In this document: piece after piece, positions 1-64,000 of the stretch
How the letters are laid out: each line of letters begins with the position of its first letter
Numbering within the stretch: position 1 is the first letter of the stretch
From: Pseudoalteromonas piratica
GTDB taxonomy: Bacteria > Pseudomonadota > Gammaproteobacteria > Enterobacterales > Alteromonadaceae
Direction: 5' to 3'
DNA: 64,000 nucleotides
NCBI RefSeq assembly: GCF_000788395.1
Contig: NZ_CP009888.1
Span: 186,001-250,000, forward strand
The notes under the pieces: model-generated
Databases searched by the model: none
What the model saw: the letters and a program-made list of their open reading frames with translations, nothing else
Told to the model about the DNA's origin: nothing
Made by a program: the position numbers and the translations under genes

Positions 1-445
1 TAAGTTTTACTTTTGCTAGCTCAATATCCGTTAACGCTAAGTCATGTTGGCTTTGTACTAGATCAACCTGATTCGCTGCTGCACTGCTTGTTTTAGCAAG
101 CTTTTTCAGCCTTTCAAGCTCTTGGCGTTGATAAGTTAAATTAACTTCTGCCCGTCTTATCATAATACGCTGCTCTGCCGCTTCCAGTTCTAGTGGCAAC
201 ATTTCAATACGTGCAACCGCATCCCCCTGCTTAACCACCGCGCCTGGTTCCGCAACAAAGGCTAGCTTACCTGAAGTGCCCATTGTTAAGTCTACATCGC
301 CTTTACCTCGCAATGTGCCATTAAGCGCCACGGTTTGTACTAAGGGCGCCTGCTCAACAACATTGACAGCAACACTTGGCACAGCATAAAGAGGCGCAAC
401 AAAAAACGATGAAGCAACTAGCAGTGTATTAAATGGTTTATTCAT
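1..445 (-). CDS. RND efflux periplasmic adaptor (membrane fusion protein), 3' part outside window
   Basis: This is the N-terminal part of a membrane-fusion (HlyD/AcrA-type) adaptor that would link the inner-membrane pump encoded just upstream to an outer-membrane channel. The gene starts at an ATG at 445 and runs off the left edge. The first residues (MNKPFNTLLVASSFFVAP) form a signal peptide. They are followed by a lipoyl-like half motif rich in Val and Gly (GAVVKQGDAVARIE) and then a coiled-coil hairpin rich in Leu, Glu and Gln. A good ribosome site (GGGGA) overlaps the stop codon of the pump gene 11 bases upstream, so the two are co-translated. The order pump then adaptor is the reverse of the usual arrangement. 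The family is secure; the substrate is unknown. Confidence 0.85.
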   Translation of the reverse strand, partial: MNKPFNTLLVASSFFVAPLYAVPSVAVNVVEQAPLVQTVALNGTLRGKGDVDLTMGTSGKLAFVAEPGAVVKQGDAVARIEMLPLELEAAEQRIMIRRAEVNLTYQRQELERLKKLAKTSSAAANQVDLVQSQHDLALTDIELAKVKL

Positions 446-456
446 CTTGGTGTCCC

Positions 457-3400
457 CTACTTATTTGCAACCAGATCTAATGATGTTTTGTTATTTTTTG
501 TATTTGCCTGATGTAACTTGGGTGGCGCTTGTTTACCAAGCAGCAATAAACTTGGCATCAAAATCAAGGTAAACAAAGCACTAATCGCCATACCACCAAC
601 AATTACAGTTGCCAGTCCTCGGTAAATTTCAGAACCCACACCCGGCATTATCATCAGAGGCAACATACCAAAGAGGCTAGTTAAGGTACTTAAATAAACA
701 GGGCGAGCTCTTATTAGTACAGCATTTTCAACCGCTTCACGTCGTGATAGCCCCCCGCGTTCTCCTTGACGTGTTTGGTCAACAAGCAAGATTGCATTGT
801 TAACAACCAAGCCTAGCAAGATGATAAAGCCAATCATGGTCAGTAAATCGAGTGACTGGAAACTCACAACGTTAAGCGCAGCAAGTGCTAAAATACCGCC
901 GGCAATGGCCAGTGGCATTACCAATAATACTAACAAGCTGTCGCGTGCTGATTTAAACAACGCAGTCATTAACAAAAATAATATAAACAGTGCGAGTACA
1001 AAGTTATATGCCATCTCTTCGATTGCTGATTTCATTTTTTGTGCATTACCCGCCAAAATGGCATTGGCTGAACGCGGTAAGTTTTCGCGTACAACTGGCA
1101 TCACTTGCTCACTCAGTATTTTTTGTGCTTGTTGTAAGCTCATATTATTTGGCGGCGTAATTTGAATACTCACAGTACGATAACCATTTACACGCCGTAA
1201 TTGCGATGGCCCCACGGTACGCTCAATTGTTGCCAATTCTCCCAAGGTTTGTACGCCCGCAAGTGGTGTTGTTATCGGTAAATTTGCCAATTCTTCAGGG
1301 CTTTGCCAGGGCGTTGCGCGCAAAATAACATTCATACGCTCGTTACCATCAAAGTATTCACTGATAAACATACCACTGGTAAATGCTTGTACCGCACTGG
1401 CCACTTCACGACGCGTTAAACCAGCTTGGGTTATGCGCCTATCATTTGGTGTAAGCCTTAGCTCTGGTTCAGCCATATTCAATGAAGGTTGCGGCTGTGC
1501 CATTGCCTCAGGCATGGCTTTTTTCACTTCAGCAAGCGCTAATTGTGCACTCGACATTAGCTGTTCCATATCTGAGCCTTGCAAGTCGATACTTAAAGTA
1601 CGCCCATTGCCGCCATTGGCTACTTGGATCATTGAGCCTCTAAATAAAAAGACTTGCGTGTCGGGAAGCTCTGCAAAGATTTCTTCGCGCGCCACCTGCA
1701 TCAACTCTTCAACACGTTGCGCATCGGCAGAATAAATAAAGCCACCAGCATTTGAACCAAATACATAAAAGTTAAAATCTTTAATTGCTGGCGTCTTCTC
1801 ACCGAGATAATAAGGCATTAAACGCTGCTTAACTTTTTCTGCCAGTTCCTCTTCCATATAGTCAATATTGGCACCAGCAGGAGTCACTAAGCTATAGAAA
1901 AAGCCATCTGTTGGCGCTCTGGGCATAAAGTCTGTTTGTGGAACTAAGGTATATATCACAACCACTGAACCACCCAATAAACCAATCACCCATGAAACTT
2001 GTTTAGTTCGGGTACTGGTCAATCGCATAATGAAATTGGTCAGTCTGCGCCAATATGCATGAAACTTATCCTCATTATCTTCATTACCTAACAGGTATTT
2101 AGTTGCAATTGGGATAATGCTGATAGCACTAATTAATGACGCAATAACCGCAATAGAAAGCGTTAAGGCCAAATCAGAAAACAACTGCCCTTCAATACCC
2201 GCCATAAATAGAATCGGTAAGAAAATAGCCACACTGGTCGCTGTTGAAGCAAACAGTGCACCACTCACTTGCACAGCACCTTTAAGCACAGCTTGCTTTC
2301 GTGCCATGCCTTCTTGCATTAACCGGGAGATATTTTCTTGCACTATTATCGCAGCATCGAGCACTAAGCCTACTGCAAACGCCAAGCCCGCAAGTGATAC
2401 AACATTTAAACTACGATTAAAAATACTGAGCGCTAAAAATGCGACCATTAGTGACACCGGAATTGTCGATGCAATAATTAACGTTGTTCGCCAGCCTCTA
2501 AAAAACAGCCATAAAATACCACACGCCAATAACACGCCTAACCCAAGGTTACTTTTAACAAGTTGTAATGCATTACGAATATGCACGGATGCATCGTAGC
2601 TTAATTCAATCGCTAACCCTTCTTGGGCTAATATTCCCTCATTTAACTGCTTTATTGTGGCATTGAGTTCATCGAGTACCGCAACGGTATTAGATTCATT
2701 CGCACGTGTCAGGGTAATGTAATAAGCAGGTTTACCATTTCGTAGCGTCATCGCACGACGATCGGTTACTGTATTTTCGATTTGTGCCACATCGCCCAAG
2801 AAAATAGCGCGTTCACCTGAATAACCAATACGCATTTGCGCCATATTATCAACGTCATACTGGCCAGTGAAACGGACAGTATATTGGCGACGGCCAACAT
2901 CCGCGATACCACCTGAAGTATCAGTAGAAGAAGCCAAAGTTTGGCTAATTTGATTTAAGCTAACGCCAAGCGCAGCGGCTTTATGCGGATCAAAGGTAAC
3001 GCGAAGCTCACGTGGTCGTTCACTTGCCAAGTTAACAAATGCAACGCCTGGAATTTTAGCCAAACGCGGTTGAATCAATTCATCGATTTGTTTTTGATAG
3101 CGAGCCATATCAAGATGTCCGCTGCTTTCAGTAGGTACAACCAGCAAGGTTGCCGCAGTTGGTCCCCCAGAGCCAGGCCCTGCATTACCACCCGCAGTAA
3201 CAATTGGATCCATTGCATCTAATGGTAATGGCGGTGCTTGGTTTAGGCTGTTAAGTACATTTAGCATCGCCTCTTGCATGTCACTGCCAACCGCAAAGGT
3301 TAAATTTATAAAGCCTTGGCCTTGGTTTATTTGCGTATTTACCTCAAGCGCACCAGGGGTGTTTTTGACCGCATTTTCCAGCGGTTCAATAATCACAGAC

Positions 3401-3579
3401 TCAATTTCTTCTGGTGCAGCTTGGCGCCAACCAGACATTATGGTGATTTGAGGTTGTTCAATATCAGGGGTTAGTTGAATAGGTAGTTTAAAAATACTGA
3501 TAGTGCCAAACAGCATAATCAGCACTAAAATTACCAGCACACTGGCTGGATTTTTTAAGGAACTTCGCGTGATATTCAT
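457..3579 (-). CDS. RND family efflux pump, inner-membrane permease with non-canonical proton-relay residues
   Basis: A 1040-residue resistance-nodulation-division permease, normal length for the AcrB/HAE1-like superfamily. The layout is typical: one N-terminal membrane helix (about 12-32), a large periplasmic loop, a block of helices (about 335-500), a second periplasmic loop and a final helix block (about 860-1020). Such pumps export drugs, detergents or metals using the proton gradient. The TM4 motif reads VGLVLDAAIIVQEN, so Asp408 is followed by Ala where AcrB has two aspartates. The TM10 motif reads GLVVNNAILLVDQ (Asn927-Asn928) where AcrB has the relay lysine. CusA-type metal pumps also have a single Asp in TM4, but the remaining sequence does not settle the substrate. 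It is followed 11 bases later by its adaptor gene on the same strand. Confidence 0.9.
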   Translation of the reverse strand: MNITRSSLKNPASVLVILVLIMLFGTISIFKLPIQLTPDIEQPQITIMSGWRQAAPEEIESVIIEPLENAVKNTPGALEVNTQINQGQGFINLTFAVGSDMQEAMLNVLNSLNQAPPLPLDAMDPIVTAGGNAGPGSGGPTAATLLVVPTESSGHLDMARYQKQIDELIQPRLAKIPGVAFVNLASERPRELRVTFDPHKAAALGVSLNQISQTLASSTDTSGGIADVGRRQYTVRFTGQYDVDNMAQMRIGYSGERAIFLGDVAQIENTVTDRRAMTLRNGKPAYYITLTRANESNTVAVLDELNATIKQLNEGILAQEGLAIELSYDASVHIRNALQLVKSNLGLGVLLACGILWLFFRGWRTTLIIASTIPVSLMVAFLALSIFNRSLNVVSLAGLAFAVGLVLDAAIIVQENISRLMQEGMARKQAVLKGAVQVSGALFASTATSVAIFLPILFMAGIEGQLFSDLALTLSIAVIASLISAISIIPIATKYLLGNEDNEDKFHAYWRRLTNFIMRLTSTRTKQVSWVIGLLGGSVVVIYTLVPQTDFMPRAPTDGFFYSLVTPAGANIDYMEEELAEKVKQRLMPYYLGEKTPAIKDFNFYVFGSNAGGFIYSADAQRVEELMQVAREEIFAELPDTQVFLFRGSMIQVANGGNGRTLSIDLQGSDMEQLMSSAQLALAEVKKAMPEAMAQPQPSLNMAEPELRLTPNDRRITQAGLTRREVASAVQAFTSGMFISEYFDGNERMNVILRATPWQSPEELANLPITTPLAGVQTLGELATIERTVGPSQLRRVNGYRTVSIQITPPNNMSLQQAQKILSEQVMPVVRENLPRSANAILAGNAQKMKSAIEEMAYNFVLALFILFLLMTALFKSARDSLLVLLVMPLAIAGGILALAALNVVSFQSLDLLTMIGFIILLGLVVNNAILLVDQTRQGERGGLSRREAVENAVLIRARPVYLSTLTSLFGMLPLMIMPGVGSEIYRGLATVIVGGMAISALFTLILMPSLLLLGKQAPPKLHQANTKNNKTSLDLVANK

Positions 3580-3707
3580 AATGATAATACAGGGGTTTAA
3601 CTAGGTGTAGTCTAGTTGTTTGTACTATCATTGCTAGTTGTAATTTGTGTGAAAATATTTCGTAAAGACAAACACACAATTAATAAGGTTTAATTACTGA
3701 GAAATGA

Positions 3708-3746
3708 ACAAAATCATCTAAAAAAGAAGTTTATAGATGATTTTGT
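3708..3746 (-). terminator. Inverted repeat, probable terminator of the sseA-like operon
   Basis: A 12-bp inverted repeat (ACAAAATCATCT / AGATGATTTTGT) with a 15-base loop ends two bases before the sulfurtransferase stop codon. It lies between two minus-strand genes. The T-tract is weak, so termination is inferred mainly from position. Confidence 0.5.
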
Positions 3747-3747
3747 T

Positions 3748-4599
3748 TTAAACTGTATCTATTGGTAATAGCTTGTCTTTACCCCACTCGCTCCAGCTGC
3801 CGTCGTAAACTTTTACCTGTTCAAACCCTGCAATGTCTGCCGCTAAGGCTAAAATACATGCGGTAACACCCGAACCACAACTAAATATAAACTCTTTTGG
3901 TGCAGGTACTAACTCGTTAAAAATACGTTTTAACTCATTTTCATCAAGCAATGCGCCTTGTTTTATCAAACTGGCATAATGCAAATTTAAAGAGTTAGGT
4001 ATATGACCACTTCGCATTCCTAAACGAGGTTCAGTTTCTTGCCCGCTGAAACGACCATACCCTCTTGCGTCAACAATTTGAATATCGTCATTATTAATAG
4101 CATTTAGCACATAGTGTTTATCAACAAATAACTGCTTGTCTTGCGTAACCACAAAGTCACCATCACCACTTGGCTCTTGGTAATTATCAACTGTTTCATA
4201 ACCTTGTGCTTGCCACGCAGGTAAACCACCTCGCAAAATAGCTACATTATCAAATCCCATGGTTTTAAACATAAACCATGCTCGGGCAGCTGAAAAGAGA
4301 CCTTGCTTATCGTACACCACAAGATATGAGTTATGTTTAACGCCGAGTTGCTTTACCTTTTCTTCGAAAATAGTCGCGCTCGGCATCATATTAGGACTTG
4401 ATGCGTTGGTGTCGACAATATTATTGCTAAAATCAAAGCGCAATGCGCCGGGAATAACCCCCTTAGCTTCAATACTCGATTTGTTTATCGGATTATCCAT
4501 ACTGGCATCAAGCACTAACAAGTTTGAATCGTTCAAGTGTGCATTTAGCCAATCACAGTCAACTTGAAAGTGATGATTGATAAGTTTTTGCTCTGTCAT
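3748..4599 (-). CDS. sseA: Sulfurtransferase, 3-mercaptopyruvate/thiosulfate type (tandem rhodanese)
   Basis: A 283-residue two-domain rhodanese, the usual length of SseA. The C-terminal active-site loop is CGSGVTAC with the sulfur-carrying Cys241. The CG[ST]GVTA form is the signature of 3-mercaptopyruvate sulfurtransferases, as opposed to CRKGVTA of thiosulfate-specific enzymes. The N-terminal domain is the inactive rhodanese fold with the usual DARGYGRF-like element at the inter-domain region. It would transfer sulfane sulfur from 3-mercaptopyruvate to thiols or cyanide in the cytoplasm. The ATG overlaps the TAA of the upstream YggN-like gene by one base (TAATG), so translation is probably coupled. 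A strong hairpin follows the stop. Confidence 0.9.
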   Translation of the reverse strand: MTEQKLINHHFQVDCDWLNAHLNDSNLLVLDASMDNPINKSSIEAKGVIPGALRFDFSNNIVDTNASSPNMMPSATIFEEKVKQLGVKHNSYLVVYDKQGLFSAARAWFMFKTMGFDNVAILRGGLPAWQAQGYETVDNYQEPSGDGDFVVTQDKQLFVDKHYVLNAINNDDIQIVDARGYGRFSGQETEPRLGMRSGHIPNSLNLHYASLIKQGALLDENELKRIFNELVPAPKEFIFSCGSGVTACILALAADIAGFEQVKVYDGSWSEWGKDKLLPIDTV

Positions 4600-5390
4600 T
4601 ACAAACTCAATCCTTTTACCTGTACTAAGTCAAAATCAGCAAGTTCAGGCACTAACTGTTGTAACTTGTCTTCCGTTTCATTCAACGTACGTAAACAGCC
4701 GCAGTATTCATTGGCTTTATCTTCTAACTGCACGACTTTTTTCTGTAATGACTTGTCTATTTCACTCGAAATAATGTCAATGCGTTCACCCATACCACTA
4801 ATTTTTTGTTCGATATTCCCTTCATTTGATTCAAACGCATCGCCTAGCGCAACTAAAATAGCCCCTAGCGAACCATGAACAGCAGAGTGAATTTTTTGGC
4901 TGATCTCTTTTTCAAAAAAATCATCTAATTTAGAAAGGGATTGAGGCGCAATGTAGTAAAAGTCATCGCCGACTTTAAACTTATCTTTTAGAGCAATTTC
5001 AACATATTTTAGCTGATCTTTAAGAACCTCAGGTTCTTTATCTGTAAAACCTGTTACCACTTGCTCTATGGCAGAAAGGCCTAAGTTAACACCATCGGTA
5101 GCAAGCTTAACAAGCTCAGGCACAGTGTTTCTTAACCCTTTGCTGTACTCTCTAAGAATTTGCTCTTCATCTTGGTTTAGTTCAATCCAACGACCTCTAA
5201 TAAAAAGCTGTGAATCATCATTAATTTGCACATTAGTTTGGCCATTATCGACAATGCGAATTACATCATTAGTGATAATTACACCATGACCTAATTCAAC
5301 ATCACATAATTCATCCGCTAACAAAGGACTTGAAAACAATAAGATTACAACCAAGCAGACCCAAAATCGCACCAATTTCATAACTACCAC
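4599..5390 (-). CDS. YggN-like periplasmic protein (DUF2884 family)
   Basis: A 263-residue exported protein of unknown function. The N-terminus has a signal peptide (KLVRFWVCLVVILLFSSPLL, then ADE) with likely cleavage after Leu-Ala. The mature part resembles E. coli YggN: a short beta-rich segment with an IRGRWIELNQDEE-like element, then a long helical region (about 70-250) and a conserved pair of cysteines near the end (CGC). I assign DUF2884 from this overall pattern, not from a search. Translation may begin at the first codon or at the Met four codons in, which is the better signal-peptide start. It is the first gene of a two-gene unit whose stop overlaps the sseA-like start. Confidence 0.7.
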   Translation of the reverse strand: MVVMKLVRFWVCLVVILLFSSPLLADELCDVELGHGVIITNDVIRIVDNGQTNVQINDDSQLFIRGRWIELNQDEEQILREYSKGLRNTVPELVKLATDGVNLGLSAIEQVVTGFTDKEPEVLKDQLKYVEIALKDKFKVGDDFYYIAPQSLSKLDDFFEKEISQKIHSAVHGSLGAILVALGDAFESNEGNIEQKISGMGERIDIISSEIDKSLQKKVVQLEDKANEYCGCLRTLNETEDKLQQLVPELADFDLVQVKGLSL

Positions 5391-5441
5391 ACCCTAAAGA
5401 TAACTTCGCAAGATTAGCAAACTAACAAGGTGTATACAAAG

Positions 5442-5957
5442 TCATTTCGCATATCGCATTAAACGTAAATGGATATCTGACGTCTTACTTCTTAGGTTAG
5501 TTTTACCACTATAAAACGCCACCGCCCACGCTTGGGATGCATTACCTACACCACTAGAGCTGGTCCAGTAATTTTGCGCAATAGTGACAGGAAACAAGGT
5601 TTTGTTTATAGCTGCATCGACACATTGACGTTCCACAATGGTGCTAAGCTCTTTAACATTAGGCAATTGCCAATCGTCAAACCCAGCAAACTGGTATTGA
5701 GAACCTGTTTGCAAGGCTTGTTGCCAAGTTAACTGTTCAACACCGCCAGTACATGTTTGATTGTTAGCGTCCCAACTTTGACCAATACTGCAACGCATCC
5801 ACATTATACCGGTTAAATTATCCGTTACTGTGCCATCATTGTTTATTGTAAACTGAGCAGTTGGTGTTGTTTCTGGCACGCTCGTGAAGCAGGTTTGTGC
5901 AGTTAAAGGGAAAACAACAATACAGCTTAAAATTAAGGTAAATTTAATTAGGTTCAT
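5442..5957 (-). CDS. Secreted DUF1566 (Lcl C-terminal-type) domain protein
   Basis: A 171-residue exported protein. The chosen ATG at 5957 is preceded by GGGGAG and opens a clean signal peptide (MNLIKFTLILSCIVVFPLTA). The longer reading frame upstream would bury this in a non-signal sequence. The mature part carries the DUF1566 signature: TVTDNLTGIMWMRC, then LTWQQAL, WQLPNVKEL, YWTSSS and a final LRLMRYA. This fold is common in surface and lipoproteins of marine gammaproteobacteria and is related to C-type-lectin-like or FGE-like folds; its ligand is unknown. The gene starts 13 bases after the stop of a lipoprotein with the same domain, so the pair is one operon. Confidence 0.75.
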   Translation of the reverse strand: MNLIKFTLILSCIVVFPLTAQTCFTSVPETTPTAQFTINNDGTVTDNLTGIMWMRCSIGQSWDANNQTCTGGVEQLTWQQALQTGSQYQFAGFDDWQLPNVKELSTIVERQCVDAAINKTLFPVTIAQNYWTSSSGVGNASQAWAVAFYSGKTNLRSKTSDIHLRLMRYAK

Positions 5958-5970
5958 TCTTACTCCCCAC

Positions 5971-7665
5971 TTAATCGTTGTTACTGGTATCTCGTACCAG
6001 ACGCACATAACCCAAATTTCGTTTAGGGTAACCAATATCTTTGCCTGAAATCATATCAATCGCCCAGGCAAAGGCATTTTCACCACCTTCAACACTGGTT
6101 TGCATCGTCCAATAGGGGACTACATCATTTATTAATTGCGTTGCAGTGTTAGGAAAGAAATCAGCAATCATCACGCTGCCAGAGCCTTCTTGTGCAAAAG
6201 AAAGTAATGAACTTAATTCACTGTGCGTCGGCACCCGCCAATTGTTACCACCACAATAGTTAGCCTCGTTAACTTCTGTGATGTATTGTTCCAAACCACA
6301 ATTAACAGTACTAGGACAAGAAGTGCGAGCAGGTGCTTCAAAGCCTGACTCCCCCCCATTATTAACCGAGGTTAAAAACCAACTGTAACTATTTTGCGCT
6401 TCGCGCAATTGAGTAGCCGGCAAAGTACCACTAGTGGCTTGCTTCACTTCCCAAATTAAACCGGAAATATTGTCTCTAACACAACTAAACGTAGTGCTGC
6501 TATCTGGTAGCTCACCTGCAAACTGATCGAGTTTAGTAAAATCAAAAGCACCCGGCCCACTGCCCACTTTATCGAGCAAACTGGCATGCACGTCACGACC
6601 TCTTGATGCATCTTGACCTGGGAAGTCAGTCGACACGCAATTGGTCAGCGCTTGACTGTTATCAAAACAGCGGTTCATACCCGTATCGTTAATAAGACCT
6701 AAAGCTTTTGGCTCTGCAAGCACTTGAGTTTGTGCGCTATCCGTTCGATTGGCACTGTCGCGAACCGTTACTTCGAATGTTAAAGCTTCAGGCGCATCGA
6801 CATCAGGCACTATAAATTGGGTTTGGCACAATTCAGGATTATTCAAGGTGACTGTGGTGCCTGATTGCTGTACCCATGCACAGGAAAAACTCGATTCAAC
6901 ACTGGTAGATTTTGTCGCATCTAAGGTTACCGTTGAAAATTCAAATGCGCTTTGGTTAGCACCTGCATTGGCATAAAGCAGTTGGTTACTTTGTTGTAAG
7001 GTGAGTGTCAGCGAGTTGCTCTTTAGCCCACCCTCATCATCTGTAATGGTTAATTCAAAGGTAACATCTTCATTTTGAGCTAATAACGGGTGGCTGAATG
7101 ACAAATTAGCAGACGTTGTATCTGTAATTGCAATGTTAGAACCTGCAATTTGTTGCCACTTATAATCGACAAGTTTGCCATTTTCATCGGGGTCAAATGA
7201 GTCTGCGCTTGAAAGTACAATGGTGTCGTCATATTGTGAGGGCAAGGTACTTGGTGCTGTTTGTTTAATCACCACTACAGGTAATAAATTCACTGAATTA
7301 ACTGAAACTAATACAGAGTCATTGACTGTGCGATTATCAGGCGCAACATATTCAACACTAAATTCTAATACCTGATCTTGCTTTACATCAGGTGCAGTCA
7401 CATCATGCTTAGCGCCCTCTAAAGGAAAGCCTTCAATTTGTGGCCCACTTAATTGACGCCAAGTAAATTTGCCCCCTTCGGGACTAGCTACCGCAGCTAG
7501 TGTGAACGTTAATTTTTCATCAAGTGATATATCTGAGCCCGCATTTACTGAAAGCGGTTGCGTCACCGAGTTATCATCAGATGAATTTGAACTACCACCG
7601 CAGCCGAGCAATACCAGCGCACACATTGAAGCAACAATTGTTGCACGCTGTGTTTGTTTAATCAT
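5971..7665 (-). CDS. Lipoprotein with Ig/PKD-like repeats and a C-terminal DUF1566 domain
   Basis: A 564-residue surface lipoprotein. The ATG at 7665 opens a lipoprotein signal with lipobox LLGC (MCALVLLGCGGSSNSSDDN); the longer upstream frame lacks a sensible signal. Three cadherin/PKD-like repeats follow (about 40-330), each with the W-QQ-SG and LTFELTV-type strands. The last 220 residues are a DUF1566 domain (SGLIWEVKQ, NNWRVPTHSELSSLL, YWTMQTS, and YVRLVRD at the end). The combination suggests a cell-surface adhesin or ligand-binding protein. The start is preceded by AGGTAG. It forms an operon with the smaller DUF1566 protein downstream. Function beyond surface display is not evident. Confidence 0.8.
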   Translation of the reverse strand: MIKQTQRATIVASMCALVLLGCGGSSNSSDDNSVTQPLSVNAGSDISLDEKLTFTLAAVASPEGGKFTWRQLSGPQIEGFPLEGAKHDVTAPDVKQDQVLEFSVEYVAPDNRTVNDSVLVSVNSVNLLPVVVIKQTAPSTLPSQYDDTIVLSSADSFDPDENGKLVDYKWQQIAGSNIAITDTTSANLSFSHPLLAQNEDVTFELTITDDEGGLKSNSLTLTLQQSNQLLYANAGANQSAFEFSTVTLDATKSTSVESSFSCAWVQQSGTTVTLNNPELCQTQFIVPDVDAPEALTFEVTVRDSANRTDSAQTQVLAEPKALGLINDTGMNRCFDNSQALTNCVSTDFPGQDASRGRDVHASLLDKVGSGPGAFDFTKLDQFAGELPDSSTTFSCVRDNISGLIWEVKQATSGTLPATQLREAQNSYSWFLTSVNNGGESGFEAPARTSCPSTVNCGLEQYITEVNEANYCGGNNWRVPTHSELSSLLSFAQEGSGSVMIADFFPNTATQLINDVVPYWTMQTSVEGGENAFAWAIDMISGKDIGYPKRNLGYVRLVRDTSNND

Positions 7666-7710
7666 AACGCTACCTAACCCCAAATTATGAAAAATATAAA
7701 TTAAGATGCA

Positions 7711-7749
7711 AAAAAGCAGCCACAATTTTCAAATCATGGCTGCTTTTTA
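7711..7749 (-). terminator. Rho-independent terminator
   Basis: Hairpin AAAAGCAGCCA / TGGCTGCTTTT with an A-run before and a T-run after, so it can work in both directions. It sits 25 bases downstream of the 110-residue gene on the minus strand and upstream of the lipoprotein gene. Confidence 0.75.
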
Positions 7750-7773
7750 ATAATCGAATAATTTTTTTAGTAA

Positions 7774-8106
7774 CTACATATAGCTTTCTTGATGCACTCG
7801 CACAAACAACTTAGTACCAACTTTTGAGTAATCTACTTTGTATTCACGCCCATCAAGCGCTTGTAAAAACAATAACTGTTTCTCTTCACCGAAAACATCG
7901 GGTGAGCCAATTTGAACAATTTCCAAATACCGCTCTTTTGCTTCGCGACGATTGCGCGGCACACTTTCTTTGAATGGTTGTAACCCATCTGATGTCACAC
8001 GTATTTTAGGGTGACTTTCGCCATTTATAATTACTAGGTCGTATTTTTTTTCTTTATGAATTATTGTGTTACGACCACTTTTTACAAATGCTCTTTCTGT
8101 TGTCAT
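7774..8106 (-). CDS. Conserved-looking hypothetical protein, 110 residues
   Basis: A small soluble protein of mixed charge with no signal peptide, membrane helix or motif that I recognise. The ATG at 8106 is chosen because GGAAAG lies at a good distance upstream; the in-frame TTG five codons earlier would overlap that site. The sequence has an N-terminal beta-rich part (KSGRNTIIHKEKKYDLVIIN) and a central PRNRREAKERYLEI helix. It is followed by a good terminator and separated by about 80 bases from the next gene upstream, so it is probably a single-gene unit. Function unknown. Confidence 0.6.
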   Translation of the reverse strand: MTTERAFVKSGRNTIIHKEKKYDLVIINGESHPKIRVTSDGLQPFKESVPRNRREAKERYLEIVQIGSPDVFGEEKQLLFLQALDGREYKVDYSKVGTKLFVRVHQESYM

Positions 8107-8182
8107 ATTCAATCTTTCCAAAGCACAGTTGTTAATTTAACGGGGTGCTTGTTCAAATTCTAACGATTCAAACCAACTATTT

Positions 8183-8875
8183 CTAATTGATACTACTATA
8201 TTTTTCTATCGTTTTCTCGGGATCTCGCAGCCAATGCTGTAATAAATTCTCAAACTCTTCTGCAGAGCGATCAAAGTAATTATAGGATATTAAAAAGTGA
8301 TAGCCAAAAAGGGTATCAAAATGTTCAAGCCGATGTGTCAGCATCGCCAGTAATCCATTTGTATTAAACTTATCATGGTATTTACTTTCTTCTATCAGCC
8401 AATCTTCGGGCACATTACCTGTCGGCCACTTTATTTTTATACCAGCAATCAACCAACTTCGCTGCTCCATAATTAGTTTGAGCGCTAACCTCGGTGGCAT
8501 TCGTTTAATCAACGGTGACAACGATTTTAGTTTCAACCCCAAACAGGGTAACTCAAGGAACTGTTGATCATTACTTATCTGGACTTGACCAATTGAAGCG
8601 ATATTTTTACGAGAGATGCGCACTTTGCCATATCGATGATAGAACACTAAACCATTCTTACTAAGCACTAAGTTATAGCGTGGTTCTGATAACTTAAAAT
8701 AACCAATTAACATGGCAAACAAAGATGCGATAATAACAGCAAAGTCAAAAATACTGACTGGATCAGGTTTAAACTTCACAACCAGTAACACCGCAATGAG
8801 TACGACACCACCTGCAACTAAAAACTCACCGCCATGCTTATGTGCGTTTGCTGAAATTTTGATACGTTTTGTCAT
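8183..8875 (-). CDS. Two-helix membrane protein, possibly DUF2982 family
   Basis: A 230-residue membrane protein with two hydrophobic helices near the N-terminus (about 18-36 and 43-61) and a long cytoplasmic C-terminal part. After the helices a beta-rich segment resembles a PH-like module (YNLVLSKNGLVFYHRYGKVR and following). The last 60 residues are helical (EEFENLLQHWLRDPEKTIEKY). The overall plan matches a family I know as DUF2982 in Shewanella and Vibrio, but this is recollection and not a search. The start is the ATG at 8875; a TTG eight codons upstream is possible. It lies 7 bases after a 33-codon gene, so the two probably form an operon. Confidence 0.6.
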   Translation of the reverse strand: MTKRIKISANAHKHGGEFLVAGGVVLIAVLLVVKFKPDPVSIFDFAVIIASLFAMLIGYFKLSEPRYNLVLSKNGLVFYHRYGKVRISRKNIASIGQVQISNDQQFLELPCLGLKLKSLSPLIKRMPPRLALKLIMEQRSWLIAGIKIKWPTGNVPEDWLIEESKYHDKFNTNGLLAMLTHRLEHFDTLFGYHFLISYNYFDRSAEEFENLLQHWLRDPEKTIEKYSSIN

Positions 8876-8882
8876 TGTTACG

Positions 8883-8984
8883 TTAGGTCCAAAAAGCAAA
8901 ATAAAACAAAGCCATTAAAATAGCCCAAACTAACATCGCCCTTATTTGCCTACAATAGGGACAACCTTTACTTTTATTTTTCAT
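8883..8984 (-). CDS. 33-residue CxxC membrane microprotein (candidate)
   Basis: A 33-codon reading frame that begins ATG at 8984 and ends TAA at 8883, seven bases before the start of the two-helix membrane protein. The product has a basic head with a CPYC motif (KNKSKGCPYCRQIRA) and a single hydrophobic helix (MLVWAILMALFYFAFW). The CxxC next to a membrane anchor suggests metal or redox binding at the inner face. A GAAGAG lies directly before the ATG, which is closer than ideal for a ribosome site. The clean head-plus-helix design and tight spacing to the next gene argue for a real gene, but this rests on one sequence. Confidence 0.5.
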   Translation of the reverse strand: MKNKSKGCPYCRQIRAMLVWAILMALFYFAFWT

Positions 8985-9103
8985 CTCTTCTATATATCAA
9001 CATAAAAAACACGTTTAATTCACAATATTATACGATGCCTAACACGCACAAGTTCTAAACTGTTTAGTAGAATAGTAAACCCCGAACAGTTGCGAGAATT
9101 GCT

Positions 9104-10165
9104 ATGTACGCGAAACAATCTGGTAAAGCCTTATTTCCTTTGATTTGTATTATTCTATTTGGCTTGTGTATTTATTTGTATCTGCCAGAGTCTCAAGGGC
9201 AGCAAAATAAACGTGGGGCGAGATCAACTCCCGTTCAAGCGCACACAGTAGCGACTAGTCGCCAAGCGAATATTATTGAGTCAATTGGTACAGCCCGCGC
9301 AAATCAAGCAATTACGCTCGTCAGCGCACAATCTGACTACATAAAAAACATCTATTTTGATGATGGTGAAAAGGTCAAAAAAGGGCAATTACTGATTGAG
9401 TTGCAAGACGCAGAAGAAAAAACGCGCGTTAAAGAGCTCGAAATCCTATTAAAAGAAGAAAACCGTAAATTAAAACGTTTACAGCAATTAGCCAAAACGC
9501 AAGCAACAGCTCGTTCAGCATTAGATGAACAAGAAGCAAGCTATGAGGCGACGAAAACCCAACTGGCCAGTGCTAAAATAAAACTGTCAGAAATGAAACT
9601 TTATGCGCCATTTAGCGGTACATTAGGTCTGCGTGAAGTGTCTAAAGGTACATTTGTGAATTCCAACACAGAAATTACCACCCTTGATGACACCAGCATT
9701 ATTAAAACTGATTTTAACGTACCAGAAAAATACCTCGCACAATTATCTGTTGGTATGACTGTGTCAGCGTCAAGCCCAGCTTATCCAACCAAAACATTTA
9801 GCGGTCAAGTATCGCACATTGCCAGTCGTATTGACTCAGCAACACGCAGCGTAAAAATCACAGCGAGCTTTGATAATCAAAATAACGCATTGCGCACCGG
9901 CATGTTGCTTTATACCCAGTTAGAGTTAAGCGCTGAAAATACGTTAATGGTGCCTGAAAAGTCTTTGATCCCCCAACAAGAAAAGCACTTTGTTTATGTT
10001 ATAAACGACGGTGTAGTTGAAAAGCGCCAAGTAACGATTGGTCTTCGCCGCGGTGGTTGGGTAGCAATTGGTAATGGCTTAAATGAAGGTGAAGTTGTAG
10101 TCACAGAAGGAATTATCAAAGTAAGACCAGGTAGCCAAGTAACGGTGAAGGAGATGCTGAAATGA
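9104..10165 (+). CDS. RND efflux periplasmic adaptor (AcrA/MexH-like)
   Basis: A 353-residue membrane-fusion protein. A single N-terminal helix (about 10-28) anchors it, followed by the lipoyl half (VSAQSDYIKNIYFDDGEKVK), an alpha-hairpin with heptads (about 100-150), the second lipoyl half with the standard YAPFSGTLGLREVSKGTFVN block, and beta-barrel and membrane-proximal domains. It would bridge the pump encoded next to an outer-membrane factor of the TolC type, which is not encoded here. Its stop codon overlaps the start of the pump gene by four bases (ATGA), so translation is coupled. There is no local regulator gene. Confidence 0.9.
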   Translation: MYAKQSGKALFPLICIILFGLCIYLYLPESQGQQNKRGARSTPVQAHTVATSRQANIIESIGTARANQAITLVSAQSDYIKNIYFDDGEKVKKGQLLIELQDAEEKTRVKELEILLKEENRKLKRLQQLAKTQATARSALDEQEASYEATKTQLASAKIKLSEMKLYAPFSGTLGLREVSKGTFVNSNTEITTLDDTSIIKTDFNVPEKYLAQLSVGMTVSASSPAYPTKTFSGQVSHIASRIDSATRSVKITASFDNQNNALRTGMLLYTQLELSAENTLMVPEKSLIPQQEKHFVYVINDGVVEKRQVTIGLRRGGWVAIGNGLNEGEVVVTEGIIKVRPGSQVTVKEMLK

Positions 10166-13100
10166 TATTAACCGACGTTTCAGTTAAAAGACCGGTTTTT
10201 GCAACCGTAATCAACTTACTGTTACTTACCTTTGGTTTAGTTGCCTTCTCAATGTTACCACTAAGAGAGTACCCTGATATTGATACGCCCATCGTGTCAG
10301 TAAGCACCAACTACACAGGCGCATCTTCAGAGGTTATTGAAACCAAAATAACACAAGTATTGGAAAACCGCATTTCGGGCATTGAAGGTGTAAAAAGTAT
10401 CAATTCTTCAAGCCGCAATGGCCGCTCAAATATCACCATCGAATTTAACATCGACCGTGATATAGATGCAGCAGCAAATGATGTGCGCGAGCGCGTATCT
10501 CGCGCACTTGATAGCTTACCAGAGCAAGTACGCCCACCCGAGGTTTCAAAGTCAGACAGTGATGAAAGTCCAATTGCTTGGTTTGTACTTAACAGTACTT
10601 CAATGAATTCATTGCAACTGTCTGATTATGCGCAGCGTTATATTGTTGACCGACTGGCCGTGGTTGATGGCGTTGCGAATGTCAGACTTGGTGGCCAACG
10701 TGAATATTCAATGAAAGTCTGGCTAAATCGTGATGCCATGGCAGCCAAAGGCGTGACAGCCGATGAAATTGAGCGCGTTCTGCGCCAAGAAAACGTGGAG
10801 TTACCAGCGGGTGAAATTGAATCTGTCGATCGCGACTTTACCGTGCGCATTGCCCGTAGCTATAAATCGCAAGATGACTTCCAAAACTTAGTCATCAAAC
10901 GGGGAGATAATGGCTACTTAGTGCGTTTAAAAGAAGTTGCAGACGTTCGTTTAGAAGCGGTAGATGAAGAAAACCTATTCCGTGGTAACGGTAAAGATAT
11001 GATTGGTCTTGGCGTAATTAAACAAGCCAAAGCCAACACCTTAACTGTGGTCGAAAAAGCCCGCGAAGAAATTGAGAAAATTAAGCGCTCTTTACCTGAG
11101 GGCACAACCATAGAAGACAGTTACGACTCATCAATTTTTATTCGCGAATCTATAACCGAAGTTTACCGCACGCTGGCAATTGCAATGGCGCTTGTGGTTG
11201 CTGTGATATTCTTATTTTTAGGCAGTGTACGCGCGACAATTATTCCCGCCATTACCGTGCCAGTTGCACTGATTGGTAGTTTTACTTTTCTTTACGCCAT
11301 GGGTTATTCAATCAATTTGCTAACCCTACTTGCGCTGGTGTTAGCCATTGGTCTGGTGGTCGATGATGCCATTGTAATGCTTGAAAATATTCACCGCCGT
11401 ATTGAACTGGGTGAGCCACCATTGCTTGCAGCATACCGAGGAGCACGCGAAGTTGGCTTTGCGATAGTGGCAACCACATTGGTACTGGTTTCAGTGTTTG
11501 TCCCTTTGGTATTTATGGAAGGGCGCATCGGCAGCTTGTTTACTGAGTTTGCTATGGCAACCAGTGCCGCAGTAATTTTCTCAAGTGTTACAGCATTGAC
11601 CTTGTCCCCTGCGCTGTGTTCAAAAATTCTAAAGCCAAGCGAAAAAGAATCCGCCTTTAGCCATAAAGTCGATGCACTATTTAGCAAGGTGGAAACAGGT
11701 TACGAAACACTGCTACGAAATAATGTCGCGAGCTCAAAGAGCATGTTGTTATTACTGGTTTTTGCCGGACTTGCGAGTTATTTATTGTTTAAGCAATTGC
11801 CCTCAGAGCTCACACCAAAAGAAGACCGTGGTACCTTCTTTATTATGATGAATGGCCCGGAAGGTGCGAGTTACGAGAACAACGCAAAAAACATGGCACA
11901 AATCGAAGATAAGTTAATGCCCTATCACGAAAATGGCGAATTGAGTCGTGTGCTTATTCGCGTACCAGGCTGGGGCGGACGCGGCGGTGTTGCCATTGTT
12001 GGTATGGCTGATTGGGATGAGCGAAAGCGTGACACATGGCAAGTGATGGGTGAGATCAGCGGAAAGCTTACTGATGTCACAGACGTACGTGCGTTTGCCA
12101 TTATGCGCTCAGGTATAGGTGGTCGTGGCAATAGTCGCCCTGTTCAATTTGTACTGCAAGGAAACAGCTACGAAGAGCTAGTAAATTGGCGCGATCGTAT
12201 TTTAGAGCGTGCCCGAGAAAATAAAGGATTAGTACGCCTTGATCACGACTACAAAGAAACCTTCCCGCAATTTTTAGTCAGTATCGATAAAAACAAAGCT
12301 GCTGATCTCGGTATCAGCGTATCGCAAATTGGCCGCACCTTAGAATCAATGTTAGGTCAGCGCCGCGTGACAACATTTATTGATCGCGGTGAAGAGTACG
12401 ATGTGATCTTAAAAGGCACAAAAGCAGACTTTTCAGATCCGAAAAATATTTCGTCTATTTACTTAAAATCGCGCAGTAATGATCTGGTGCCATTGGACAG
12501 CTTGATCACCATTAATGAGCAAGCAACTGCTGCACGCTTAAACCGTTATAACCGAATGCGTTCAATTACCATTAGTGCCAACTTAGCACCAAACTACTCA
12601 CTGGCAGAGGCGCTCGACTTTTTAAATGAAGTAGCAATGGAAGAAAACGATATTGAAGGCGCTATTGACTATAAAGGTGAATCAGAAATGTTCTATGAAG
12701 GCGCATCGGCAATGACCTATGTGTTTATTCTGGCTCTCACTGTGACCTTCTTAGTTTTGGCAGCGCAATTCGAAAGCTTTGTGCATCCATTAGTAATCAT
12801 GCTAACAGTACCACTTGGGTTAGTTGGGGCACTGACAGGGTTATTCTTTACCGATTCCAGCCTTAATATTTATAGCCAAATTGGTATTGTAATGTTGATA
12901 GGGTTAAGTGCGAAAAACGGTATTTTAATCGTTGAATTTGCTAACCAACTACGTGATAAAGGCGTTGCCTTCAGCGAAGCGCTGATCAGTGCATCAAAAC
13001 AGCGTTTGCGTCCAATTATTATGACCTCTCTCACAACGGTAATGAGTTCCGTGCCACTTGTACTGGCATCCGGTCCTGGTTCTGAGAGCCGCATGGTAAT

Positions 13101-13251
13101 TGGTATTGTTATTCTAACAGGTGTAGCAGTAGCAACCTTACTCACCTTGTTTGTTATTCCAAGTGCGTATTACTTGCTGGCACGTAATACTCAATCACCA
13201 GAAACAACAGAAAAAGAAATTACTGAGCAGGCAAATAACCACCCGCTTTAG
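10162..13251 (+). CDS. RND multidrug efflux pump (HAE1 family)
   Basis: A 1029-residue hydrophobe/amphiphile efflux permease. It has the full RND plan: helix 1 at about 12-32, periplasmic porter domain, helices 2-6 at about 335-490, second porter domain, and helices 8-12 at about 850-1010. The proton-relay residues are canonical: VVDDAI with Asp401-Asp402 in TM4 and Lys918 in TM10 (SAKNGILIVEF). This contrasts with the other RND pump in the window. It overlaps its adaptor gene by four bases. The adaptor-pump-only operon without an outer-membrane gene resembles VexCD/MexHI-like systems that borrow TolC. The substrates cannot be read from sequence. Confidence 0.93.
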   Translation: MILTDVSVKRPVFATVINLLLLTFGLVAFSMLPLREYPDIDTPIVSVSTNYTGASSEVIETKITQVLENRISGIEGVKSINSSSRNGRSNITIEFNIDRDIDAAANDVRERVSRALDSLPEQVRPPEVSKSDSDESPIAWFVLNSTSMNSLQLSDYAQRYIVDRLAVVDGVANVRLGGQREYSMKVWLNRDAMAAKGVTADEIERVLRQENVELPAGEIESVDRDFTVRIARSYKSQDDFQNLVIKRGDNGYLVRLKEVADVRLEAVDEENLFRGNGKDMIGLGVIKQAKANTLTVVEKAREEIEKIKRSLPEGTTIEDSYDSSIFIRESITEVYRTLAIAMALVVAVIFLFLGSVRATIIPAITVPVALIGSFTFLYAMGYSINLLTLLALVLAIGLVVDDAIVMLENIHRRIELGEPPLLAAYRGAREVGFAIVATTLVLVSVFVPLVFMEGRIGSLFTEFAMATSAAVIFSSVTALTLSPALCSKILKPSEKESAFSHKVDALFSKVETGYETLLRNNVASSKSMLLLLVFAGLASYLLFKQLPSELTPKEDRGTFFIMMNGPEGASYENNAKNMAQIEDKLMPYHENGELSRVLIRVPGWGGRGGVAIVGMADWDERKRDTWQVMGEISGKLTDVTDVRAFAIMRSGIGGRGNSRPVQFVLQGNSYEELVNWRDRILERARENKGLVRLDHDYKETFPQFLVSIDKNKAADLGISVSQIGRTLESMLGQRRVTTFIDRGEEYDVILKGTKADFSDPKNISSIYLKSRSNDLVPLDSLITINEQATAARLNRYNRMRSITISANLAPNYSLAEALDFLNEVAMEENDIEGAIDYKGESEMFYEGASAMTYVFILALTVTFLVLAAQFESFVHPLVIMLTVPLGLVGALTGLFFTDSSLNIYSQIGIVMLIGLSAKNGILIVEFANQLRDKGVAFSEALISASKQRLRPIIMTSLTTVMSSVPLVLASGPGSESRMVIGIVILTGVAVATLLTLFVIPSAYYLLARNTQSPETTEKEITEQANNHPL

Positions 13252-13260
13252 TTTTATAAT

Positions 13261-13286
13261 GTGGTAGCTTAGGGCTAAGCTACCAC
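13261..13286. terminator. 12-bp palindromic stem between convergent genes
   Basis: A perfect GTGGTAGCTTAG / CTAAGCTACCAC stem with a two-base loop sits 10 bases after the pump stop codon and includes the stop codon of the convergent SDR gene. There is no T-run, so termination is likely by position but not proven. Confidence 0.5.
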
Positions 13287-13978
13287 TCTATCTCTTGCCC
13301 ATCCCACGCAAAAAATCGTCCACTATCTTTTTCATTCACTTGTGACATTAAGCGAATTAGGCACTCAGCACTAAACTGCGCGGTAAATAATTTCTCCGCA
13401 GGCACATTGCGCTGAAATGGCTTTGATAACTTAGTATCTGTAGTGCCAGGATGAAAGGCAAAGACACACATGCCTTTATTACTTCGAGCAAGTTCCACAC
13501 TGGCGGTTTTAATTGCCATATTGAGTGCTGCTTTGGCCATGCGATAGCTATACCATCCGCCCAAACGATTATCACTGATACTACCAACCCGCGCTGATAA
13601 AAATGCCAATTTGCAGTTGGGGGCTAATCGCTTTTGTAAATGCACAAGGTAACTCATTGGGGCAAACGCATTGGCTTGCATTAATGCCATCGCCGATTCA
13701 ACTCGCCACTGCGAGAGATTCTTCTCTGGTTGAATTTGGTCTTGATGAAGCATGCCTAAGCAACAAAAAACTTGATCAAATTTAACTGATAACGTTGCTA
13801 AACAGCTCGCCACTTGTTCTTCGCTATGATTTTCGACCAGCATTACATTAAACCGCGTGTCGCTTGCTAACGCTTTATTACTAGTGATAAGGGTAATACT
13901 GTGATCATTTTGCTGATGGAGTTGCTCTGCTACAGCGAGTCCAATACCACCGGCTCCGATAATTAAACTTTTTTTCAT
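13280..13978 (-). CDS. Short-chain dehydrogenase/reductase, C-factor (CsgA)-like
   Basis: A 232-residue SDR with the N-terminal dinucleotide motif GAGGIGLAVAE, a CLGMLHQ segment equivalent to the NNAG region, Ser in the LSARVGS strand, and the YRMAK catalytic Tyr-Lys pair. The FHPGTTDTKLSKPF element after the catalytic block is typical of C-factor-like SDRs. It would be an NAD(P)-dependent oxidoreductase in the cytosol; the substrate is unknown. The ATG at 13978 follows an AGGAA site; the longer frame upstream has no coding character and would cross into the msrA promoter and gene. It is divergent to msrA, whose start is 64 bases away. Confidence 0.85.
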   Translation of the reverse strand: MKKSLIIGAGGIGLAVAEQLHQQNDHSITLITSNKALASDTRFNVMLVENHSEEQVASCLATLSVKFDQVFCCLGMLHQDQIQPEKNLSQWRVESAMALMQANAFAPMSYLVHLQKRLAPNCKLAFLSARVGSISDNRLGGWYSYRMAKAALNMAIKTASVELARSNKGMCVFAFHPGTTDTKLSKPFQRNVPAEKLFTAQFSAECLIRLMSQVNEKDSGRFFAWDGQEIEW

Positions 13979-14042
13979 CTTGCCGTTCCTTGTCTGTCTG
14001 TAATAACCTTTACGAAAGTAAAAACCAAATAGATTAAATACA

Positions 14043-14567
14043 ATGCAAACAGCAATTTTGGGTGGCGGCTGCTTTTGGTGTATCGATGCAGCCTTTCGTC
14101 GTGTCAAAGGTGTGCAATCTGTAACATCGGGTTACAGCGGTGGGCAGATTGAGAACCCAACCTATCAAGATATATGCACGGGTCAATCAGGTCACGCTGA
14201 AGTAGTAAAAATAGATTTTGATGAGAAAATAGTGAGTTACTCAACCCTGTTGCAACTCTTTTTTGATTTACACGACCCAACGCAACTCAATCGACAAGGT
14301 AATGATGTCGGCACGCAATACCGTAGCGTTATTTTTTACTTAGATGAAATACAGAAGCTCGCAAGTTTAAAAATGCTGGCAAGCCAACAGATGCTTTTGG
14401 CAGATAAGGTGGTGACTCAGTTATGCCCTGCAGAGCGCTTTTATGCTGCCGAAACCTATCACCAAGACTATTACACTGATAACCCAAATCAACCCTACTG
14501 CAGTATTATGATAGGACCTAAAATTGCGAAGTTTGAAACCAACTATGCAGATTTATTAACGCAATAA
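14043..14567 (+). CDS. msrA: Peptide methionine-S-sulfoxide reductase
   Basis: A 174-residue MsrA that reduces the S-epimer of methionine sulfoxide in proteins, thereby repairing oxidative damage. The catalytic motif GGCFWC begins at residue 8, with nucleophile Cys10, followed by the family block VKGVQSVTSGYSGG. The conserved YHQDYY occurs near residue 139. The protein begins almost directly at the active-site motif, so it is a compact cytosolic version without an MsrB fusion. There is no obvious resolving Cys pair at the extreme C-terminus; Cys142-type candidates include QPYCS near the end. It is divergently transcribed from the SDR gene and ends in a terminator shared with btuB. Confidence 0.93.
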   Translation: MQTAILGGGCFWCIDAAFRRVKGVQSVTSGYSGGQIENPTYQDICTGQSGHAEVVKIDFDEKIVSYSTLLQLFFDLHDPTQLNRQGNDVGTQYRSVIFYLDEIQKLASLKMLASQQMLLADKVVTQLCPAERFYAAETYHQDYYTDNPNQPYCSIMIGPKIAKFETNYADLLTQ

Positions 14568-14568
14568 A

Positions 14569-14589
14569 AAAGCCGCTAAATGCGGCTTT
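14569..14589. terminator. Bidirectional rho-independent terminator between msrA and btuB
   Basis: Stem AAAGCCGC / GCGGCTTT with a five-base loop and an A-run on the left. On the minus strand it gives a T-run, so it is strongest for btuB. Confidence 0.85.
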
Positions 14590-14611
14590 AAGGCAAAATA
14601 ATCTGTTCTAA

Positions 14612-16510
14612 TTAGAAGTCGTAGCTAAGTCCAACAAATAACTGACGACCTATTTCGTTGTAATGGTAAAACGCATCGCTTACCCAATCACCATTGTTAT
14701 CTACGCCATATCCTTGACTTGGAATATATTCCTTATCAAACAGGTTTTCGACACGTGCAGTAACGGTTAATTGCTGTTGAATCTGATAGTTAGCCGCTAA
14801 ATCCCAAATTGTATGTGATGGAATTTTGGTTATTAACGTCGACTTCTGTTCTGACTGATATGCCACGCTTAATGTTACATCTAAGCCATGCCATTGTTTC
14901 GCAATGCTATAGCGAACATTTTCATTTGAAACAAATGGTAGGTCACTGTAGCGTGTTAATGCGTCTGGCGAATTATCCACCTTTTGTGCATCAATGTAGC
15001 TCACATTAAATGCGTTATTAAAGCCCCAAAACGCAAACTGAGTAGTTAATTCCACACCTTCATAACGCGCTTCGTCAATATTAAATGGTGACCAACGCCA
15101 CGGATTATCTGCTGTTGGCGCTGGTGCCCATGCAATTTTATTAGTCAGCTCATTACGAAAAACAGCAACATCAACGGATACATTGTCAAAATCAACGCGT
15201 AAGCCAAGTTCACGGTTTAAAGAAGTTTCTGCTTCAAGTGCTGCATTGCCTGAGCCTGGATAGTATAAATCATTAAACGTTGGCGCTTTAAAACCAGTAC
15301 TTTGACTTAAGCGTAAAACCGCATTTTCATGCAAGTAGTAACCACCAGCAAGGTTATAAGTTTGCTCTGACCCCACATCTTCATAATCATCATGGCGTAC
15401 AGCAAGGTTTGCTAGGAACGTCTCATCATCATAAAAAGCACCAACAAAAACAGCATAAGCATCACGGCGTGTTGCATCATAATTGTTAGTTACATCAATC
15501 TTATCTTGATGCCAATTTAAACCACCATTGAAATCAATGCGATCAGAAAAGTCATAAGTTGACAGGTAGTCTAGCTGCACACGCTCGGTTGCAAAGCGAG
15601 AACTATCGCCAGTACCAAAGCTATCATCTTGATCTTGGCTGAACGAAGCATCTACTTTATGACTGAATGCACCAACAGCTTTAAACCAATTCGCATTTAC
15701 ATGGTAGTTTTCATACTCTGTTTTATCTGCTGTTGATTCTTGGTAATCGTAGTAATTATCAAACTCTACTTCGCCCGTTGAATATTGCGCTACTAAGCCA
15801 AACTGACCCAGCGCCTCGTTATTGTGAGTAAGGTTTACGCCAAGGTTAAAATTATCGTAACCATCTTGGTCTGGATCGGCAAAATTAGTGACGTCATTTT
15901 CTAAAACATCAAAACCAACAGTTCGCTCGTAACCTGCATTAAGCGCAACATCAACATGCTCAGTTGAAAAACGAGATGTACCTTCTAAGCTTGCATAGCT
16001 GTCTGAACCAGAAGTAAATGCAATGCTATGGCCTTGTGCTTTGCGGGTAATAATATTAATCACGCCGGCTAACGCATCTGAACCATATTGTGCAGCACGC
16101 GAACCTTTTACTACCTCAATGCGTTCAACTGCATTAAGTGGCATTGTGGATAAGCTTTTGTAACCTAAAGTTGCCGAACCTACGCGAACGCCATCAACTA
16201 AAATCAGTGAATAACGAGACTCTAAACCGCGCACAAACAGGCTAGCATTTTGTCCTTGTCCACCATTGCGATTTACTTGAATGCCCGCTTGTGTTTCAAG
16301 CAGACTAAGAACGTCACGCACATTGAGTTGTTCTATTTCAGCACGGCCAATCACTTGCACGCTGGCAAGCGTTTGATCAATAGACTGTTCCAGCTTATTT
16401 GCTGTAACCACGATAGTTTCAATATCGTTATTAACTGGTTCGTTTGCTAAAGCATGTGAAGAAGATAAGGCAAGGCCGAGCGCCAAACCTAACGTTGATT
16501 TGTGATACAT
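14612..16510 (-). CDS. btuB: TonB-dependent vitamin B12 receptor
   Basis: A 632-residue outer-membrane TonB-dependent transporter. The ATG at 16510 follows GGGGAT and opens a signal peptide (MYHKSTLGLALGLALSSSHA). Next come a TonB box (DIETIVVTANK), a plug domain with the family block LVDGVRVGSATLGY and RIEVVKGSRAAQYGSDALAGVINI, then a 22-strand barrel ending in the aromatic YDF. The identity as BtuB, and not another siderophore-type receptor, is supported by the cobalamin riboswitch immediately upstream. Length and plug sequence fit E. coli BtuB, slightly longer. It would import cobalamin with TonB and a periplasmic binding protein encoded elsewhere. No other cobalamin gene is adjacent. Confidence 0.92.
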   Translation of the reverse strand: MYHKSTLGLALGLALSSSHALANEPVNNDIETIVVTANKLEQSIDQTLASVQVIGRAEIEQLNVRDVLSLLETQAGIQVNRNGGQGQNASLFVRGLESRYSLILVDGVRVGSATLGYKSLSTMPLNAVERIEVVKGSRAAQYGSDALAGVINIITRKAQGHSIAFTSGSDSYASLEGTSRFSTEHVDVALNAGYERTVGFDVLENDVTNFADPDQDGYDNFNLGVNLTHNNEALGQFGLVAQYSTGEVEFDNYYDYQESTADKTEYENYHVNANWFKAVGAFSHKVDASFSQDQDDSFGTGDSSRFATERVQLDYLSTYDFSDRIDFNGGLNWHQDKIDVTNNYDATRRDAYAVFVGAFYDDETFLANLAVRHDDYEDVGSEQTYNLAGGYYLHENAVLRLSQSTGFKAPTFNDLYYPGSGNAALEAETSLNRELGLRVDFDNVSVDVAVFRNELTNKIAWAPAPTADNPWRWSPFNIDEARYEGVELTTQFAFWGFNNAFNVSYIDAQKVDNSPDALTRYSDLPFVSNENVRYSIAKQWHGLDVTLSVAYQSEQKSTLITKIPSHTIWDLAANYQIQQQLTVTARVENLFDKEYIPSQGYGVDNNGDWVSDAFYHYNEIGRQLFVGLSYDF

Positions 16511-16513
16511 ATT

Positions 16514-16536
16514 ATCCCCTTGTGCCCACCGCACAA
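16514..16536 (-). promoter_or_regulatory. Expression-platform hairpin next to the btuB ribosome site
   Basis: On the minus strand a TTGTGC / GCACAA stem encloses a GGTGG loop and abuts the GGGGAT ribosome site of btuB. The 5' side of the stem and loop reads TGCGG, which is complementary to CCGCA in the conserved L5 of the riboswitch. This fits the L5-L13 kissing interaction of cobalamin riboswitches that act on translation. The pairing is inferred by eye. Confidence 0.55.
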
Positions 16537-16554
16537 TGTAAATAGTTAGTGAAA

Positions 16555-16690
16555 ACCAACTGGCCGGTCTCCGGGCTGAGTGCTTGTTCTAATCAAAGGC
16601 AACCACATCACCGTTGCGGGGGCAGCGTTGGATTTAATAAGCTTCATGCTTAAACACCAACTTCCCGATTATCCGTGTATCTTTAAGCTC
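16555..16690 (-). promoter_or_regulatory. Cobalamin (B12) riboswitch controlling btuB
   Basis: Read on the minus strand, the leader holds the conserved blocks of the adenosylcobalamin riboswitch in the right order: GGGAAGTTGGTG (16655-16666), then AATCC followed by GCTGCCCCCGCAACGGT (about 16615-16632), and the B12 box form CAGCCCGGAGACCGGCC (16561-16577). Spacing between blocks is normal. It lies about 45 bases before the btuB start. Coenzyme B12 binding would repress btuB. The exact 5' edge is approximate. Confidence 0.93.
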
Positions 16691-16912
16691 AGCTTCACCA
16701 TGAAGCAACTAACAAAAAAATAAACGGCACCAATAGGCTATAAATTTAGGCGCGTATTGTGGAGGGGATAGGTAGAAATGTCAATTTTGGATGTCTAAAC
16801 TGCTAGAAAAGCAGATCCTCTGCCACAGCTTAGTAACTGTTTCTATAATCGGTCATTTCGGAGTAAACTAAATTACTCACACAGCGATAAAAGAATTGCG
16901 GCGGATTCAACT

Positions 16913-19900
16913 ATGAAACACTTAACTAAGTTACTACTTGCCTGTAGTGCACTTATGACATTACACACACATGCCTTACAACCTCCCACGCAAGAACAGT
17001 TAGAGCGTTATAAAGCTGAAAAAACGCTTAGCCAGCGCGCTTTGCAAGCAAAGTCGTATGGTAACCACAAGCGCTTACATCATTTACCGCAACTGCGAAC
17101 TATTCAAAATACAGTAAACGAGGCCGACCCATTTGATGGCTATTTTCCAAGTTTAGGCTCGCCTAAGATGTTGGTATTATTGGTTGAATTTCCCGATTAC
17201 TTACATACTGAAAATAACACCCAAAATGCCATTGCCAATAAAATTTTTGGCGAAGGCGAAGCTGCAAGCTTTCCCTTTGAAAGCCAACGCGCTTTTTACC
17301 AACGGGCGTCATATAACCAACTCGATATTCAAGGTAACGTTCTCGATTGGTATCAAACCAGCTACAACCGACCGCTTGACGATGGCACAAACGCCGCTGA
17401 AGTAAAACAGCAAATAATCAAAGAAGCCATTGAGCACCATGATGCACTCGGCCATGACTTTAGCCAATACGATAATGATGGCGATGGTGATATTGATTAC
17501 GTTGCTGTTATTTGGACGGGGCCGCCGGGAGAATGGGCAAGTCTTTGGTGGGGCACTTTCTCTGGTTTTGGTGATAATAGCTTTACCGTTGACGGCAAAA
17601 CAATTAGTACTATTTCATGGCAGTGGTTGGCTTATAACGAGGGAGATGCCTTTTCGCCGCTGGTACTCATTCATGAAACGGGTCACGCACTTGGCTTACC
17701 GGATTATTATGACTATGACGACAGTGTTGGCCCGCGCGGTGGCACTGGTGGCATGGACATGATGGATAATAATGGCTCAGACCATAGCGCCTTTAGTAAA
17801 TTTGCATTAGGTTGGTTAACACCCGAATTTGCCACAACGTCTGCAACAAATTACCAACTGTCACCTAGCTCAAGCAGCCAAGATGCATTAATTTTGCGTC
17901 CAGACACAGCCGCAACCAACAAGTACGACGAATACTTTATTGTGCAATACCGAAACAAAACGGGAAATGATGCCAATATCAATGCCGAAGGGCTAAACAT
18001 TTGGCACATTAATGCAGAGCTCAATAACTGGGGCTACTTTGCCAACGATAATAGTTATTCAGATAACAAACTTATTCGCCTTATTCAGGCAGATAACTTA
18101 AATGAAATTGAGCTAGCAGCAGCCTACGCTGATGAAAACGACATTTTTACTACCGGCGATAGCTTTTCACCTCTAACTCAGCCTGCGAGTAAGAACTACG
18201 CTGCAAAACATACTGGTGTAGAAATTCTAAACCTCAATACAGATGGCAGTGCGGCCACCTTTAATGCTCAAGTTTACCCAAGTATTGCGACGATTTCAGT
18301 CGACTCAATAAGCGATAAATCATTGATTGCTCACAATGCACAAGCCACGATTAGCAGTGACAACTTATCTCAAGTTGATCATGTTGAGTTATTAATTAAT
18401 GGCGAACTTAAACATACACTATCAGCACCTTTTGATGTCAATTTTGCAGAGTTTATTACTGAAAATGGGCAATTAAACTTACAGTTTAATGCAGTCACTG
18501 CAGAAGGTTACAAAAGCGCTGAACACCTGAAAGTATTTGCTTATAACGGTGAATCTTCCGCAGTCCACTTTCATTTAGATCATTCCTTAAACGCTGAAAC
18601 AAAACAAATTTATGATAGCTTGAGCTTGCCTGTTTACTATTCAGAGTTTTTATTCCCGCTAACCAGCACTAATTTTAAATTTGTCTCCATCGATTTTGGT
18701 GAGTCTCGTACACCTTGGAAAAAACTTGATGATGACACACTGCAAGCATTTGACAGAAACCGAAAAGCAAGCAGTGAAGAAGTGTCATTTATTGATAACT
18801 ACTCGCGCTTTAACAGCAAACTTATCATCGCTGGTGAAAATGTTCTGAGTCTATCCCCAGAGCTTACAAATACACTCGGTTTGGCCGTGCTCAATACCGA
18901 TGTGCGTGTAGAGCAAGTGGATAGTATTCCCTTAAGTAATGGACAAACTATCAGTCAAACCATCATTGCTGAAGAAAGTATTTCACCACCGAGTTCTGAG
19001 TTTGTTTCACAGCAAAATGCGACACCCTTTCTAAACGCAAAAGGTTGGTTTTACGATAACACAGAGGGTAAATGGAAAAATGAGGCAGGCCCATGTGGTA
19101 TTCAAGGCGCTATCAATAATAGCAAACTCATCGTGAATACCTGCTCATTGAGACATTTATCTGCCGGCAGTAAATCTGCGCTAATTTCGCATTATCTGGA
19201 TTACCTTGAAGTAGAAGACACAGTAGATAATAACTTACTACCGATTATTCAACTTGAAACCACGGTTTACATTGCCGAAGGTGAACCCGTTGCGGTAACT
19301 GCGAGCGTGAGTGATGCTGATAACGACCCTATCACATTACTTTGGCAACAAATGTCAGGTACTGAAGTGACCATTGCAGATACTACAAGTGCAGATCTAA
19401 ACTTTACAGCCCCACAAGTACAAGAAGACGAAAGCCTTACGTTTAAACTGACCGCAGATGATGGAAAAGGCAACACTAGCGCCTTTATTACGGTTAATGT
19501 ATTAAATGTTAACAAATTACCCGTTGTCGAAATTGACGCACCACAATCAGTATTAGCGAATGAGTTAGTCACAATAACCGTCTCTGCAACTGATGAGGAT
19601 GGGGATGCGTTAACTTATGAGTGGCAACAAATTTCAGGACCAGCAATTGAACTATCGGGCAATACCAGTAATGTTCTGAGCTTTAATGCTCCGGATGTAA
19701 CCACTGATAGCGCAATTAATTTATTTGTTTCGGTATCGGACGGCAAAGGATCTTCAGGTGTTCATATTCCAATTGACATTAAGCGTTCAAATCAAGCGCC
19801 AGTTGTTACAATCGGTGATAATTTATCGGTAAATGAAGGTGCAACCGTTACGTTAAGTGCACAGTCGAGCGACCCTGATGGTGATGAACTTTATTACAGC

Positions 19901-20167
19901 TGGCAACAAACCAGTGGCCCAACAGTGACCCTAACTAGTTCGGATCAAGCAAACTTAATATTTACAGCACCTAACGTTGAAAGCGATCAAGTACTGACAT
20001 TTGAAGTTACGGTGAGCGACCAATTGCTAACCAGCACAGCAAGTGTTCAAGTAACTGTTAAAAATATTGCCCCTCCAACAACAGAAGCAACATCCAGTTC
20101 TTCGGGTGGTAGTTTATTTACCATATTAGGGCTTCTCACCCTAATTAGTTTGCGCAGAAGACGCTAA
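16913..20167 (+). CDS. Secreted M6-type metalloprotease with PKD-like repeats and GlyGly-CTERM tail
   Basis: A 1084-residue extracellular zinc protease. A signal peptide (residues 1-21, ending THA) leads into the M6 (immune-inhibitor-A-like) domain at about 60-400. The zinc site is HETGHALGLPDYYD, with His254, Glu255 and His258, and the Asp in LPD as in the extended HExxHxxGxxD motif. After a region of unassigned beta structure, three cadherin/PKD-like repeats (about 780-1050) share W-QQ-SGP-V/IEL cores. The C-terminus is SSSSGGSLFTILGLLTLISL followed by RRRR, which is the GlyGly-CTERM sorting signal cleaved by rhombosortase, usually on type II secretion substrates. It stands alone with a terminator behind it. 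Its probable role is protein degradation outside the cell. Confidence 0.88.
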   Translation: MKHLTKLLLACSALMTLHTHALQPPTQEQLERYKAEKTLSQRALQAKSYGNHKRLHHLPQLRTIQNTVNEADPFDGYFPSLGSPKMLVLLVEFPDYLHTENNTQNAIANKIFGEGEAASFPFESQRAFYQRASYNQLDIQGNVLDWYQTSYNRPLDDGTNAAEVKQQIIKEAIEHHDALGHDFSQYDNDGDGDIDYVAVIWTGPPGEWASLWWGTFSGFGDNSFTVDGKTISTISWQWLAYNEGDAFSPLVLIHETGHALGLPDYYDYDDSVGPRGGTGGMDMMDNNGSDHSAFSKFALGWLTPEFATTSATNYQLSPSSSSQDALILRPDTAATNKYDEYFIVQYRNKTGNDANINAEGLNIWHINAELNNWGYFANDNSYSDNKLIRLIQADNLNEIELAAAYADENDIFTTGDSFSPLTQPASKNYAAKHTGVEILNLNTDGSAATFNAQVYPSIATISVDSISDKSLIAHNAQATISSDNLSQVDHVELLINGELKHTLSAPFDVNFAEFITENGQLNLQFNAVTAEGYKSAEHLKVFAYNGESSAVHFHLDHSLNAETKQIYDSLSLPVYYSEFLFPLTSTNFKFVSIDFGESRTPWKKLDDDTLQAFDRNRKASSEEVSFIDNYSRFNSKLIIAGENVLSLSPELTNTLGLAVLNTDVRVEQVDSIPLSNGQTISQTIIAEESISPPSSEFVSQQNATPFLNAKGWFYDNTEGKWKNEAGPCGIQGAINNSKLIVNTCSLRHLSAGSKSALISHYLDYLEVEDTVDNNLLPIIQLETTVYIAEGEPVAVTASVSDADNDPITLLWQQMSGTEVTIADTTSADLNFTAPQVQEDESLTFKLTADDGKGNTSAFITVNVLNVNKLPVVEIDAPQSVLANELVTITVSATDEDGDALTYEWQQISGPAIELSGNTSNVLSFNAPDVTTDSAINLFVSVSDGKGSSGVHIPIDIKRSNQAPVVTIGDNLSVNEGATVTLSAQSSDPDGDELYYSWQQTSGPTVTLTSSDQANLIFTAPNVESDQVLTFEVTVSDQLLTSTASVQVTVKNIAPPTTEATSSSSGGSLFTILGLLTLISLRRRR

Positions 20168-20180
20168 CGTTACCCATAAA

Positions 20181-20210
20181 AAAAGAGCCACATATGTGAC
20201 TCTTTTTTTA
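20181..20210. terminator. Bidirectional terminator between M6 protease and yajQ
   Basis: Stem AAAGAGCCACAT / ATGTGACTCTTT with an A-run on the left and a T-run of seven on the right. The convergent genes share it. Confidence 0.85.
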
Positions 20211-20217
20211 ACTTTAC

Positions 20218-20700
20218 TTAATCGCGGAAGTTTTTAAACTGAAATGGTTGGCCTAAATCAGCTTCTCTTACAAGTTGCATAATTGCTTGTAAGTCATCAC
20301 GTTTTTTACCCGTAACACGCACTTCTTCGCCCTGAATCGCAGACTGTACTTTTACCTTTGAATCTTTGATTAGTTTGACAATTTTTTTAGCGATATCTTT
20401 TTCAATACCCTGCTTAATCATCACTTGTTGCGAGTAAGTTTTACCCGTGTGAACCACATCTTTCACTTCAAAGCTTTTCACGTCTAGTCCGCGCTTAACT
20501 GCTTTAGCGGCAAGAATATCGAACATCTGATTAAGCTGAAAATCAGAATCCGCTTTCATTGTGATAATTTCTTTAGCGAATTCAAATGAGGCTTCGACCC
20601 CTCTAAAATCATAGCGAGTATCTAATTCACGATTTGAATTATCAACCGCGTTTTTTGCTTCAGTCATTTCTACTTCAGAAACGATATCAAATGAAGGCAT
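20218..20700 (-). CDS. yajQ: YajQ-family nucleotide/c-di-GMP-binding protein
   Basis: A 160-residue YajQ, the standard length. The N-terminus [10 protein letters not shown], the [20 protein letters not shown] block and the end [20 protein letters not shown] are near-identical to the family. YajQ has two RNP-like folds and binds nucleotides; in Xanthomonas and Pseudomonas members bind cyclic di-GMP and affect transcription. Whether this one binds c-di-GMP is inferred from the family. The gene is monocistronic, with a good terminator in common with the convergent protease gene. The ribosome site GGAGATAAAC precedes the ATG. Confidence 0.93.
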
Positions 20701-20964
20701 TGTTTATCTCCGTAATATGCTAATGATGCGATTATACCAATATTATTTAGTATGTGATCAGATCTAGCAGTGAATAAATGAATTGCTAACAAGACAAAAT
20801 TTAATTTATGTAATCACTCTACACCGATAAATTTAGCTGCAAGCATGATTAGCTATTTGATTAAATTAGTATTTTAAAGGGCGTATTTAAACTTACAAAT
20901 TTTTCATATTGTCGCGTAATTCTATTTGATATACTCGCCTTTCATATTTTTGAGGATGTTTTGT

Positions 20965-21327
20965 GTGAGCCGTCGTATTTATCAGGCATTATTTATCATT
21001 ATTATCATTGCCTGCAGCCTACTGTTTTTTAAAGAAGTGAAGTCTTCTGTTTCAAGTATTACTCACATTGATAAATTAGCTCATTTCGGCGTGTTTTTTA
21101 TTTTAACCGGCTTTTTAAAACGTGCATTTAAAGCACCAATTTGGCTCTATATTGTAATTTTGGCTGCCTATGGTGCAGGTGTTGAATATGTACAGGGTAT
21201 GATCCCTCATCGCCAAGCCTCTTTTGCTGACTTTGTCGCTGATGTCGCGGGTATTCTTAGTTACTTACTGATCAGTGCTGTATGGCATAAACGCCATGCA
21301 AAAGCGAAACAAAGTGAACAAGCCTAA
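20965..21327 (+). CDS. VanZ-like small membrane protein
   Basis: A 120-residue membrane protein with four hydrophobic helices (about 8-24, 42-58, 66-84 and 92-112). The conserved VanZ-like elements are HIDKLAHFGVFF (Asp-Lys-x-x-His) and the later VEYVQGMIPHRQASFADFVAD with E, Q, R and D-x-x-x-D/N residues. The GTG at 20965 is chosen because GAGG sits nine bases before it; an in-frame ATG three codons earlier would overlap that site. VanZ-like proteins are widespread and their cellular role is mostly unknown. The panE-like gene begins inside its last 30 bases, so the two are translated together. Confidence 0.75.
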   Translation: MSRRIYQALFIIIIIACSLLFFKEVKSSVSSITHIDKLAHFGVFFILTGFLKRAFKAPIWLYIVILAAYGAGVEYVQGMIPHRQASFADFVADVAGILSYLLISAVWHKRHAKAKQSEQA

Positions 21328-22207
21328 GCTCTATATTGTTGGCCACGGCGCCATTGGTTTGTTGTTCGCCCGGTTTCTGCACAGCGAATTTGATGTCAAA
21401 CTTATTGTGCGCAGCAAAACCAAAAACACTGAGTGTATAACGGTTAAAACCCTTGACCTCGTGGTTGAAACACTCTCAATCGAAACAGTGACGATTGATG
21501 AAATAAACGCGATTGATAACCTCTTTATTCCAACTAAATCCTACCAAGTCACAAACGTTTTAACCCAACTGCAAAATAAGATAAACAACAGCGCCACAGT
21601 TATATTCAGCCATAATGGCATGCCCAACCTTACGGAAATTAGCCAATCGCTCACTACACAAAATCTGTTTTTTTTAACCACTAGCATGGCGGCACTTAAA
21701 CGCGCAGATTTTGCTATAGAACACACCGGCTTTGGTGCAAGTTTTATTGGCGCGTTAAACATTCATAGTCAAAAAACGCAAACTATTGAGTACTTGTTAA
21801 ATGCATTGCCAAATATCAGTATTGAACAAAACATTAACGCATTACTGTGGCAAAAGCTGATTATTAATATTGCGATTAATCCATTAACCGCTGTGCATCA
21901 AGTTAAAAATGGTGCACTTGTTTCGCCGCACTTTGCTAGTGATATTTTTGGCCTGGTAAATGAAGCTGTGTTTATCGCCAATAAAGAAAGTGTGAACATA
22001 TCGCTTAGTGGTGCACTTGAAAGTGCTTACCGTGTAATGCGTGCTACAGCGCAAAATTATTCATCAATGAATCGTGATGTGTTTAAACAGCAGCAAACTG
22101 AAATCAACAGTATTTGTGGTTACATCCATAAAAAAGGGGCTGAATATTGCTATCCAACCCCATTTAACTCTCGCTTTTTAGCGCTTATTCAGGACGGTAA
22201 ACCTTAA
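21296..22207 (+). CDS. panE: 2-dehydropantoate 2-reductase-like protein
   Basis: About 303 residues. The N-terminus holds the NADP-binding glycine motif VGHGAIGLLFARF; mid-protein elements SHNGMPN and LWQKLIINIAINPLTAVHQVKNG match ketopantoate reductases, with the catalytic Lys of the LWQKL helix. It would reduce 2-dehydropantoate to pantoate for coenzyme A synthesis. The start is uncertain: the ATG at 21296 overlaps the upstream gene, and a GTG at 21314 is equally close to the Rossmann motif. Neither has a strong ribosome site, consistent with coupling to the VanZ-like gene. Its last 23 bases overlap the end of convergent thiI. Overall similarity to E. coli PanE looks modest. Confidence 0.8.
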   Translation: MQKRNKVNKPKLYIVGHGAIGLLFARFLHSEFDVKLIVRSKTKNTECITVKTLDLVVETLSIETVTIDEINAIDNLFIPTKSYQVTNVLTQLQNKINNSATVIFSHNGMPNLTEISQSLTTQNLFFLTTSMAALKRADFAIEHTGFGASFIGALNIHSQKTQTIEYLLNALPNISIEQNINALLWQKLIINIAINPLTAVHQVKNGALVSPHFASDIFGLVNEAVFIANKESVNISLSGALESAYRVMRATAQNYSSMNRDVFKQQQTEINSICGYIHKKGAEYCYPTPFNSRFLALIQDGKP

Positions 22208-23645
22208 CATTGGTATACCCTTCCTCGTGTAAAATCAACGCCTGTAATTGGCTCATCACGCCTTTTTTACAATATAAGTAATAGTCTTCACCTTTAGGTA
22301 AATCACCAAACTGAGTTGCTAATTTATAAAACGGTAGGTGTTTTACCTCAATGCCATCAAGCTCTAATGGATCGTGATCTTCTTCTTCCGGTGAGCGAAT
22401 ATCAATCACAATTGCACCTTCTGGCAATTCAGCTGCCGATTCGGCTTCTTTAACTTCTTCTTTCGTTTCAGCTTCAATCTCTTTAATACACATAATACGT
22501 GCATTATTTACAACTGTATCAAGCACATCAAAATCAAAGTTTTCTTCTTCAGCGATGATCTTATCAAGTTTAGCTTTTACCGTTGGTTTTTTAGAGATTA
22601 CACCACAGAATTCAGGCATGGCTTCTGCCATTTCTGAGGTGCCAATTTTACGCGCAATATCGATAATTTCTTGTTTATCATGTTGAATTAATGGGCGTAA
22701 AATTAAGGTTTCAGTTACACGGTCAATCACATTTAAGTTTGCTAATGTTTGACTCGAAACCTGACCAACACTTTCACCTGTTACTAATGCATCAATGCCA
22801 AGCTTTTGCGCTATTGCACTACCAGCGCGCATCATCATACGCTTAAGCACTACACCCATTTGGCTGTTTTCAATGTTCTCTAAAATTTCCGCAACCACAG
22901 GTTCAAAGTCTACTTTGATAAACTTTACACGGTGCGTCGAGCTAAATTGTTTCCATAAATAATAGCTCGCTTGCTTCACACCAATTTCGTGTGTTGCGCC
23001 ACCTAAATTAAAGAATAAGAAGTGAGTACGCGCGCCTTTACGCATCATTAAATAACTTGCGACGCCTGAGTCAAAACCACCCGACATTAAACTTAACACA
23101 TCTTCTTGAGTAGGAAGCGGGAAGCCGCCCAAACCGAGGTGCGTTTCTTTTACGATGTAAGCAAACTCGTTTTTAACTTCAATTTTTACCGTAACTTCAG
23201 GCTTTTGCAGTTTTACTTGCGCACCCTCAATATTTTGATTCAAGCCGCCGCCAACGTAACGCTCAACGTCGCTCGATGTGAAGTCATGCTTACCTTGACG
23301 CTTACAGCGTACGCAGAAGGTTTTTCCTTTTAAAGAATCCTTATTAAGCGAAAGTGCAACTTGATAAATATCATCTAACGATTCAAATGTGGTTTCTTGT
23401 ACTTCAATGAATTGCACAATACCCGGTACACGTTTAAGCGCATCAATTAAGCCAAGGCGCGTTGCTTCATCTTGGCTTTTACACATCACAACAATGTTGT
23501 CCCAGTTTTGAATTACTTTCGCATCTTCATGAACGCGAATAACCATGTTTTTAATATTCGATGCCAAAAGCTTGGTAAAACGTTTGCGAACCGATTTACT
23601 TTTAATCGATATTTCAGGGTGTAATTTAACGATAAACTTGAACAT
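22185..23645 (-). CDS. thiI: tRNA 4-thiouridine synthase (with rhodanese domain)
   Basis: A 486-residue ThiI with, in order, an N-terminal ferredoxin-like and THUMP region (about 1-165), the PP-loop adenylation motif SGGFDSGVASYLM (about 185-200), and a C-terminal rhodanese domain with catalytic Cys459 in YCKKGVMS. ThiI takes persulfide sulfur from IscS and makes 4-thiouridine at tRNA position 8, a near-UV sensor; it also supplies sulfur for the thiamine thiazole. Presence of the rhodanese domain marks the gammaproteobacterial type. The gene overlaps convergent panE by 23 bases, so there is no terminator between them. Confidence 0.95.
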   Translation of the reverse strand: MFKFIVKLHPEISIKSKSVRKRFTKLLASNIKNMVIRVHEDAKVIQNWDNIVVMCKSQDEATRLGLIDALKRVPGIVQFIEVQETTFESLDDIYQVALSLNKDSLKGKTFCVRCKRQGKHDFTSSDVERYVGGGLNQNIEGAQVKLQKPEVTVKIEVKNEFAYIVKETHLGLGGFPLPTQEDVLSLMSGGFDSGVASYLMMRKGARTHFLFFNLGGATHEIGVKQASYYLWKQFSSTHRVKFIKVDFEPVVAEILENIENSQMGVVLKRMMMRAGSAIAQKLGIDALVTGESVGQVSSQTLANLNVIDRVTETLILRPLIQHDKQEIIDIARKIGTSEMAEAMPEFCGVISKKPTVKAKLDKIIAEEENFDFDVLDTVVNNARIMCIKEIEAETKEEVKEAESAAELPEGAIVIDIRSPEEEDHDPLELDGIEVKHLPFYKLATQFGDLPKGEDYYLYCKKGVMSQLQALILHEEGYTNVKVYRPE

Positions 23646-23957
23646 ACATCATTCTCAAAGCGACAGTGAATTAATCATTATACCAAGACTAGGTAGCTTG
23701 TTAAAAGTGTAGTTTATACATCGTCTGCATATCCATTTTATCCGCAGGTAGGTTCTAAGACATGCTGCAGATAAAAAATCATAAAATAATGATTAAATTT
23801 TGCTGTGCATTTTGGAATATTGAGAGTGGAGTAAATCAAGCAAAGACAGAGATAAATCATTTATCTTACTTACCAAAGGTAAAATTTTAATACTCTGTGA
23901 AACGTAAAAAAGCCGCTTTCTGGCGGCTTTATATTGATAATAGCAATCCCACAAAAA
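23646..23957. other. Intergenic region between thiI and the BLUF gene
   Basis: About 310 AT-rich bases upstream of thiI. Apart from the terminator of the BLUF gene at its right end I see no reading frame, RNA gene or repeat. The thiI promoter should lie here, but I cannot single one out. Confidence 0.6.
23910..23931 (-). terminator. Rho-independent terminator of the BLUF gene
   Basis: On the minus strand AAAGCCGCC / GCGGCTTTTTT forms a GC-rich stem followed by six T residues, 27 bases after the BLUF stop. Confidence 0.85.
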
Positions 23958-24386
23958 TTAAACCGATTTGGGTGTAAAATCCTGAGTAAAGATACGAAAT
24001 AATTTAATCGCTAATGGGATAGAGACTTTACCCGAATCAAACTCATCCATGGTGGTTTTTAATTCACGGTATTTGCTGTCTCTCTCTGTTTCTAAGTTAA
24101 TCATGCCCATTGTCCACTTAGAGAATACACGTTTGCCTACTGGTTCAAAGTACATTAAGTTGCAATCTTTATGACGTTCGTCTCGTGCTATTTTTTGATA
24201 TAGCGAATCAATGGTGCTTTGTTCACCTTCCAATACTTGTAACAACCAGCCACCATTATAAAAAAGGCACCCTGTAATGCCTTGGCTTTCATTAAACTTG
24301 CGAGCAACTTCTAAAATATCTGAAAAATCCTGATTAGAAAGCATGCGTGTTTCGCGACTCTGATAAATTAATTGGTGCAGTGACAT
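23958..24386 (-). CDS. Stand-alone BLUF-domain blue-light sensor
   Basis: A 142-residue short BLUF protein (blue-light sensing using FAD). The flavin-pocket residues are all in place, numbered from the ATG at 24386: Tyr8 in QLIYQSR, Asn32 in RKFNESQGITGCL, Gln50 in LLQVLEGE, then the DERHKD loop and Trp91/Met93 in FSKWTMGM. The Tyr-Gln-Trp/Met set is what permits the light-driven hydrogen-bond switch. The C-terminal 45 residues are a helical cap with no EAL, GGDEF or other output domain, so signalling must be through a partner protein. An ATG four codons upstream is also possible. It is a single-gene unit with its own terminator. Confidence 0.9.
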   Translation of the reverse strand: MSLHQLIYQSRETRMLSNQDFSDILEVARKFNESQGITGCLFYNGGWLLQVLEGEQSTIDSLYQKIARDERHKDCNLMYFEPVGKRVFSKWTMGMINLETERDSKYRELKTTMDEFDSGKVSIPLAIKLFRIFTQDFTPKSV

Positions 24387-24464
24387 AAACAGTTCCATGG
24401 CTTAAAGTTCAACTTTAAAATATATAGACTGTTATCTTAAAAAGGTCACTGTTTAATAACAAAA

Positions 24465-24487
24465 AAAGGCCGCAAAGCGACCTTTCA
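24465..24487 (-). terminator. Terminator of the rnr-rlmB operon
   Basis: On the minus strand AAAGGTCGC TTT GCGGCCTTTTTTT forms a nine-pair stem (one G-T) with a T-run, 20 bases after the rlmB stop. Confidence 0.85.
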
Positions 24488-24507
24488 ATAAATAGGTAAG
24501 ATGATGT

Positions 24508-25245
24508 TTACGCGCGGCGTTGGCGCAATACTTCAAATAAACAAATACCCGTTGCCACCGATACATTTAAGCTTGATACCGTTCCCACCATTGGAATTTT
24601 AACCAACTCATCGCAATGCTCTCGAGTTAAGCGGCGCATACCTGAGCCTTCAGCGCCCATTACAATCGCCATTGGGCCTGTTAGTTTCGCATCAAATACT
24701 TCAACATCTGTTTCACCGGCAGTGCCAACAACCCAAACACCCATTTCTTTAATATCACGGAGTGTACGTGCAAGGTTAGTTACTTGTACAAGCGGTACAG
24801 TTTCAGCCGCACCACAGGCAACTTTACGCGCAGTACCATTAAGTTTGGCTGATTTATCTTTCGGTACGATAATCGCATCGACGCCTGCGGCATCAGCATT
24901 ACGTAAGCACGCACCTAAGTTATGCGGGTCAGTTACGCCATCAAGTACTAATAAAAATGGCGTGTCGCTATTGGCAATGATCTGGTCAAGATCTTTCTCG
25001 TTGTACTTTTTACCCTCTTTTACGCGGGCAATAATCCCTTGGTGCTGTTCACCTTTGGCTTTATCATCGAGTGCTTTACGCTGCATAAATTGAATAGACA
25101 CACCAAATTGGCGCGCCAAATTAATAATTGGATTTAAGCGTTTATCTTCGCGGCCTTTTAGCGCATAAATTTCGATAAAGCGTTCAGGTTCTTTATTTAA
25201 AATTGCTTCCACTGAGTGAAAGCCAAAAATTAATTCGTTACTCAT
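24508..25245 (-). CDS. rlmB: 23S rRNA (guanosine(2251)-2'-O)-methyltransferase
   Basis: A 245-residue SPOUT methyltransferase. An N-terminal L30e-like RNA-binding domain ([20 protein letters not shown]) is joined to the trefoil-knot catalytic domain with motif 1 [20 protein letters not shown], motif 2 [12 protein letters not shown] and motif 3 [19 protein letters not shown]. It methylates the ribose of G2251 in the P-loop of 23S rRNA using S-adenosylmethionine. It follows rnr by four bases, the standard gammaproteobacterial rnr-rlmB arrangement, and the pair ends in a strong terminator. Confidence 0.96.
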
Positions 25246-25249
25246 TTAA

Positions 25250-27685
25250 TTAGCTCTTAGCACGTTTTCTTGCATTTTTACCCGGACGCTTTTTAGCAGC
25301 CGAAGCTTTTGATTTGGTTTTGCTAGCAGACTTTTTGCCTGCTTTGCTTTTCTTGGTCGGTTTACCTGATGATTTCCCCGCGGGTTTTGGCTTGCCCTTA
25401 CCTTTGCCTTTTCCTTTTTCAGGAATAGCCCCTGCGCGCAGTTGGTCGCGCACACTGGTTGCTTCATTAACAGCTTTTTGTGCACGACGACGTGAATAGC
25501 GGTCTTGCCCTGTTTCTTCACCAAGCGTTAAATTTATGCGGCGATCATCAAGGCTAACAGACGCTACTTGTACATCAATGGCATCACCCATACGGAATAC
25601 TTTGCGACTATTTTCACCAATTAAACAATGCTTTTTCGCATCGAAATGATAGTAGTCGTTACCAAGTGAGGTAACGTGCACCATTCCGTCAATGTATAAG
25701 TCATTTAAGCGCACAAATAGGCCAAAGTTCGTTACCGATGAAATCACACCGCTAAAGACTTCACCTACGCGGTCTTGCATAAATTCGCACTTAAGCCAAT
25801 CGGCTACTTCACGGGTCGCGTCGTCAGCGCGGCGTTCGGTCATCGAACACTGCTCACCGAGCTGATCGACCTCATCTTGAATATAGGCATATTCACCCGA
25901 GGTTTTTTGCCCCTGCTCTTTTAAGATTGCCTTAATTGCGCGATGCACAACTAAGTCAGGGTAACGGCGAATTGGCGAGGTAAAGTGCGCATACGCTTTT
26001 AATGCCAAGCCAAAGTGACCAATATTATCTGCCTGATACACCGCTTGCTTCATTGAGCGTAACAACATGGTTTGAATAAGCTCAATTTCAGGGCGCTTTT
26101 CTAATCGGTCAAATAACTCGCCCACTTCTTTTGGCGTAGGCTCTTGCGGCATAGTAACTTCAATACCCAACTCACCTAAAAACTGGCTAAAGTTCATTAG
26201 CTTTTCAGGATCAGGCTCGTCGTGTACGCGGTAAAGCGCTGGCGCTTCATGCTTTTCTAATAACTTGGCGGCGGCAACGTTCGCTAAAATCATGCACTCT
26301 TCAATCAGTTTATGTGCATCGTTACGGCTCAGTGCAACAATTGATTCGATTTTACGCTGCGCGTTAAAAATAAATTTCGGCTCTTTGGTTTCAAATTCAA
26401 TAGCACCGCGCTCTAAACGAGCTGCTTTCAGCGTTTTATACATTAAGTGTAATTCGCGAATATGCGGCACAAGCGCTGCATTTTCTTCACCTAATGCATT
26501 TTCATCGCCACCCAATAACTCACCCACTTTGGTGTAAGTTAAGCGTGCGTGCGAATTCATCACGGCTTGGTAAAAACGATAGCCTGACAATTTACCCGTT
26601 TGTGATACCGTCATTTCGGCCACCATACACAGGCGGTCTACTTTCGGATTTAAACTACATAACCCGTTAGACAGCACTTTTGGCAACATTGGAATAACTT
26701 CTGACGGGAAGTACACTGAATTACCACGTTGAATTGCTTCACGGTCTAATGGGCTGTTTTTGCTAACATAGTGCGATACATCGGCAATCGCGACCCACAA
26801 ACGCCAACCACCTGACTTTTTCGCTTCGCAGAATACTGCATCATCAAAGTCACGGGCGTCTTCACCATCAATCGTCACCAATGGTAAATGACGTAAATCG
26901 ATGCGCCCTTCTTTGTCTTTTTCAAGCACTTCGTCGGTTAGACCAGCAATTTGCTGTTCAAGATCTTTTGGCCATTGATTTGGAATATCGTGATTACGTA
27001 GCGCAACTTCAATCTCCATTCCTGGTGCCATATGTTCACCAAGTACATCAATCACTTTACCAAGTGCGTTCATACGTTTACTTGGGCGCTGAGTGATTTC
27101 GATTTGCACCATTTGATTGTGCTTAGCATCACCTTCAAAACCCGGCAAAATCATAATATCTTGGCTAATACGCGGATCTTCCGCTACCACAACGGCCATG
27201 CCGTGTTCACGGAAAAAACGGCCAATAATCGGTGCTCTATCGCCCTCAAGTACGCGCACAATACGCGCGTCGCATTTGCCATTTTTACCCATGTTAGCAG
27301 GTTTAGCTAAAACACGATCACCATGCAGCACTTGCTCCATTTGATGTTTAGGAATAAACCAATCTTTACCGCCTTCATCCAGCTCTAAAAAGCCAAATCC
27401 TTCGCGATGACCAATAACCTTACCTTTTACTAAACCGACTTTATCTGGAATGCAGTAGCATTTTAGTTTATTAAAAAGTAACTGCCCGTCACGCTCCATT
27501 GCGCGTAAACGGCGTTTTAAAGCGATTTGACGCTCTTCTTCAAACACGTTTAGTTCGCCACATAAATCGGCAAAATTGGCAGGTTTAGTTCGGTTGCTGA
27601 TATGCTCAAGAATAAACTCTCGGCTCGGCACTGGATTGTCGTATTTTTGTTGTTCGCGGTCTAAATAAGGATCTTTTTTCGGCAT
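25250..27685 (-). CDS. rnr: Ribonuclease R
   Basis: An 811-residue 3'-to-5' exoribonuclease able to pass through structured RNA. Domain order is helix-turn-helix-like N-terminus, cold-shock domains (FGFLELDEGGKDWFIPK block), the RNB catalytic domain with DGEDARDFDDAVF (metal-binding aspartates), the HFTSPIRRYPDLVVHR block, an S1 domain (GVISSVTNFGLFVRL) and a Lys/Arg/Gly-rich basic tail of about 70 residues. The tail is repetitive at DNA level and produces spurious reading frames on both strands. Roles include rRNA and mRNA turnover, trans-translation and cold adaptation. It is first in an operon with rlmB. Confidence 0.96.
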   Translation of the reverse strand: MPKKDPYLDREQQKYDNPVPSREFILEHISNRTKPANFADLCGELNVFEEERQIALKRRLRAMERDGQLLFNKLKCYCIPDKVGLVKGKVIGHREGFGFLELDEGGKDWFIPKHQMEQVLHGDRVLAKPANMGKNGKCDARIVRVLEGDRAPIIGRFFREHGMAVVVAEDPRISQDIMILPGFEGDAKHNQMVQIEITQRPSKRMNALGKVIDVLGEHMAPGMEIEVALRNHDIPNQWPKDLEQQIAGLTDEVLEKDKEGRIDLRHLPLVTIDGEDARDFDDAVFCEAKKSGGWRLWVAIADVSHYVSKNSPLDREAIQRGNSVYFPSEVIPMLPKVLSNGLCSLNPKVDRLCMVAEMTVSQTGKLSGYRFYQAVMNSHARLTYTKVGELLGGDENALGEENAALVPHIRELHLMYKTLKAARLERGAIEFETKEPKFIFNAQRKIESIVALSRNDAHKLIEECMILANVAAAKLLEKHEAPALYRVHDEPDPEKLMNFSQFLGELGIEVTMPQEPTPKEVGELFDRLEKRPEIELIQTMLLRSMKQAVYQADNIGHFGLALKAYAHFTSPIRRYPDLVVHRAIKAILKEQGQKTSGEYAYIQDEVDQLGEQCSMTERRADDATREVADWLKCEFMQDRVGEVFSGVISSVTNFGLFVRLNDLYIDGMVHVTSLGNDYYHFDAKKHCLIGENSRKVFRMGDAIDVQVASVSLDDRRINLTLGEETGQDRYSRRRAQKAVNEATSVRDQLRAGAIPEKGKGKGKGKPKPAGKSSGKPTKKSKAGKKSASKTKSKASAAKKRPGKNARKRAKS

Positions 27686-27751
27686 GAATTCGCACTATCT
27701 ATGAAAGTGCTTTTATTTTAAACCATTTAGCCACTTGGTGACAGGTCATTT

Positions 27752-28705
27752 CTATGACAAGTCGCTTAACACGCGCTTTTGTTTGTCAATTTCAACGACT
27801 AAGCCATCAAATGCCAATACTAACTCGCCATTGAAGTGGCTTTTTGCCTCGTTTGCTAGCGGTTCTAACATGCCTTCGCCATGGTAGCGGCTTGAAAAAT
27901 GAAACAGCGCAAGGCGCGGAATATGGTATAACTCGGCAAATTCAGCAATGCGTTTGGCATCACTATGCCCGGTATGCATCCCAACTTTATGTAAATCACT
28001 ATGAGTAAACGTCGCTTCATGCACCAGTAAATCGATATCTTCAACCGCATTGGATAACAATGCTGGCTTTTCGTTATCGCCACAAATAATCACCTTACGC
28101 GGCTGCCAGCTAGGAAAACTATATTCTTCAGCGCGTAACAACTTACCTTGGTATTCAACATCGCCTCCTTTTTGCAGCAAATTATAATGGCTACCCGTTG
28201 CAATACCGTCATTGGCCAACTTATCAAGATGCAATTTACGCGGAATATTTCGCTCCGTTATTTTAAAGGCAACACTCGGTACGCGGTGTTTTAATGGGTG
28301 AATAGACACTTGGCAAAAGCTAAAATCAAGCGCCTGTTCTAGCCCTTCAATCTCAAGGCAAATTAACTCAAAACCAGTTTCCATTTGAGTAAATTTAAGT
28401 GCGCTTAATACAAAATCAATCACCGCTTTCGGCGCCACTAAATGCACTGGCTCTTTTCGCCCCGCCAGAGAAATAGAAGCAATTAACCCCGGCAAGCCAT
28501 AGCAATGATCACCATGTAAATGGGTAATTAAAATCACTGATAGGTGATAGCTTGCGAGTTCACTTTTTAAAATTTGATGCTGCGTGCCCTCACCACAGTC
28601 CACCAGCAACCACGACTTAGTCGAGTCAAAACTCACCGCCGTTGCACTCACATTACGATTAAGTGACGGACATGCTGACGAAGTGCCTAAAAAGTGAATT
28701 TTCAA
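27752..28705 (-). CDS. rnz: Ribonuclease Z
   Basis: A 317-residue metallo-beta-lactamase-fold endonuclease that trims the 3' end of tRNA precursors. The zinc motif THLHGDHCYGLPGL (HxHxDH) is about 65 residues in, preceded by LVDCGEGTQHQ; downstream HEATF and the HTGHSDAKRIAEFA and LFHFSSRYHGE blocks complete the site. The length and the exosite-containing middle match the short-form RNase Z (ElaC). It is transcribed in the same direction as rnr with a 66-base gap, and can have its own promoter. Downstream lies the repeat-rich accessory region. Confidence 0.93.
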   Translation of the reverse strand: MKIHFLGTSSACPSLNRNVSATAVSFDSTKSWLLVDCGEGTQHQILKSELASYHLSVILITHLHGDHCYGLPGLIASISLAGRKEPVHLVAPKAVIDFVLSALKFTQMETGFELICLEIEGLEQALDFSFCQVSIHPLKHRVPSVAFKITERNIPRKLHLDKLANDGIATGSHYNLLQKGGDVEYQGKLLRAEEYSFPSWQPRKVIICGDNEKPALLSNAVEDIDLLVHEATFTHSDLHKVGMHTGHSDAKRIAEFAELYHIPRLALFHFSSRYHGEGMLEPLANEAKSHFNGELVLAFDGLVVEIDKQKRVLSDLS

Positions 28706-28983
28706 ATTATGTGCCTATAGGTGTGGTGGGTACTGGTTAAATTGTAGAGGAGATTGATTAGGGATGGAATTGGTAAAGAATTTGGCTTGGTGTAATTTTA
28801 TTAAGCATTTGTCTTTATTACATATAGTTTCTGCTGCATAAGACAATCCCACCTCCTTGTATTTCATAAAGCCCATCCATGGGCTCCATATTACTTTTCT
28901 TTGCTTCGCCAAAGATAAAGTAACCAAAAGAAAGGCGACCGCACTATCAAACTTAATCCTCAAAACAAATTTGAATCTTATGA
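28706..28983. other. Intergenic region left of the cassette array
   Basis: This stretch after the RNase Z start holds the 28891-28923 hairpin and AT-rich DNA. The frames here (rich in Phe and Lys) read through repeats and are not convincing genes. I see no RNA gene. Together with the 71-bp repeat it looks like a modular interspersed element (repeat unit, short AT spacer, hairpin), but its left end is not defined. Confidence 0.4.
28891..28923. repeat. Imperfect hairpin in the left repeat module
   Basis: TTACTTTTCTTTG / CAAAGATAAAGTAA around a CTTCGC loop. This hairpin motif (CTTTGGCGAAGCAAAG core) recurs between genes in many proteobacteria. It lies about 60 bases outside the left 71-bp repeat. 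Confidence 0.6.
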
Positions 28984-29054
28984 TAAACGCCCTGAATCGG
29001 CATCCATGCCTCAGCATGACTTGCTCAACCGCTTCGCGCCCTGTCTCGCATTAT
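28984..29054 (-). repeat. 71-bp inverted repeat, left copy
   Basis: Its reverse complement matches 31017-31087 with about four mismatches over 71 bases, including the core ATGCTGAGGCATGGATGCC. The two copies face each other around the cassette genes. The reading frames that begin MLRHGCRF in both copies are by-products of the repeat. Confidence 0.85.
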
Positions 29055-29397
29055 CAATTCAAACTTGATTTTCGGGTTTGATAAAAGCGGAAATGAATCT
29101 TAGCAACAGCTTTCTAGGTCGTAATTGTGCTAGGAACTGTCATTGAATAAATTACTCAATGCACATTTCAAACTCTTAGTTGTTAGAAGAAAAAATATGC
29201 CTATTCCATTTCTTAATGATTATTTCCCCCTTAATAATATTAAGGGGCAATTTGCCCGATTTCTGCAACTGATAAAATGTTAGTTTTCAAATAACCATCT
29301 GACTAGTAACAACTAATTATTAGTGTTATAAATTGCTTCAGAATGTAAACAGGCGATATTGCGTTCAAAAAAGAGGCAACTTGCCTCTTAATAAACT
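29055..29397. other. Region between left repeat and first cassette
   Basis: About 340 AT-rich bases without a convincing gene. It holds two neat palindromes: CCCCTTAAT / ATTAAGGGG at 29227-29247, and AAGAGGCAA / TTGCCTCTT at 29370-29389, which has an A-run before it and could be a minus-strand terminator. The stretch 29310-29404 has weakly matching arms and may be a decayed attC, but I could not make a good fold. No integrase reading frame and no recognisable attI are present. Confidence 0.45.
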
Positions 29398-29409
29398 GTT
29401 AGAGGAACT
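29398..29409 (+). other. Cassette 1 left boundary (R' core, GTTAGAGGAACT)
   Basis: The 12 bases GTTAGAGGAACT are the exact reverse complement of AGTTCCTCTAAC at 29937-29948, the R'' end of the attC downstream. In integron cassettes the start of a cassette and the R'' end of its own attC must be complementary, because they join in the circular form. The AGAGGA also serves as the ribosome site of the cassette gene. Confidence 0.75.
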
Positions 29410-29413
29410 AATT

Positions 29414-29938
29414 ATGAAACGGATGTTAACCCTCGCAATTGTATTTTGTTCGCAGTCTCTTTTGGCGAGCAATTGTATAAAATTCAACGATAAAGACTTT
29501 TGCGAAGTCTGGAATAATAAGGATGATGGTGTTCATACAGTTGAACTACTTGCGGAAGGTCAATCATTGGAGTCTTGGTCTACAATGATTACTGTGCGGA
29601 AGTACAAAGGGAAAACAGCACTAAAAGAAGTTCTCCCGGGCTACATAAACAGCGTTAAGCCAATGTTCACTCTGAAGCCAGATATACTTCAGTCCGACAC
29701 CTCAAAAGCAAAGGAAGAAGTATACTTCCGCATGCTTCTGTTAGCTCCTGACAAATCACATTATGAGTACGTGATAAATCGATTTTATCGAGATGATGAT
29801 GAATCGGTTAAATCAATTTTTTACTCTCATCGAATTCCATTTGCTGAGCAGGTTAACTTCAACGAGATAATGGAAAACCGTGATAATTGGCTAGAGCAAC
29901 TTCAGTCACAGAATATTGATGGACATCTTGGTGAGTAG
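29414..29938 (+). CDS. Cassette gene 1: exported protein of unknown function
   Basis: A 174-residue protein. The ATG at 29414 has an ideal ribosome site (GAGGA, eight bases upstream) and opens a signal peptide (MKRMLTLAIVFCSQSLLA, then SN). The mature protein has two early cysteines (NCIKFNDKDFC), which may pair, and a mixed alpha/beta body with no motif that I recognise. The stop codon overlaps the first bases of the attC site. The longer frame starting at 29333 crosses the cassette boundary and is not the gene. No promoter is evident inside the cassette, as is usual for cassette genes. Function unknown; cassette products are often strain-specific. Confidence 0.7.
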   Translation: MKRMLTLAIVFCSQSLLASNCIKFNDKDFCEVWNNKDDGVHTVELLAEGQSLESWSTMITVRKYKGKTALKEVLPGYINSVKPMFTLKPDILQSDTSKAKEEVYFRMLLLAPDKSHYEYVINRFYRDDDESVKSIFYSHRIPFAEQVNFNEIMENRDNWLEQLQSQNIDGHLGE

Positions 29939-30022
29939 TTCCTCTAACAAGTTTGTTAAGTTCGCCCAACGAGTTGGGCTGGGACGCGTAAACTACACGC
30001 GCCCCTTACAAAAGCGTTAGTT
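29937..30022 (+). other. attC recombination site 1
   Basis: An attC-type site between cassettes 1 and 2. It begins with R'' (CCTCTAAC) and ends with R' GCGTTAGTT cut after G30016. The arms CTAACAAGTTTGTTAAG and CTTACAAAAGCGTTAG pair almost fully, and the centre adds two further stems (GCCCAAC / GTTGGGC, and GGGACGCGT / ACGCGCCCC). This gives the long imperfect hairpin that integron integrases act on as single-stranded DNA. Length about 80 bases. R boxes match the consensus in six of seven positions. Confidence 0.8.
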
Positions 30023-30038
30023 GCCTCAAGGATAGTTC

Positions 30039-30368
30039 ATGTTTCAAACTTTGGTAATCTGCCTTTTTATTTTGTCCATCCTGGCTTTTATTAAAAGTGT
30101 AAGTGTTTTCATAGAAACTTGGAAAACTGAGGCTCCTATGCATTGGCGCGAGTGGAACGAGCCAGAATTCATAGATCTTTACAGACAAATGTTCACATAC
30201 TTGTGGCCTGTCATTTTCGGTAAAGCGTGTGAAGCCGCAAATTCTGATTTACTTGTTAAAAAGCGAAATGATATTAGGTTTTCACTAATTATCGTCGTTT
30301 TATTGTTTGTCGCGGGTACTGCTTTTAATGATTTTTCCTTTGAAGTATCACCTCGTTGGGTAAACTAA
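30039..30368 (+). CDS. Cassette gene 2: small membrane protein of unknown function
   Basis: A 109-residue protein with a hydrophobic helix at the N-terminus (about 2-22) and another near the C-terminus (about 84-100), separated by a soluble segment rich in Trp, Glu and Arg (TWKTEAPMHWREWNEPEFID). The ATG follows AAGGA at correct spacing, and the gene starts 23 bases after the cassette boundary. The stop codon is two bases before the next R'' box, so the cassette is fully packed. I recognise no family. Nothing in the cassette looks like a toxin-antitoxin pair or a resistance gene. Confidence 0.65.
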   Translation: MFQTLVICLFILSILAFIKSVSVFIETWKTEAPMHWREWNEPEFIDLYRQMFTYLWPVIFGKACEAANSDLLVKKRNDIRFSLIIVVLLFVAGTAFNDFSFEVSPRWVN

Positions 30369-30370
30369 AC

Positions 30371-30461
30371 GGCAACTAACAAGTTACTCAAAAGGACGCT
30401 AAAAGCTTGGCTTGCGCTCCTTCGTCGCTAATTTTAGCCAAGCATTATTAGCCCGTTATGC
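30371..30461 (+). other. attC recombination site 2
   Basis: R'' GGCAACTAAC (30371-30380) is the exact reverse complement of the left end of the same cassette, GTTAGTTGCC at 30016-30025. The site ends with R' GTTATGC (G30455 at the cut). An internal stem AGCTTGGCT / AGCCAAGC (about 30413-30443) gives the hairpin. The phrase TTAGCCCGTTATG at the right end is typical of environmental attC sites. Length about 90 bases. Confidence 0.8.
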
Positions 30462-30492
30462 GAGGCGTTAAGTATACAGAGGAAGTATCATC

Positions 30493-30903
30493 ATCGAAAA
30501 TTCAAATTCCCAATCTATTAAACACTCAAAGTCTAGTTTCGTTTTAGCTATGGCAAGTTTATCTATGCTAGTTATATTTATTGGCATTTATAAAACAGGC
30601 GCTTCCCTTTATGAAGGCGTTCAAACATTAACTCCTAATGGGGTTGGTGACCCGAAACTTATGTCTGCCCATATCAGTCAATCACTAGTTAACTACGTTG
30701 TTTATTGTTTTATGGCATTGCCTGGTTGGCTGTTTGCAATGGCGGTTTTATTGTTTACTAATTATCGCTCTAAACCTTATTATTACTTTTTAACTTTCAT
30801 CTCTGTAGTTTTAGTTTTAGGTTTTCCTTTTTCCACTTTATTTGGTATTGCTCTTGGTGTTGCTTTATTCCTTAAACGTAAACAATTTCAGAAGAATCAA
30901 TAG
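30493..30903 (+). CDS. Cassette gene 3: small membrane protein, start codon uncertain
   Basis: A 117-residue product if read from the ATG at 30550, or about 136 residues if it starts near the ribosome site. A strong GAGGAAG at 30479-30485 is followed in frame by three ATC codons (30487-30495) and then E-N-S-N-S-Q-S, with no ATG, GTG or TTG at the expected spot. An ATC start, or a point loss of ATG, would explain this. Three hydrophobic helices are present (about 2-20, 48-68 and 78-104 counting from ATG). The segment DPKLMSAHISQSLVNYVVYC is faintly like MotA/ExbB channel proteins; this is only a hint. No attC follows, so the array ends here or its end is lost. Confidence 0.55.
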   Translation: MENSNSQSIKHSKSSFVLAMASLSMLVIFIGIYKTGASLYEGVQTLTPNGVGDPKLMSAHISQSLVNYVVYCFMALPGWLFAMAVLLFTNYRSKPYYYFLTFISVVLVLGFPFSTLFGIALGVALFLKRKQFQKNQ

Positions 30904-31016
30904 TCAATTTTGAGGTCAAGTCATGCATCTTGCACCACACTGCCTAAACCTTTTATACAGCTTCAAGGTTTACACCCTCACCCATTAAATCAAACCTGAA
31001 AACATTATTTAAATGA
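30904..31016. other. Region between cassette 3 and the right repeat
   Basis: About 110 bases with no gene and no attC. The sequence complementary to the left end of cassette 3 (CCTCGCATAAC) is not found here or further right. Confidence 0.5.
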
Positions 31017-31087
31017 ATAATGCGAGACAGGGAGCGAAGCGGTCGAGCAAGCCATGCTGAGGCATGGATGCCGATTCATGGCGTTTA
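31017..31087 (+). repeat. 71-bp inverted repeat, right copy
   Basis: Matches the reverse complement of 28984-29054 with about four differences. The palindromic core GGCATGGATGCC is shared. Both copies are followed outward by about 40 AT-rich bases, an AGTTTGAT phrase and then a different hairpin, so each looks like one end of a modular interspersed repeat. Confidence 0.85.
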
Positions 31088-31145
31088 AGTTCACATTTAA
31101 ATTATGTTTGAAGAATCAGTTTGATTTTTGGGGCGCCGAGGGATT

Positions 31146-31177
31146 CCAAAGGGAGGCCGGCGTTAGCCTCCCTTTGG
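31146..31177. repeat. 12-bp stem hairpin in the right repeat module
   Basis: CCAAAGGGAGGC / GCCTCCCTTTGG, a perfect 12-bp stem with the loop CGGCGTTA. It lies in the same relative place as the hairpin outside the left copy. Confidence 0.75.
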
Positions 31178-31182
31178 CTGCT

Positions 31183-31314
31183 GTCGCCAGCGCGACAAAT
31201 ACACTAACAGATATATACGATTGCATCTGTAGAAAGCATCTTATCAGTTTTAGAGCAAAATGAATGACGCTAGATATAAAGCACGGATGCTGCCGTCGCC
31301 AGCGCGACAAATAC
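31183..31314. repeat. 20-bp direct repeat, two copies
   Basis: GTCGCCAGCGCGACAAATAC occurs at 31183-31202 and again at 31295-31314, 112 bases apart. Each copy contains its own small stem GTCGC / GCGAC. The DNA between holds no gene that I can support. Two copies only, so not an array. Confidence 0.75.
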
Positions 31315-31424
31315 GCTTTCAAATTTGTACAGTAGCAAAGACTAAACGCCACCAATATGAGATTCTGACACAGGGCCAATCCAAATAACAGCTGATAACA
31401 TTCTCTGCAAACAACATCAAATAA

Positions 31425-31964
31425 TCAAAGTTCCCTTTCATAATGCACTGCTGGAATATCCCCTAACGGATCGCTATGCATATACTCTTTCACAAACCTC
31501 ATACCGAGCTTTTCCATTACCGCAATCGAGCCGAGGTTTTCTTTCACTGCGATAGCACTGATATAGGTGTATTCTGGCATTAACGCAATTTGCTCCACTA
31601 AAGCATTAGCTGCTTCGGTTGCATACCCTTTCCCCCATGAGCTTTGCTTAAAACGCCAGCCTAGTTCAAGGTTATGCCATTCGGTATCAGTTTCATCATT
31701 AAAGAAATGCATTGGCCTTACTAAAATCCAACCAATAAACTCACCCGACTCTTTAATGTTAACTTTCCAAAGGCCCCAACCTTTTTCTTTATTGGCATAT
31801 TTAGCCATGCGCGGTAAAAAAATGGTTTTCTTTTCTTCCATGGTAGTTGGTTTACCACCATTAAGGTGCTTCATCACGGCAGGGTCTTGGTCGAGTTGGT
31901 ATAAATCTTCGAGGTCATCTTCGGTGATAAACGCATAATTAAGGCGACTTGAGGTAGGTTGCAT
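31425..31964 (-). CDS. GNAT-family N-acetyltransferase (RimJ/RimL type)
   Basis: A 179-residue acetyltransferase of the RimJ/RimL group. It has the DLEDLYQLDQDPAVMKHLNGGKP N-terminal part, the LGWRFKQSSWGKGYATEAA acetyl-CoA-binding motif A (Q/RxxGxG/A form) and the ENLGSIAVMEKLGMRFVKEY motif B. Family members acetylate protein N-termini or small amines; the target of this one cannot be told. The ATG at 31964 follows CAGGAG seven bases away. It stands alone, just right of the repeat module. Confidence 0.85.
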   Translation of the reverse strand: MQPTSSRLNYAFITEDDLEDLYQLDQDPAVMKHLNGGKPTTMEEKKTIFLPRMAKYANKEKGWGLWKVNIKESGEFIGWILVRPMHFFNDETDTEWHNLELGWRFKQSSWGKGYATEAANALVEQIALMPEYTYISAIAVKENLGSIAVMEKLGMRFVKEYMHSDPLGDIPAVHYEREL

Positions 31965-32104
31965 TCGAGTACTCCTGTGATGAGATAAAACCGATAAATA
32001 ATGGTTTTATTTTTCTTATTTTTTTCTGATTTGTGATTCTAACACTACTTTTTAAAAGGGCTTTAGTATTAACTGTTACCAAATTTTAATGACAGGAAAT
32101 ACCA

Positions 32105-32530
32105 ATGAATTTAATTAAAGGACTATGCCTAACGCTCGCGCTTTTTGTATCAAATGCCATTGCTCACCAATATGAAGGTGATTGGCAATTTATTAAAGGC
32201 GAATACAAAACGCCTTCAGGTGAAATATTGAAAGCAGATAACGCTACGCTTGTCGCAATCAAAACCGTAAAGGGCGATAAATTTGCCTTAAACAATATGC
32301 AGCAAGGCGAATTCTTAGGCTATTTAGCAGGTAAATTCACCCTTGATGGTGATAAGTACAGTGAACATATCGAACAAGGCACATCAAATGAGCACCAAGG
32401 TAAAGTGTTCACCTTCAAAGGCTGGCTTGAAACAAAACAAGAACACGGGCAAGAGGTGATTTACTGGCACCACAAAGGCATGGTGAATGGCACAGAAGAA
32501 ACCGAAGTATGGCGAAAGCTTGCTCGCTAA
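32105..32530 (+). CDS. Exported protein of unknown function, 141 residues
   Basis: A signal peptide (MNLIKGLCLTLALFVSNAIA) is followed by a mature beta-rich domain of 120 residues that begins HQYEGDWQFIKGEYKTPSG and ends GTEETEVWRKLAR. The GDW near the start and VWRKL at the end recall lipocalin-like small-molecule-binding barrels, and FKGWLETKQEHGQEVIYWHH fits a beta hairpin. This is an impression, not an assignment. AGGA precedes the ATG at good spacing. A clear terminator follows, so it is a single-gene unit. Confidence 0.65.
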   Translation: MNLIKGLCLTLALFVSNAIAHQYEGDWQFIKGEYKTPSGEILKADNATLVAIKTVKGDKFALNNMQQGEFLGYLAGKFTLDGDKYSEHIEQGTSNEHQGKVFTFKGWLETKQEHGQEVIYWHHKGMVNGTEETEVWRKLAR

Positions 32531-32571
32531 TTTTAAAATCAGTTAGATATTTGGGTCCCAACCCATTATGA

Positions 32572-32604
32572 ATAAAAGGAAATCGCCATGATTTCCTTTT
32601 TCTT
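32572..32604 (+). terminator. Rho-independent terminator
   Basis: AAAGGAAATC GCCAT GATTTCCTTTTTC: a ten-pair stem followed by a T-run, 45 bases after the exported-protein gene. Confidence 0.85.
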
Positions 32605-32725
32605 TCAGTGACAAAACACACGTTATTATGCAAAATCAATAATGAGTGCAAGGGTTGCCCGAGTTGGTATTGTGCCAATCCTGAAGCTCTTATAGACATC
32701 CGTCAGCAAAATAAGAGTAAACAAT

Positions 32726-34369
32726 ATGACAATTATGCAAAAAGCCTATTGGTTAATACTTACCTTAGGCAACCTAATTACATTCTTTCTGTGGCAATAC
32801 CACGCAGATGATCTTACTTTCATTCTTTTTGTCTTTTCACTGATTTACAGTGTAATAGGCTTTTATGATGTCTTTTTCTCAAAGCGTAACTTAAATCGTT
32901 TATACCCTGTTGTTGCTTACATTCGTTACTTTTTGGAATCCTTTCGCGTTGAAATTCAGCAATATTTTATTGCTAACGACACAGAAGAAAAGCCTTTTAA
33001 TCGCGAGCAGCGTTCACTGGTTTACCAACGCTCAAAATCAGTAAGAGATACCATTGCATTTGGTACACAAAGAGACTTACTCGAAGAAAATTATTTAAGC
33101 TTGTGGCACTCATTGGCACCGTGTGACGTAAAAGAAGAACATAAGCGTACCTTGATCGGCGGACCAGACTGCAAGCAACCTTACTCAGCATCACGTTTAA
33201 ATATTTCGGCCATGAGCTTTGGCTCGCTCAGCAGTAATGCAATTGAAGCGCTTAACCTTGGCGCAAAAAAAGGGGGCTTTAGCCACAATACAGGCGAAGG
33301 CGGCTTAAGCCCTTATCATTTAAAACACGGTGGGGATATTGTATGGCAAATTGGTTCTGGCTTATTTGCATGCCGCACACCAAATGGCGACTTTAATGCT
33401 GATATATTTCGCGAAAAGAGCGCCCTACCACAAATTAAAATGATTGAAATTAAGCTTTCACAAGGCGCTAAGCCCGGCCATGGTGGTGTTCTACCAAAAG
33501 CAAAAATCACTGAAGAAATTGCCCGTATTCGTTTAATTGACCAAGATAAAGACTGTATTTCTCCTGCCGCGCACCCTAAATGTAAAACCCCAAAAGAACT
33601 ACTTAATTTTGTTGCTGAGCTTCGTGAGCTAAGCCAAGGAAAACCGGTTGGTTTTAAGCTTTGCTTAGGAAACCCTGCCGAGTTTTTGTCAATTTGCAAA
33701 GCCATGTTAGAAATGGATATTTACCCTGATTTTATCACTATTGATGGTGCCGAAGGTGGTACAGGTGCTGCCCCTGTTGAGTTTTCAAACCGCTTAGGTA
33801 TGACGTGCTTAGAGAGTATTTATTTAATTCACAATGCATTAATTGGACTTGGCATTCGCGATAAAATATCACTTATTGCTGCAGGTAAAACGGCATCAGC
33901 ATTTGATTTACTCGCTAAACTAGCACTCGGTGCTGACAGTGTTAACGCAGCACGCACCATGATGATGGCCTTAGGTTGTATTCAATCGCGAAGTTGTAAC
34001 ACCAATGAATGCCCTACGGGCATTGCTACGCAGGATCCAGCTCGCGCCAAAGCCATTGATATTGAAAGCAAGAGTGAACGAGTTAAAAACTTTCATAAAA
34101 ACACCTTGCACGCTTTTTACGAATTACTTGGTAGTATGGGACTAGATGACCCAGATAAACTACTGCCACAAATGGTGAAACGTCGCTCACCCTATGGATT
34201 ATTAATGTCAGTAGGTAGCCTTATTAAGCCTCTGCACGAAGGTGAAATTTTAGAAAATAAACCACTTGGCAATTGGAGCATCTGGTGGCAGCAGGCATCA
34301 AGTGAACATTTTTATGTTTACGATGACAGTATTTTACAACCACAGGAACTTAGCCGTGACAACCTCTAG
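32726..34369 (+). CDS. Membrane-anchored FMN-binding glutamate-synthase-like protein
   Basis: A 547-residue protein with two N-terminal membrane helices (about 7-25 and 30-50) and the FMN/iron-sulfur domain of glutamate synthase. The latter shows ISAMSFGSLSSNAIEALNLGA, HNTGEGGLSPYHLKHGGD, KPGHGGVLPKAKI and DGAEGGTGAAPVEFSN. A C-x5-C-x4-C cluster (GCIQSRSCNTNECPTG) is the 3Fe-4S site of the family. There is no glutamine amidotransferase or NADPH-binding domain, so it cannot act as full GOGAT alone. Family members of this short kind are of unknown reaction. The last 14 bases overlap the start of the aldehyde dehydrogenase gene, which suggests that they share a pathway in amino-acid or GABA metabolism. 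Confidence 0.85.
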   Translation: MTIMQKAYWLILTLGNLITFFLWQYHADDLTFILFVFSLIYSVIGFYDVFFSKRNLNRLYPVVAYIRYFLESFRVEIQQYFIANDTEEKPFNREQRSLVYQRSKSVRDTIAFGTQRDLLEENYLSLWHSLAPCDVKEEHKRTLIGGPDCKQPYSASRLNISAMSFGSLSSNAIEALNLGAKKGGFSHNTGEGGLSPYHLKHGGDIVWQIGSGLFACRTPNGDFNADIFREKSALPQIKMIEIKLSQGAKPGHGGVLPKAKITEEIARIRLIDQDKDCISPAAHPKCKTPKELLNFVAELRELSQGKPVGFKLCLGNPAEFLSICKAMLEMDIYPDFITIDGAEGGTGAAPVEFSNRLGMTCLESIYLIHNALIGLGIRDKISLIAAGKTASAFDLLAKLALGADSVNAARTMMMALGCIQSRSCNTNECPTGIATQDPARAKAIDIESKSERVKNFHKNTLHAFYELLGSMGLDDPDKLLPQMVKRRSPYGLLMSVGSLIKPLHEGEILENKPLGNWSIWWQQASSEHFYVYDDSILQPQELSRDNL

Positions 34370-35813
34370 CCTAAAACAATTAACGGATAACTCATTAGTT
34401 AAAAATAGTAGCTTTATCAATGGAAATTGGCTCAAGAGCAGTGCTACATTTGATGTGGTAAACCCGTTTAATAACAGTGTGCTGACACAAGTAGCTGATA
34501 TTAACCCTAGCGATGTTGAAAAAGCAGTTATTGCAGCTAAAAATGTTCAATTAGCATGGCAAAACACCACGGCAAATGAGCGTAGCGAATATTTAAAAAA
34601 ATGGGCGAATTTACTCACGGAAAATTTAGAAGACTTGGCGTTATTGCTCACTTTGGAGCAAGGTAAACCGCTAGCTGAAGCGCGCGGTGAAATCAAATAC
34701 GGCATTAGCTATATTGAATGGTTTAGTGAAGAAGCTAAGCGTGTTTATGGTGATACCATGCCTGCACTCAGTAACTCGCAGCAAATTATTGTCACAAAGC
34801 AACCTGTTGGCGTAGTTGCAGCCATTACCCCATGGAATTTCCCTAATGCCATGATCACCCGTAAAGCCGCCGCAGCACTTGCAGCAGGCTGCTGTTTTAT
34901 TGTTAAACCATCTGAGCTTACGCCATTAAGCGCACTTGCTATGGCTGAATTAAGCCTACAAGCGGGCATACCCAACGGTGTTTTTAATGTGGTTGTAGGT
35001 ACTAATGCTAAGGCCATCGGCGAAGTATTAACAACACACCCAGATATTGCCAAATTTAGTTTTACCGGCTCTACAGCAGTGGGGAAGTTACTCACCAAGC
35101 AGGCGGCGTCAACGGTAAAACGTGTGTCGATGGAGCTTGGTGGAAACGCGCCCTTTATTGTGTTTGACGATGCTGATTTAGAGGCAGCAGCCACAGGGTT
35201 AATTGCCGCAAAATTTAGAAATGCTGGGCAAACCTGTGTATGTGCTAATCGAATTTATCTTGCCGAATCCATTAAACAGCCATTTTTAGAGATCTTCACA
35301 GAAAAATTAAAACAGTTAAAACAAGGTAATGGCTTAGAGGATGTGCAACTTGGCCCACTTATTAATAAAGCTGCAATCGATAAAGTATCAACGTTAGTAA
35401 ATAACGCCATTAGCCAAGGTGCAACTTTACACTATCTAGGTGAAGCAAGTGCAACAGGTTACCCTGCAACCATTTTAACCAACTGCACTAATTCTATGGA
35501 GATTGCACAAAACGAGATTTTCGGCCCTGTTGCAACCATCTTTACTTTCACAAATGAGCAAGAAGTTATTAAACAAGCCAACGATACTGAGTATGGCCTC
35601 GCCGCTTATTTTTATAGCCAAAACATTAATCGCATTATGCACACAGCCAATCAGTTAAAGTTTGGCATGATTGGTATTAATGAAGGCATTATTTCAAATG
35701 CCGCCGCCCCATTTGGTGGTGTAAAACAGTCCGGTTATGGCCGCGAGGGATCACACTACGGACTAGATGATTATTTAGAAGTTAAGTACTTGTGTTTAGG
35801 GAATTTAGTCTAG
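34356..35813 (+). CDS. gabD: NAD(P)-dependent succinate-semialdehyde dehydrogenase
   Basis: A 485-residue aldehyde dehydrogenase of the GabD group. Motifs in order: AAITPWNFPNAMITRKAAAALAAGC, KFSFTGSTAVGKLL, MELGGNAPFIVFDDADL with the catalytic Glu, and RNAGQTCVCANRIY with the nucleophile Cys; the C-terminus has APFGGVKQSGYGREGSHYGLDDYLEVKYLCLG. The GTG at 34356 is used because AGGAA lies seven bases upstream; it overlaps the end of the glutamate-synthase-like gene. Longer frames upstream run through that gene. GabD oxidises succinate semialdehyde to succinate, the last step of GABA degradation. No GABA aminotransferase is adjacent. Confidence 0.9.
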   Translation: MTTSSLKQLTDNSLVKNSSFINGNWLKSSATFDVVNPFNNSVLTQVADINPSDVEKAVIAAKNVQLAWQNTTANERSEYLKKWANLLTENLEDLALLLTLEQGKPLAEARGEIKYGISYIEWFSEEAKRVYGDTMPALSNSQQIIVTKQPVGVVAAITPWNFPNAMITRKAAAALAAGCCFIVKPSELTPLSALAMAELSLQAGIPNGVFNVVVGTNAKAIGEVLTTHPDIAKFSFTGSTAVGKLLTKQAASTVKRVSMELGGNAPFIVFDDADLEAAATGLIAAKFRNAGQTCVCANRIYLAESIKQPFLEIFTEKLKQLKQGNGLEDVQLGPLINKAAIDKVSTLVNNAISQGATLHYLGEASATGYPATILTNCTNSMEIAQNEIFGPVATIFTFTNEQEVIKQANDTEYGLAAYFYSQNINRIMHTANQLKFGMIGINEGIISNAAAPFGGVKQSGYGREGSHYGLDDYLEVKYLCLGNLV

Positions 35814-35884
35814 AAATTAGAAACAATTAACGATAGAATTTTACAAAACTATTACAAAAAATTATAAATAACTAACGGATTATT

Positions 35885-38800
35885 ATGTCAATTTTAGCGA
35901 AAAAGGGACTCTTCGCGGTCTCTCTGTGCGCCCTTTCTGTCTCTAGTGCGCTTTATGCGTCTGCAACTCAATATATAACTGTCGGAAACGATACACAAAA
36001 AATAACTAAAGAACCTGGAATCGTTAGCAGCGTTTTTCATGTCACTGACAAAGATGGCAAAGTAATATCGCAAAAAGTATACAGACGTTTTGAAAAAGAA
36101 CGTTTCATCGTAGAACTTCACAATGCACCTTTAATACAAGCAAAGCACCAAATAAAGAACAATGTTACTAAGCAGTTTTTAAATTCAAAAACCTCATCGG
36201 CAACACAAGAATCAATTATTCGTTCTCAATTACAGCAAGCCCAAGCAAGAATAGAAACCGACCAGCAAGCAACGATTCAGCAAATACAAAGCATAAATAA
36301 AAACATTAAGTTACTTAGCCGCTTTTCAAGAACAAGCAATGCTATTGTGATTGAAGCTGACAAAACGTCGTTAAATGCCATCAAACAACTACCCAATGTT
36401 AAACGCGTTTCACCCGATACAATTAAGTCGATTGATTTAAGTGAAAGTGTATCGCTTGTAAATGCCCCTTTGATTTGGGCAATGACTGATGCAAATAGTG
36501 AAACCATTACAGGTAAAGGGATATCCGTTGCTATTCTCGACACGGGGATTGACTACAATCATGTCGACCTAGGCGGCTGTTTAGGCGAAAACTGCCGTAT
36601 TACCCATGGCTATGATTTTGTAAATAATGATAACGACCCTATGGATGGTCACGGTCATGGTACTCATGTTGCAGGTATTGTTGGTGCAAATGGAACATTA
36701 AAAGGTGTAGCACCTGATGTGACTTTTCATGCATATAAAGTTCTCAGTGACTATGGTTCAGGCGCAACCAGCGGCATTATTGCTGCCCTAGAGCGCTCTG
36801 TTGACCCTGATGGTGATATCAATACAGATGACGCTGTAGATATTGTGAATATGAGCTTAGGCGGTGGTGGTAGTGCAACCGACCCTCTAAGCATCGCAAC
36901 AAACAATACTGTGGATGCAGGTGTGATTGTTGTCGTTGCCGCAGGTAATGACGGCTATTACGGGGCCATTAACGCAAGCTCTCCCGCCGCAGCTGAAAAA
37001 GCCATTACCGTTGCATCATCAACGAAACAAGACGCCATATCTGATTTCTCATCCAAAGCGACTCAAACCGAAATTTTTAATAAACCTGAAATTACAGCGC
37101 CGGGAAGTAGCATCAACTCAACTTTGCCAAATAGTGAATACGGATATAACAGCGGCACAAGTATGGCTGCACCACATGTTGCAGGCGCAATTGCATTATT
37201 AAAACAAAACGACCCAAGCTTATCATCAAAGAAAGCAACACAATTACTCGCAGCTGGCGCGATAAATATTGGTTCAGACCCTCTTGCACAAGGCCCTGGG
37301 CGAATGGATATTGAAAAAAGTATCAAAGCCACGACAACAGCCAACGATACTGCAATCAACTTTGGTAAACTCGACACCGCATCAAATAGCTGGAGTAGCA
37401 CTCGCTCAATTACCATTAATAACCATTCAGGTGATGAGAAAAATTATCAAATAACAGCTGGTGATGGGTTGCCAACTGGTGCGACTATCAGCTTTTCAGA
37501 AACAAGCTTCACTTTACCGGCTAATTCATCGCACACTTTAAATTTTGACCTTACGGTGCCAGATACAACCGCAATACCATTTGCTACTAGCAGTGCAGGT
37601 ATTCACTTTTCCAATATCACTATTTCATCAGATACCGATGAACTGCGTATTCCAACTTACTTTGAACACAGCGTAAAACTGACTCTTAAGACTAATTCGC
37701 CAAGCCAAGTAAGTGCCACGATCATCGATGAACTTGGAAGAATGACGAGCTATTATCTTGATGCTTTTAGTCCCGTTGAACTTAACTCCCCAGGCAGCAG
37801 CATTTTTATTAGCGCCACTTATTTCGATTTAGATACGAGTGACATTACTGTTGCCCCTGATGTAGCAAAATTAAAATATGGTGCTTCCTCACACCAGCTT
37901 GAACTAACCGAAACCACAGAGTTTTTATTAGATGTTAATCAATTAACTAATATTACAGGGATTAATAGCGCTACTAACCACAGTGGCGATAATATATTGT
38001 CAAAAACACATAACTTTTATGGTTCAACGGATTTTTGGACAGGAACTCGTGGTTTTGGTTGGGGTTATTTTCCAAATGAATTCACACATATTTATTTAGC
38101 CTTGGGTGAAATTGCTAATACTCATGAATTTAAAATGTCATCACACTTTAAATTTTCCGAGAGCGCATCAGAAGAAGGCTATTATTTACATAGCCGAAAA
38201 ATTATTGATGGTATCTCAGTTGCCAGTGATATCGATATAGATCTCTCTTCCCTAAGCGTTATCAATATACTGCCTCCTAACCCAGAAAAAGTAGATCAGT
38301 TTAGTATAAGTGACAGAAACACAAATTCGCTTACACAGCAGGTAGACTCGAAAATTAATAAAATAAATATCTATCAGCCGCAGCAAAATGATTTTATCGA
38401 CTTTAAGCAATTCGTTACATACAAATATGATCCAATTCAAGGCAGGCACTCAAACTCAATATATTCAAATTTGTTTGATTTAAATGAATCAGGAGAGTTG
38501 CGCATATACAGTGATAGACCTGTGCAAACCTCAGATAGCAATGAATTAAACTTCTCTGAGACCAGTAGGCGTTATTTTAACGGCACTATTAATGTTTCTG
38601 ATTCGAAGCTAGTGCATTCACCCAGCCGCTGGGACAGAGTATTATTTTCTGACCATCAAGGAAATACTAATAACCCTGAAGCCAATTACAGTTTTTATTG
38701 TGAGAATGAAGAAGGTAAACGTGAATTATTAAGTAGCGGCAGTATCTCTTACTATCACGCCACTGCTGAACGTCCAGAAGCTAATTGCGAAAAGCTACTG

Positions 38801-40159
38801 TATACCATCAGTTATAAAAATAATTATTTCGATTCAAGCAGCACTTCTGTTCTGACATTTAATTTAGCGGATAGCGATATTGTAACGACTGCTGATTATA
38901 TTTCTTTGAAGCATGCGGACAAGCTTTATGCTCACCATATTGTCAATAAAATAGATTCAACGCTAACTTTGGAGCAGGATGGGTCACTTAACCTTAAATC
39001 TGTTGAAATGCGTTTAAACGATAGTGAATGGCAAGTGCTCGATTATTCTATTGATGATGATAGTTTTGTCTCTATCCCGTTAGACTTAGTTGAAGGTAGT
39101 TTTGATGCCGATATACGCATTACGACTACTTCTTCTATGGGTAATGACGTCGTCCACACATTAAATGATTACTTCAAATTTGGTACTGATTCTGGTGATG
39201 TTAACGATGCCGATAATGACGGTATTCCAAACGATACAGATCCAGATGATGATAATGATGGTTATAACGATGATGTTGATGCCTTCCCATATAACTCACA
39301 AGAATGGTTAGATAGTGATGGTGATGGGCTGGGTGACAATGCCGATACCGACGATGATAACGATGGCTATTTAGATACTGAGGATGCCTTCCCGCTAGAT
39401 CCAACTGAATGGTTAGATACCGATGGTGATGGCATTGGCAACAACGCCGACACCGATGATGATGGTGATGGCCATTCAGATGAAGAAGATGCATTTCCTC
39501 TAGATCCAAGCGAGTGGGTTGATACCGATGAAGACGGCACTGGCAACAACTCAGATATCGATGACGATAACGACGGTTATCTTGATGATGATGATGCATT
39601 CCCGCTTGATGCAACTGAATGGCTAGACACAGATGGCGATGGTATCGGCAACAATGCAGATACTGATGACGACAACGACGGTGTGAACGACAATGAAGAT
39701 GCCTTCCCACTTGATGCAACTGAATCAGTTGATACAGATGGTGATGGCATAGGTAACAACGCAGATACTGATGATGATAACGATGGGATTTCAGATAATG
39801 AGGACGCTTTCCCACTCGATGCCACAGAATCAGTTGATACAGATGGTGATGGCATAGGCAACAACGCCGATACAGATGATGATAACGATGGCGTTGCTGA
39901 CAGCCAAGATGCTTTCCCACTTGATGAGACCGAATCTGTTGATACCGATGGTGACGGTATTGGTAACAATGCCGATACCGACGATGATGGTGATGGCGTA
40001 AGTGATGCACAAGACGCATACCCACTTGATGCAAGTCGCTCTTCTGCGCCAGATAACAATGCCGCTGAAAACACAAGTTCATCAAGCGGTGGTTCACTGC
40101 CGTTAATTGGATTATTTGCTCTAATTTCAATTACTTTAAGAAGATTTAGGCGTAAATAA
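35885..40159 (+). CDS. Large secreted subtilisin-type (S8) protease with TSP3-like repeats and GlyGly-CTERM tail
   Basis: A 1424-residue extracellular serine protease. A signal peptide (residues 1-25) precedes an inhibitory propeptide (about 30-190) and the S8 catalytic domain (about 195-470). The triad is Asp219 (AILDTGIDYNH), His258 (GHGTHVAG) and Ser426 (SGTSMAAPHVAG). A long beta-rich part follows, then an acidic region from residue 1108 with seven 35-residue repeats (see separate entry) of thrombospondin-type-3 kind, which bind calcium. The C-terminus has SSSSGGSLPLIGLFALISITL and a basic end, the GlyGly-CTERM signal. The repeats probably act as a calcium-stiffened spacer. A second S8 gene follows 130 bases downstream after a terminator. 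Confidence 0.9.
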   Translation: MSILAKKGLFAVSLCALSVSSALYASATQYITVGNDTQKITKEPGIVSSVFHVTDKDGKVISQKVYRRFEKERFIVELHNAPLIQAKHQIKNNVTKQFLNSKTSSATQESIIRSQLQQAQARIETDQQATIQQIQSINKNIKLLSRFSRTSNAIVIEADKTSLNAIKQLPNVKRVSPDTIKSIDLSESVSLVNAPLIWAMTDANSETITGKGISVAILDTGIDYNHVDLGGCLGENCRITHGYDFVNNDNDPMDGHGHGTHVAGIVGANGTLKGVAPDVTFHAYKVLSDYGSGATSGIIAALERSVDPDGDINTDDAVDIVNMSLGGGGSATDPLSIATNNTVDAGVIVVVAAGNDGYYGAINASSPAAAEKAITVASSTKQDAISDFSSKATQTEIFNKPEITAPGSSINSTLPNSEYGYNSGTSMAAPHVAGAIALLKQNDPSLSSKKATQLLAAGAINIGSDPLAQGPGRMDIEKSIKATTTANDTAINFGKLDTASNSWSSTRSITINNHSGDEKNYQITAGDGLPTGATISFSETSFTLPANSSHTLNFDLTVPDTTAIPFATSSAGIHFSNITISSDTDELRIPTYFEHSVKLTLKTNSPSQVSATIIDELGRMTSYYLDAFSPVELNSPGSSIFISATYFDLDTSDITVAPDVAKLKYGASSHQLELTETTEFLLDVNQLTNITGINSATNHSGDNILSKTHNFYGSTDFWTGTRGFGWGYFPNEFTHIYLALGEIANTHEFKMSSHFKFSESASEEGYYLHSRKIIDGISVASDIDIDLSSLSVINILPPNPEKVDQFSISDRNTNSLTQQVDSKINKINIYQPQQNDFIDFKQFVTYKYDPIQGRHSNSIYSNLFDLNESGELRIYSDRPVQTSDSNELNFSETSRRYFNGTINVSDSKLVHSPSRWDRVLFSDHQGNTNNPEANYSFYCENEEGKRELLSSGSISYYHATAERPEANCEKLLYTISYKNNYFDSSSTSVLTFNLADSDIVTTADYISLKHADKLYAHHIVNKIDSTLTLEQDGSLNLKSVEMRLNDSEWQVLDYSIDDDSFVSIPLDLVEGSFDADIRITTTSSMGNDVVHTLNDYFKFGTDSGDVNDADNDGIPNDTDPDDDNDGYNDDVDAFPYNSQEWLDSDGDGLGDNADTDDDNDGYLDTEDAFPLDPTEWLDTDGDGIGNNADTDDDGDGHSDEEDAFPLDPSEWVDTDEDGTGNNSDIDDDNDGYLDDDDAFPLDATEWLDTDGDGIGNNADTDDDNDGVNDNEDAFPLDATESVDTDGDGIGNNADTDDDNDGISDNEDAFPLDATESVDTDGDGIGNNADTDDDNDGVADSQDAFPLDETESVDTDGDGIGNNADTDDDGDGVSDAQDAYPLDASRSSAPDNNAAENTSSSSGGSLPLIGLFALISITLRRFRRK
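39278..40012 (+). repeat. Seven tandem 105-bp repeats coding for Asp-rich TSP3-like units
   Basis: Seven copies of a 105-base unit code for DAFPLDxTExxDTDGDGIGNN plus ADTDDDNDGxxDxx. Copies 4-7 are the most alike; copies 1-3 have more changes, for example YNSQEW and DEDGTGNNSDI. A partial unit precedes and another (DAYPLDASR) follows. The repeats keep frame throughout. The antisense reading frames here, rich in His and Arg, are by-products. Confidence 0.9.
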
Positions 40160-40179
40160 TACCTTACACTCTGCTAATA

Positions 40180-40208
40180 AAAGCCACCTAATAAGGTGGC
40201 TTTTTGTT
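40180..40208 (+). terminator. Terminator of the large S8 protease gene
   Basis: AAAGCCACCT AATA AGGTGGCTTTTTG, with a strong stem and T-run 20 bases after the stop. Confidence 0.9.
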
Positions 40209-40289
40209 TTCAATTCAGAAACACTCTACTACACTGTTTTTTGTTAACAAAAAGTTAACCAAACTAATAACAATAAAACAGGATACATA

Positions 40290-41426
40290 ATGAATAAAAA
40301 ATCTCTCACGCTCGCTATCTCATTTGCCCTTTCATCAAGCTATGCACTAGCAAATCAACCAACCAGTAATGGTGCATCTGATGATATGGAAATTGCCAAT
40401 ACCTGTATTGTGCGTTTTAACGATTCAATTTCTAAGTTTGATGTTGAAGGTAAAGCGCGCGGTATGGTGGCTAGTGCAAATGCGAAAGCAAAACACATTT
40501 ATAGCAACTCAATAAAGGGGATGGCTGTAAACATGAGTTGTGACAAAGCAAAACAAAAATTTGCCGGTAACAGTGATGTAATGCGTTTTACACCAGATGG
40601 TAAAGTGTATGCAAACCCTAAAGGCGGTAAGCCTGGCGGCGGTGGTTCTAATAACCAAACAACACCATGGAGTGTTAGCCGTGTTGGTGGTCCTGTTGAT
40701 GGTTCTGGTTACAGCGCATGGGTACTCGATTCAGGTATTGATTTAGACCACCCAGATCTTAATGTAGATGCAAGCCGTGGTTACACCGCGTTTACTTCAG
40801 GCCGTGATGCAGGTATGGATGATAAAAATGGTCATGGTACTCACGTAGCAGGTACTATTGCTGCAATTAATAATGAGATTGATGTTGTAGGTGTAGCTGC
40901 TGGAGCAACGGTTATTCCAGTTAAAGTATTGAATGCACGCGGTTCCGGTAGTTGGTCAGGCGTATTAGCGGGCATTGATCATGTAGGTGCGAACGCGAAT
41001 GCCGGAGATTGTGCAAATATGAGTTTAGGTGGAGGCTTTAATCAAGAGTTAAACGATGCGGTTGAAGCGGCTGCGCAGCAATCAGGTGCATTTTTTGTGG
41101 TAGCTGCTGGTAACGAAAGCCAGCATGCTGGTAACGTATCGCCTGCAAGTGCATCAGGTAACCGCGTTTATACGATTTCTGCAACTGATTCAAACGATCG
41201 CTTTGCAAGCTTCTCTAACTATGGCAACCCGCCTGTTGATTATGCAGCCCCGGGGGTAAGTATTTTATCAACAAAAGCAGGTGGCGGTACAACCACAATG
41301 TCTGGTACTTCAATGGCATCGCCTGCGGCATGTGCTGTAATAATGATGCGCAATGGCAACCCAAGTACAGACGGACGCGCATCTGGTGATCCTGACGGCA
41401 ACGCAGATAGCATCATTCACCTGTAA
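40290..41426 (+). CDS. Secreted subtilisin-type (S8) protease, short form
   Basis: A 378-residue alkaline-protease-like enzyme. A signal peptide ends at ALA (residues 1-21); a propeptide of about 80 residues with an inhibitor-I9-like IVRFNDSI strand and a Gly-rich linker (GGKPGGGGSNN) leads to the catalytic domain. The triad is Asp147 (VLDSGIDLDHPD), His182 (GHGTHVAG) and Ser341 (SGTSMASPAACA). Unlike the preceding protease there is no repeat or sorting tail; it ends soon after the catalytic serine helix with a short Asp/Gly-rich segment (DPDGNADSII). AGGA precedes the ATG. It has its own terminators on both sides, so expression is independent of the larger protease. Confidence 0.9.
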   Translation: MNKKSLTLAISFALSSSYALANQPTSNGASDDMEIANTCIVRFNDSISKFDVEGKARGMVASANAKAKHIYSNSIKGMAVNMSCDKAKQKFAGNSDVMRFTPDGKVYANPKGGKPGGGGSNNQTTPWSVSRVGGPVDGSGYSAWVLDSGIDLDHPDLNVDASRGYTAFTSGRDAGMDDKNGHGTHVAGTIAAINNEIDVVGVAAGATVIPVKVLNARGSGSWSGVLAGIDHVGANANAGDCANMSLGGGFNQELNDAVEAAAQQSGAFFVVAAGNESQHAGNVSPASASGNRVYTISATDSNDRFASFSNYGNPPVDYAAPGVSILSTKAGGGTTTMSGTSMASPAACAVIMMRNGNPSTDGRASGDPDGNADSIIHL

Positions 41427-41449
41427 TTTTTACCTTATAATTTCCTGCT

Positions 41450-41477
41450 AAAGCCACCTAATATAGTGGCTTTTTTA
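41450..41477 (+). terminator. Terminator of the short S8 protease gene
   Basis: AAAGCCAC / GTGGCTTTTTT with an eight-base loop, 24 bases after the stop. Confidence 0.85.
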
Positions 41478-41573
41478 TTATCTAGCTTACTCAAAACCTG
41501 CAACAATTCGACCTAAAAACACTTTGTTAAGTGTTAGTGATGTGGCAGTAACTTGAATAAACGGGTTGCCATT

Positions 41574-42083
41574 TTATAAAAAGCTTAACCCTTGTTTAAG
41601 CATTTCAGCTTCTTTGCTATAGCCATTTTGTGCAAGATATCCCGTAAGCGTGCCGATTAGCATAGGCACTTGCTCTTTTGGAATGCCAATACTTTCAAAC
41701 GCACTGTCTAAATAACCTAGACTTAATGCCTTTTTCCCTGAACTATCACTACCACCTAGCATCGAAGATAGTGACGATGTTGACGACTTAGGCGCAGCCT
41801 CTAAATATGAATTCATATCAGGAAGGGCTTTACTAATTAAACCAAAATCATCAACATTGATATGATCTTTCGCGACTTTTAACAGTGCACCAAGACCTGC
41901 ATTTACTGACTCTTCAGATAACCCAAGTTGCTGTGCAGCTAAGCCAGCCAAAACACTTGATGATGGCTGAACTGTTTTCTGTTTAGCTGTTGGGTCCTTC
42001 ACAATACTTGATAAATCGACTGCAGCAACCTGCGTTGAACATACAGCCACCGCAATTGAAGCTAATAACATACATTTTTTCAT
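41574..42083 (-). CDS. Exported DUF2780-like protein
   Basis: A 169-residue protein with a signal peptide (MKKCMLLASIAVAVCSTQVA) and a helical mature domain. The pattern SVLAGLAAQQLGLSEESVNAGLGALL, KDHINVDDFGLISKALPDM and the late GIPKEQVPMLIGTLTGYLAQ matches the DUF2780 family found in Vibrio and Alteromonadales, from memory. A Ser-rich linker (about 100-115) splits two helical parts. Function is unknown. It is transcribed away from purL. Confidence 0.7.
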   Translation of the reverse strand: MKKCMLLASIAVAVCSTQVAAVDLSSIVKDPTAKQKTVQPSSSVLAGLAAQQLGLSEESVNAGLGALLKVAKDHINVDDFGLISKALPDMNSYLEAAPKSSTSSLSSMLGGSDSSGKKALSLGYLDSAFESIGIPKEQVPMLIGTLTGYLAQNGYSKEAEMLKQGLSFL

Positions 42084-42170
42084 CTTATTCCCTAATTTAT
42101 TGGTCTTGGGTACAAATCAAAATACTATCAAGTTAAAAACTGTTTAGGAAACTGCTTTTTCAAAAACAAA

Positions 42171-42195
42171 AAAGGCCACCGAAGTGACCTTTTTT
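42171..42195 (-). terminator. Terminator copy 1, downstream of the purL tail fragment
   Basis: On the minus strand AAAGGTCAC TTCG GTGGCCTTTTTTG. The same hairpin and its flanking A-run recur at 42323-42344, so the purL terminator has been duplicated with the gene tail. Confidence 0.85.
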
Positions 42196-42213
42196 ATACT
42201 ACAGAGTTCTCAA

Positions 42214-42312
42214 TTAACCCACGTTCTTACGTGCGTTGCGGAACATGCGCATCCATGGGCTGTCATCGTTCCACTCTTCTTTTGGGTATCGCTGCCAAGA
42301 GTTAGCTTTCTT
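42214..42312 (-). pseudogene. Duplicated, diverged 3' end of purL (32 codons)
   Basis: The minus strand codes for KKANSWQRYPKEEWNDDSPW followed by [12 protein letters not shown] and a stop. From ANSW on it matches the last 27 codons of the true purL ([27 protein letters not shown]), with changes in the middle. There is no start codon or upstream reading frame, so it is a remnant. A copy of the purL terminator follows it. It points to a past recombination between two purL alleles or to a tail replacement. Confidence 0.85.
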
Positions 42313-42322
42313 AAAAAACAAA

Positions 42323-42346
42323 AAAGGCCACCGAAGTGACCTTTCA
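42323..42346 (-). terminator. Terminator copy 2, about 110 bases downstream of purL
   Basis: The same AAAGGTCAC / GTGGCCTTT hairpin as copy 1, with a T-run on the minus strand. Between it and the purL stop lies about 110 bases of GC-richer sequence absent from copy 1. Confidence 0.85.
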
Positions 42347-42454
42347 ATTAAATCAAGTTGAGGCAGTGCAGACTAATTCGTCCTGAAGCTGCGGCCCGGC
42401 TTTTCCTCCCTGAAAAGCGTTCGACTAACTGCGAAAATTCGTTTCGGTTCAGTC
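42347..42454. other. Inserted spacer between purL stop and its terminator
   Basis: About 108 bases that separate purL from its terminator and have no counterpart in the duplicated tail, where stop and terminator are about 20 bases apart. It contains CCCGGCTTTTCCTCCCTGAA-like sequence. No gene or RNA is recognised. Confidence 0.5.
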
Positions 42455-45400
42455 TCACCCAACATTCTTACGTGCATTGCGGAACATGCGCATCCATGGA
42501 CTATCTTCTTTCCACTCATCTGGGTGCCAAGAGTTAGCAACTGCACGGAATACACGCTCAGGGTGTGGCATCATGACTGTTGCGCGACCATCTGTTGACG
42601 TGATACCGGTAATACCTTCAGGTGAACCATTCGGGTTGTTCGGGTACTGCGTAGTAGGCTTACCAAAGTTATCAACGTACTGAACTGCAACTGTGCCAGA
42701 CGCAAGCGCTGCTTTAACTGCCGCATCATTTGCAAACTCAGCATGACCTTCACCGTGAGATACCGCGATTGGCATACGCGAGCCAGCCATACCTTGGAAG
42801 AATACTGACGGACTTTCTTGTACTTCAACAAGGCTGAAACGTGCTTCAAAACGCTCTGACTTGTTAGTTACAAAACGTGGCCAGTGTTCAGTACCCGGGA
42901 TAAGCTCTTTCAGAGTTGATAACATCTGACAGCCGTTACACACACCTAAGCTGAACGTGTCTTGACGCTCAAAGAATGTTTGGAACTGATCGCGTGCCAT
43001 GTCATTGAAAAGAATTGACTTAGCCCAACCTTCACCAGCACCTAGTACGTCACCGTAAGAGAAACCACCACATGCTACAAGGCCTTTAAACTCTTCTAGC
43101 GTTAGGCGACCTTCAAGAATATCACTCATGTGCACGTCAACTGCAGCAAAACCTGCACGGTTAAATGCTGCTGCCATTTCAACGTGAGAGTTAACACCTT
43201 GCTCACGTAGGATTGCCATCTTAGGCTTAGCACCTGTAGCAATGTAAGGTGCAGCTACGTCTTCGTTTAGGTCAAAGCTTAGTTTAACGTTAAGACCCGG
43301 ATCTTTTTCGTCAAACTTAGCATCAAATTCTTGCTTAGCACACTCAGGGTTATCACGAAGTGCTTGCATCTTGTAGGTTGTTTCAGCCCAAATAGTACGA
43401 AGTTCAGTACGCGTATTTGCAAGTACAACTTCGCCGCCACGGTTGAAGATAATTTTGTCTTCAGTGTTTAGTACACCGATAGTGTGGCTGATTGCCGCAA
43501 GACCGTTATCTGCAAGAATAGCTTCAACTGCTGCAAGGTCGTCGTTGCAAACCTGAATAACCGCACCTAGTTCTTCGTTATAAAGTGCTTCGATATCAGA
43601 GCCTGTTAGGTTATCAAGGTTTACAGTCACACCTGTGCGACCAGCAAATGCCATTTCAGCGACAGTTGTAAATAAACCACCGTCTGAACGGTCGTGGTAA
43701 GCAAGGAGCTTCTCGTCAGCAACAAGTGCTTGCATTGCGTTGTAGAAGCCTTTTAATAGCTCTGGGCTATCAACGTCAGGCGTCTTATCACCAAGCTGCT
43801 TGTAAACCTGTGCAAGGCTTGATGCACCCATACGGTTTTGACCGGCACCTAAGTCAACTAGGATTAGGCTTGAGTCACCTTTATCTGTACGAAGCTGAGG
43901 TGTAACTGTTTTACGAATGTCTTCTACACGGCCAAATGCAGTGATTACTAGAGAAAGAGGCGCTGTAACCGCTTTATCTTCACCGTCATCTTGCCATGTT
44001 GTCTTCATTGACATTGAGTCTTTACCAACTGGAATCGTTAGACCAAGTGCTGGGCATAACTCTTCACCCACAGCTTTAACAGCTTCGTAAAGACCTGCGT
44101 CTTCACCAGGGTGACCCGCTGCTGCCATCCAGTTTGCAGATAACTTGATGTTCTCAAGACCACCAATGTTTGCGCCAGCAATGTTCGTTAACGCTTCTGC
44201 TACTGCTAAACGTGCTGATGCACCATAGTTTAGAAGTGCCGCAGGCGTGCGCTCACCCATTGACATAGCTTCACCGTGGTAAGTGTCAAACGCTGCAGCT
44301 GTTACAGCACAGTTTGCTACTGGTACCTGCCATGGACCAACCATTTGGTCACGTGCTACTAAACCAGTTACCGTACGGTCACCAATGGTGATAAGGAATG
44401 TTTTCTCAGCGATAGTTGGTAGACGAAGTAAACGCTTAGCAGCATCGAGTACGTCAATGCTATCTGTTTTAAGTGCTTCACCTTCAACTTGCTTTGACTC
44501 AACATCACGATGCATCTTAGGTGCTTTACCAAGTAGTACTTCAAGAGGAAGATCAACTGGGTTGTTATCAAAATGGCTATCTGCAACTGTTAGGTGGCGC
44601 TCTTCTGTTGCTTCACCAATTACAGCGTACTGTGCACGCTCACGCTTACAAATTTCTTCAAAACGTGCGAAGTCTTCTGCCGCGACAGCCAATACGTAAC
44701 GCTCTTGTGATTCGTTACACCAGATTTCGTGTGGTGCCATGCCCGGCTCATCGTTCGGGATGTTACGTAGTTGGAATTTACCACCACGGCCACCGTCGTC
44801 TACAAGCTCAGGGAATGCGTTTGAAAGACCACCCGCGCCCACATCGTGGATAAACGCGATTGGGTTTTCGTCACCTAGCTGCCAACACTTGTCGATAACT
44901 TCCTGACAACGGCGTTCCATCTCTGGGTTTTCACGCTGTACAGAGGCAAAGTCTAAGTCTTCGTTTGACTGACCTGATGCCATTGATGATGCAGCACCAC
45001 CACCCAGACCGATGTTCATCGCAGGGCCGCCTAGCGCAATTAGCTTAGCGCCTACAGGGATTTCACCTTTTTGTACGTGTTCAGTACGAATGTTACCTAG
45101 ACCACCTGCAAGCATGATTGGCTTGTGGTAACCACGTACCTCTTCACCGTTGTGGCTGTTAACTTTTTCTTCGTAAGTACGGAAGTAACCAAGTAGGTTA
45201 GGACGACCAAATTCGTTGTTAAATGCCGCGCCACCAAGTGGGCCGTCGATCATGATGTCTAATGCATCAACGATACGGCCAGGCTTACCAAAGTTAGTTT
45301 CCCACGGCTGCTCAAAACCTGGAATGCGAAGGTTAGATACAGTAAAACCAACTAGACCTGCCTTTGGCTTAGAACCACGGCCTGTTGCGCCTTCGTCACG

Positions 45401-46351
45401 GATTTCACCGCCAGAACCAGTCGATGCGCCAGAGAATGGTGCAATTGCCGTTGGGTGGTTATGCGTTTCAACCTTCATCAAGATTTCAATGTTCTCTTGA
45501 TTGTAGCTGTACTCACCTTCTTTATTAGGGAAGAAACGACCCGCTTTAGAACCCTTCATTACCGCTGCGTTATCTTTGTAAGCAGACAGTACGTTTTCTG
45601 GGTGCGTTTCGTAAGTATTCTTGATCATTTTGAACAGCGACTTAGGCTGTTCTACGCCGTCGATTGTCCAATCAGCGTTGAAAATTTTGTGACGACAGTG
45701 CTCTGAGTTCGCCTGTGCGAACATGAATAGCTCGATGTCGTTCGGGTTACGTCCTAGTTTTGTGAAGTTTTCTACTAGGTAATCAATTTCGTCATCAGCT
45801 AATGCAAAACCTTGCTCAACATTTGCAGTCACAAGCGCTTCACGACCACCGCCAAGAATGTCTACTGATGACATTGGGCGCGGCTCTTCAACGCGGAATA
45901 ACTGACCTGCATCTTCAAGGCTGTTATGAACAGACTCTGTCATACGGTCATGAACTAGCTTAGCAACGTCATTTAATTGCTCTGCAGATAAATTACCTTC
46001 AACGTAGTAAGCAATACCACGCTCAACACGGTGAACTTTGTCTAAACCACAGTTGTTAGCAATATCAGTTGCCTTTGATGCCCATGGAGAAATGGTACCA
46101 ATGCGCGGCGTCACTAAAATAAGTGCACCTTCAGGCGTATGTTCAGTAATGGTCGGGCCATACTTTAATAGCTTATTTAGTTTGTCTAACTCAGACTCTG
46201 AAAGTTCTGCTGTTAGATCAGCAAAATGCATAAACTCAGCGTAAACACCAGTCACTGGTAAATTGGCGTCAGCGCAGGTTTTAAGGATCTTTTGAACTTT
46301 AAAATCAGAAAGTGCAGGTGCACCACGTAGGATCAACATAGGTATTTTCAT
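42455..46351 (-). CDS. purL: Phosphoribosylformylglycinamidine synthase
   Basis: A 1298-residue large-type PurL (FGAM synthase), the normal gammaproteobacterial length. It has an N-terminal PurS-like part, the linker, two AIRS-like ATP-binding halves ([31 protein letters not shown] block, then GGGAASSM) and a C-terminal class I glutamine amidotransferase with nucleophile Cys in [10 protein letters not shown] and a His-Glu pair in PHPERVFRA. It catalyses step four of purine synthesis using glutamine and ATP. A second copy of its last 27 codons lies downstream. It is divergent from mltF, the standard neighbour in gammaproteobacteria. The ATG is followed by [17 protein letters not shown], typical of the family. 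Confidence 0.97.
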
Positions 46352-46543
46352 CCGGGGTTAAGGATTGAACGAAGATTTATGGGCGCACATTATAGTGGAA
46401 AATGACATGAGATTTAAATAAAAATCAAAAAATAGACAAAAATAGGCAAATTCATTTTTTATGTATAGGACATTAGTCCTCGTGACGATAGTGACTTTAT
46501 CTGTTATAACAAGCTAGTAGGGGCAATTTATTTTAGGATTCGA

Positions 46544-47890
46544 GTGCTTAAACGCGTTGTAATTACAATCATTATTTTTTTACTGGCCGCTTGCAGCGAA
46601 CCTGTTGCAGAAACCCATCTTGGTCAAATTAAACAAAAAGATAAAGTGCGTATTGGCACATTAGCTGGTGAAAGTACTTATTACATCAGCGCTGATGGTG
46701 AGCTAGGTTTTGAATATGAGCTTGCACAAGCATTTGCTAACTTTATTGGTACTGAGCTCGAAATCATCCCTTTTTTCTCTATAAAAGACATGCTGAACAA
46801 GTTAGAAAAAGGACAAATCGACATACTTGCGTCAGGCCTTACACTCAACAATTCACGTATCGAACAGTTTCGCTTCGCGCCTGAATATCGCTCGATAAGC
46901 CAAAAACTAGTGTATAAACAAGGACGCAAACGTCCTCGCAACTTTTCACAACTTGATGCCCCAGTGACGGTTATAGCCAAAAGCGCCCATGCGGCCAGCT
47001 TGCTAAAAGCCAGAAGTAAGTTTGAAAACTTACGCTGGATAGAAACGGATGAATTTGACGAAGCGGAATTATTACAAGGCATAATTGATGGCAAATTTGA
47101 CTATACCATTGCCGACTCACACACTTTGGCGCTGTTTCGTCGCTATCACCCTGAGCTAAGTATTGCCTTTTCAGTAACGAGAGAAGAACCTGTTGCGTGG
47201 ATGCTTAAACAAAGTGATGATGATAGCCTTTATGCGTTAACGATAGAATTTTTTGGTTTTGCTCAAACCTCAGGTTTATTGCAAAACCTAGAAGAAAAAT
47301 ATTTTGGTCATGTACGCCAATTTAATTACATCAACACTCTCGCTTATATTGAAGCTGTTCGCGATATATTGCCCAAATATAAAGATTGGTTTAAGCAATA
47401 TTCTCGCAGTCTCGACTGGCGCTTGCTCGCTGCTGTAAGTTATCAAGAATCGATGTGGGACCCTCGCGCAAAATCGCCAACCGGTGTACGTGGCATTATG
47501 ATGTTAACCTTACCTACGGCTAAATCCGTTGGCGTTAAAAACCGCTTAGAGCCAGAACAAAATATTCGCGGCGGCGGTATCTACCTAGAAAAGCTTATTA
47601 ATCGCGTGCCAGACCGTATTCAAGAACCTGATCGGACTTGGCTTGCACTTGCCGCCTACAATGTAGGATTTGGTCATATGGAAGATGCACGCGTGCTAAC
47701 CGAAAAAGCGGGCGGCGATCCTGATAAATGGGCTGATGTTAAAAAACACTTACCCTTGCTAATCAAAAAGCGCTACTATCGAGACACTAAGTACGGCTTT
47801 GCTCGTGGTGATGTTGCAGTAAAATACGTCGATAATATTCGTCGCTATTACGATACATTAGTGTGGTTAGATGAAAATCAAGCCGATTAA
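46544..47890 (+). CDS. mltF: Membrane-bound lytic murein transglycosylase F
   Basis: A 448-residue lipoprotein (lipobox LLAACSEP). Residues about 35-260 form a solute-binding-protein-like domain (RIGTLAGESTYYI and following). The lytic transglycosylase catalytic domain follows, with Glu302 in SYQESMWDPRAKSPTGVRGIMML and the AAYNVGFGHMEDAR block. MltF cleaves peptidoglycan to 1,6-anhydromuropeptides, with activity controlled by the N-terminal domain. It starts with GTG at 46544, preceded by AGGA six bases away. It is divergent from purL, as in E. coli. Confidence 0.95.
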   Translation: MLKRVVITIIIFLLAACSEPVAETHLGQIKQKDKVRIGTLAGESTYYISADGELGFEYELAQAFANFIGTELEIIPFFSIKDMLNKLEKGQIDILASGLTLNNSRIEQFRFAPEYRSISQKLVYKQGRKRPRNFSQLDAPVTVIAKSAHAASLLKARSKFENLRWIETDEFDEAELLQGIIDGKFDYTIADSHTLALFRRYHPELSIAFSVTREEPVAWMLKQSDDDSLYALTIEFFGFAQTSGLLQNLEEKYFGHVRQFNYINTLAYIEAVRDILPKYKDWFKQYSRSLDWRLLAAVSYQESMWDPRAKSPTGVRGIMMLTLPTAKSVGVKNRLEPEQNIRGGGIYLEKLINRVPDRIQEPDRTWLALAAYNVGFGHMEDARVLTEKAGGDPDKWADVKKHLPLLIKKRYYRDTKYGFARGDVAVKYVDNIRRYYDTLVWLDENQAD

Positions 47891-48033
47891 TTCACTTTGC
47901 AAACTCATAGTCACTTGAAATCGACTTTCTAAGCACACACTGTCATAGAAGTGTCACAATTAAAAAATAAACTTATATATGAAGATAAACTTCACAGATA
48001 ACAGCTCTTCATATTTTTTCCTAAGGGGAAACT

Positions 48034-48183
48034 ATGCTAAAAACGCGTAGAAAATTCAAAATTAAGCACAACACGGTGAATGCCTGTGCTACTCGTCGTC
48101 GCATTGCTAGACGAAATACCCATCGAAAAATTCTTGAACGTCGCAGAGCGTTTAATTTATTACTTGAAGTAGAAAACAGTTAA
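48034..48183 (+). CDS. 49-residue Arg/Lys-rich microprotein (candidate)
   Basis: A 49-codon frame from ATG at 48034 to TAA at 48181-48183. An excellent ribosome site (AAGGGGA) lies six bases before the ATG, and the preceding 100 AT-rich bases could hold a promoter. The product (MLKTRRKFKIKHNTVNACAT, then RRRIARRNTHRKILERRRAF and LLLEVENS) has about one third basic residues and one cysteine. It could bind RNA or a ribosome. It overlaps the end of convergent tadA by three bases. I recognise no family. The ribosome site and full use of the gap between mltF and tadA argue for a real gene. Confidence 0.6.
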   Translation: MLKTRRKFKIKHNTVNACATRRRIARRNTHRKILERRRAFNLLLEVENS

Positions 48184-48680
48184 TCTTGACTGCTAGCCGC
48201 TTTTTTAGCGGCTTTAATTTCTGCACGACGTCTTTTAAAAAATGACGATAACTTTTCGCTACACTGCTGACCCAATACTCCTGAGGTCACATCAATTTGA
48301 TGATTTAACTTTTCATGTCGTGTTAAATCCATAATACTGCCCGCACAACCTGTCTTCTCATCACTTGCACCAAATACTAAGCGCTTAATGCGACTGTGAA
48401 CCAGTAATCCCGCGCACATAGGACACGGCTCCAAAGTGACATACAGAGTACAATCGAGCATGCGATAGTTTTCTATTTTCTTACCCGCTTGGCGAATCGC
48501 TAACATTTCAGCATGCGCTGATGGGTCATGTTCAGTAATTGATAAGTTATACCCTTCAGCAATAATTTGGTTATCTTGCACAACAATTGCACCTACAGGT
48601 ATTTCACCATGCTGCTCTGCAATATCTGCACGTTTCAGCGCTTCAGCCATCCAATATTCATCACTAAACTCAGGGTACAT
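48180..48680 (-). CDS. tadA: tRNA-specific adenosine deaminase
   Basis: A 166-residue deaminase that converts adenosine 34 to inosine in tRNA-Arg(ACG). The zinc site HAEMLAIRQ supplies His and catalytic Glu, and PCPMCAG supplies the two cysteines. The FSDEYWMAEALKRA start and the SFFKRRRAEIKAAKKA tail match E. coli TadA. I chose the ATG at 48680, which gives the family length; an ATG 11 codons upstream at 48713 is possible. The gene ends against the convergent 49-codon gene. Its upstream region borders gsk, divergently. Confidence 0.94.
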   Translation of the reverse strand: MYPEFSDEYWMAEALKRADIAEQHGEIPVGAIVVQDNQIIAEGYNLSITEHDPSAHAEMLAIRQAGKKIENYRMLDCTLYVTLEPCPMCAGLLVHSRIKRLVFGASDEKTGCAGSIMDLTRHEKLNHQIDVTSGVLGQQCSEKLSSFFKRRRAEIKAAKKAASSQD

Positions 48681-48861
48681 AATTACTCGAATTAATTTAA
48701 AAACGTCGCTCATATTTTACCAAGTTAAAAAGATTCCTGCATTGTTAACTCTTTTTCTTAGAATTTTTTAAAATAAAGGGCTAATGTCATAGTTATTGAA
48801 TTATTTTTTAGGCTATAATCCGCCGCCATTTTGCACGACGCCAAAGCAATGTAGAAACAAG

Positions 48862-50166
48862 ATGAAATTTCCTGGACGACGCAGACACAAACACTACTTT
48901 CCAGTGGAAGAAAAAGATCCGCTTACAAACGTGATCACGCAAGACAATAGACTTGCACGTAACTATATAGTGGGAATAGACCAAATCGTGGTCGATATTG
49001 AAGCCAAAGTGGATCAAGCTTTTCTTGATGAATTTGGTTTACGTCGCGGTATGTCGCAGGTAATGGACGACGATACCACCAATGCACTTTACGCACGCCT
49101 AAAAGATCATAATATGATTGATTATGAATTTGCAGGTGGCACAATCGGTAATACCATGCACAATTATTCAGTGCTCTCGGATGACCGTTCAGTACTGCTT
49201 GGTGTGATGTGTGAAAACATAAAAATTGGTAGCTACGCCTACCGCTTTGTTAGTAAAACCTCGACTCGTGTAGATTTAGAACATTTACAACCCGTCGACG
49301 GCCCAATTGGTCGCTGTTTTACCCTCATTGATGAAAGTGGTGAGCGCACCTTTGCTATTAGCCCAGGGTTAATGAATCGCCTTCGCCCCGAATCTATTTC
49401 TCAAGACCTTATTGCCAACTCTTCAGCTTTAGTTATTTCTGCGTATTTAATGCGAACAGAAGGTGAAGACACCATGACCGAAGCAGCTCTTAAAGCTGTT
49501 GAGTATGCAAATGCGGCAAATGTGCCAGTAGTGCTTAGTCTGGGCACCAAGTTTTTAATTGAACAAGATCCACAGTGGTGGCAAAACTTTGTCAAAAATC
49601 ATGTTGATATTCTTGCCATGAACGAAGAAGAAGGTTTTGCAATTACTGGTTTTGAAGACCCATTATTAGCAGCTGATAAAGCGCTTGATTGGGTCGATAT
49701 GGTCATCTGCACCGCAGGTGCACAGGGCATGTTCTTAGCAAGCTACATTGATGATTGCTGGAAACGTCAAACCGAGCACCAATTAATGCCAGGGAGCATT
49801 CCTGACTTTAATAAATTCGAATACTCACGCGCGATGCGCCGCAAAGACTGTGAAAACCCAGTAAAAATTTATACCCATACAGCACCATACATGGGCGGAC
49901 CTGACTACATTAAAAACACTAATGGTGCAGGCGATGGTGCACTTGCAGCGGTATTGCATGACATTAGTGCCAATGTATATCACCAAATGAATGTGCCAAA
50001 TTCAAGTAAGCATAAAATTAACGCTTTAACTTACTCTTCGCTCTCTCAAATCAGTAAATACGCAAACCGTGTTAGTTATGAAGTGTTAGTACAACACTCT
50101 CCAAGACTGACTCGAGGCCTGCCTGAACGCGAAGACAGCTTACAACAAGCCTACTGGGAACAGTGA
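48862..50166 (+). CDS. gsk: Inosine/guanosine kinase
   Basis: A 434-residue PfkB-type kinase, exactly the length of E. coli Gsk, which phosphorylates inosine and guanosine in purine salvage. The start MKFPGRRRHKHYFPVEEKDP, the FAGGTIGNTMHNYSVLSDDR block, YMGGPDYIKNTNGAGDGAL with the catalytic Asp of the GAGD motif, and the end SPRLTRGLPEREDSL match the family. The ATG at 48862 is chosen by this match; longer frames upstream enter the promoter. The ribosome site is weak. A strong terminator follows. Confidence 0.95.
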   Translation: MKFPGRRRHKHYFPVEEKDPLTNVITQDNRLARNYIVGIDQIVVDIEAKVDQAFLDEFGLRRGMSQVMDDDTTNALYARLKDHNMIDYEFAGGTIGNTMHNYSVLSDDRSVLLGVMCENIKIGSYAYRFVSKTSTRVDLEHLQPVDGPIGRCFTLIDESGERTFAISPGLMNRLRPESISQDLIANSSALVISAYLMRTEGEDTMTEAALKAVEYANAANVPVVLSLGTKFLIEQDPQWWQNFVKNHVDILAMNEEEGFAITGFEDPLLAADKALDWVDMVICTAGAQGMFLASYIDDCWKRQTEHQLMPGSIPDFNKFEYSRAMRRKDCENPVKIYTHTAPYMGGPDYIKNTNGAGDGALAAVLHDISANVYHQMNVPNSSKHKINALTYSSLSQISKYANRVSYEVLVQHSPRLTRGLPEREDSLQQAYWEQ

Positions 50167-50182
50167 TAATCAACGTAATAAT

Positions 50183-50209
50183 AAAGCCCGCAAAAATGCG
50201 GGCTTTTTG
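50183..50209 (+). terminator. Terminator of gsk
   Basis: AAAGCCCGCA AAAA TGCGGGCTTTTTG, a ten-pair stem with a T-run, 17 bases after the stop. Confidence 0.9.
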
Positions 50210-50238
50210 TTGCTTGAAACAAAGGAGATAAGAAACTA

Positions 50239-50549
50239 GAGCGTGTTGATCTTTGTGGTCTAAATTCTGTTCAAATCCAAAGCTTTTTGATCGCGCCGTT
50301 GCTTTGTAGGCCTCGAGCTAAGTCAAGAAGCAACAACAAAGAACAAAACGCTTTGGGTTGAACCTGTTAGGCAGCGCTTGTTTGGCGTTTATACTACGTT
50401 GCCCTGCATGGACGTAGGGTAAGGTGACTTTGCAGGAGCACAAAGTCTTTATCGTTCATTTATGTAGAGCAACTACACTACAATCACTCTACCTTATCTA
50501 AATGCCAAACAAACTGCTGCAGAAATAGACAGCAAAGGTCAACACGCTC
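50239..50549. mobile_element. 311-bp MITE-like element with terminal inverted repeats and TA flanks
   Basis: The ends GAGCGTGTTGATCTTTG and CAAAGGTCAACACGCTC are inverted repeats with one mismatch in 17. A TA dinucleotide flanks each end (50237-50238 and 50550-50551), the target duplication of IS630/Tc1-mariner-type elements. A second, nested inverted repeat lies inside (GCAGCGCTTGTTTGGCGTTTA, about 50371-50391, against 50496-50517), and a GACTTTG / CAAAGTC stem is near the middle. There is no reading frame for a transposase. The whole can fold into one long hairpin. Confidence 0.7.
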
Positions 50550-50551
50550 TA

Positions 50552-50611
50552 AATCGCAGCTTACTGATTTAAAATTAACCTTCGCTTAATTTTTAGCATC
50601 TACATTTTAAG
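50552..50611. other. Short spacer between the MITE-like element and the small-RNA pair
   Basis: About 60 AT-rich bases with a TTAACC phrase; no feature seen. Confidence 0.4.
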
Positions 50612-50702
50612 CAAAAAAAAAGCTCGCATAAATGCGAGCTTAAGTGTTTGACGATTAATTCAAACAACAAGGAAAACATCCAAGGGAGATTGGAAATCTT
50701 AT
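50612..50702 (-). ncRNA. Putative small RNA A (distal copy of a tandem pair)
   Basis: A candidate RNA of about 90 nt on the minus strand. It begins near 50702, seven bases after a TATAGT -10 box (50708-50713), and runs TTCCAATCTCCCTTGGATGT, then CCTTGTTG, and ends in the hairpin GCTCGCAT / ATGCGAGC followed by nine T residues (50613-50640). The first block is identical in the copy at 50783-50865. The gene shows no coding frame. A TTGGGT at 50729-50734 stands at the -35 position (15-base spacer) inside a TTAAG direct repeat of 11-base period, like a response-regulator site. Confidence 0.65.
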
Positions 50703-50718
50703 AAAACACTATAATCAG

Positions 50719-50744
50719 AGTTAACTTAACCCAACCTTAACTAA
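50719..50744 (-). promoter_or_regulatory. Direct-repeat box upstream of small RNA A
   Basis: On the minus strand TTAAGGTTGGG TTAAGTTAACT shows two TTAAG half sites 11 bases apart. The matching TTAAGTTTGTG TTAAGTTTAAA stands at the same place before small RNA B. A helical-turn spacing is typical of OmpR/PhoB-type regulators. The regulator is not identified. Confidence 0.5.
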
Positions 50745-50782
50745 GCCTTACGCATCGTAATCAACAAAAGCTAAATTTTGAC

Positions 50783-50865
50783 ATAAAAAAAACCCGCTAA
50801 TAATAGCGGGTAAAATGATGTAATCATCAACAAGGGAAATTAAGTCCAAGGGAGATTGGAACTTG
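50783..50865 (-). ncRNA. Putative small RNA B (proximal copy of a tandem pair)
   Basis: A candidate RNA of about 83 nt on the minus strand, from near 50865 to the hairpin ACCCGCTA TTA TTAGCGGGT and its eight T residues (50784-50811). The -10 box is TAAAGT (50871-50876) and TTGTGT (50892-50897) is at -35 with the same 15-base spacer as copy A. The shared blocks are TTCCAATCTCCCTTGGA and CCCTTGTTG; the terminator stems differ in sequence but not in size. The promoter lies directly after the stop codon of the nucleotide pyrophosphatase gene on the same strand, so it might also be processed from that transcript. Confidence 0.65.
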
Positions 50866-50887
50866 AAACCACTTTACGCTTTTTAAA

Positions 50888-50909
50888 CTTAACACAAACT
50901 TAATTAACT
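50888..50909 (-). promoter_or_regulatory. Direct-repeat box upstream of small RNA B
   Basis: TTAAGTTTGTG TTAAGTTTAAA on the minus strand, two TTAAG half sites 11 bases apart, overlapping the last codons of the upstream gene. It is homologous to the box before small RNA A. Confidence 0.5.
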
Positions 50910-52108
50910 GACTTATTTAACGCTTGCGCTAAACTTTTACCATCGCTATCCACTGGTGAGAGCAGCTTTAATCCCATCACTTTTGCAATCGTTGGGTAAA
51001 CATCCAAATTTGGAATTTCACCCAGTGTTATATTCTGCTTAAATGCAGGGCCCTTAGCGATAAATAACGCGCCCATTTCTTGGGTATACGCATAACCATG
51101 AGTACCTAAGTATTTAGATTCACCCTCAAAAGAGAAGGTTTTCGGCGCAACTGTTTCAATTATAATATCAGCATCACGAGGACCAAATTTAATGCCTCGC
51201 TCAGCTAACGTTGCTTTATCCAATACTGTGTATCGCCCTTTCGCTTGTTCAGCTAAATGCTTTTCAATATCTGAAATAGCAACCTTGGATTTTGGCTTTT
51301 TATAAAGCTGCACACGGGTATACGAGTTTTTAATTACAAAATCGCTTTCTGAAATACCCAGCTGGTTAATCTCGATTGTTTGTTTTGGATCCACTTCAGA
51401 CATACCGTGGTCTGACACCAGTACTAAGTTGATATTAAGATCGTCAAACTGTGCTAAGCGCTTATCAAGTTGGGCTATTAACGCATCCACTTGTTGCACA
51501 GCATCAAACGTTTGCTTAGCATTAGGTCCGTGATCATGCCCCATAGAATCAACAATCGAGAAATAACTCGCAATAAATCGTGGTCTTTGCGCTTCTGGTA
51601 AACTCAACCACTCAACAATTTGGTCGATCCGACGTTGATAATCGCTATGTTGTGAATAGTGATAAAAATAACTTGGTGTGCGGCCATTAAAGCGCGCATC
51701 TGACTCAGGCCAAAAATAGGTTGCAGCTTTCACGCCTTGCATCTCAGCTAAATTCCATAGCGGCATACCATTTAACCAAGTACTATCTTTACCCCCTTTG
51801 CCCATGCTGTAACATTCATTGCGGTTTTTATCGCAAAAGCGATTATCAATAATGCCATGATTTGCAGGCTGTAAACCGGTAATAATCGAAATATGATTAG
51901 GAAATGTTTTAGTGGGATAAACCGGCATCATGCGCTCAGCTCGCACGCCTGCTTTGGCTATTTTTGCTAAATTTTTTGCCTGATGCTTTTCAATATAGTC
52001 CCAGCGAAAGCCATCCAGAGAAATTAAAACTACGGTTTGCTCTTTAGCAAACGCGACTGTATTAAAGGCATTAATTAGCACAAGAAATAAGATAGCTATT
52101 TTTTTCAT
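50900..52108 (-). CDS. Ectonucleotide pyrophosphatase/phosphodiesterase (NPP family)
   Basis: A 402-residue exported enzyme of the alkaline-phosphatase superfamily. A signal peptide ends at AFA (residue 21). The metal site begins with Asp32 (ISLDGFRWDY), and the nucleophile is Thr68 in YPTKTFPNHISI; later D-x-x-x-H (VDSMGHDHGP), SDHGM and GTHGY supply the remaining ligands. Such enzymes cleave nucleotide pyrophosphates and phosphodiesters outside the cytoplasm and can salvage phosphate or nucleosides. The ATG at 52108 is preferred over a GTG three codons upstream. The two small-RNA units lie directly behind it. Confidence 0.92.
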   Translation of the reverse strand: MKKIAILFLVLINAFNTVAFAKEQTVVLISLDGFRWDYIEKHQAKNLAKIAKAGVRAERMMPVYPTKTFPNHISIITGLQPANHGIIDNRFCDKNRNECYSMGKGGKDSTWLNGMPLWNLAEMQGVKAATYFWPESDARFNGRTPSYFYHYSQHSDYQRRIDQIVEWLSLPEAQRPRFIASYFSIVDSMGHDHGPNAKQTFDAVQQVDALIAQLDKRLAQFDDLNINLVLVSDHGMSEVDPKQTIEINQLGISESDFVIKNSYTRVQLYKKPKSKVAISDIEKHLAEQAKGRYTVLDKATLAERGIKFGPRDADIIIETVAPKTFSFEGESKYLGTHGYAYTQEMGALFIAKGPAFKQNITLGEIPNLDVYPTIAKVMGLKLLSPVDSDGKSLAQALNKSVN

Positions 52109-52318
52109 CTGCTTCACTCAATTTAAGATTTGCCACATCTAACCCCCTTGCATCAAAAATGTCTAGGGTATATGTCCGAACAATTAAAATATCCTATTTT
52201 AGAAACAATCAATTGGATTAAAGAGTGATCTTAATAAGCTAACAGTGCGTAATGTCGGCAATTTTATAAAAAGATTTGGTACAATCTTTTTAATTTAGCA
52301 ACTTAAGTAAGGGTTAAC

Positions 52319-53338
52319 GTGTCTCGATTCACCGCCGTCACAGAAGAACCGCATAAACGATTTCATAAAAAAACAGCTGTGTTATTAACTAACTTAGGTA
52401 GCCCTGATGCCCCAACGGCAAAAGCACTAAGAACCTATTTAGCTGAATTTCTATCGGATCCACGTATTGTCGAAATCCCACGTGTACTTTGGAAAATCAT
52501 TTTACACGGCATCATTTTGCGTATTCGTCCAAAGCGTTCTGCGAAACTCTATGCAGGAATTTGGACAGAGCAAGGTTCACCACTACTGGTTTACAGTAAA
52601 AAGCAGCAAGCCAAGCTGGCAAGCTTACTGGCTGAAAAAGGACTGGATCACGCTGAAGTATTTTTAGCAATGCGTTACGGCAACCCTTCGATGAAGTCAG
52701 TACTCGAAGACATTCGTGAAAAAGGTTACCAAAAAATTGTGGTGCTCCCGCTATACCCGCAATACAGTGGCTCAACAACGGGTTCAACCTTTGACGCAAT
52801 TAGTCGCGAACTGATTAATTGGCGCTGGGTGCCAGAACTACATTTTATCAATGGCTATCAAGATAATCCGCATTATATAGATGCGCTTGCTACAAGCATT
52901 AAAGAAGACCTAGATAAGCATGGCATGCCTGAAAAATTAGTGCTTAGCTACCATGGCACGCCTAAGTTCTTCCTAGAAAAAGGTGATCCTTATTATTGTT
53001 TTTGCCAAATGACTACGCGTTTGGTGGTTGAAAAGCTTGGCCTTAATAAAAACGACGTAATCACCACCTTTCAAAGCCGTTTTGGTAAAGCGGAATGGTT
53101 AAAGCCTTACACCGATGAAACCCTTGAAAAGCTTGCTAAAGAAGATGGCATCAAAAACATTGCTATTGCCAGCCCTGCATTTAGCTCTGATTGTTTAGAA
53201 ACACTTGAAGAGTTAGAGGAAGAAAACCGCGAAGTATTCGAACATGCCGGTGGTGAGCATTATCGCTATATCCCCGCATTAAATGACCGCGATGACCATA
53301 TTGAAGCGTTTTATCAAATAATAAAGCAGTATTTATAA
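52319..53338 (+). CDS. hemH: Ferrochelatase
   Basis: A 339-residue ferrochelatase that inserts ferrous iron into protoporphyrin IX, the last step of protoheme synthesis. Family blocks: AVLLTNLGSPDAPT at the start, LRYGNP-like AMRYGNPSMKSVL, VVLPLYPQYSGSTTGSTFD, the catalytic His in LSYHGTPKFFLEKGDPYYCFC, FQSRFGKAEWLKPYT and the Glu in SPAFSSDCLETLEEL. The GTG start at 52319 follows AAGG. A likely -10 box TACAAT stands about 40 bases before it. A terminator shared with the convergent porin gene follows. Confidence 0.95.
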   Translation: MSRFTAVTEEPHKRFHKKTAVLLTNLGSPDAPTAKALRTYLAEFLSDPRIVEIPRVLWKIILHGIILRIRPKRSAKLYAGIWTEQGSPLLVYSKKQQAKLASLLAEKGLDHAEVFLAMRYGNPSMKSVLEDIREKGYQKIVVLPLYPQYSGSTTGSTFDAISRELINWRWVPELHFINGYQDNPHYIDALATSIKEDLDKHGMPEKLVLSYHGTPKFFLEKGDPYYCFCQMTTRLVVEKLGLNKNDVITTFQSRFGKAEWLKPYTDETLEKLAKEDGIKNIAIASPAFSSDCLETLEELEEENREVFEHAGGEHYRYIPALNDRDDHIEAFYQIIKQYL

Positions 53339-53360
53339 TTAACCGCTTTCAAAAACAAAA

Positions 53361-53385
53361 AAACCCAGCATTTGCTGGGTTTTTC
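53361..53385. terminator. Bidirectional terminator between hemH and the porin gene
   Basis: AACCCAGCA TT TGCTGGGTT with an A-run on the left and a T-run on the right; serves both convergent genes. Confidence 0.88.
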
Positions 53386-53401
53386 GTTTAATACAGTTCG
53401 A

Positions 53402-54337
53402 TTAGAACTTGTATTCCATACCGATTGCAAGGTAATCGTTATCTGTTGTTTCGTCTTTCTCTTGCATTGTGTAGAAAGCGAATAATTTAGCATTTTTGTT
53501 AAGTTTGTAATCAACACCAACTGATGTTGCAACTTTGTCGTCTTTATCTGCGTCATACTCAAGTACTTGGTATTGCGCTTTTAACGTGTAATCGTTAATT
53601 TTGTATGCTGCGTTTACTAAGAAACCGTCTGCTGACTCAGAACCGTCAACCTTCTCTTGTGTTTGATACATAGCACCAAGTTTTACACCTGCTACTTTGC
53701 CCTGGATTGAACCACGAACAACATCATAGCCTTTTACTTCACTATCCATTGCTACAGAAGCATAAAATGCAGATTTTTTAAGGCCTTTATCGCCATACGT
53801 TACTGCCGCTGAATAACCATTGTCAGCGTCAGCTGCGTCTTCAGCAATTAATGAACCAATAACTTGGAAGCCGTTAAACTTAGGTGTTTTGTAGGTGATT
53901 GAGTCACCCATACGATTTTCACCTTTGAAAACGTTTTTAATATCGCCTTCAAGGTCATTAAATTGGTCAAGTTTACCTTGTGACTGTTTTAATGCTGTAT
54001 CGTTACGACCGATCAGTACTTCACCAAAACCGCCTTGTAAACCAACATATTGGTTACGTGATTTTAGATGGTCATCACTGCTATTTGCTGCATCAGACAT
54101 ATCAACTTGCCACTCAAGCTTATAAACAACTTTTAAGCCTGACTCTTCACTTAGTGTCTCACTACCTTTTACACCGAAACGCGATGCGTTACTTTTAATT
54201 TCAGTGAATGAACCTTCGCCTTCATCACTGTTTTGAACTGTAACATTCGCTTTACCATAAACATTCACATCTGCGATTGCAGGTGCCGAAAGTGCAGCTA
54301 ATAAAGATAAAGCAAGGGGAGCCTTAACATTTTTCAT
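53402..54337 (-). CDS. General outer-membrane porin (OmpC/Gram-negative porin type)
   Basis: A 311-residue trimeric-type porin. The ATG at 54337 follows AGAGG and opens a signal peptide (MKNVKAPLALSLLAALSAPA, then IA). The mature protein begins DVNVYGKANVTVQNSDEGEG and shows the porin blocks SRFGVKGSETLSEESGLKVVYKLEW, RNQYVGLQGGFGEVLIGRND and GDSITYKTPKFNGFQV, and ends in the aromatic GMEYKF. It would form a 16-strand diffusion pore. The frame upstream of the ATG is not coding. Such porins are often osmoregulated; the AT-rich upstream region may hold binding sites, but I cannot define them. Confidence 0.9.
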   Translation of the reverse strand: MKNVKAPLALSLLAALSAPAIADVNVYGKANVTVQNSDEGEGSFTEIKSNASRFGVKGSETLSEESGLKVVYKLEWQVDMSDAANSSDDHLKSRNQYVGLQGGFGEVLIGRNDTALKQSQGKLDQFNDLEGDIKNVFKGENRMGDSITYKTPKFNGFQVIGSLIAEDAADADNGYSAAVTYGDKGLKKSAFYASVAMDSEVKGYDVVRGSIQGKVAGVKLGAMYQTQEKVDGSESADGFLVNAAYKINDYTLKAQYQVLEYDADKDDKVATSVGVDYKLNKNAKLFAFYTMQEKDETTDNDYLAIGMEYKF

Positions 54338-54626
54338 GTGAAAACCTCTAAAGAGAAAATTAAATTTGTAATCAATTTGAACGAGGCGAAGTGTGTCACC
54401 ACAAAGTGACAGAAATATTACACCTGACATTTTTTTTTAATTTTTCTGAATTATTTTTGTAATTAATGCCGTTTTTACTGAATTGAGAAGGTATTTCCGC
54501 ATTAAAAAAAGTGACATTTATCTGCAACACTCTTGTCAGCAAGCAATAAATTCACAAAATATCTTCACAGAGTTAGCTATTGCCTCTAAACTGAAACTAT
54601 AATTAAAAATAAACATATCGATCAAA

Positions 54627-55862
54627 GTGCTACCCAAACTACTGTTAATTGAAGATAACCCTTCTATCTCAAAAATTCAGCGCCACGTTGCCTTACGCAT
54701 TGGCTATCATGTTGATGTCGCCGACAGCCTTGCCGCAGCAATCGATCTTATTGAAGTAAATGACTATTTTTGTGCAGTAGTTGATTATGTATTGCCAGAT
54801 GCCCCAGGTGGTGAAGCCATCCCCCTGACTATTGGCGCATCAATACCCACCATTGTTATGACTGGCAAGCTGGATGATAAAACCCGCGATACGGTTATGC
54901 GCTACCCAGTAGTGGATTACATTACCAAAGAAAGTCGTCAGGCTTACCTTTACTTAGAAACACAACTCAAACGCTTACCGCGAAATGAAGATGTCCGTGT
55001 TTTAATTGTTGATGATTCTAAAAACACTCGTAACTATATTAAAAACCTGCTGCTGAGGCATAAATACCTAATTGCTCAAGCCAGTGATGGCGAAATGGCA
55101 TTAGAACAATTAGAAAAGTTCGATGATATTAAAGTCATCATTACCGATAATGAAATGCCCAATATGAACGGCACAGCATTAACGAGTAAAATTCGCGAAA
55201 AATTTAACTCTGAAGACAAAGTCATTATTGGTATATCTGGTACTGATGATAATCGTGTGTCAGCTAACTTTCTCAAAAATGGCGCTGATGATTACCTGCG
55301 TAAACCTTTTTATCCTGAAGAGTTTTATTGTCGCGTTAGCCAAAACTTGGACATGCAAGAAAATATCGCAACCATTCGTCGCCAAGCTAATTCAGATTAT
55401 TTAACAGGCTTACCAAATCGACGTTATTTCTTTGAGCAAGCTTCTAATTTACTCAAACGACAAAAGTTTGCACATCAAGTAGCCATGCTTGATATCGATC
55501 ACTTTAAAGCGGTGAATGATAATTACGGTCATGATGCAGGTGATCTTGTACTCAAGGAGGTATCTCGTTTATTTGATACTATGTTTGGTAAGGAGCACCT
55601 TATCGCACGCCTTGGTGGAGAAGAGTTTGCAGTGTTGTTCAAAGATGAACAACATGAAAATAATCAGAGGCTATTAGATCAATTCAGAGATACGGTTAGC
55701 CAATTAGAAATCAACCACCAGCAAGAAACACTGAAAGTCACTATTTCAATTGGTGCTATCGTGCAAGATACACAGAACATTGATGAGTTACTTAAACCAG
55801 CCGATATCTACCTTTATCAAGCAAAAGAACAAGGCAGAAACCGGCTGATTATTGGCTCATAA
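54627..55862 (+). CDS. Response regulator with two receiver domains and a GGDEF output (diguanylate cyclase)
   Basis: A 411-residue protein: receiver 1 (1-115), receiver 2 (122-240) and a GGDEF domain (about 255-410). Phosphorylation sites are Asp53 (AVVDYVLPD) and Asp174 (IITDNEMPNMNG). The GGDEF signature is GGEEF (331-335 region), a form that is usually active; metal-binding Asp is in AMLDIDHFKAVNDNYGHDAGD. The inhibitory I-site (RxxD five residues before GGEEF) is replaced by GKEH, so product feedback should be absent. It would make cyclic di-GMP. No histidine kinase is adjacent. The GTG at 54627 is the best start; its ribosome site is weak. It meets convergent rarD with a one-base gap. 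Confidence 0.9.
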   Translation: MLPKLLLIEDNPSISKIQRHVALRIGYHVDVADSLAAAIDLIEVNDYFCAVVDYVLPDAPGGEAIPLTIGASIPTIVMTGKLDDKTRDTVMRYPVVDYITKESRQAYLYLETQLKRLPRNEDVRVLIVDDSKNTRNYIKNLLLRHKYLIAQASDGEMALEQLEKFDDIKVIITDNEMPNMNGTALTSKIREKFNSEDKVIIGISGTDDNRVSANFLKNGADDYLRKPFYPEEFYCRVSQNLDMQENIATIRRQANSDYLTGLPNRRYFFEQASNLLKRQKFAHQVAMLDIDHFKAVNDNYGHDAGDLVLKEVSRLFDTMFGKEHLIARLGGEEFAVLFKDEQHENNQRLLDQFRDTVSQLEINHQQETLKVTISIGAIVQDTQNIDELLKPADIYLYQAKEQGRNRLIIGS

Positions 55863-55863
55863 C

Positions 55864-56742
55864 TTATTTGTTTCGTTTGGCGTTACGATACGAATCAAAG
55901 CTAAATATTGCTAAGGCAGACCAAATAAAGCCAAAAGTAATCATGCGATCAACACTAAAAGTCTCACCATAAAACAGTACCGCCAAAATAAACATCAAGC
56001 TTGGTCCGATATATTGGAAAAAGCCTAAGGTTGAGTACTGAATACGACGTGCTGCCGCGGTAAAGCATAAAAGTGGCAGCGTGGTTACAATACCGGCACT
56101 CACTAATAACATATTAAGCGTCCAACTGTTGCCTGTTAGATCACTGGTAGGTGTTGCTAACCCCCACCAATAGATTAGCGCTACAGGTAACATAAATAAC
56201 GATTCGATTAACAACCCAGGTAAAGTATCTACAGGTAATTTCTTGCGAATTAACCCATACAATGCAAACGAGCTTGCCAAGCTAAATGCAATAACCGGGA
56301 AAGAGCCAAAGCTGACAAGCTGAATAACCACGCCTGTCACTGCAAGCAACACAGCAAAAAGCTGCAACTTTCGTAATCGTTCAGATAAAAACACCACTCC
56401 CAATAACACATTAAGTAGTGGGTTAATGTAGTACCCTAAGCTGGCATCTAACATATGGTTATTATTTACGGCCCAAATGAATAATCCCCAATTAAAACCA
56501 AGTAACGCAGCACTAACCAGCAACCATCCGGCGGTTTTAACATTGAAAAGTGCACTACGCACTGCTTGCCATTTTTTTACAACAGTAAGAATTACCAAAA
56601 GAAATAACACAGACCACACCACACGATGCAATAAAATTTCCATTGCAGCGACATGATCGATTGCTTTGAAGTAAATAGGTGCTAATCCCCACATTAAAAA
56701 TGCAGCGATGGCAAACATCACACCTTGCTTTTGACTTTGCAT
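55864..56742 (-). CDS. rarD: RarD-like permease (EamA family)
   Basis: A 292-residue inner-membrane protein with ten predicted helices in two EamA halves. The start GVMFAIAAFLMWGLAPIYFK and the block LLVSAALLGFNWGLFIWAVN, YYINPLLNVLLGVVFLSERL are the RarD signatures. RarD was named for chloramphenicol sensitivity; its real substrate is not known. It is transcribed convergently to the GGDEF gene, which ends one base before its stop codon, and divergent from recQ. Confidence 0.9.
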   Translation of the reverse strand: MQSQKQGVMFAIAAFLMWGLAPIYFKAIDHVAAMEILLHRVVWSVLFLLVILTVVKKWQAVRSALFNVKTAGWLLVSAALLGFNWGLFIWAVNNNHMLDASLGYYINPLLNVLLGVVFLSERLRKLQLFAVLLAVTGVVIQLVSFGSFPVIAFSLASSFALYGLIRKKLPVDTLPGLLIESLFMLPVALIYWWGLATPTSDLTGNSWTLNMLLVSAGIVTTLPLLCFTAAARRIQYSTLGFFQYIGPSLMFILAVLFYGETFSVDRMITFGFIWSALAIFSFDSYRNAKRNK

Positions 56743-56900
56743 ATCAAGAACTCATTAATTCAGGGAGCGCCAGTTTAGGGATCTGCTGTATTTAAGTAAA
56801 GACAGCACGACAAAAAGACTTTAGAATTAGCGCTTGTTGCACTTACTGCTATATCAGAAAACGCAAATAACATAATGCCAATCAAGTACATCTAAATGTA

Positions 56901-58724
56901 ATGGATAATCAACTAGCGACCCAACAAATTGCCGAACACAATAACCCGCACGCGATATTGAATTCAGTGTTCGGTTATAAACAGTTTCGCGCTGGACAAG
57001 AACAAGTTATCGACGCTGTGCTAGCTGGCCAAGATTGCTTGGTATTAATGCCAACCGGTGGCGGAAAATCATTATGTTATCAAGTGCCCGCATTATTACT
57101 TCCCGGCATCACTATTGTCGTGTCACCGCTTATTTCCCTAATGCAAGATCAAGTTGCTCAATTAAAAGCACAAGGTGTTGCGGCTGCTTATATCAACCAG
57201 AGTCAATCGCGAGAAGAACAACAGCAGATTTATCAAGGCTTACACCAAGGGCAAATAAAAATCCTGTATGTCGCACCAGAACGTCTGTTAACAGATGACT
57301 TTCTCATGCGATTGCAACATTTACAGATCAGCTTATTTGCTATCGATGAGGCGCACTGTGTATCACATTGGGGTCATGATTTTCGACCACACTACTATCG
57401 TTTAGGGCAGTTAAAACAGCATTTTAGCCATATACCTGTGATGGCGCTCACCGCGACCGCAGATATAGCCACACGCACTGATATTGTGATGCAACTAGGC
57501 TTAGTAGATGCACATATTTACACAGGCAGCTTTGACCGCCCTAATATTCGTTACACGATAGAAGAAAAGTTTAAGCCATTGAGTCAGCTAATGCGCTTTT
57601 TAAAAGAGCAAAAAGGGCAAAGCGGTATTATCTATTGTTCTAGTCGCAAGCGTGTTGACGACATCGCTGAGAAGTTGGTTGATGCGGGCTATAACGCAGC
57701 ATCTTATCACGCGGGACTTGAAAATGAGCAACGCACATTTGTGCAAAATGCATTTGCCCGTGATGATATTCATATTGTGGTGGCAACTGTCGCTTTTGGC
57801 ATGGGGATTAATAAACCCAACGTGCGTTTTGTTATTCATTACGACATTCCTAAAAACATCGAATCTTATTATCAAGAAACTGGTCGCGCTGGCCGGGATG
57901 GTTTATCTGCTGAAGCGATTATGTATTTTGACCCAGCGGATGTACCTCGTGTTAAACGTTTTTTTGATGACATTCCCGATGAGCAACGTCGTAAGGTAGA
58001 AGAGCAACGCTTTAACGCCATGGCAAGCTTTGCTGAGGCACAAACTTGTCGCCGCCAAATATTGCTTAACTATTTTTCTGAATATCAAGGAAAACCCTGC
58101 GGTAACTGCGATATTTGCTTAAATCCGCCGAAACAGTTTAATGGTACAGAGCTCGCTCAAAAAGCCTTAAGTTGTGTTTACCGTGTTGAGCAAAAATTTG
58201 GCTTAGGCTACGTGATTGATGTGTTACGCGGTGCCAATACCATTCGCATCCGTGAAAACCAACATGATCAACTATCAACATTTGGCCTGGGTAAAGATAA
58301 GTCAGTTGAGTATTGGCTGAGTATTTTACGCCAACTGATACATCATGGTTTACTGCACCAAGACATTACGCAATCATCGAGCTTACGCTTAACCGAAGCT
58401 GCACGACCGGTTCTAAAAGGTGAATTTCAACTTCAATTAGCTGAACCTCGACTCGAAGTGAAACACGTTTACAAAGATAAACTTGCACGCTTTAACTACG
58501 ACAAACAACTGTTTGCCAAACTACGAGGTCTGCGTAAAGAGTTAGCCGATGCTGAAGATGTGCCACCTTATGTTGTTTTCAGCGACGCGACACTTGCTGA
58601 GATGGCGCAACTCATGCCAACAAACGACGCAGAATTTTTAAAAGTATCGGGCGTTGGTTTTACCAAGTTAAACAAATATGGCGCCTACTTTATGAATGCC
58701 ATTCGTAACCATTTAACCAGTTAA
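56901..58724 (+). CDS. recQ: ATP-dependent DNA helicase RecQ
   Basis: A 607-residue 3'-to-5' helicase. Motif I is PTGGGKSLCYQ, motif II DEAHCVSHWGHDFRP, and motif VI QETGRAGRDG. A zinc-binding RQC region contains the Cys set CRRQILLNYFSEYQGKPCGNCDICL, followed by a winged helix and an HRDC domain (LRGLRKELADAEDVPPYVVF and the end KVSGVGFTKLNKYG). The length equals E. coli RecQ. It works in RecF-pathway recombination and fork repair. The ATG at 56901 lacks a good ribosome site. A 91-residue gene follows 14 bases later. Confidence 0.96.
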   Translation: MDNQLATQQIAEHNNPHAILNSVFGYKQFRAGQEQVIDAVLAGQDCLVLMPTGGGKSLCYQVPALLLPGITIVVSPLISLMQDQVAQLKAQGVAAAYINQSQSREEQQQIYQGLHQGQIKILYVAPERLLTDDFLMRLQHLQISLFAIDEAHCVSHWGHDFRPHYYRLGQLKQHFSHIPVMALTATADIATRTDIVMQLGLVDAHIYTGSFDRPNIRYTIEEKFKPLSQLMRFLKEQKGQSGIIYCSSRKRVDDIAEKLVDAGYNAASYHAGLENEQRTFVQNAFARDDIHIVVATVAFGMGINKPNVRFVIHYDIPKNIESYYQETGRAGRDGLSAEAIMYFDPADVPRVKRFFDDIPDEQRRKVEEQRFNAMASFAEAQTCRRQILLNYFSEYQGKPCGNCDICLNPPKQFNGTELAQKALSCVYRVEQKFGLGYVIDVLRGANTIRIRENQHDQLSTFGLGKDKSVEYWLSILRQLIHHGLLHQDITQSSSLRLTEAARPVLKGEFQLQLAEPRLEVKHVYKDKLARFNYDKQLFAKLRGLRKELADAEDVPPYVVFSDATLAEMAQLMPTNDAEFLKVSGVGFTKLNKYGAYFMNAIRNHLTS

Positions 58725-58738
58725 TAGTTATTCTAAAC

Positions 58739-59014
58739 ATGACAACAAAAAAGCTTTTTTCTGATCACATCCTCATTACACCTGTTGAACTACCGGATGA
58801 TGAAGAGTTTGAATTGTGGGCAACCATTTACTTGCATAATGACGCCATCTCTTCATTAGAATTTGAACAAGGTGCCGATCGCCACTTAATGCGTTTTAAA
58901 TTTAAAAATACCCCTTTTAATTTGAACTTCGAACATTACAGTCAGAGTATTTGGATTAATTGTGACAGCCAACAAGACCTCAATTTACTGCCTGAGCTCT
59001 ATTCATCGCTTTAG
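58739..59014 (+). CDS. Small protein downstream of recQ, possibly DUF3630
   Basis: A 91-residue acidic soluble protein with no signal or membrane helix. It begins MTTKKLFSDHILITPVELPD and has a strand-rich middle (LWATIYLHNDAISSLEFEQG, RFKFKNTPFNLNFEHYSQSIW). I recall a family (DUF3630) of this size beside recQ in Alteromonadales and Shewanella and think it belongs there, without a search. It starts 14 bases after recQ on the same strand, so it is co-transcribed and may modulate RecQ, but this is inference from position only. Confidence 0.65.
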   Translation: MTTKKLFSDHILITPVELPDDEEFELWATIYLHNDAISSLEFEQGADRHLMRFKFKNTPFNLNFEHYSQSIWINCDSQQDLNLLPELYSSL

Positions 59015-59075
59015 TTTTGACATTGCTTTTCACCATGCTAGCGTGAGGTAAAACGAAACAATAAGAAGAAATGTC

Positions 59076-60344
59076 ATGTTTAAAAAATCCCTGCTAACGC
59101 TGGCCTTATTTATCACGCCAAGCTGCTTTGCAGCACAAACCCTTATTCACGCTGGCGAATTACTCTATCACGCAGATAAGGCCCCTCTTTCGCAACAAAC
59201 TATTATCATCGAAAACGATAAAATTGTTGCCGTGCAAGCAGGCTTTGCAACTGCAAAAAAAGATCAAACCCTTATCGATTTGTCAGATAGTTTTGTTATG
59301 CCGGGTTTAATGGATATGCACGTGCATTTACAGTTTGAATTAGGCCCTGATAATGACGCAGAGATAGCTAAAGTTTCACCAGAGCTAGTCGGCATGCGAA
59401 GTGCCTATTATGCAAAGAAAACCTTAGAAGCCGGGTTTACCACTGTGCGCGATCTCGGCTCTGATCCGCAATATATGTATGCGCTGCGTGAGGCTATTAA
59501 TAATGGGTGGTTGGAAGGACCGCGTATTATTGCTGCAGGTGGCGTTGCCATCACCGGCGGGCATCTTGACAGTAGCGGAGTGCACCATGAAATGCTTGAT
59601 AAATTTGCTACAAAAACCACCTGTGATGGTCCATATGATTGTCGTAGAGCAACGCGTCATGCTATTAAATACGGTGCCGATTGGATTAAAGTTGCAGCTA
59701 CAGGCGGTGTGCTCACTGACCGTGCCACCGGTACTGGTCAACAAATGGAAGACGACGAACTTAACCAAGTGGTTAAGGCTGCAAGCACTATGGGCAGGAA
59801 AGTCGCTGCTCATGCCCACCAAGAGGATGGCATTATTGCAGCGTTGGAAGCCGGCGTGGCGAGTATTGAGCATGGCTCTTATGCTGGGAAAAAAGCCTAT
59901 AAACTATTTAAGAAAACAGGCGCTTATTTAGTGCCTACTCTACTTGCTGGCGAAACAGTAGTTGAAATGGCCAATAACTCAAACTTTATGAGCGATGCAA
60001 TAAAAAATAAAGCCATTCGTGTTGGCAATGATATGAAGGGTAACTTTTTTAAAGCCTATAAATCAGGCATAAATATCGCTTACGGTACCGACAGTGGTGT
60101 ATCAAAACATGGCACTAATGCAAGAGAGGCTGTACTGATGGTTAGCGCAGGTATGCCAGCACAACAGGTAATAAAAACGGCCACCATAAACAGTGCAAAG
60201 TTACTTGGTTTAGAATCAAAATTAGGTACCATTGAAAGCGGAAAATATGCCGACATTATTGCTACCAAAGCCTCGCCAATAAAGGACATAGAGCAACTTA
60301 TGAATGTTTCTTTTGTGATGCGTTCTGGTCAACAGATAAAATAA
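59076..60344 (+). CDS. Exported metal-dependent amidohydrolase (imidazolonepropionase/prolidase-like)
   Basis: A 422-residue amidohydrolase with a signal peptide (MFKKSLLTLALFITPSCFAA). The binuclear metal ligands are all visible: HVHLQFE (HxH), Lys in DWIKVAATGG, His in AAHAHQEDG, His in IEHGSY and Asp in YGTDSGVS. It resembles the Xaa-Pro dipeptidase-like exported amidohydrolases of marine gammaproteobacteria. It probably removes the C-terminal residue of N-acyl amino acids or dipeptides in the periplasm; the exact substrate is not decidable. A terminator follows 27 bases after the stop. Confidence 0.88.
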   Translation: MFKKSLLTLALFITPSCFAAQTLIHAGELLYHADKAPLSQQTIIIENDKIVAVQAGFATAKKDQTLIDLSDSFVMPGLMDMHVHLQFELGPDNDAEIAKVSPELVGMRSAYYAKKTLEAGFTTVRDLGSDPQYMYALREAINNGWLEGPRIIAAGGVAITGGHLDSSGVHHEMLDKFATKTTCDGPYDCRRATRHAIKYGADWIKVAATGGVLTDRATGTGQQMEDDELNQVVKAASTMGRKVAAHAHQEDGIIAALEAGVASIEHGSYAGKKAYKLFKKTGAYLVPTLLAGETVVEMANNSNFMSDAIKNKAIRVGNDMKGNFFKAYKSGINIAYGTDSGVSKHGTNAREAVLMVSAGMPAQQVIKTATINSAKLLGLESKLGTIESGKYADIIATKASPIKDIEQLMNVSFVMRSGQQIK

Positions 60345-60370
60345 TAAATTATTATATTTTAAATAGTTAG

Positions 60371-60396
60371 AAGCAGCCTTAGGCTGCTTTTTTATT
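60371..60396 (+). terminator. Terminator of the amidohydrolase gene
   Basis: AAGCAGCC TTA GGCTGCTTTTTTA, a GC-rich eight-pair stem with a T-run. Confidence 0.88.
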
Positions 60397-60464
60397 TACT
60401 TAAATTTCTGCAAGAGTAAAATTATTGGTATAGAATTAAAAAAAGCCAAGCAAAAAGGAGTGTT

Positions 60465-62189
60465 ATGTCAGCATTAAAATTTAGCCGTATTAGCGCTCTT
60501 TTTTGTCTGTTTTCAGTGCCTTTTTATAGCTTCAGTGCAGCACAACCCGACACTGCAAATAAGTCTGATATTTTTTCGCTCAGTCAGTGCCAATGGCTCG
60601 CTGAACAACCAAAAGATCGTAAAAATAACTTCAATATAGAAAGCATCGATAATTCCAACTTACCCGATGCACCTAATGCAATCATTAGCGATATTCGGCT
60701 CATCCGTCATAATATTTTTGATACCGATAACCCCAAAGAAGACAACTTTTTATTTCGTGGTTTAAATACACTTAATATCGTCACCAAAGAACACGTTATT
60801 TTGCAGCAATTACTGTTTCAACAAGGTGATAAGTACGACCAACAACTGCTTCGCGAATCAGAACGTATTTTACGGGATGCGCGCTATCTATATGACGCCA
60901 AAATCGAAGCTGAGCTCGATTGTGATGACAATATTGTAGTGACCATCACTACCAAAGAATTGTGGACTCTCACGCCTGAAATTAGCTACAGCCGCAGTGG
61001 TGGAGAGGATAAAACGCAACTGGGGTTTCGTGATACAAACCTTCTCGGTTTAGGTAAACGCGTTTCTCTTTCTTGGCGTAGCGATGCCGATCGCACCGGT
61101 TATACGTTTATTTATGAAGATCCCAATATATGGGGCAGTCGCTATCGTAGTCGATTTGAATTTAGCGATAATGATGACGGAGAGCGCATCTATTTAGACT
61201 TTAAACTGCCGTTCTACTCACTCGCCTCACAGCAGAGCTATGGTGCAGTTACCTTAGATGATACAAAAGAGTTGCCGCTTTATTATCGCGGTGATGTGGT
61301 ATCAGAATTCAAGCAAGAAAATCAAATAAATCAGGTGTTTTATGGACAAGGTGATAAGTTTGGCAATTGGACTAACCGCTGGTTAATAGGCTGGCAACAA
61401 GAAGATTTCAAGTTTGAGCAAATCGCTGAAACCACTTTACCACTCGCCGAAGATCGCTCGCTGAATTATCCATGGGTTGGTTATCAGCTTATTGAAGATA
61501 AATACATTACATTAAGTAACTTTGACTCAATTGGTCGCACCGAAGATTTAAACTTAGGTTGGAATGTATTTGCCCGACTGGGTTATTCCGATGAAAGCCT
61601 TGCCGATGACGATAGCCGAGTTGTACTTGAAGCCAGTGCTGCAAAAGCACTCCATTTAAACGATAGTATGCTGTGGCGCTTGTATACAGGAGTGCATGGC
61701 TACTGGAACACAGAACAACAAAAAAGCGAAAACTTACACGCTTACTTAGATACAAATTTTCTCTACAATAGCAGTAGCTATCGCGCATGGTTTGCCAACC
61801 TTTCGCTGCGCTATGGTGGTAACCTAACAGCTGATCAACAACTGACTCTCGGTGGTGATACAGGCCTTAGAGGTTACCCACTTCATTACCAACTGGGCGA
61901 CCGCTCAGTGTTACTCAATCTTGAAAAGCGCTATTACTGGGAATATCACTTATTGCAACTGTTTAAAGTAGGTGGGGCGGTGTTTTTTGATGTGGGTCGC
62001 GCTTGGTTCCCCGACAAAAACAACGGTGAAAATGGTCAATTTCTAAAAGACGCAGGTATTGGCCTTCGCTTAGCGCCAAGTCGCGCAACAGCAAAAACCG
62101 TCATTCATATTGATCTTGCCTTTCCGCTCGATAAAGATGACGAAATCGATACCGTACAATGGGTGATAAAAGTTAAAAATCGTTTTTAA
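60465..62189 (+). CDS. BamA/TamA-like outer-membrane protein with POTRA segment
   Basis: A 574-residue outer-membrane protein. A signal peptide (about 1-25, ending SFSAA) is followed by an N-terminal part with a POTRA-like segment (RGLNTLNIVTKEHVILQQLL, QQLLRESERILRDARYLYDA, EAELDCDDNIVVTITTKELW; about 90-170). A beta barrel follows, with the surface-antigen motif GGDTGLRGYPLHYQLGDRSV and the C-terminal aromatic end IKVKNRF. It would insert or export proteins or lipids at the outer membrane. It has fewer POTRA units than BamA and no TamB next to it. AAGGAG precedes the ATG. Function remains inferred from the fold. Confidence 0.85.
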   Translation: MSALKFSRISALFCLFSVPFYSFSAAQPDTANKSDIFSLSQCQWLAEQPKDRKNNFNIESIDNSNLPDAPNAIISDIRLIRHNIFDTDNPKEDNFLFRGLNTLNIVTKEHVILQQLLFQQGDKYDQQLLRESERILRDARYLYDAKIEAELDCDDNIVVTITTKELWTLTPEISYSRSGGEDKTQLGFRDTNLLGLGKRVSLSWRSDADRTGYTFIYEDPNIWGSRYRSRFEFSDNDDGERIYLDFKLPFYSLASQQSYGAVTLDDTKELPLYYRGDVVSEFKQENQINQVFYGQGDKFGNWTNRWLIGWQQEDFKFEQIAETTLPLAEDRSLNYPWVGYQLIEDKYITLSNFDSIGRTEDLNLGWNVFARLGYSDESLADDDSRVVLEASAAKALHLNDSMLWRLYTGVHGYWNTEQQKSENLHAYLDTNFLYNSSSYRAWFANLSLRYGGNLTADQQLTLGGDTGLRGYPLHYQLGDRSVLLNLEKRYYWEYHLLQLFKVGGAVFFDVGRAWFPDKNNGENGQFLKDAGIGLRLAPSRATAKTVIHIDLAFPLDKDDEIDTVQWVIKVKNRF

Positions 62190-62234
62190 AAACGGTTATT
62201 TAAAACTTAGATATTCACTCTAGTTGCTAACGAA

Positions 62235-62263
62235 AAATGCCAGTAACACGGTTACTGGCATTT
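62235..62263. terminator. Terminator between convergent genes
   Basis: AAATGCCAGTAAC ACG GTTACTGGCATTT, a perfect 13-pair stem. It lies after the BamA-like gene and 14 bases from the end of the convergent gene. Both sides have T/A-rich ends. Confidence 0.85.
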
Positions 62264-62276
62264 CTATTTGGACGGA

Positions 62277-64000
62277 CTATCGAAGTCTTCGCAAAAATAG
62301 CAACGAAAATAATACAAGCCATACTGGAGACGAACTTCCTGAAGATTGTTTGGCTTGCTTAGCTACCGCAATTTGCCATTGACCTTGGCTTTGGTTGCCA
62401 TAGCTGTCTTCAACAAGATAGTTAATAAGTACCGTTTGTTCTTGCTCACCTGCTGTAAAATGGATAGTCCCATCAGCACTAAACGAGAGGTTGTGCGATA
62501 CCATAACTAACAACATCGGATTGCCTTCTGGATCACTGTCATTCATTAATACATTGATTGATATACTTTCATTTAGCTCAAGCTGCGAAGATTCATTAAC
62601 AACCTCAGGTGCTTGGTTGGGTGCGACCTTAATCAGTAATTGACCTATAGCTATTTGTCCTTCCGGATTCTTAACTGCATAATGCACAATATCTTGACCA
62701 ACAAACTCTGGGATCGCCTTATATTTCAACGTAAGCTCAGAGATATTGAGCTGTTCAAATGCAGTGTATGCAAATAATACTTGCTCAACAGCAAATGAAT
62801 CTGCCAGTAAATCAAATAGGTTGATTTCTCTTTCAGTATTAAAAGCCACATCAACTATGTTATCTTCAATCTGCTGAGTAAGCTCACCTGACACACTCAT
62901 CAATGAAAAGGTAAGGTCTTGATATGTTTCTTGCCCAGTTAACGTTATGCGTAAACAGTTATTGCCAAATCCTAACCCCTCTTGCCAAGATGTGCTGGCT
63001 AGGTCGCAGGCACCTGCTGCCGCAAATGCTGACTCAATATTTAGAGCTTGAGAAGACGCATCAATCCATTCTTCTTGCTCAAACAGCATAACGCTTGCAT
63101 CCGATGGGATGATAAAAGGTAAAGGAATAACTAACGTTTTAGCCTGACCATTGTCTACCTTCTCGTAAACACTTAAGTCATACACAGGCGAAATAAACTT
63201 AAGGTCAGTGTGATTAGTAAACAGGCTATTATTAACCTCGATTCCACGACCAGACAATAAACTGAACCTACCTAATGAAAGACAAAGATTATTACTGCCC
63301 TCAATAACAGCATTTGCCTTATTTAGATCTAGCGATAAACGATTACAGCTTAAAAAGCGATCTTGTGTATCAACAATACCATTTTGGTTGTTATCAACGA
63401 GTGAACGAGTTGCAACATTTGAGGCACGTGAAAACACCTGCTGTTCAACAACAATGTTCGCTTTACCATATGCTATATCCGACGCATTTTCACTGTCAGA
63501 CACAGCAACTTCAACAATGTGCACACCACTATTCATGCCCGCAGGGTCAAAACGTAATACTGCAGGGCTGGTTGTTTGGTTATCAATTGCCAGCTCATCA
63601 ACTAACCAACTGTATGTAAGTGTTTGGGGCGCAATGTCGCCAATCACCTTTGTATAAATAGAAACAGGACCAGCATTAGGGTTAATGCGTCGCGTTAAAG
63701 TACCTTGTTGCTCTACGATTAACTCAACTCGATTTGCCCTTTTTGAAGTCTCTAATTGAATAGTATGCTCACGACTAAAATGGGTGCCTGCCAGTTGAAT
63801 TGTCACCTCACTATCAGTAAATTGCTCATCTAAAATAGACAAGTCTAGTGAAAAGTGATTACTTACACCTGATTCGATACTAATTTCATGAGGCCAATTC
63901 TCATCAGTAAATAATTGACCATCAAGCAAGTAAGTTAACCCTAAATTCAACGGGTAATCAGACGCTTGTCCTGAGAGTCTTATCTCAACAGGCACATTTG
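62277..64000 (-). CDS. Large secreted protein with Ig-like repeats, 5' part outside window
   Basis: The C-terminal 570-odd residues of a surface protein. The frame is open to the right edge, so the true start lies beyond the window. It contains beta-sandwich segments (VELIVEQQGTLTRRINPNAG, TYSWLVDELAIDNQTTSPA, LRFDPAGMNSGVHIVEVAVS), a DNNQNGIVDTQDRFL calcium-type loop, and cadherin-like segments at the end (LNESISINVLMNDSDPEGNP). The C-terminus is SSGSSSPVWLVLFSLLFLRR followed by LR. This is a Ser/Gly cluster, hydrophobic helix and basic end, close to GlyGly-CTERM though with SSG in place of SGG. It could be a substrate of type II secretion. No catalytic motif is visible in this part. Confidence 0.75.
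   Translation of the reverse strand, partial: NVPVEIRLSGQASDYPLNLGLTYLLDGQLFTDENWPHEISIESGVSNHFSLDLSILDEQFTDSEVTIQLAGTHFSREHTIQLETSKRANRVELIVEQQGTLTRRINPNAGPVSIYTKVIGDIAPQTLTYSWLVDELAIDNQTTSPAVLRFDPAGMNSGVHIVEVAVSDSENASDIAYGKANIVVEQQVFSRASNVATRSLVDNNQNGIVDTQDRFLSCNRLSLDLNKANAVIEGSNNLCLSLGRFSLLSGRGIEVNNSLFTNHTDLKFISPVYDLSVYEKVDNGQAKTLVIPLPFIIPSDASVMLFEQEEWIDASSQALNIESAFAAAGACDLASTSWQEGLGFGNNCLRITLTGQETYQDLTFSLMSVSGELTQQIEDNIVDVAFNTEREINLFDLLADSFAVEQVLFAYTAFEQLNISELTLKYKAIPEFVGQDIVHYAVKNPEGQIAIGQLLIKVAPNQAPEVVNESSQLELNESISINVLMNDSDPEGNPMLLVMVSHNLSFSADGTIHFTAGEQEQTVLINYLVEDSYGNQSQGQWQIAVAKQAKQSSGSSSPVWLVLFSLLFLRRLR

Follow-up and report, generated by a model that had tools for sequence, protein, structure and literature searches.

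The cassette array described here is very probably part of a non-autonomous integron, made up of an attI (29205-29397), two whole cassettes and one truncated cassette, lacking an integrase gene and lying between the two arms of a dispersed inverted repeat; it appears to be one of a set of intI-less attI-plus-cassette arrays dispersed in Pseudoalteromonas genomes. The window, which is the whole 64-kb stretch of DNA that was analysed, corresponds to C1:186001-250000 of the source genome (G000), whose two contigs measure 3.20 and 1.62 Mb. The features of the locus, numbered by window position, are:

28850..29092, + strand, left arm of the dispersed inverted repeat, with a 149-nt core (28934-29082) that is 80% complementary to the right arm
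29205..29397, + strand, attI of type A by homology, without integrase; cassettes join at G^TTA (29398)
29371..29389, no strand assigned, proximal palindrome of the attI, AAGAGGCAA/CTTGCCTCTT, read from the sequence
29398..30015, + strand, cassette 1
29414..29938, + strand, cassette 1 ORF, 174 aa, hypothetical, with a signal-peptide-like start (by eye)
29939..30023, + strand, attC1
30016..30466, + strand, cassette 2
30039..30368, + strand, cassette 2 ORF, 109 aa, hypothetical, membrane-protein-like (by eye)
30371..30474, + strand, attC2, apparently chimeric, with a native left half and a right half like another attC
30467..30977, + strand, cassette 3, truncated, with an ORF at 30550-30903 (117 aa) and no attC match before the right arm
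30978..31204, - strand, right arm of the inverted repeat, from an inverted-repeat search; arms of this kind were seen at other loci

Elsewhere, the window contains a Cobalamin riboswitch (16545-16724, minus strand, 64.8 bits) and a 1424-aa ORF (35885-40159) that is subtilase-like by eye and carries a long D-rich repeat array near its C-terminus.

The attC sites were located with a covariance model (R1) built for this analysis from 75 attCs of other arrays, cut from 92 for redundancy; arrays of the same genome were included and the window's attCs were excluded, though close relatives of attC2 were in the training set. Across the 64-kb window, its best matches are at 30371-30474(-) (E=2.9e-18, 83.8 bits) and 29939-30023(-) (E=7.9e-6, 33.5 bits), and the only two remaining matches up to an E of 10 have E values of 0.16 and 3.7. 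The earlier note, which had read two attC-type sites from the letters and proposed covariance models as a check, is borne out at both sites. It had also reported that each complete cassette begins with the reverse complement of the R'' end of its own attC, which is the case: GTTAGAGGAACT (29398) pairs with AGTTCCTCTAAC as an exact inverted repeat over 14 of 14 positions, extending the 12 of 12 first counted, and GTTAGTTGCC (30016) pairs with GGCAACTAAC (30371) over 10 of 10. Its further claim, that both attCs fold as long imperfect hairpins, holds for attC1, whose bottom strand folds with z=-3.4 (1 of 200 shuffles equally good), and fails for attC2, whose minimum-energy fold has z=-0.2 (75 of 200 shuffles equally good).

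Moreover, a pair-and-chain test combined an exact 10-nt complementarity rule with a search for chains of consecutive cassettes. The exact rule yields three pairs on the + strand of the window and four on the - strand, three of which are the same pairs backwards, together with one chain of two consecutive cassettes that is visible from both strands; in second-order Markov windows, of which 40 were made, the mean was 2.4 pairs (both strands) and no chain occurred. A looser rule with one mismatch was unspecific (for the window, 40 pairs on the + strand and 48 on the - strand; 570 in real arrays versus 209 in their shuffles) and was replaced by exact pairs and the chain test.

The halves of attC2 have separate relatives. 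In particular, the 50 nt on the left agree at 94% with the attC of cassette 2 in G039 (L054), and a 44-nt part of the right half agrees at 95% with another attC from the same genome (L018). The site therefore looks like a chimera, which is the likely reason that it fails to fold as a minimum-energy hairpin, and a chimeric attC2 points to a past deletion through recombination between two attCs.

Cassettes 1 and 2 have the properties of gene cassettes, with a 5′ end complementary to R'' and boundaries that are mobile as a unit; cassette 3 has no attC, since R1 gave no match of its own there and the sequence runs into the inverted repeat. Cassette mobility itself is well supported by sequence comparison, because a cassette 91% identical to cassette 2 occurs in a genome of another family of the order (G039), where homology stops at both GCGTTA cores, and because the product of cassette 1 has a 97% identical protein in Motilimonas eburnea; the products of both are thus found in other genera or families. 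Domain searches with the three products gave no Pfam or PADLOC family and no NCBIfam match over the cut-off, and homologues carry the precomputed label PF27161.

Directly left of cassette 1, where the earlier note had seen no attI, the segment 29205-29397 is an attI by homology. This assignment is made because a 73% identical homologue in a close relative (G002) separates the first cassette from intI, whose start codon is about 46 bp away, because copies at other loci end at the same base, and because its anatomy is shared, by eye, with most of the intI-adjacent attIs compared. By eye, their common plan runs from a LexA-like box and a first palindrome over about 100 bp to a second palindrome, followed by an AT-rich stretch and GTTA, and many intI-adjacent attIs of the genus have near their core a palindrome of different sequence; neither the plan nor the palindrome is clear in types I and J (L016, L142). 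When the leader (29083-29401) was searched in 108 Pseudoalteromonas genomes, it matched in nine, three of them over about 40 nt only, and many matches stop exactly at cassette 1's GTTA. Across ten type-A copies, the 56 nt upstream of the junction are 88-100% identical (mean 95%), compared with 16-48% (mean 32%) downstream. Nine aligned copies have their highest identity to the consensus, a mean of 98-99%, across the last 50 nt, and unrelated sequence begins straight after GTTA, which follows 11 of 12 aligned copies (the exception, L083, has GTAA). In the window's attI, 12 positions depart from the consensus, four of them within -40..-31. The same attI type heads further intI-less arrays in the source genome and its relatives.

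CALINs (or SALINs) are clusters of attC lacking an integrase, as defined in IntegronFinder. The locus formally falls under this definition, because its cassettes and attCs are genuine and no integrase is nearby, yet the attI at the head of the array changes its class: by homology and position an attI is present, an intI gene beside it is absent, and the locus is thus, as judged from sequence, an intI-less integron and not a plain CALIN. The CALIN reading of the earlier note accordingly keeps its cassettes, its attCs and its missing integrase, and gives way where an attI heads the array, where further intI-less arrays begin with this attI type and where the genome has an intI elsewhere. Its observation that no cassette promoter is visible agrees with a scan for Pc by sigma-70 consensus only, which gave no match on the + strand of 29083-29450.

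Individual attIs elsewhere have features of their own. Two (L089 and L048) are shortened and miss the stretch between the two palindromes, as if it had been recombined out between them. Several others (L267, L117, L102) have very similar sequence (GTTGAAC-A-AGCCGCTACGCGG) right after the attI core, with a distant tyrosine-recombinase match (28%) in L267, and this may be an attI-targeting element. In a Saprospiraceae MAG (L168, contig CAKZLT010000253.1), a stretch of about 160 bp is a type-A attI core, possibly through chimeric assembly and possibly through a cross-phylum insertion. Further, one type-A attI array (L082 / L173) has inovirus-like genes beside it, a Zot-like one among them (by eye), and this stretch also appears as a viral contig in IMG/VR (UViG_2681813194).

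A tblastn search with a set of IntI proteins found no intI-like sequence at 20001-40000 of the window, in agreement with the absence noted earlier. In the rest of the genome, where a look for intI and similar attCs had been suggested, there are other arrays with attCs and a single intI that passes the family cut-off (397.8 bits, C1:2434488-2435426), 2.2 Mb from the locus, with six weaker matches below the cut-off. The attI of this resident intI belongs to a different type, type I, and the encoded protein shares 42% identity with the IntI of G002. Between the leader and the resident intI locus, blastn at E<=100 gave noise only. Genus-wide, an intI match at E<=1e-60 is found in 87 of 108 genomes.

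The arms around the locus recur. Counting itself, the left arm matches at 14 places in the source genome, and such arms bound different cargo at other loci. For example, in the orthologous slot of G002 (L049) the same arms surround a type-B attI (85%), genes of 180 and 239 aa and two attCs; related strains carrying the same three genes and spacers unchanged had been named in the earlier note as part of what would refute its reading, and this related strain has different genes here. In the mnmG-mnmE slot (gene names by eye), the arms surround a type-A attI array in G089 and a 192-aa gene in G000. A third slot (L046) is cargo-free in G000, and the interval is longer in G002 and G089, shorter in G050 and G112, and spread over two contigs in G016. 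The arms were considered as simple transposon ends and rejected as such, since the L046 slot showed neither a TSD-bearing empty site nor a clean junction in five relatives; for the window unit too no TSD was found, and it has inverted arms in place of the TSD-making ends described below. At another locus (L043, G000:C1:783000-787000), arms surround an AbiV-like gene (ORF 1511-2158; PADLOC E=3e-10) together with an incomplete type-A attI.

Other solo attIs sit in elements of a second kind, with a left end (LE) TGTAGTAGCTC... and a right end (RE) ...GACTTATTCA. From 21 such elements, one without a detectable right end, 20 were measured: 7-bp direct repeats at the junctions are perfect (7/7) in nine and match at 6/7 in two, compared with 0.04% (7/7) and 0.26% (6/7 or better) among random pairs. 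A MITE or transposase-less transposon is marked by terminal inverted repeats and a target duplication; the window unit showed inverted arms and no TSD, and the LE/RE elements showed the repeats just given. The 20 elements mostly have other cargo, and six are known to carry attCs or attI (L080, L088, L089, L268, L308, L311), with perfect repeats in three. The clearest example, L268, consists of a left end, a type-K attI, four attCs and a right end with GCTTACT on both sides and no intI; none of its four ORFs of 90 aa or more is transposase-like (by eye). Left-end matches occur in 65 of the 108 genus genomes and right-end matches in 45, some of the latter to the inner 39 nt only.

At 8 of 47 intI loci examined (seven distinct genes among the eight; some of the 47 repeat one gene; types B and C; partly by eye), the same ends lie 35-157 bp past the 3′ end of the intI match, and therefore some complete integrons lie inside these ends; near the source genome's own intI (L016) neither end was found. 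LE and RE are general cargo ends and are not integron-specific, because only 3 of 17 extra elements that were fetched carry attCs (L308, L311, L315) and the other 14 carry other genes. By eye, the cargo of L302-L314 is varied, with metal efflux and a MerR regulator in L302 and GNATs in L312 (source genome), and L306 (G018:C109:12400-18000) has a pair of OLD-like (738 aa) and UvrD-like (599 aa) genes that is Gabija-like in look (names by eye). Three long elements contain ORFs of rve-domain transposases (L303:869-1909, L304:6957-8117, L305:1748-2176), which may be a candidate helper transposase or unrelated insertion sequences.

The extent of solo attIs was surveyed by joining 11 attI types into one query against 20 two-contig genomes, all 20 of which gave matches. 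Core-complete matches of at least 100 bp were counted, and 'beside intI' denotes a distance within 600 bp; the count was taken over from 104 rows (nearly all at least 100 bp), five of which were dropped, and it is a lower bound, as at least one qualifying row (G083:C2:725331-725457) is uncounted. There are at least 99 core-complete attIs in the 20 genomes, at least 13 beside intI and at least 86 not. The source genome alone has at least ten (types A, A, B, B, C, C, I, I, I and I), one of them beside intI. Two genomes, G059 and G117, have no intI match at E<=1e-60, yet attIs are present, one of those in G117 beside a 47-aa intI fragment.

From the at least 86 solo attIs, 38 were fetched with flanks (6-kb stretch), picked and not randomly sampled. 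Downstream on the right strand, 33 of the 38 have at least one attC and five have none; 85 of the 88 attC matches at these loci are so placed. By tblastn, the flanks contain no intI-like match in 34 cases and a match in four, two of which are true fragments by identity (L283, L288); the remaining two, in L267 and L281, have identities of 28-34%, on which they were assigned to other tyrosine recombinases. Transposon-like ends or arms (LE, RE or arm in the 6-kb stretch, several only as the inner part of an end) accompany 15 of the 38, and the 23 with none include all fetched types D, E, F, H and J.

Together, these results may be read as a distributed integron, in which one IntI would serve a large number of scattered attI platforms that lack intI and belong to several lineages, some of them on transposase-less mobile elements ('satellite integrons'), with cassettes stored at up to about ten places versus one array; we hold this reading tentatively, at somewhat short of even chances. 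The mechanism favoured for the locus and its relatives is more modest and is held as the most likely one: an IntI encoded elsewhere would act in trans, inserting cassettes at any attI that it recognises; some units would descend from mobile integrons by loss of intI and be moved by a transposase supplied in trans; and homologous recombination between arms would swap whole arrays at a locus. What speaks against it is that the resident IntI has another attI type than the window, that 23 of the 38 fetched solo attIs have no LE, RE or arm, and that five have no attC downstream. The window copy itself seems to be ageing, with low present activity, as suggested by its altered attI, its chimeric attC2 and its truncated cassette 3.

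A locus that formerly had its own intI and lost it in place, leaving attI and array, would look similar, and intI fragments at four or more of the at least 86 solo sites (L230, L246, L283, L288), together with the transposon ends that also bound some intI-bearing integrons, are what such loss would leave. This origin is nonetheless improbable for the window, as an intI-like match is absent both there and at 34 of 38 further loci, G002 carries another attI type in the orthologous slot, and several type-A attIs at different loci share an intI-free upstream module to about -256..-273 and therefore probably descend from an already intI-less copy. Less probable again is a plain CALIN, close to the earlier reading, whose cassettes an IntI put off target at an attG-like genomic site with no attI involved: no intI is nearby, and IntI-mediated attG insertion is published, as stated in PMC12444791, but such an insertion has neither attI nor attC at its insertion point, where the window has an attI by homology, and an attG target would not account for the conserved module of about 193 bp or more that reaches right to the junction at many loci and is homologous to an intI-adjacent attI. 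That 29205-29397 is a mobile promoter or terminator segment preceding cassettes by chance is the least credible of all, for although it contains palindromes and its attI function rests on homology, the near-constant GTTA after its copies, the identity peak in its last 50 nt and the place of its G002 homologue between intI and a first cassette all argue against it.

The origins usually given for CALINs, according to PMC8618304, are off-target insertions, lost integrases and rearrangements; the distributed integron, if true, would be a fourth beside these three. Several CALINs here have their own attI, and current tools search attI only for class 1. If the system is active, one integrase could feed several sites and integron platforms could move without intI; the genus would then also offer a natural panel of attI types on which attI-IntI specificity is testable.

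A MITE-flanked class 1 integron was reportedly described by Gillings in 2009, and Loot in 2024 is said to have reported attG sites as targets of insertion by IntI. The literature already has CALINs, attG insertion, delta-attI cassettes and MITE-flanked class 1 integrons; for genus-wide dispersed intI-less attI platforms, no report was found in titles and abstract openings of the open-licence PMC literature, among the matches listed. The locus resembles CALINs in its two attCs with intI out of reach, and differs from them in that its array is headed by a conserved attI. With sedentary chromosomal integrons it shares an attI, attC cassettes and a similar attC family, but here there is no intI, the array is short and there are several copies per genome of several attI types. 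Delta-attI gene cassettes likewise have attI sequence away from its usual place; those are, according to PMC12901181, attI-derived sites within cassettes of mobile integrons, whereas here a full attI heads an intI-less array. Finally, integron mobilization units (IMU) or TIME-COMP elements and the MITE-flanked class 1 integron also have integron material between transposase-less inverted repeats. The IMU and TIME-COMP elements are, according to PMC13367494, Tn3-derived and placed around few resistance genes, whereas the units here involve native chromosomal attIs of several lineages, with a 7-bp TSD for the LE/RE elements, and extend genus-wide.
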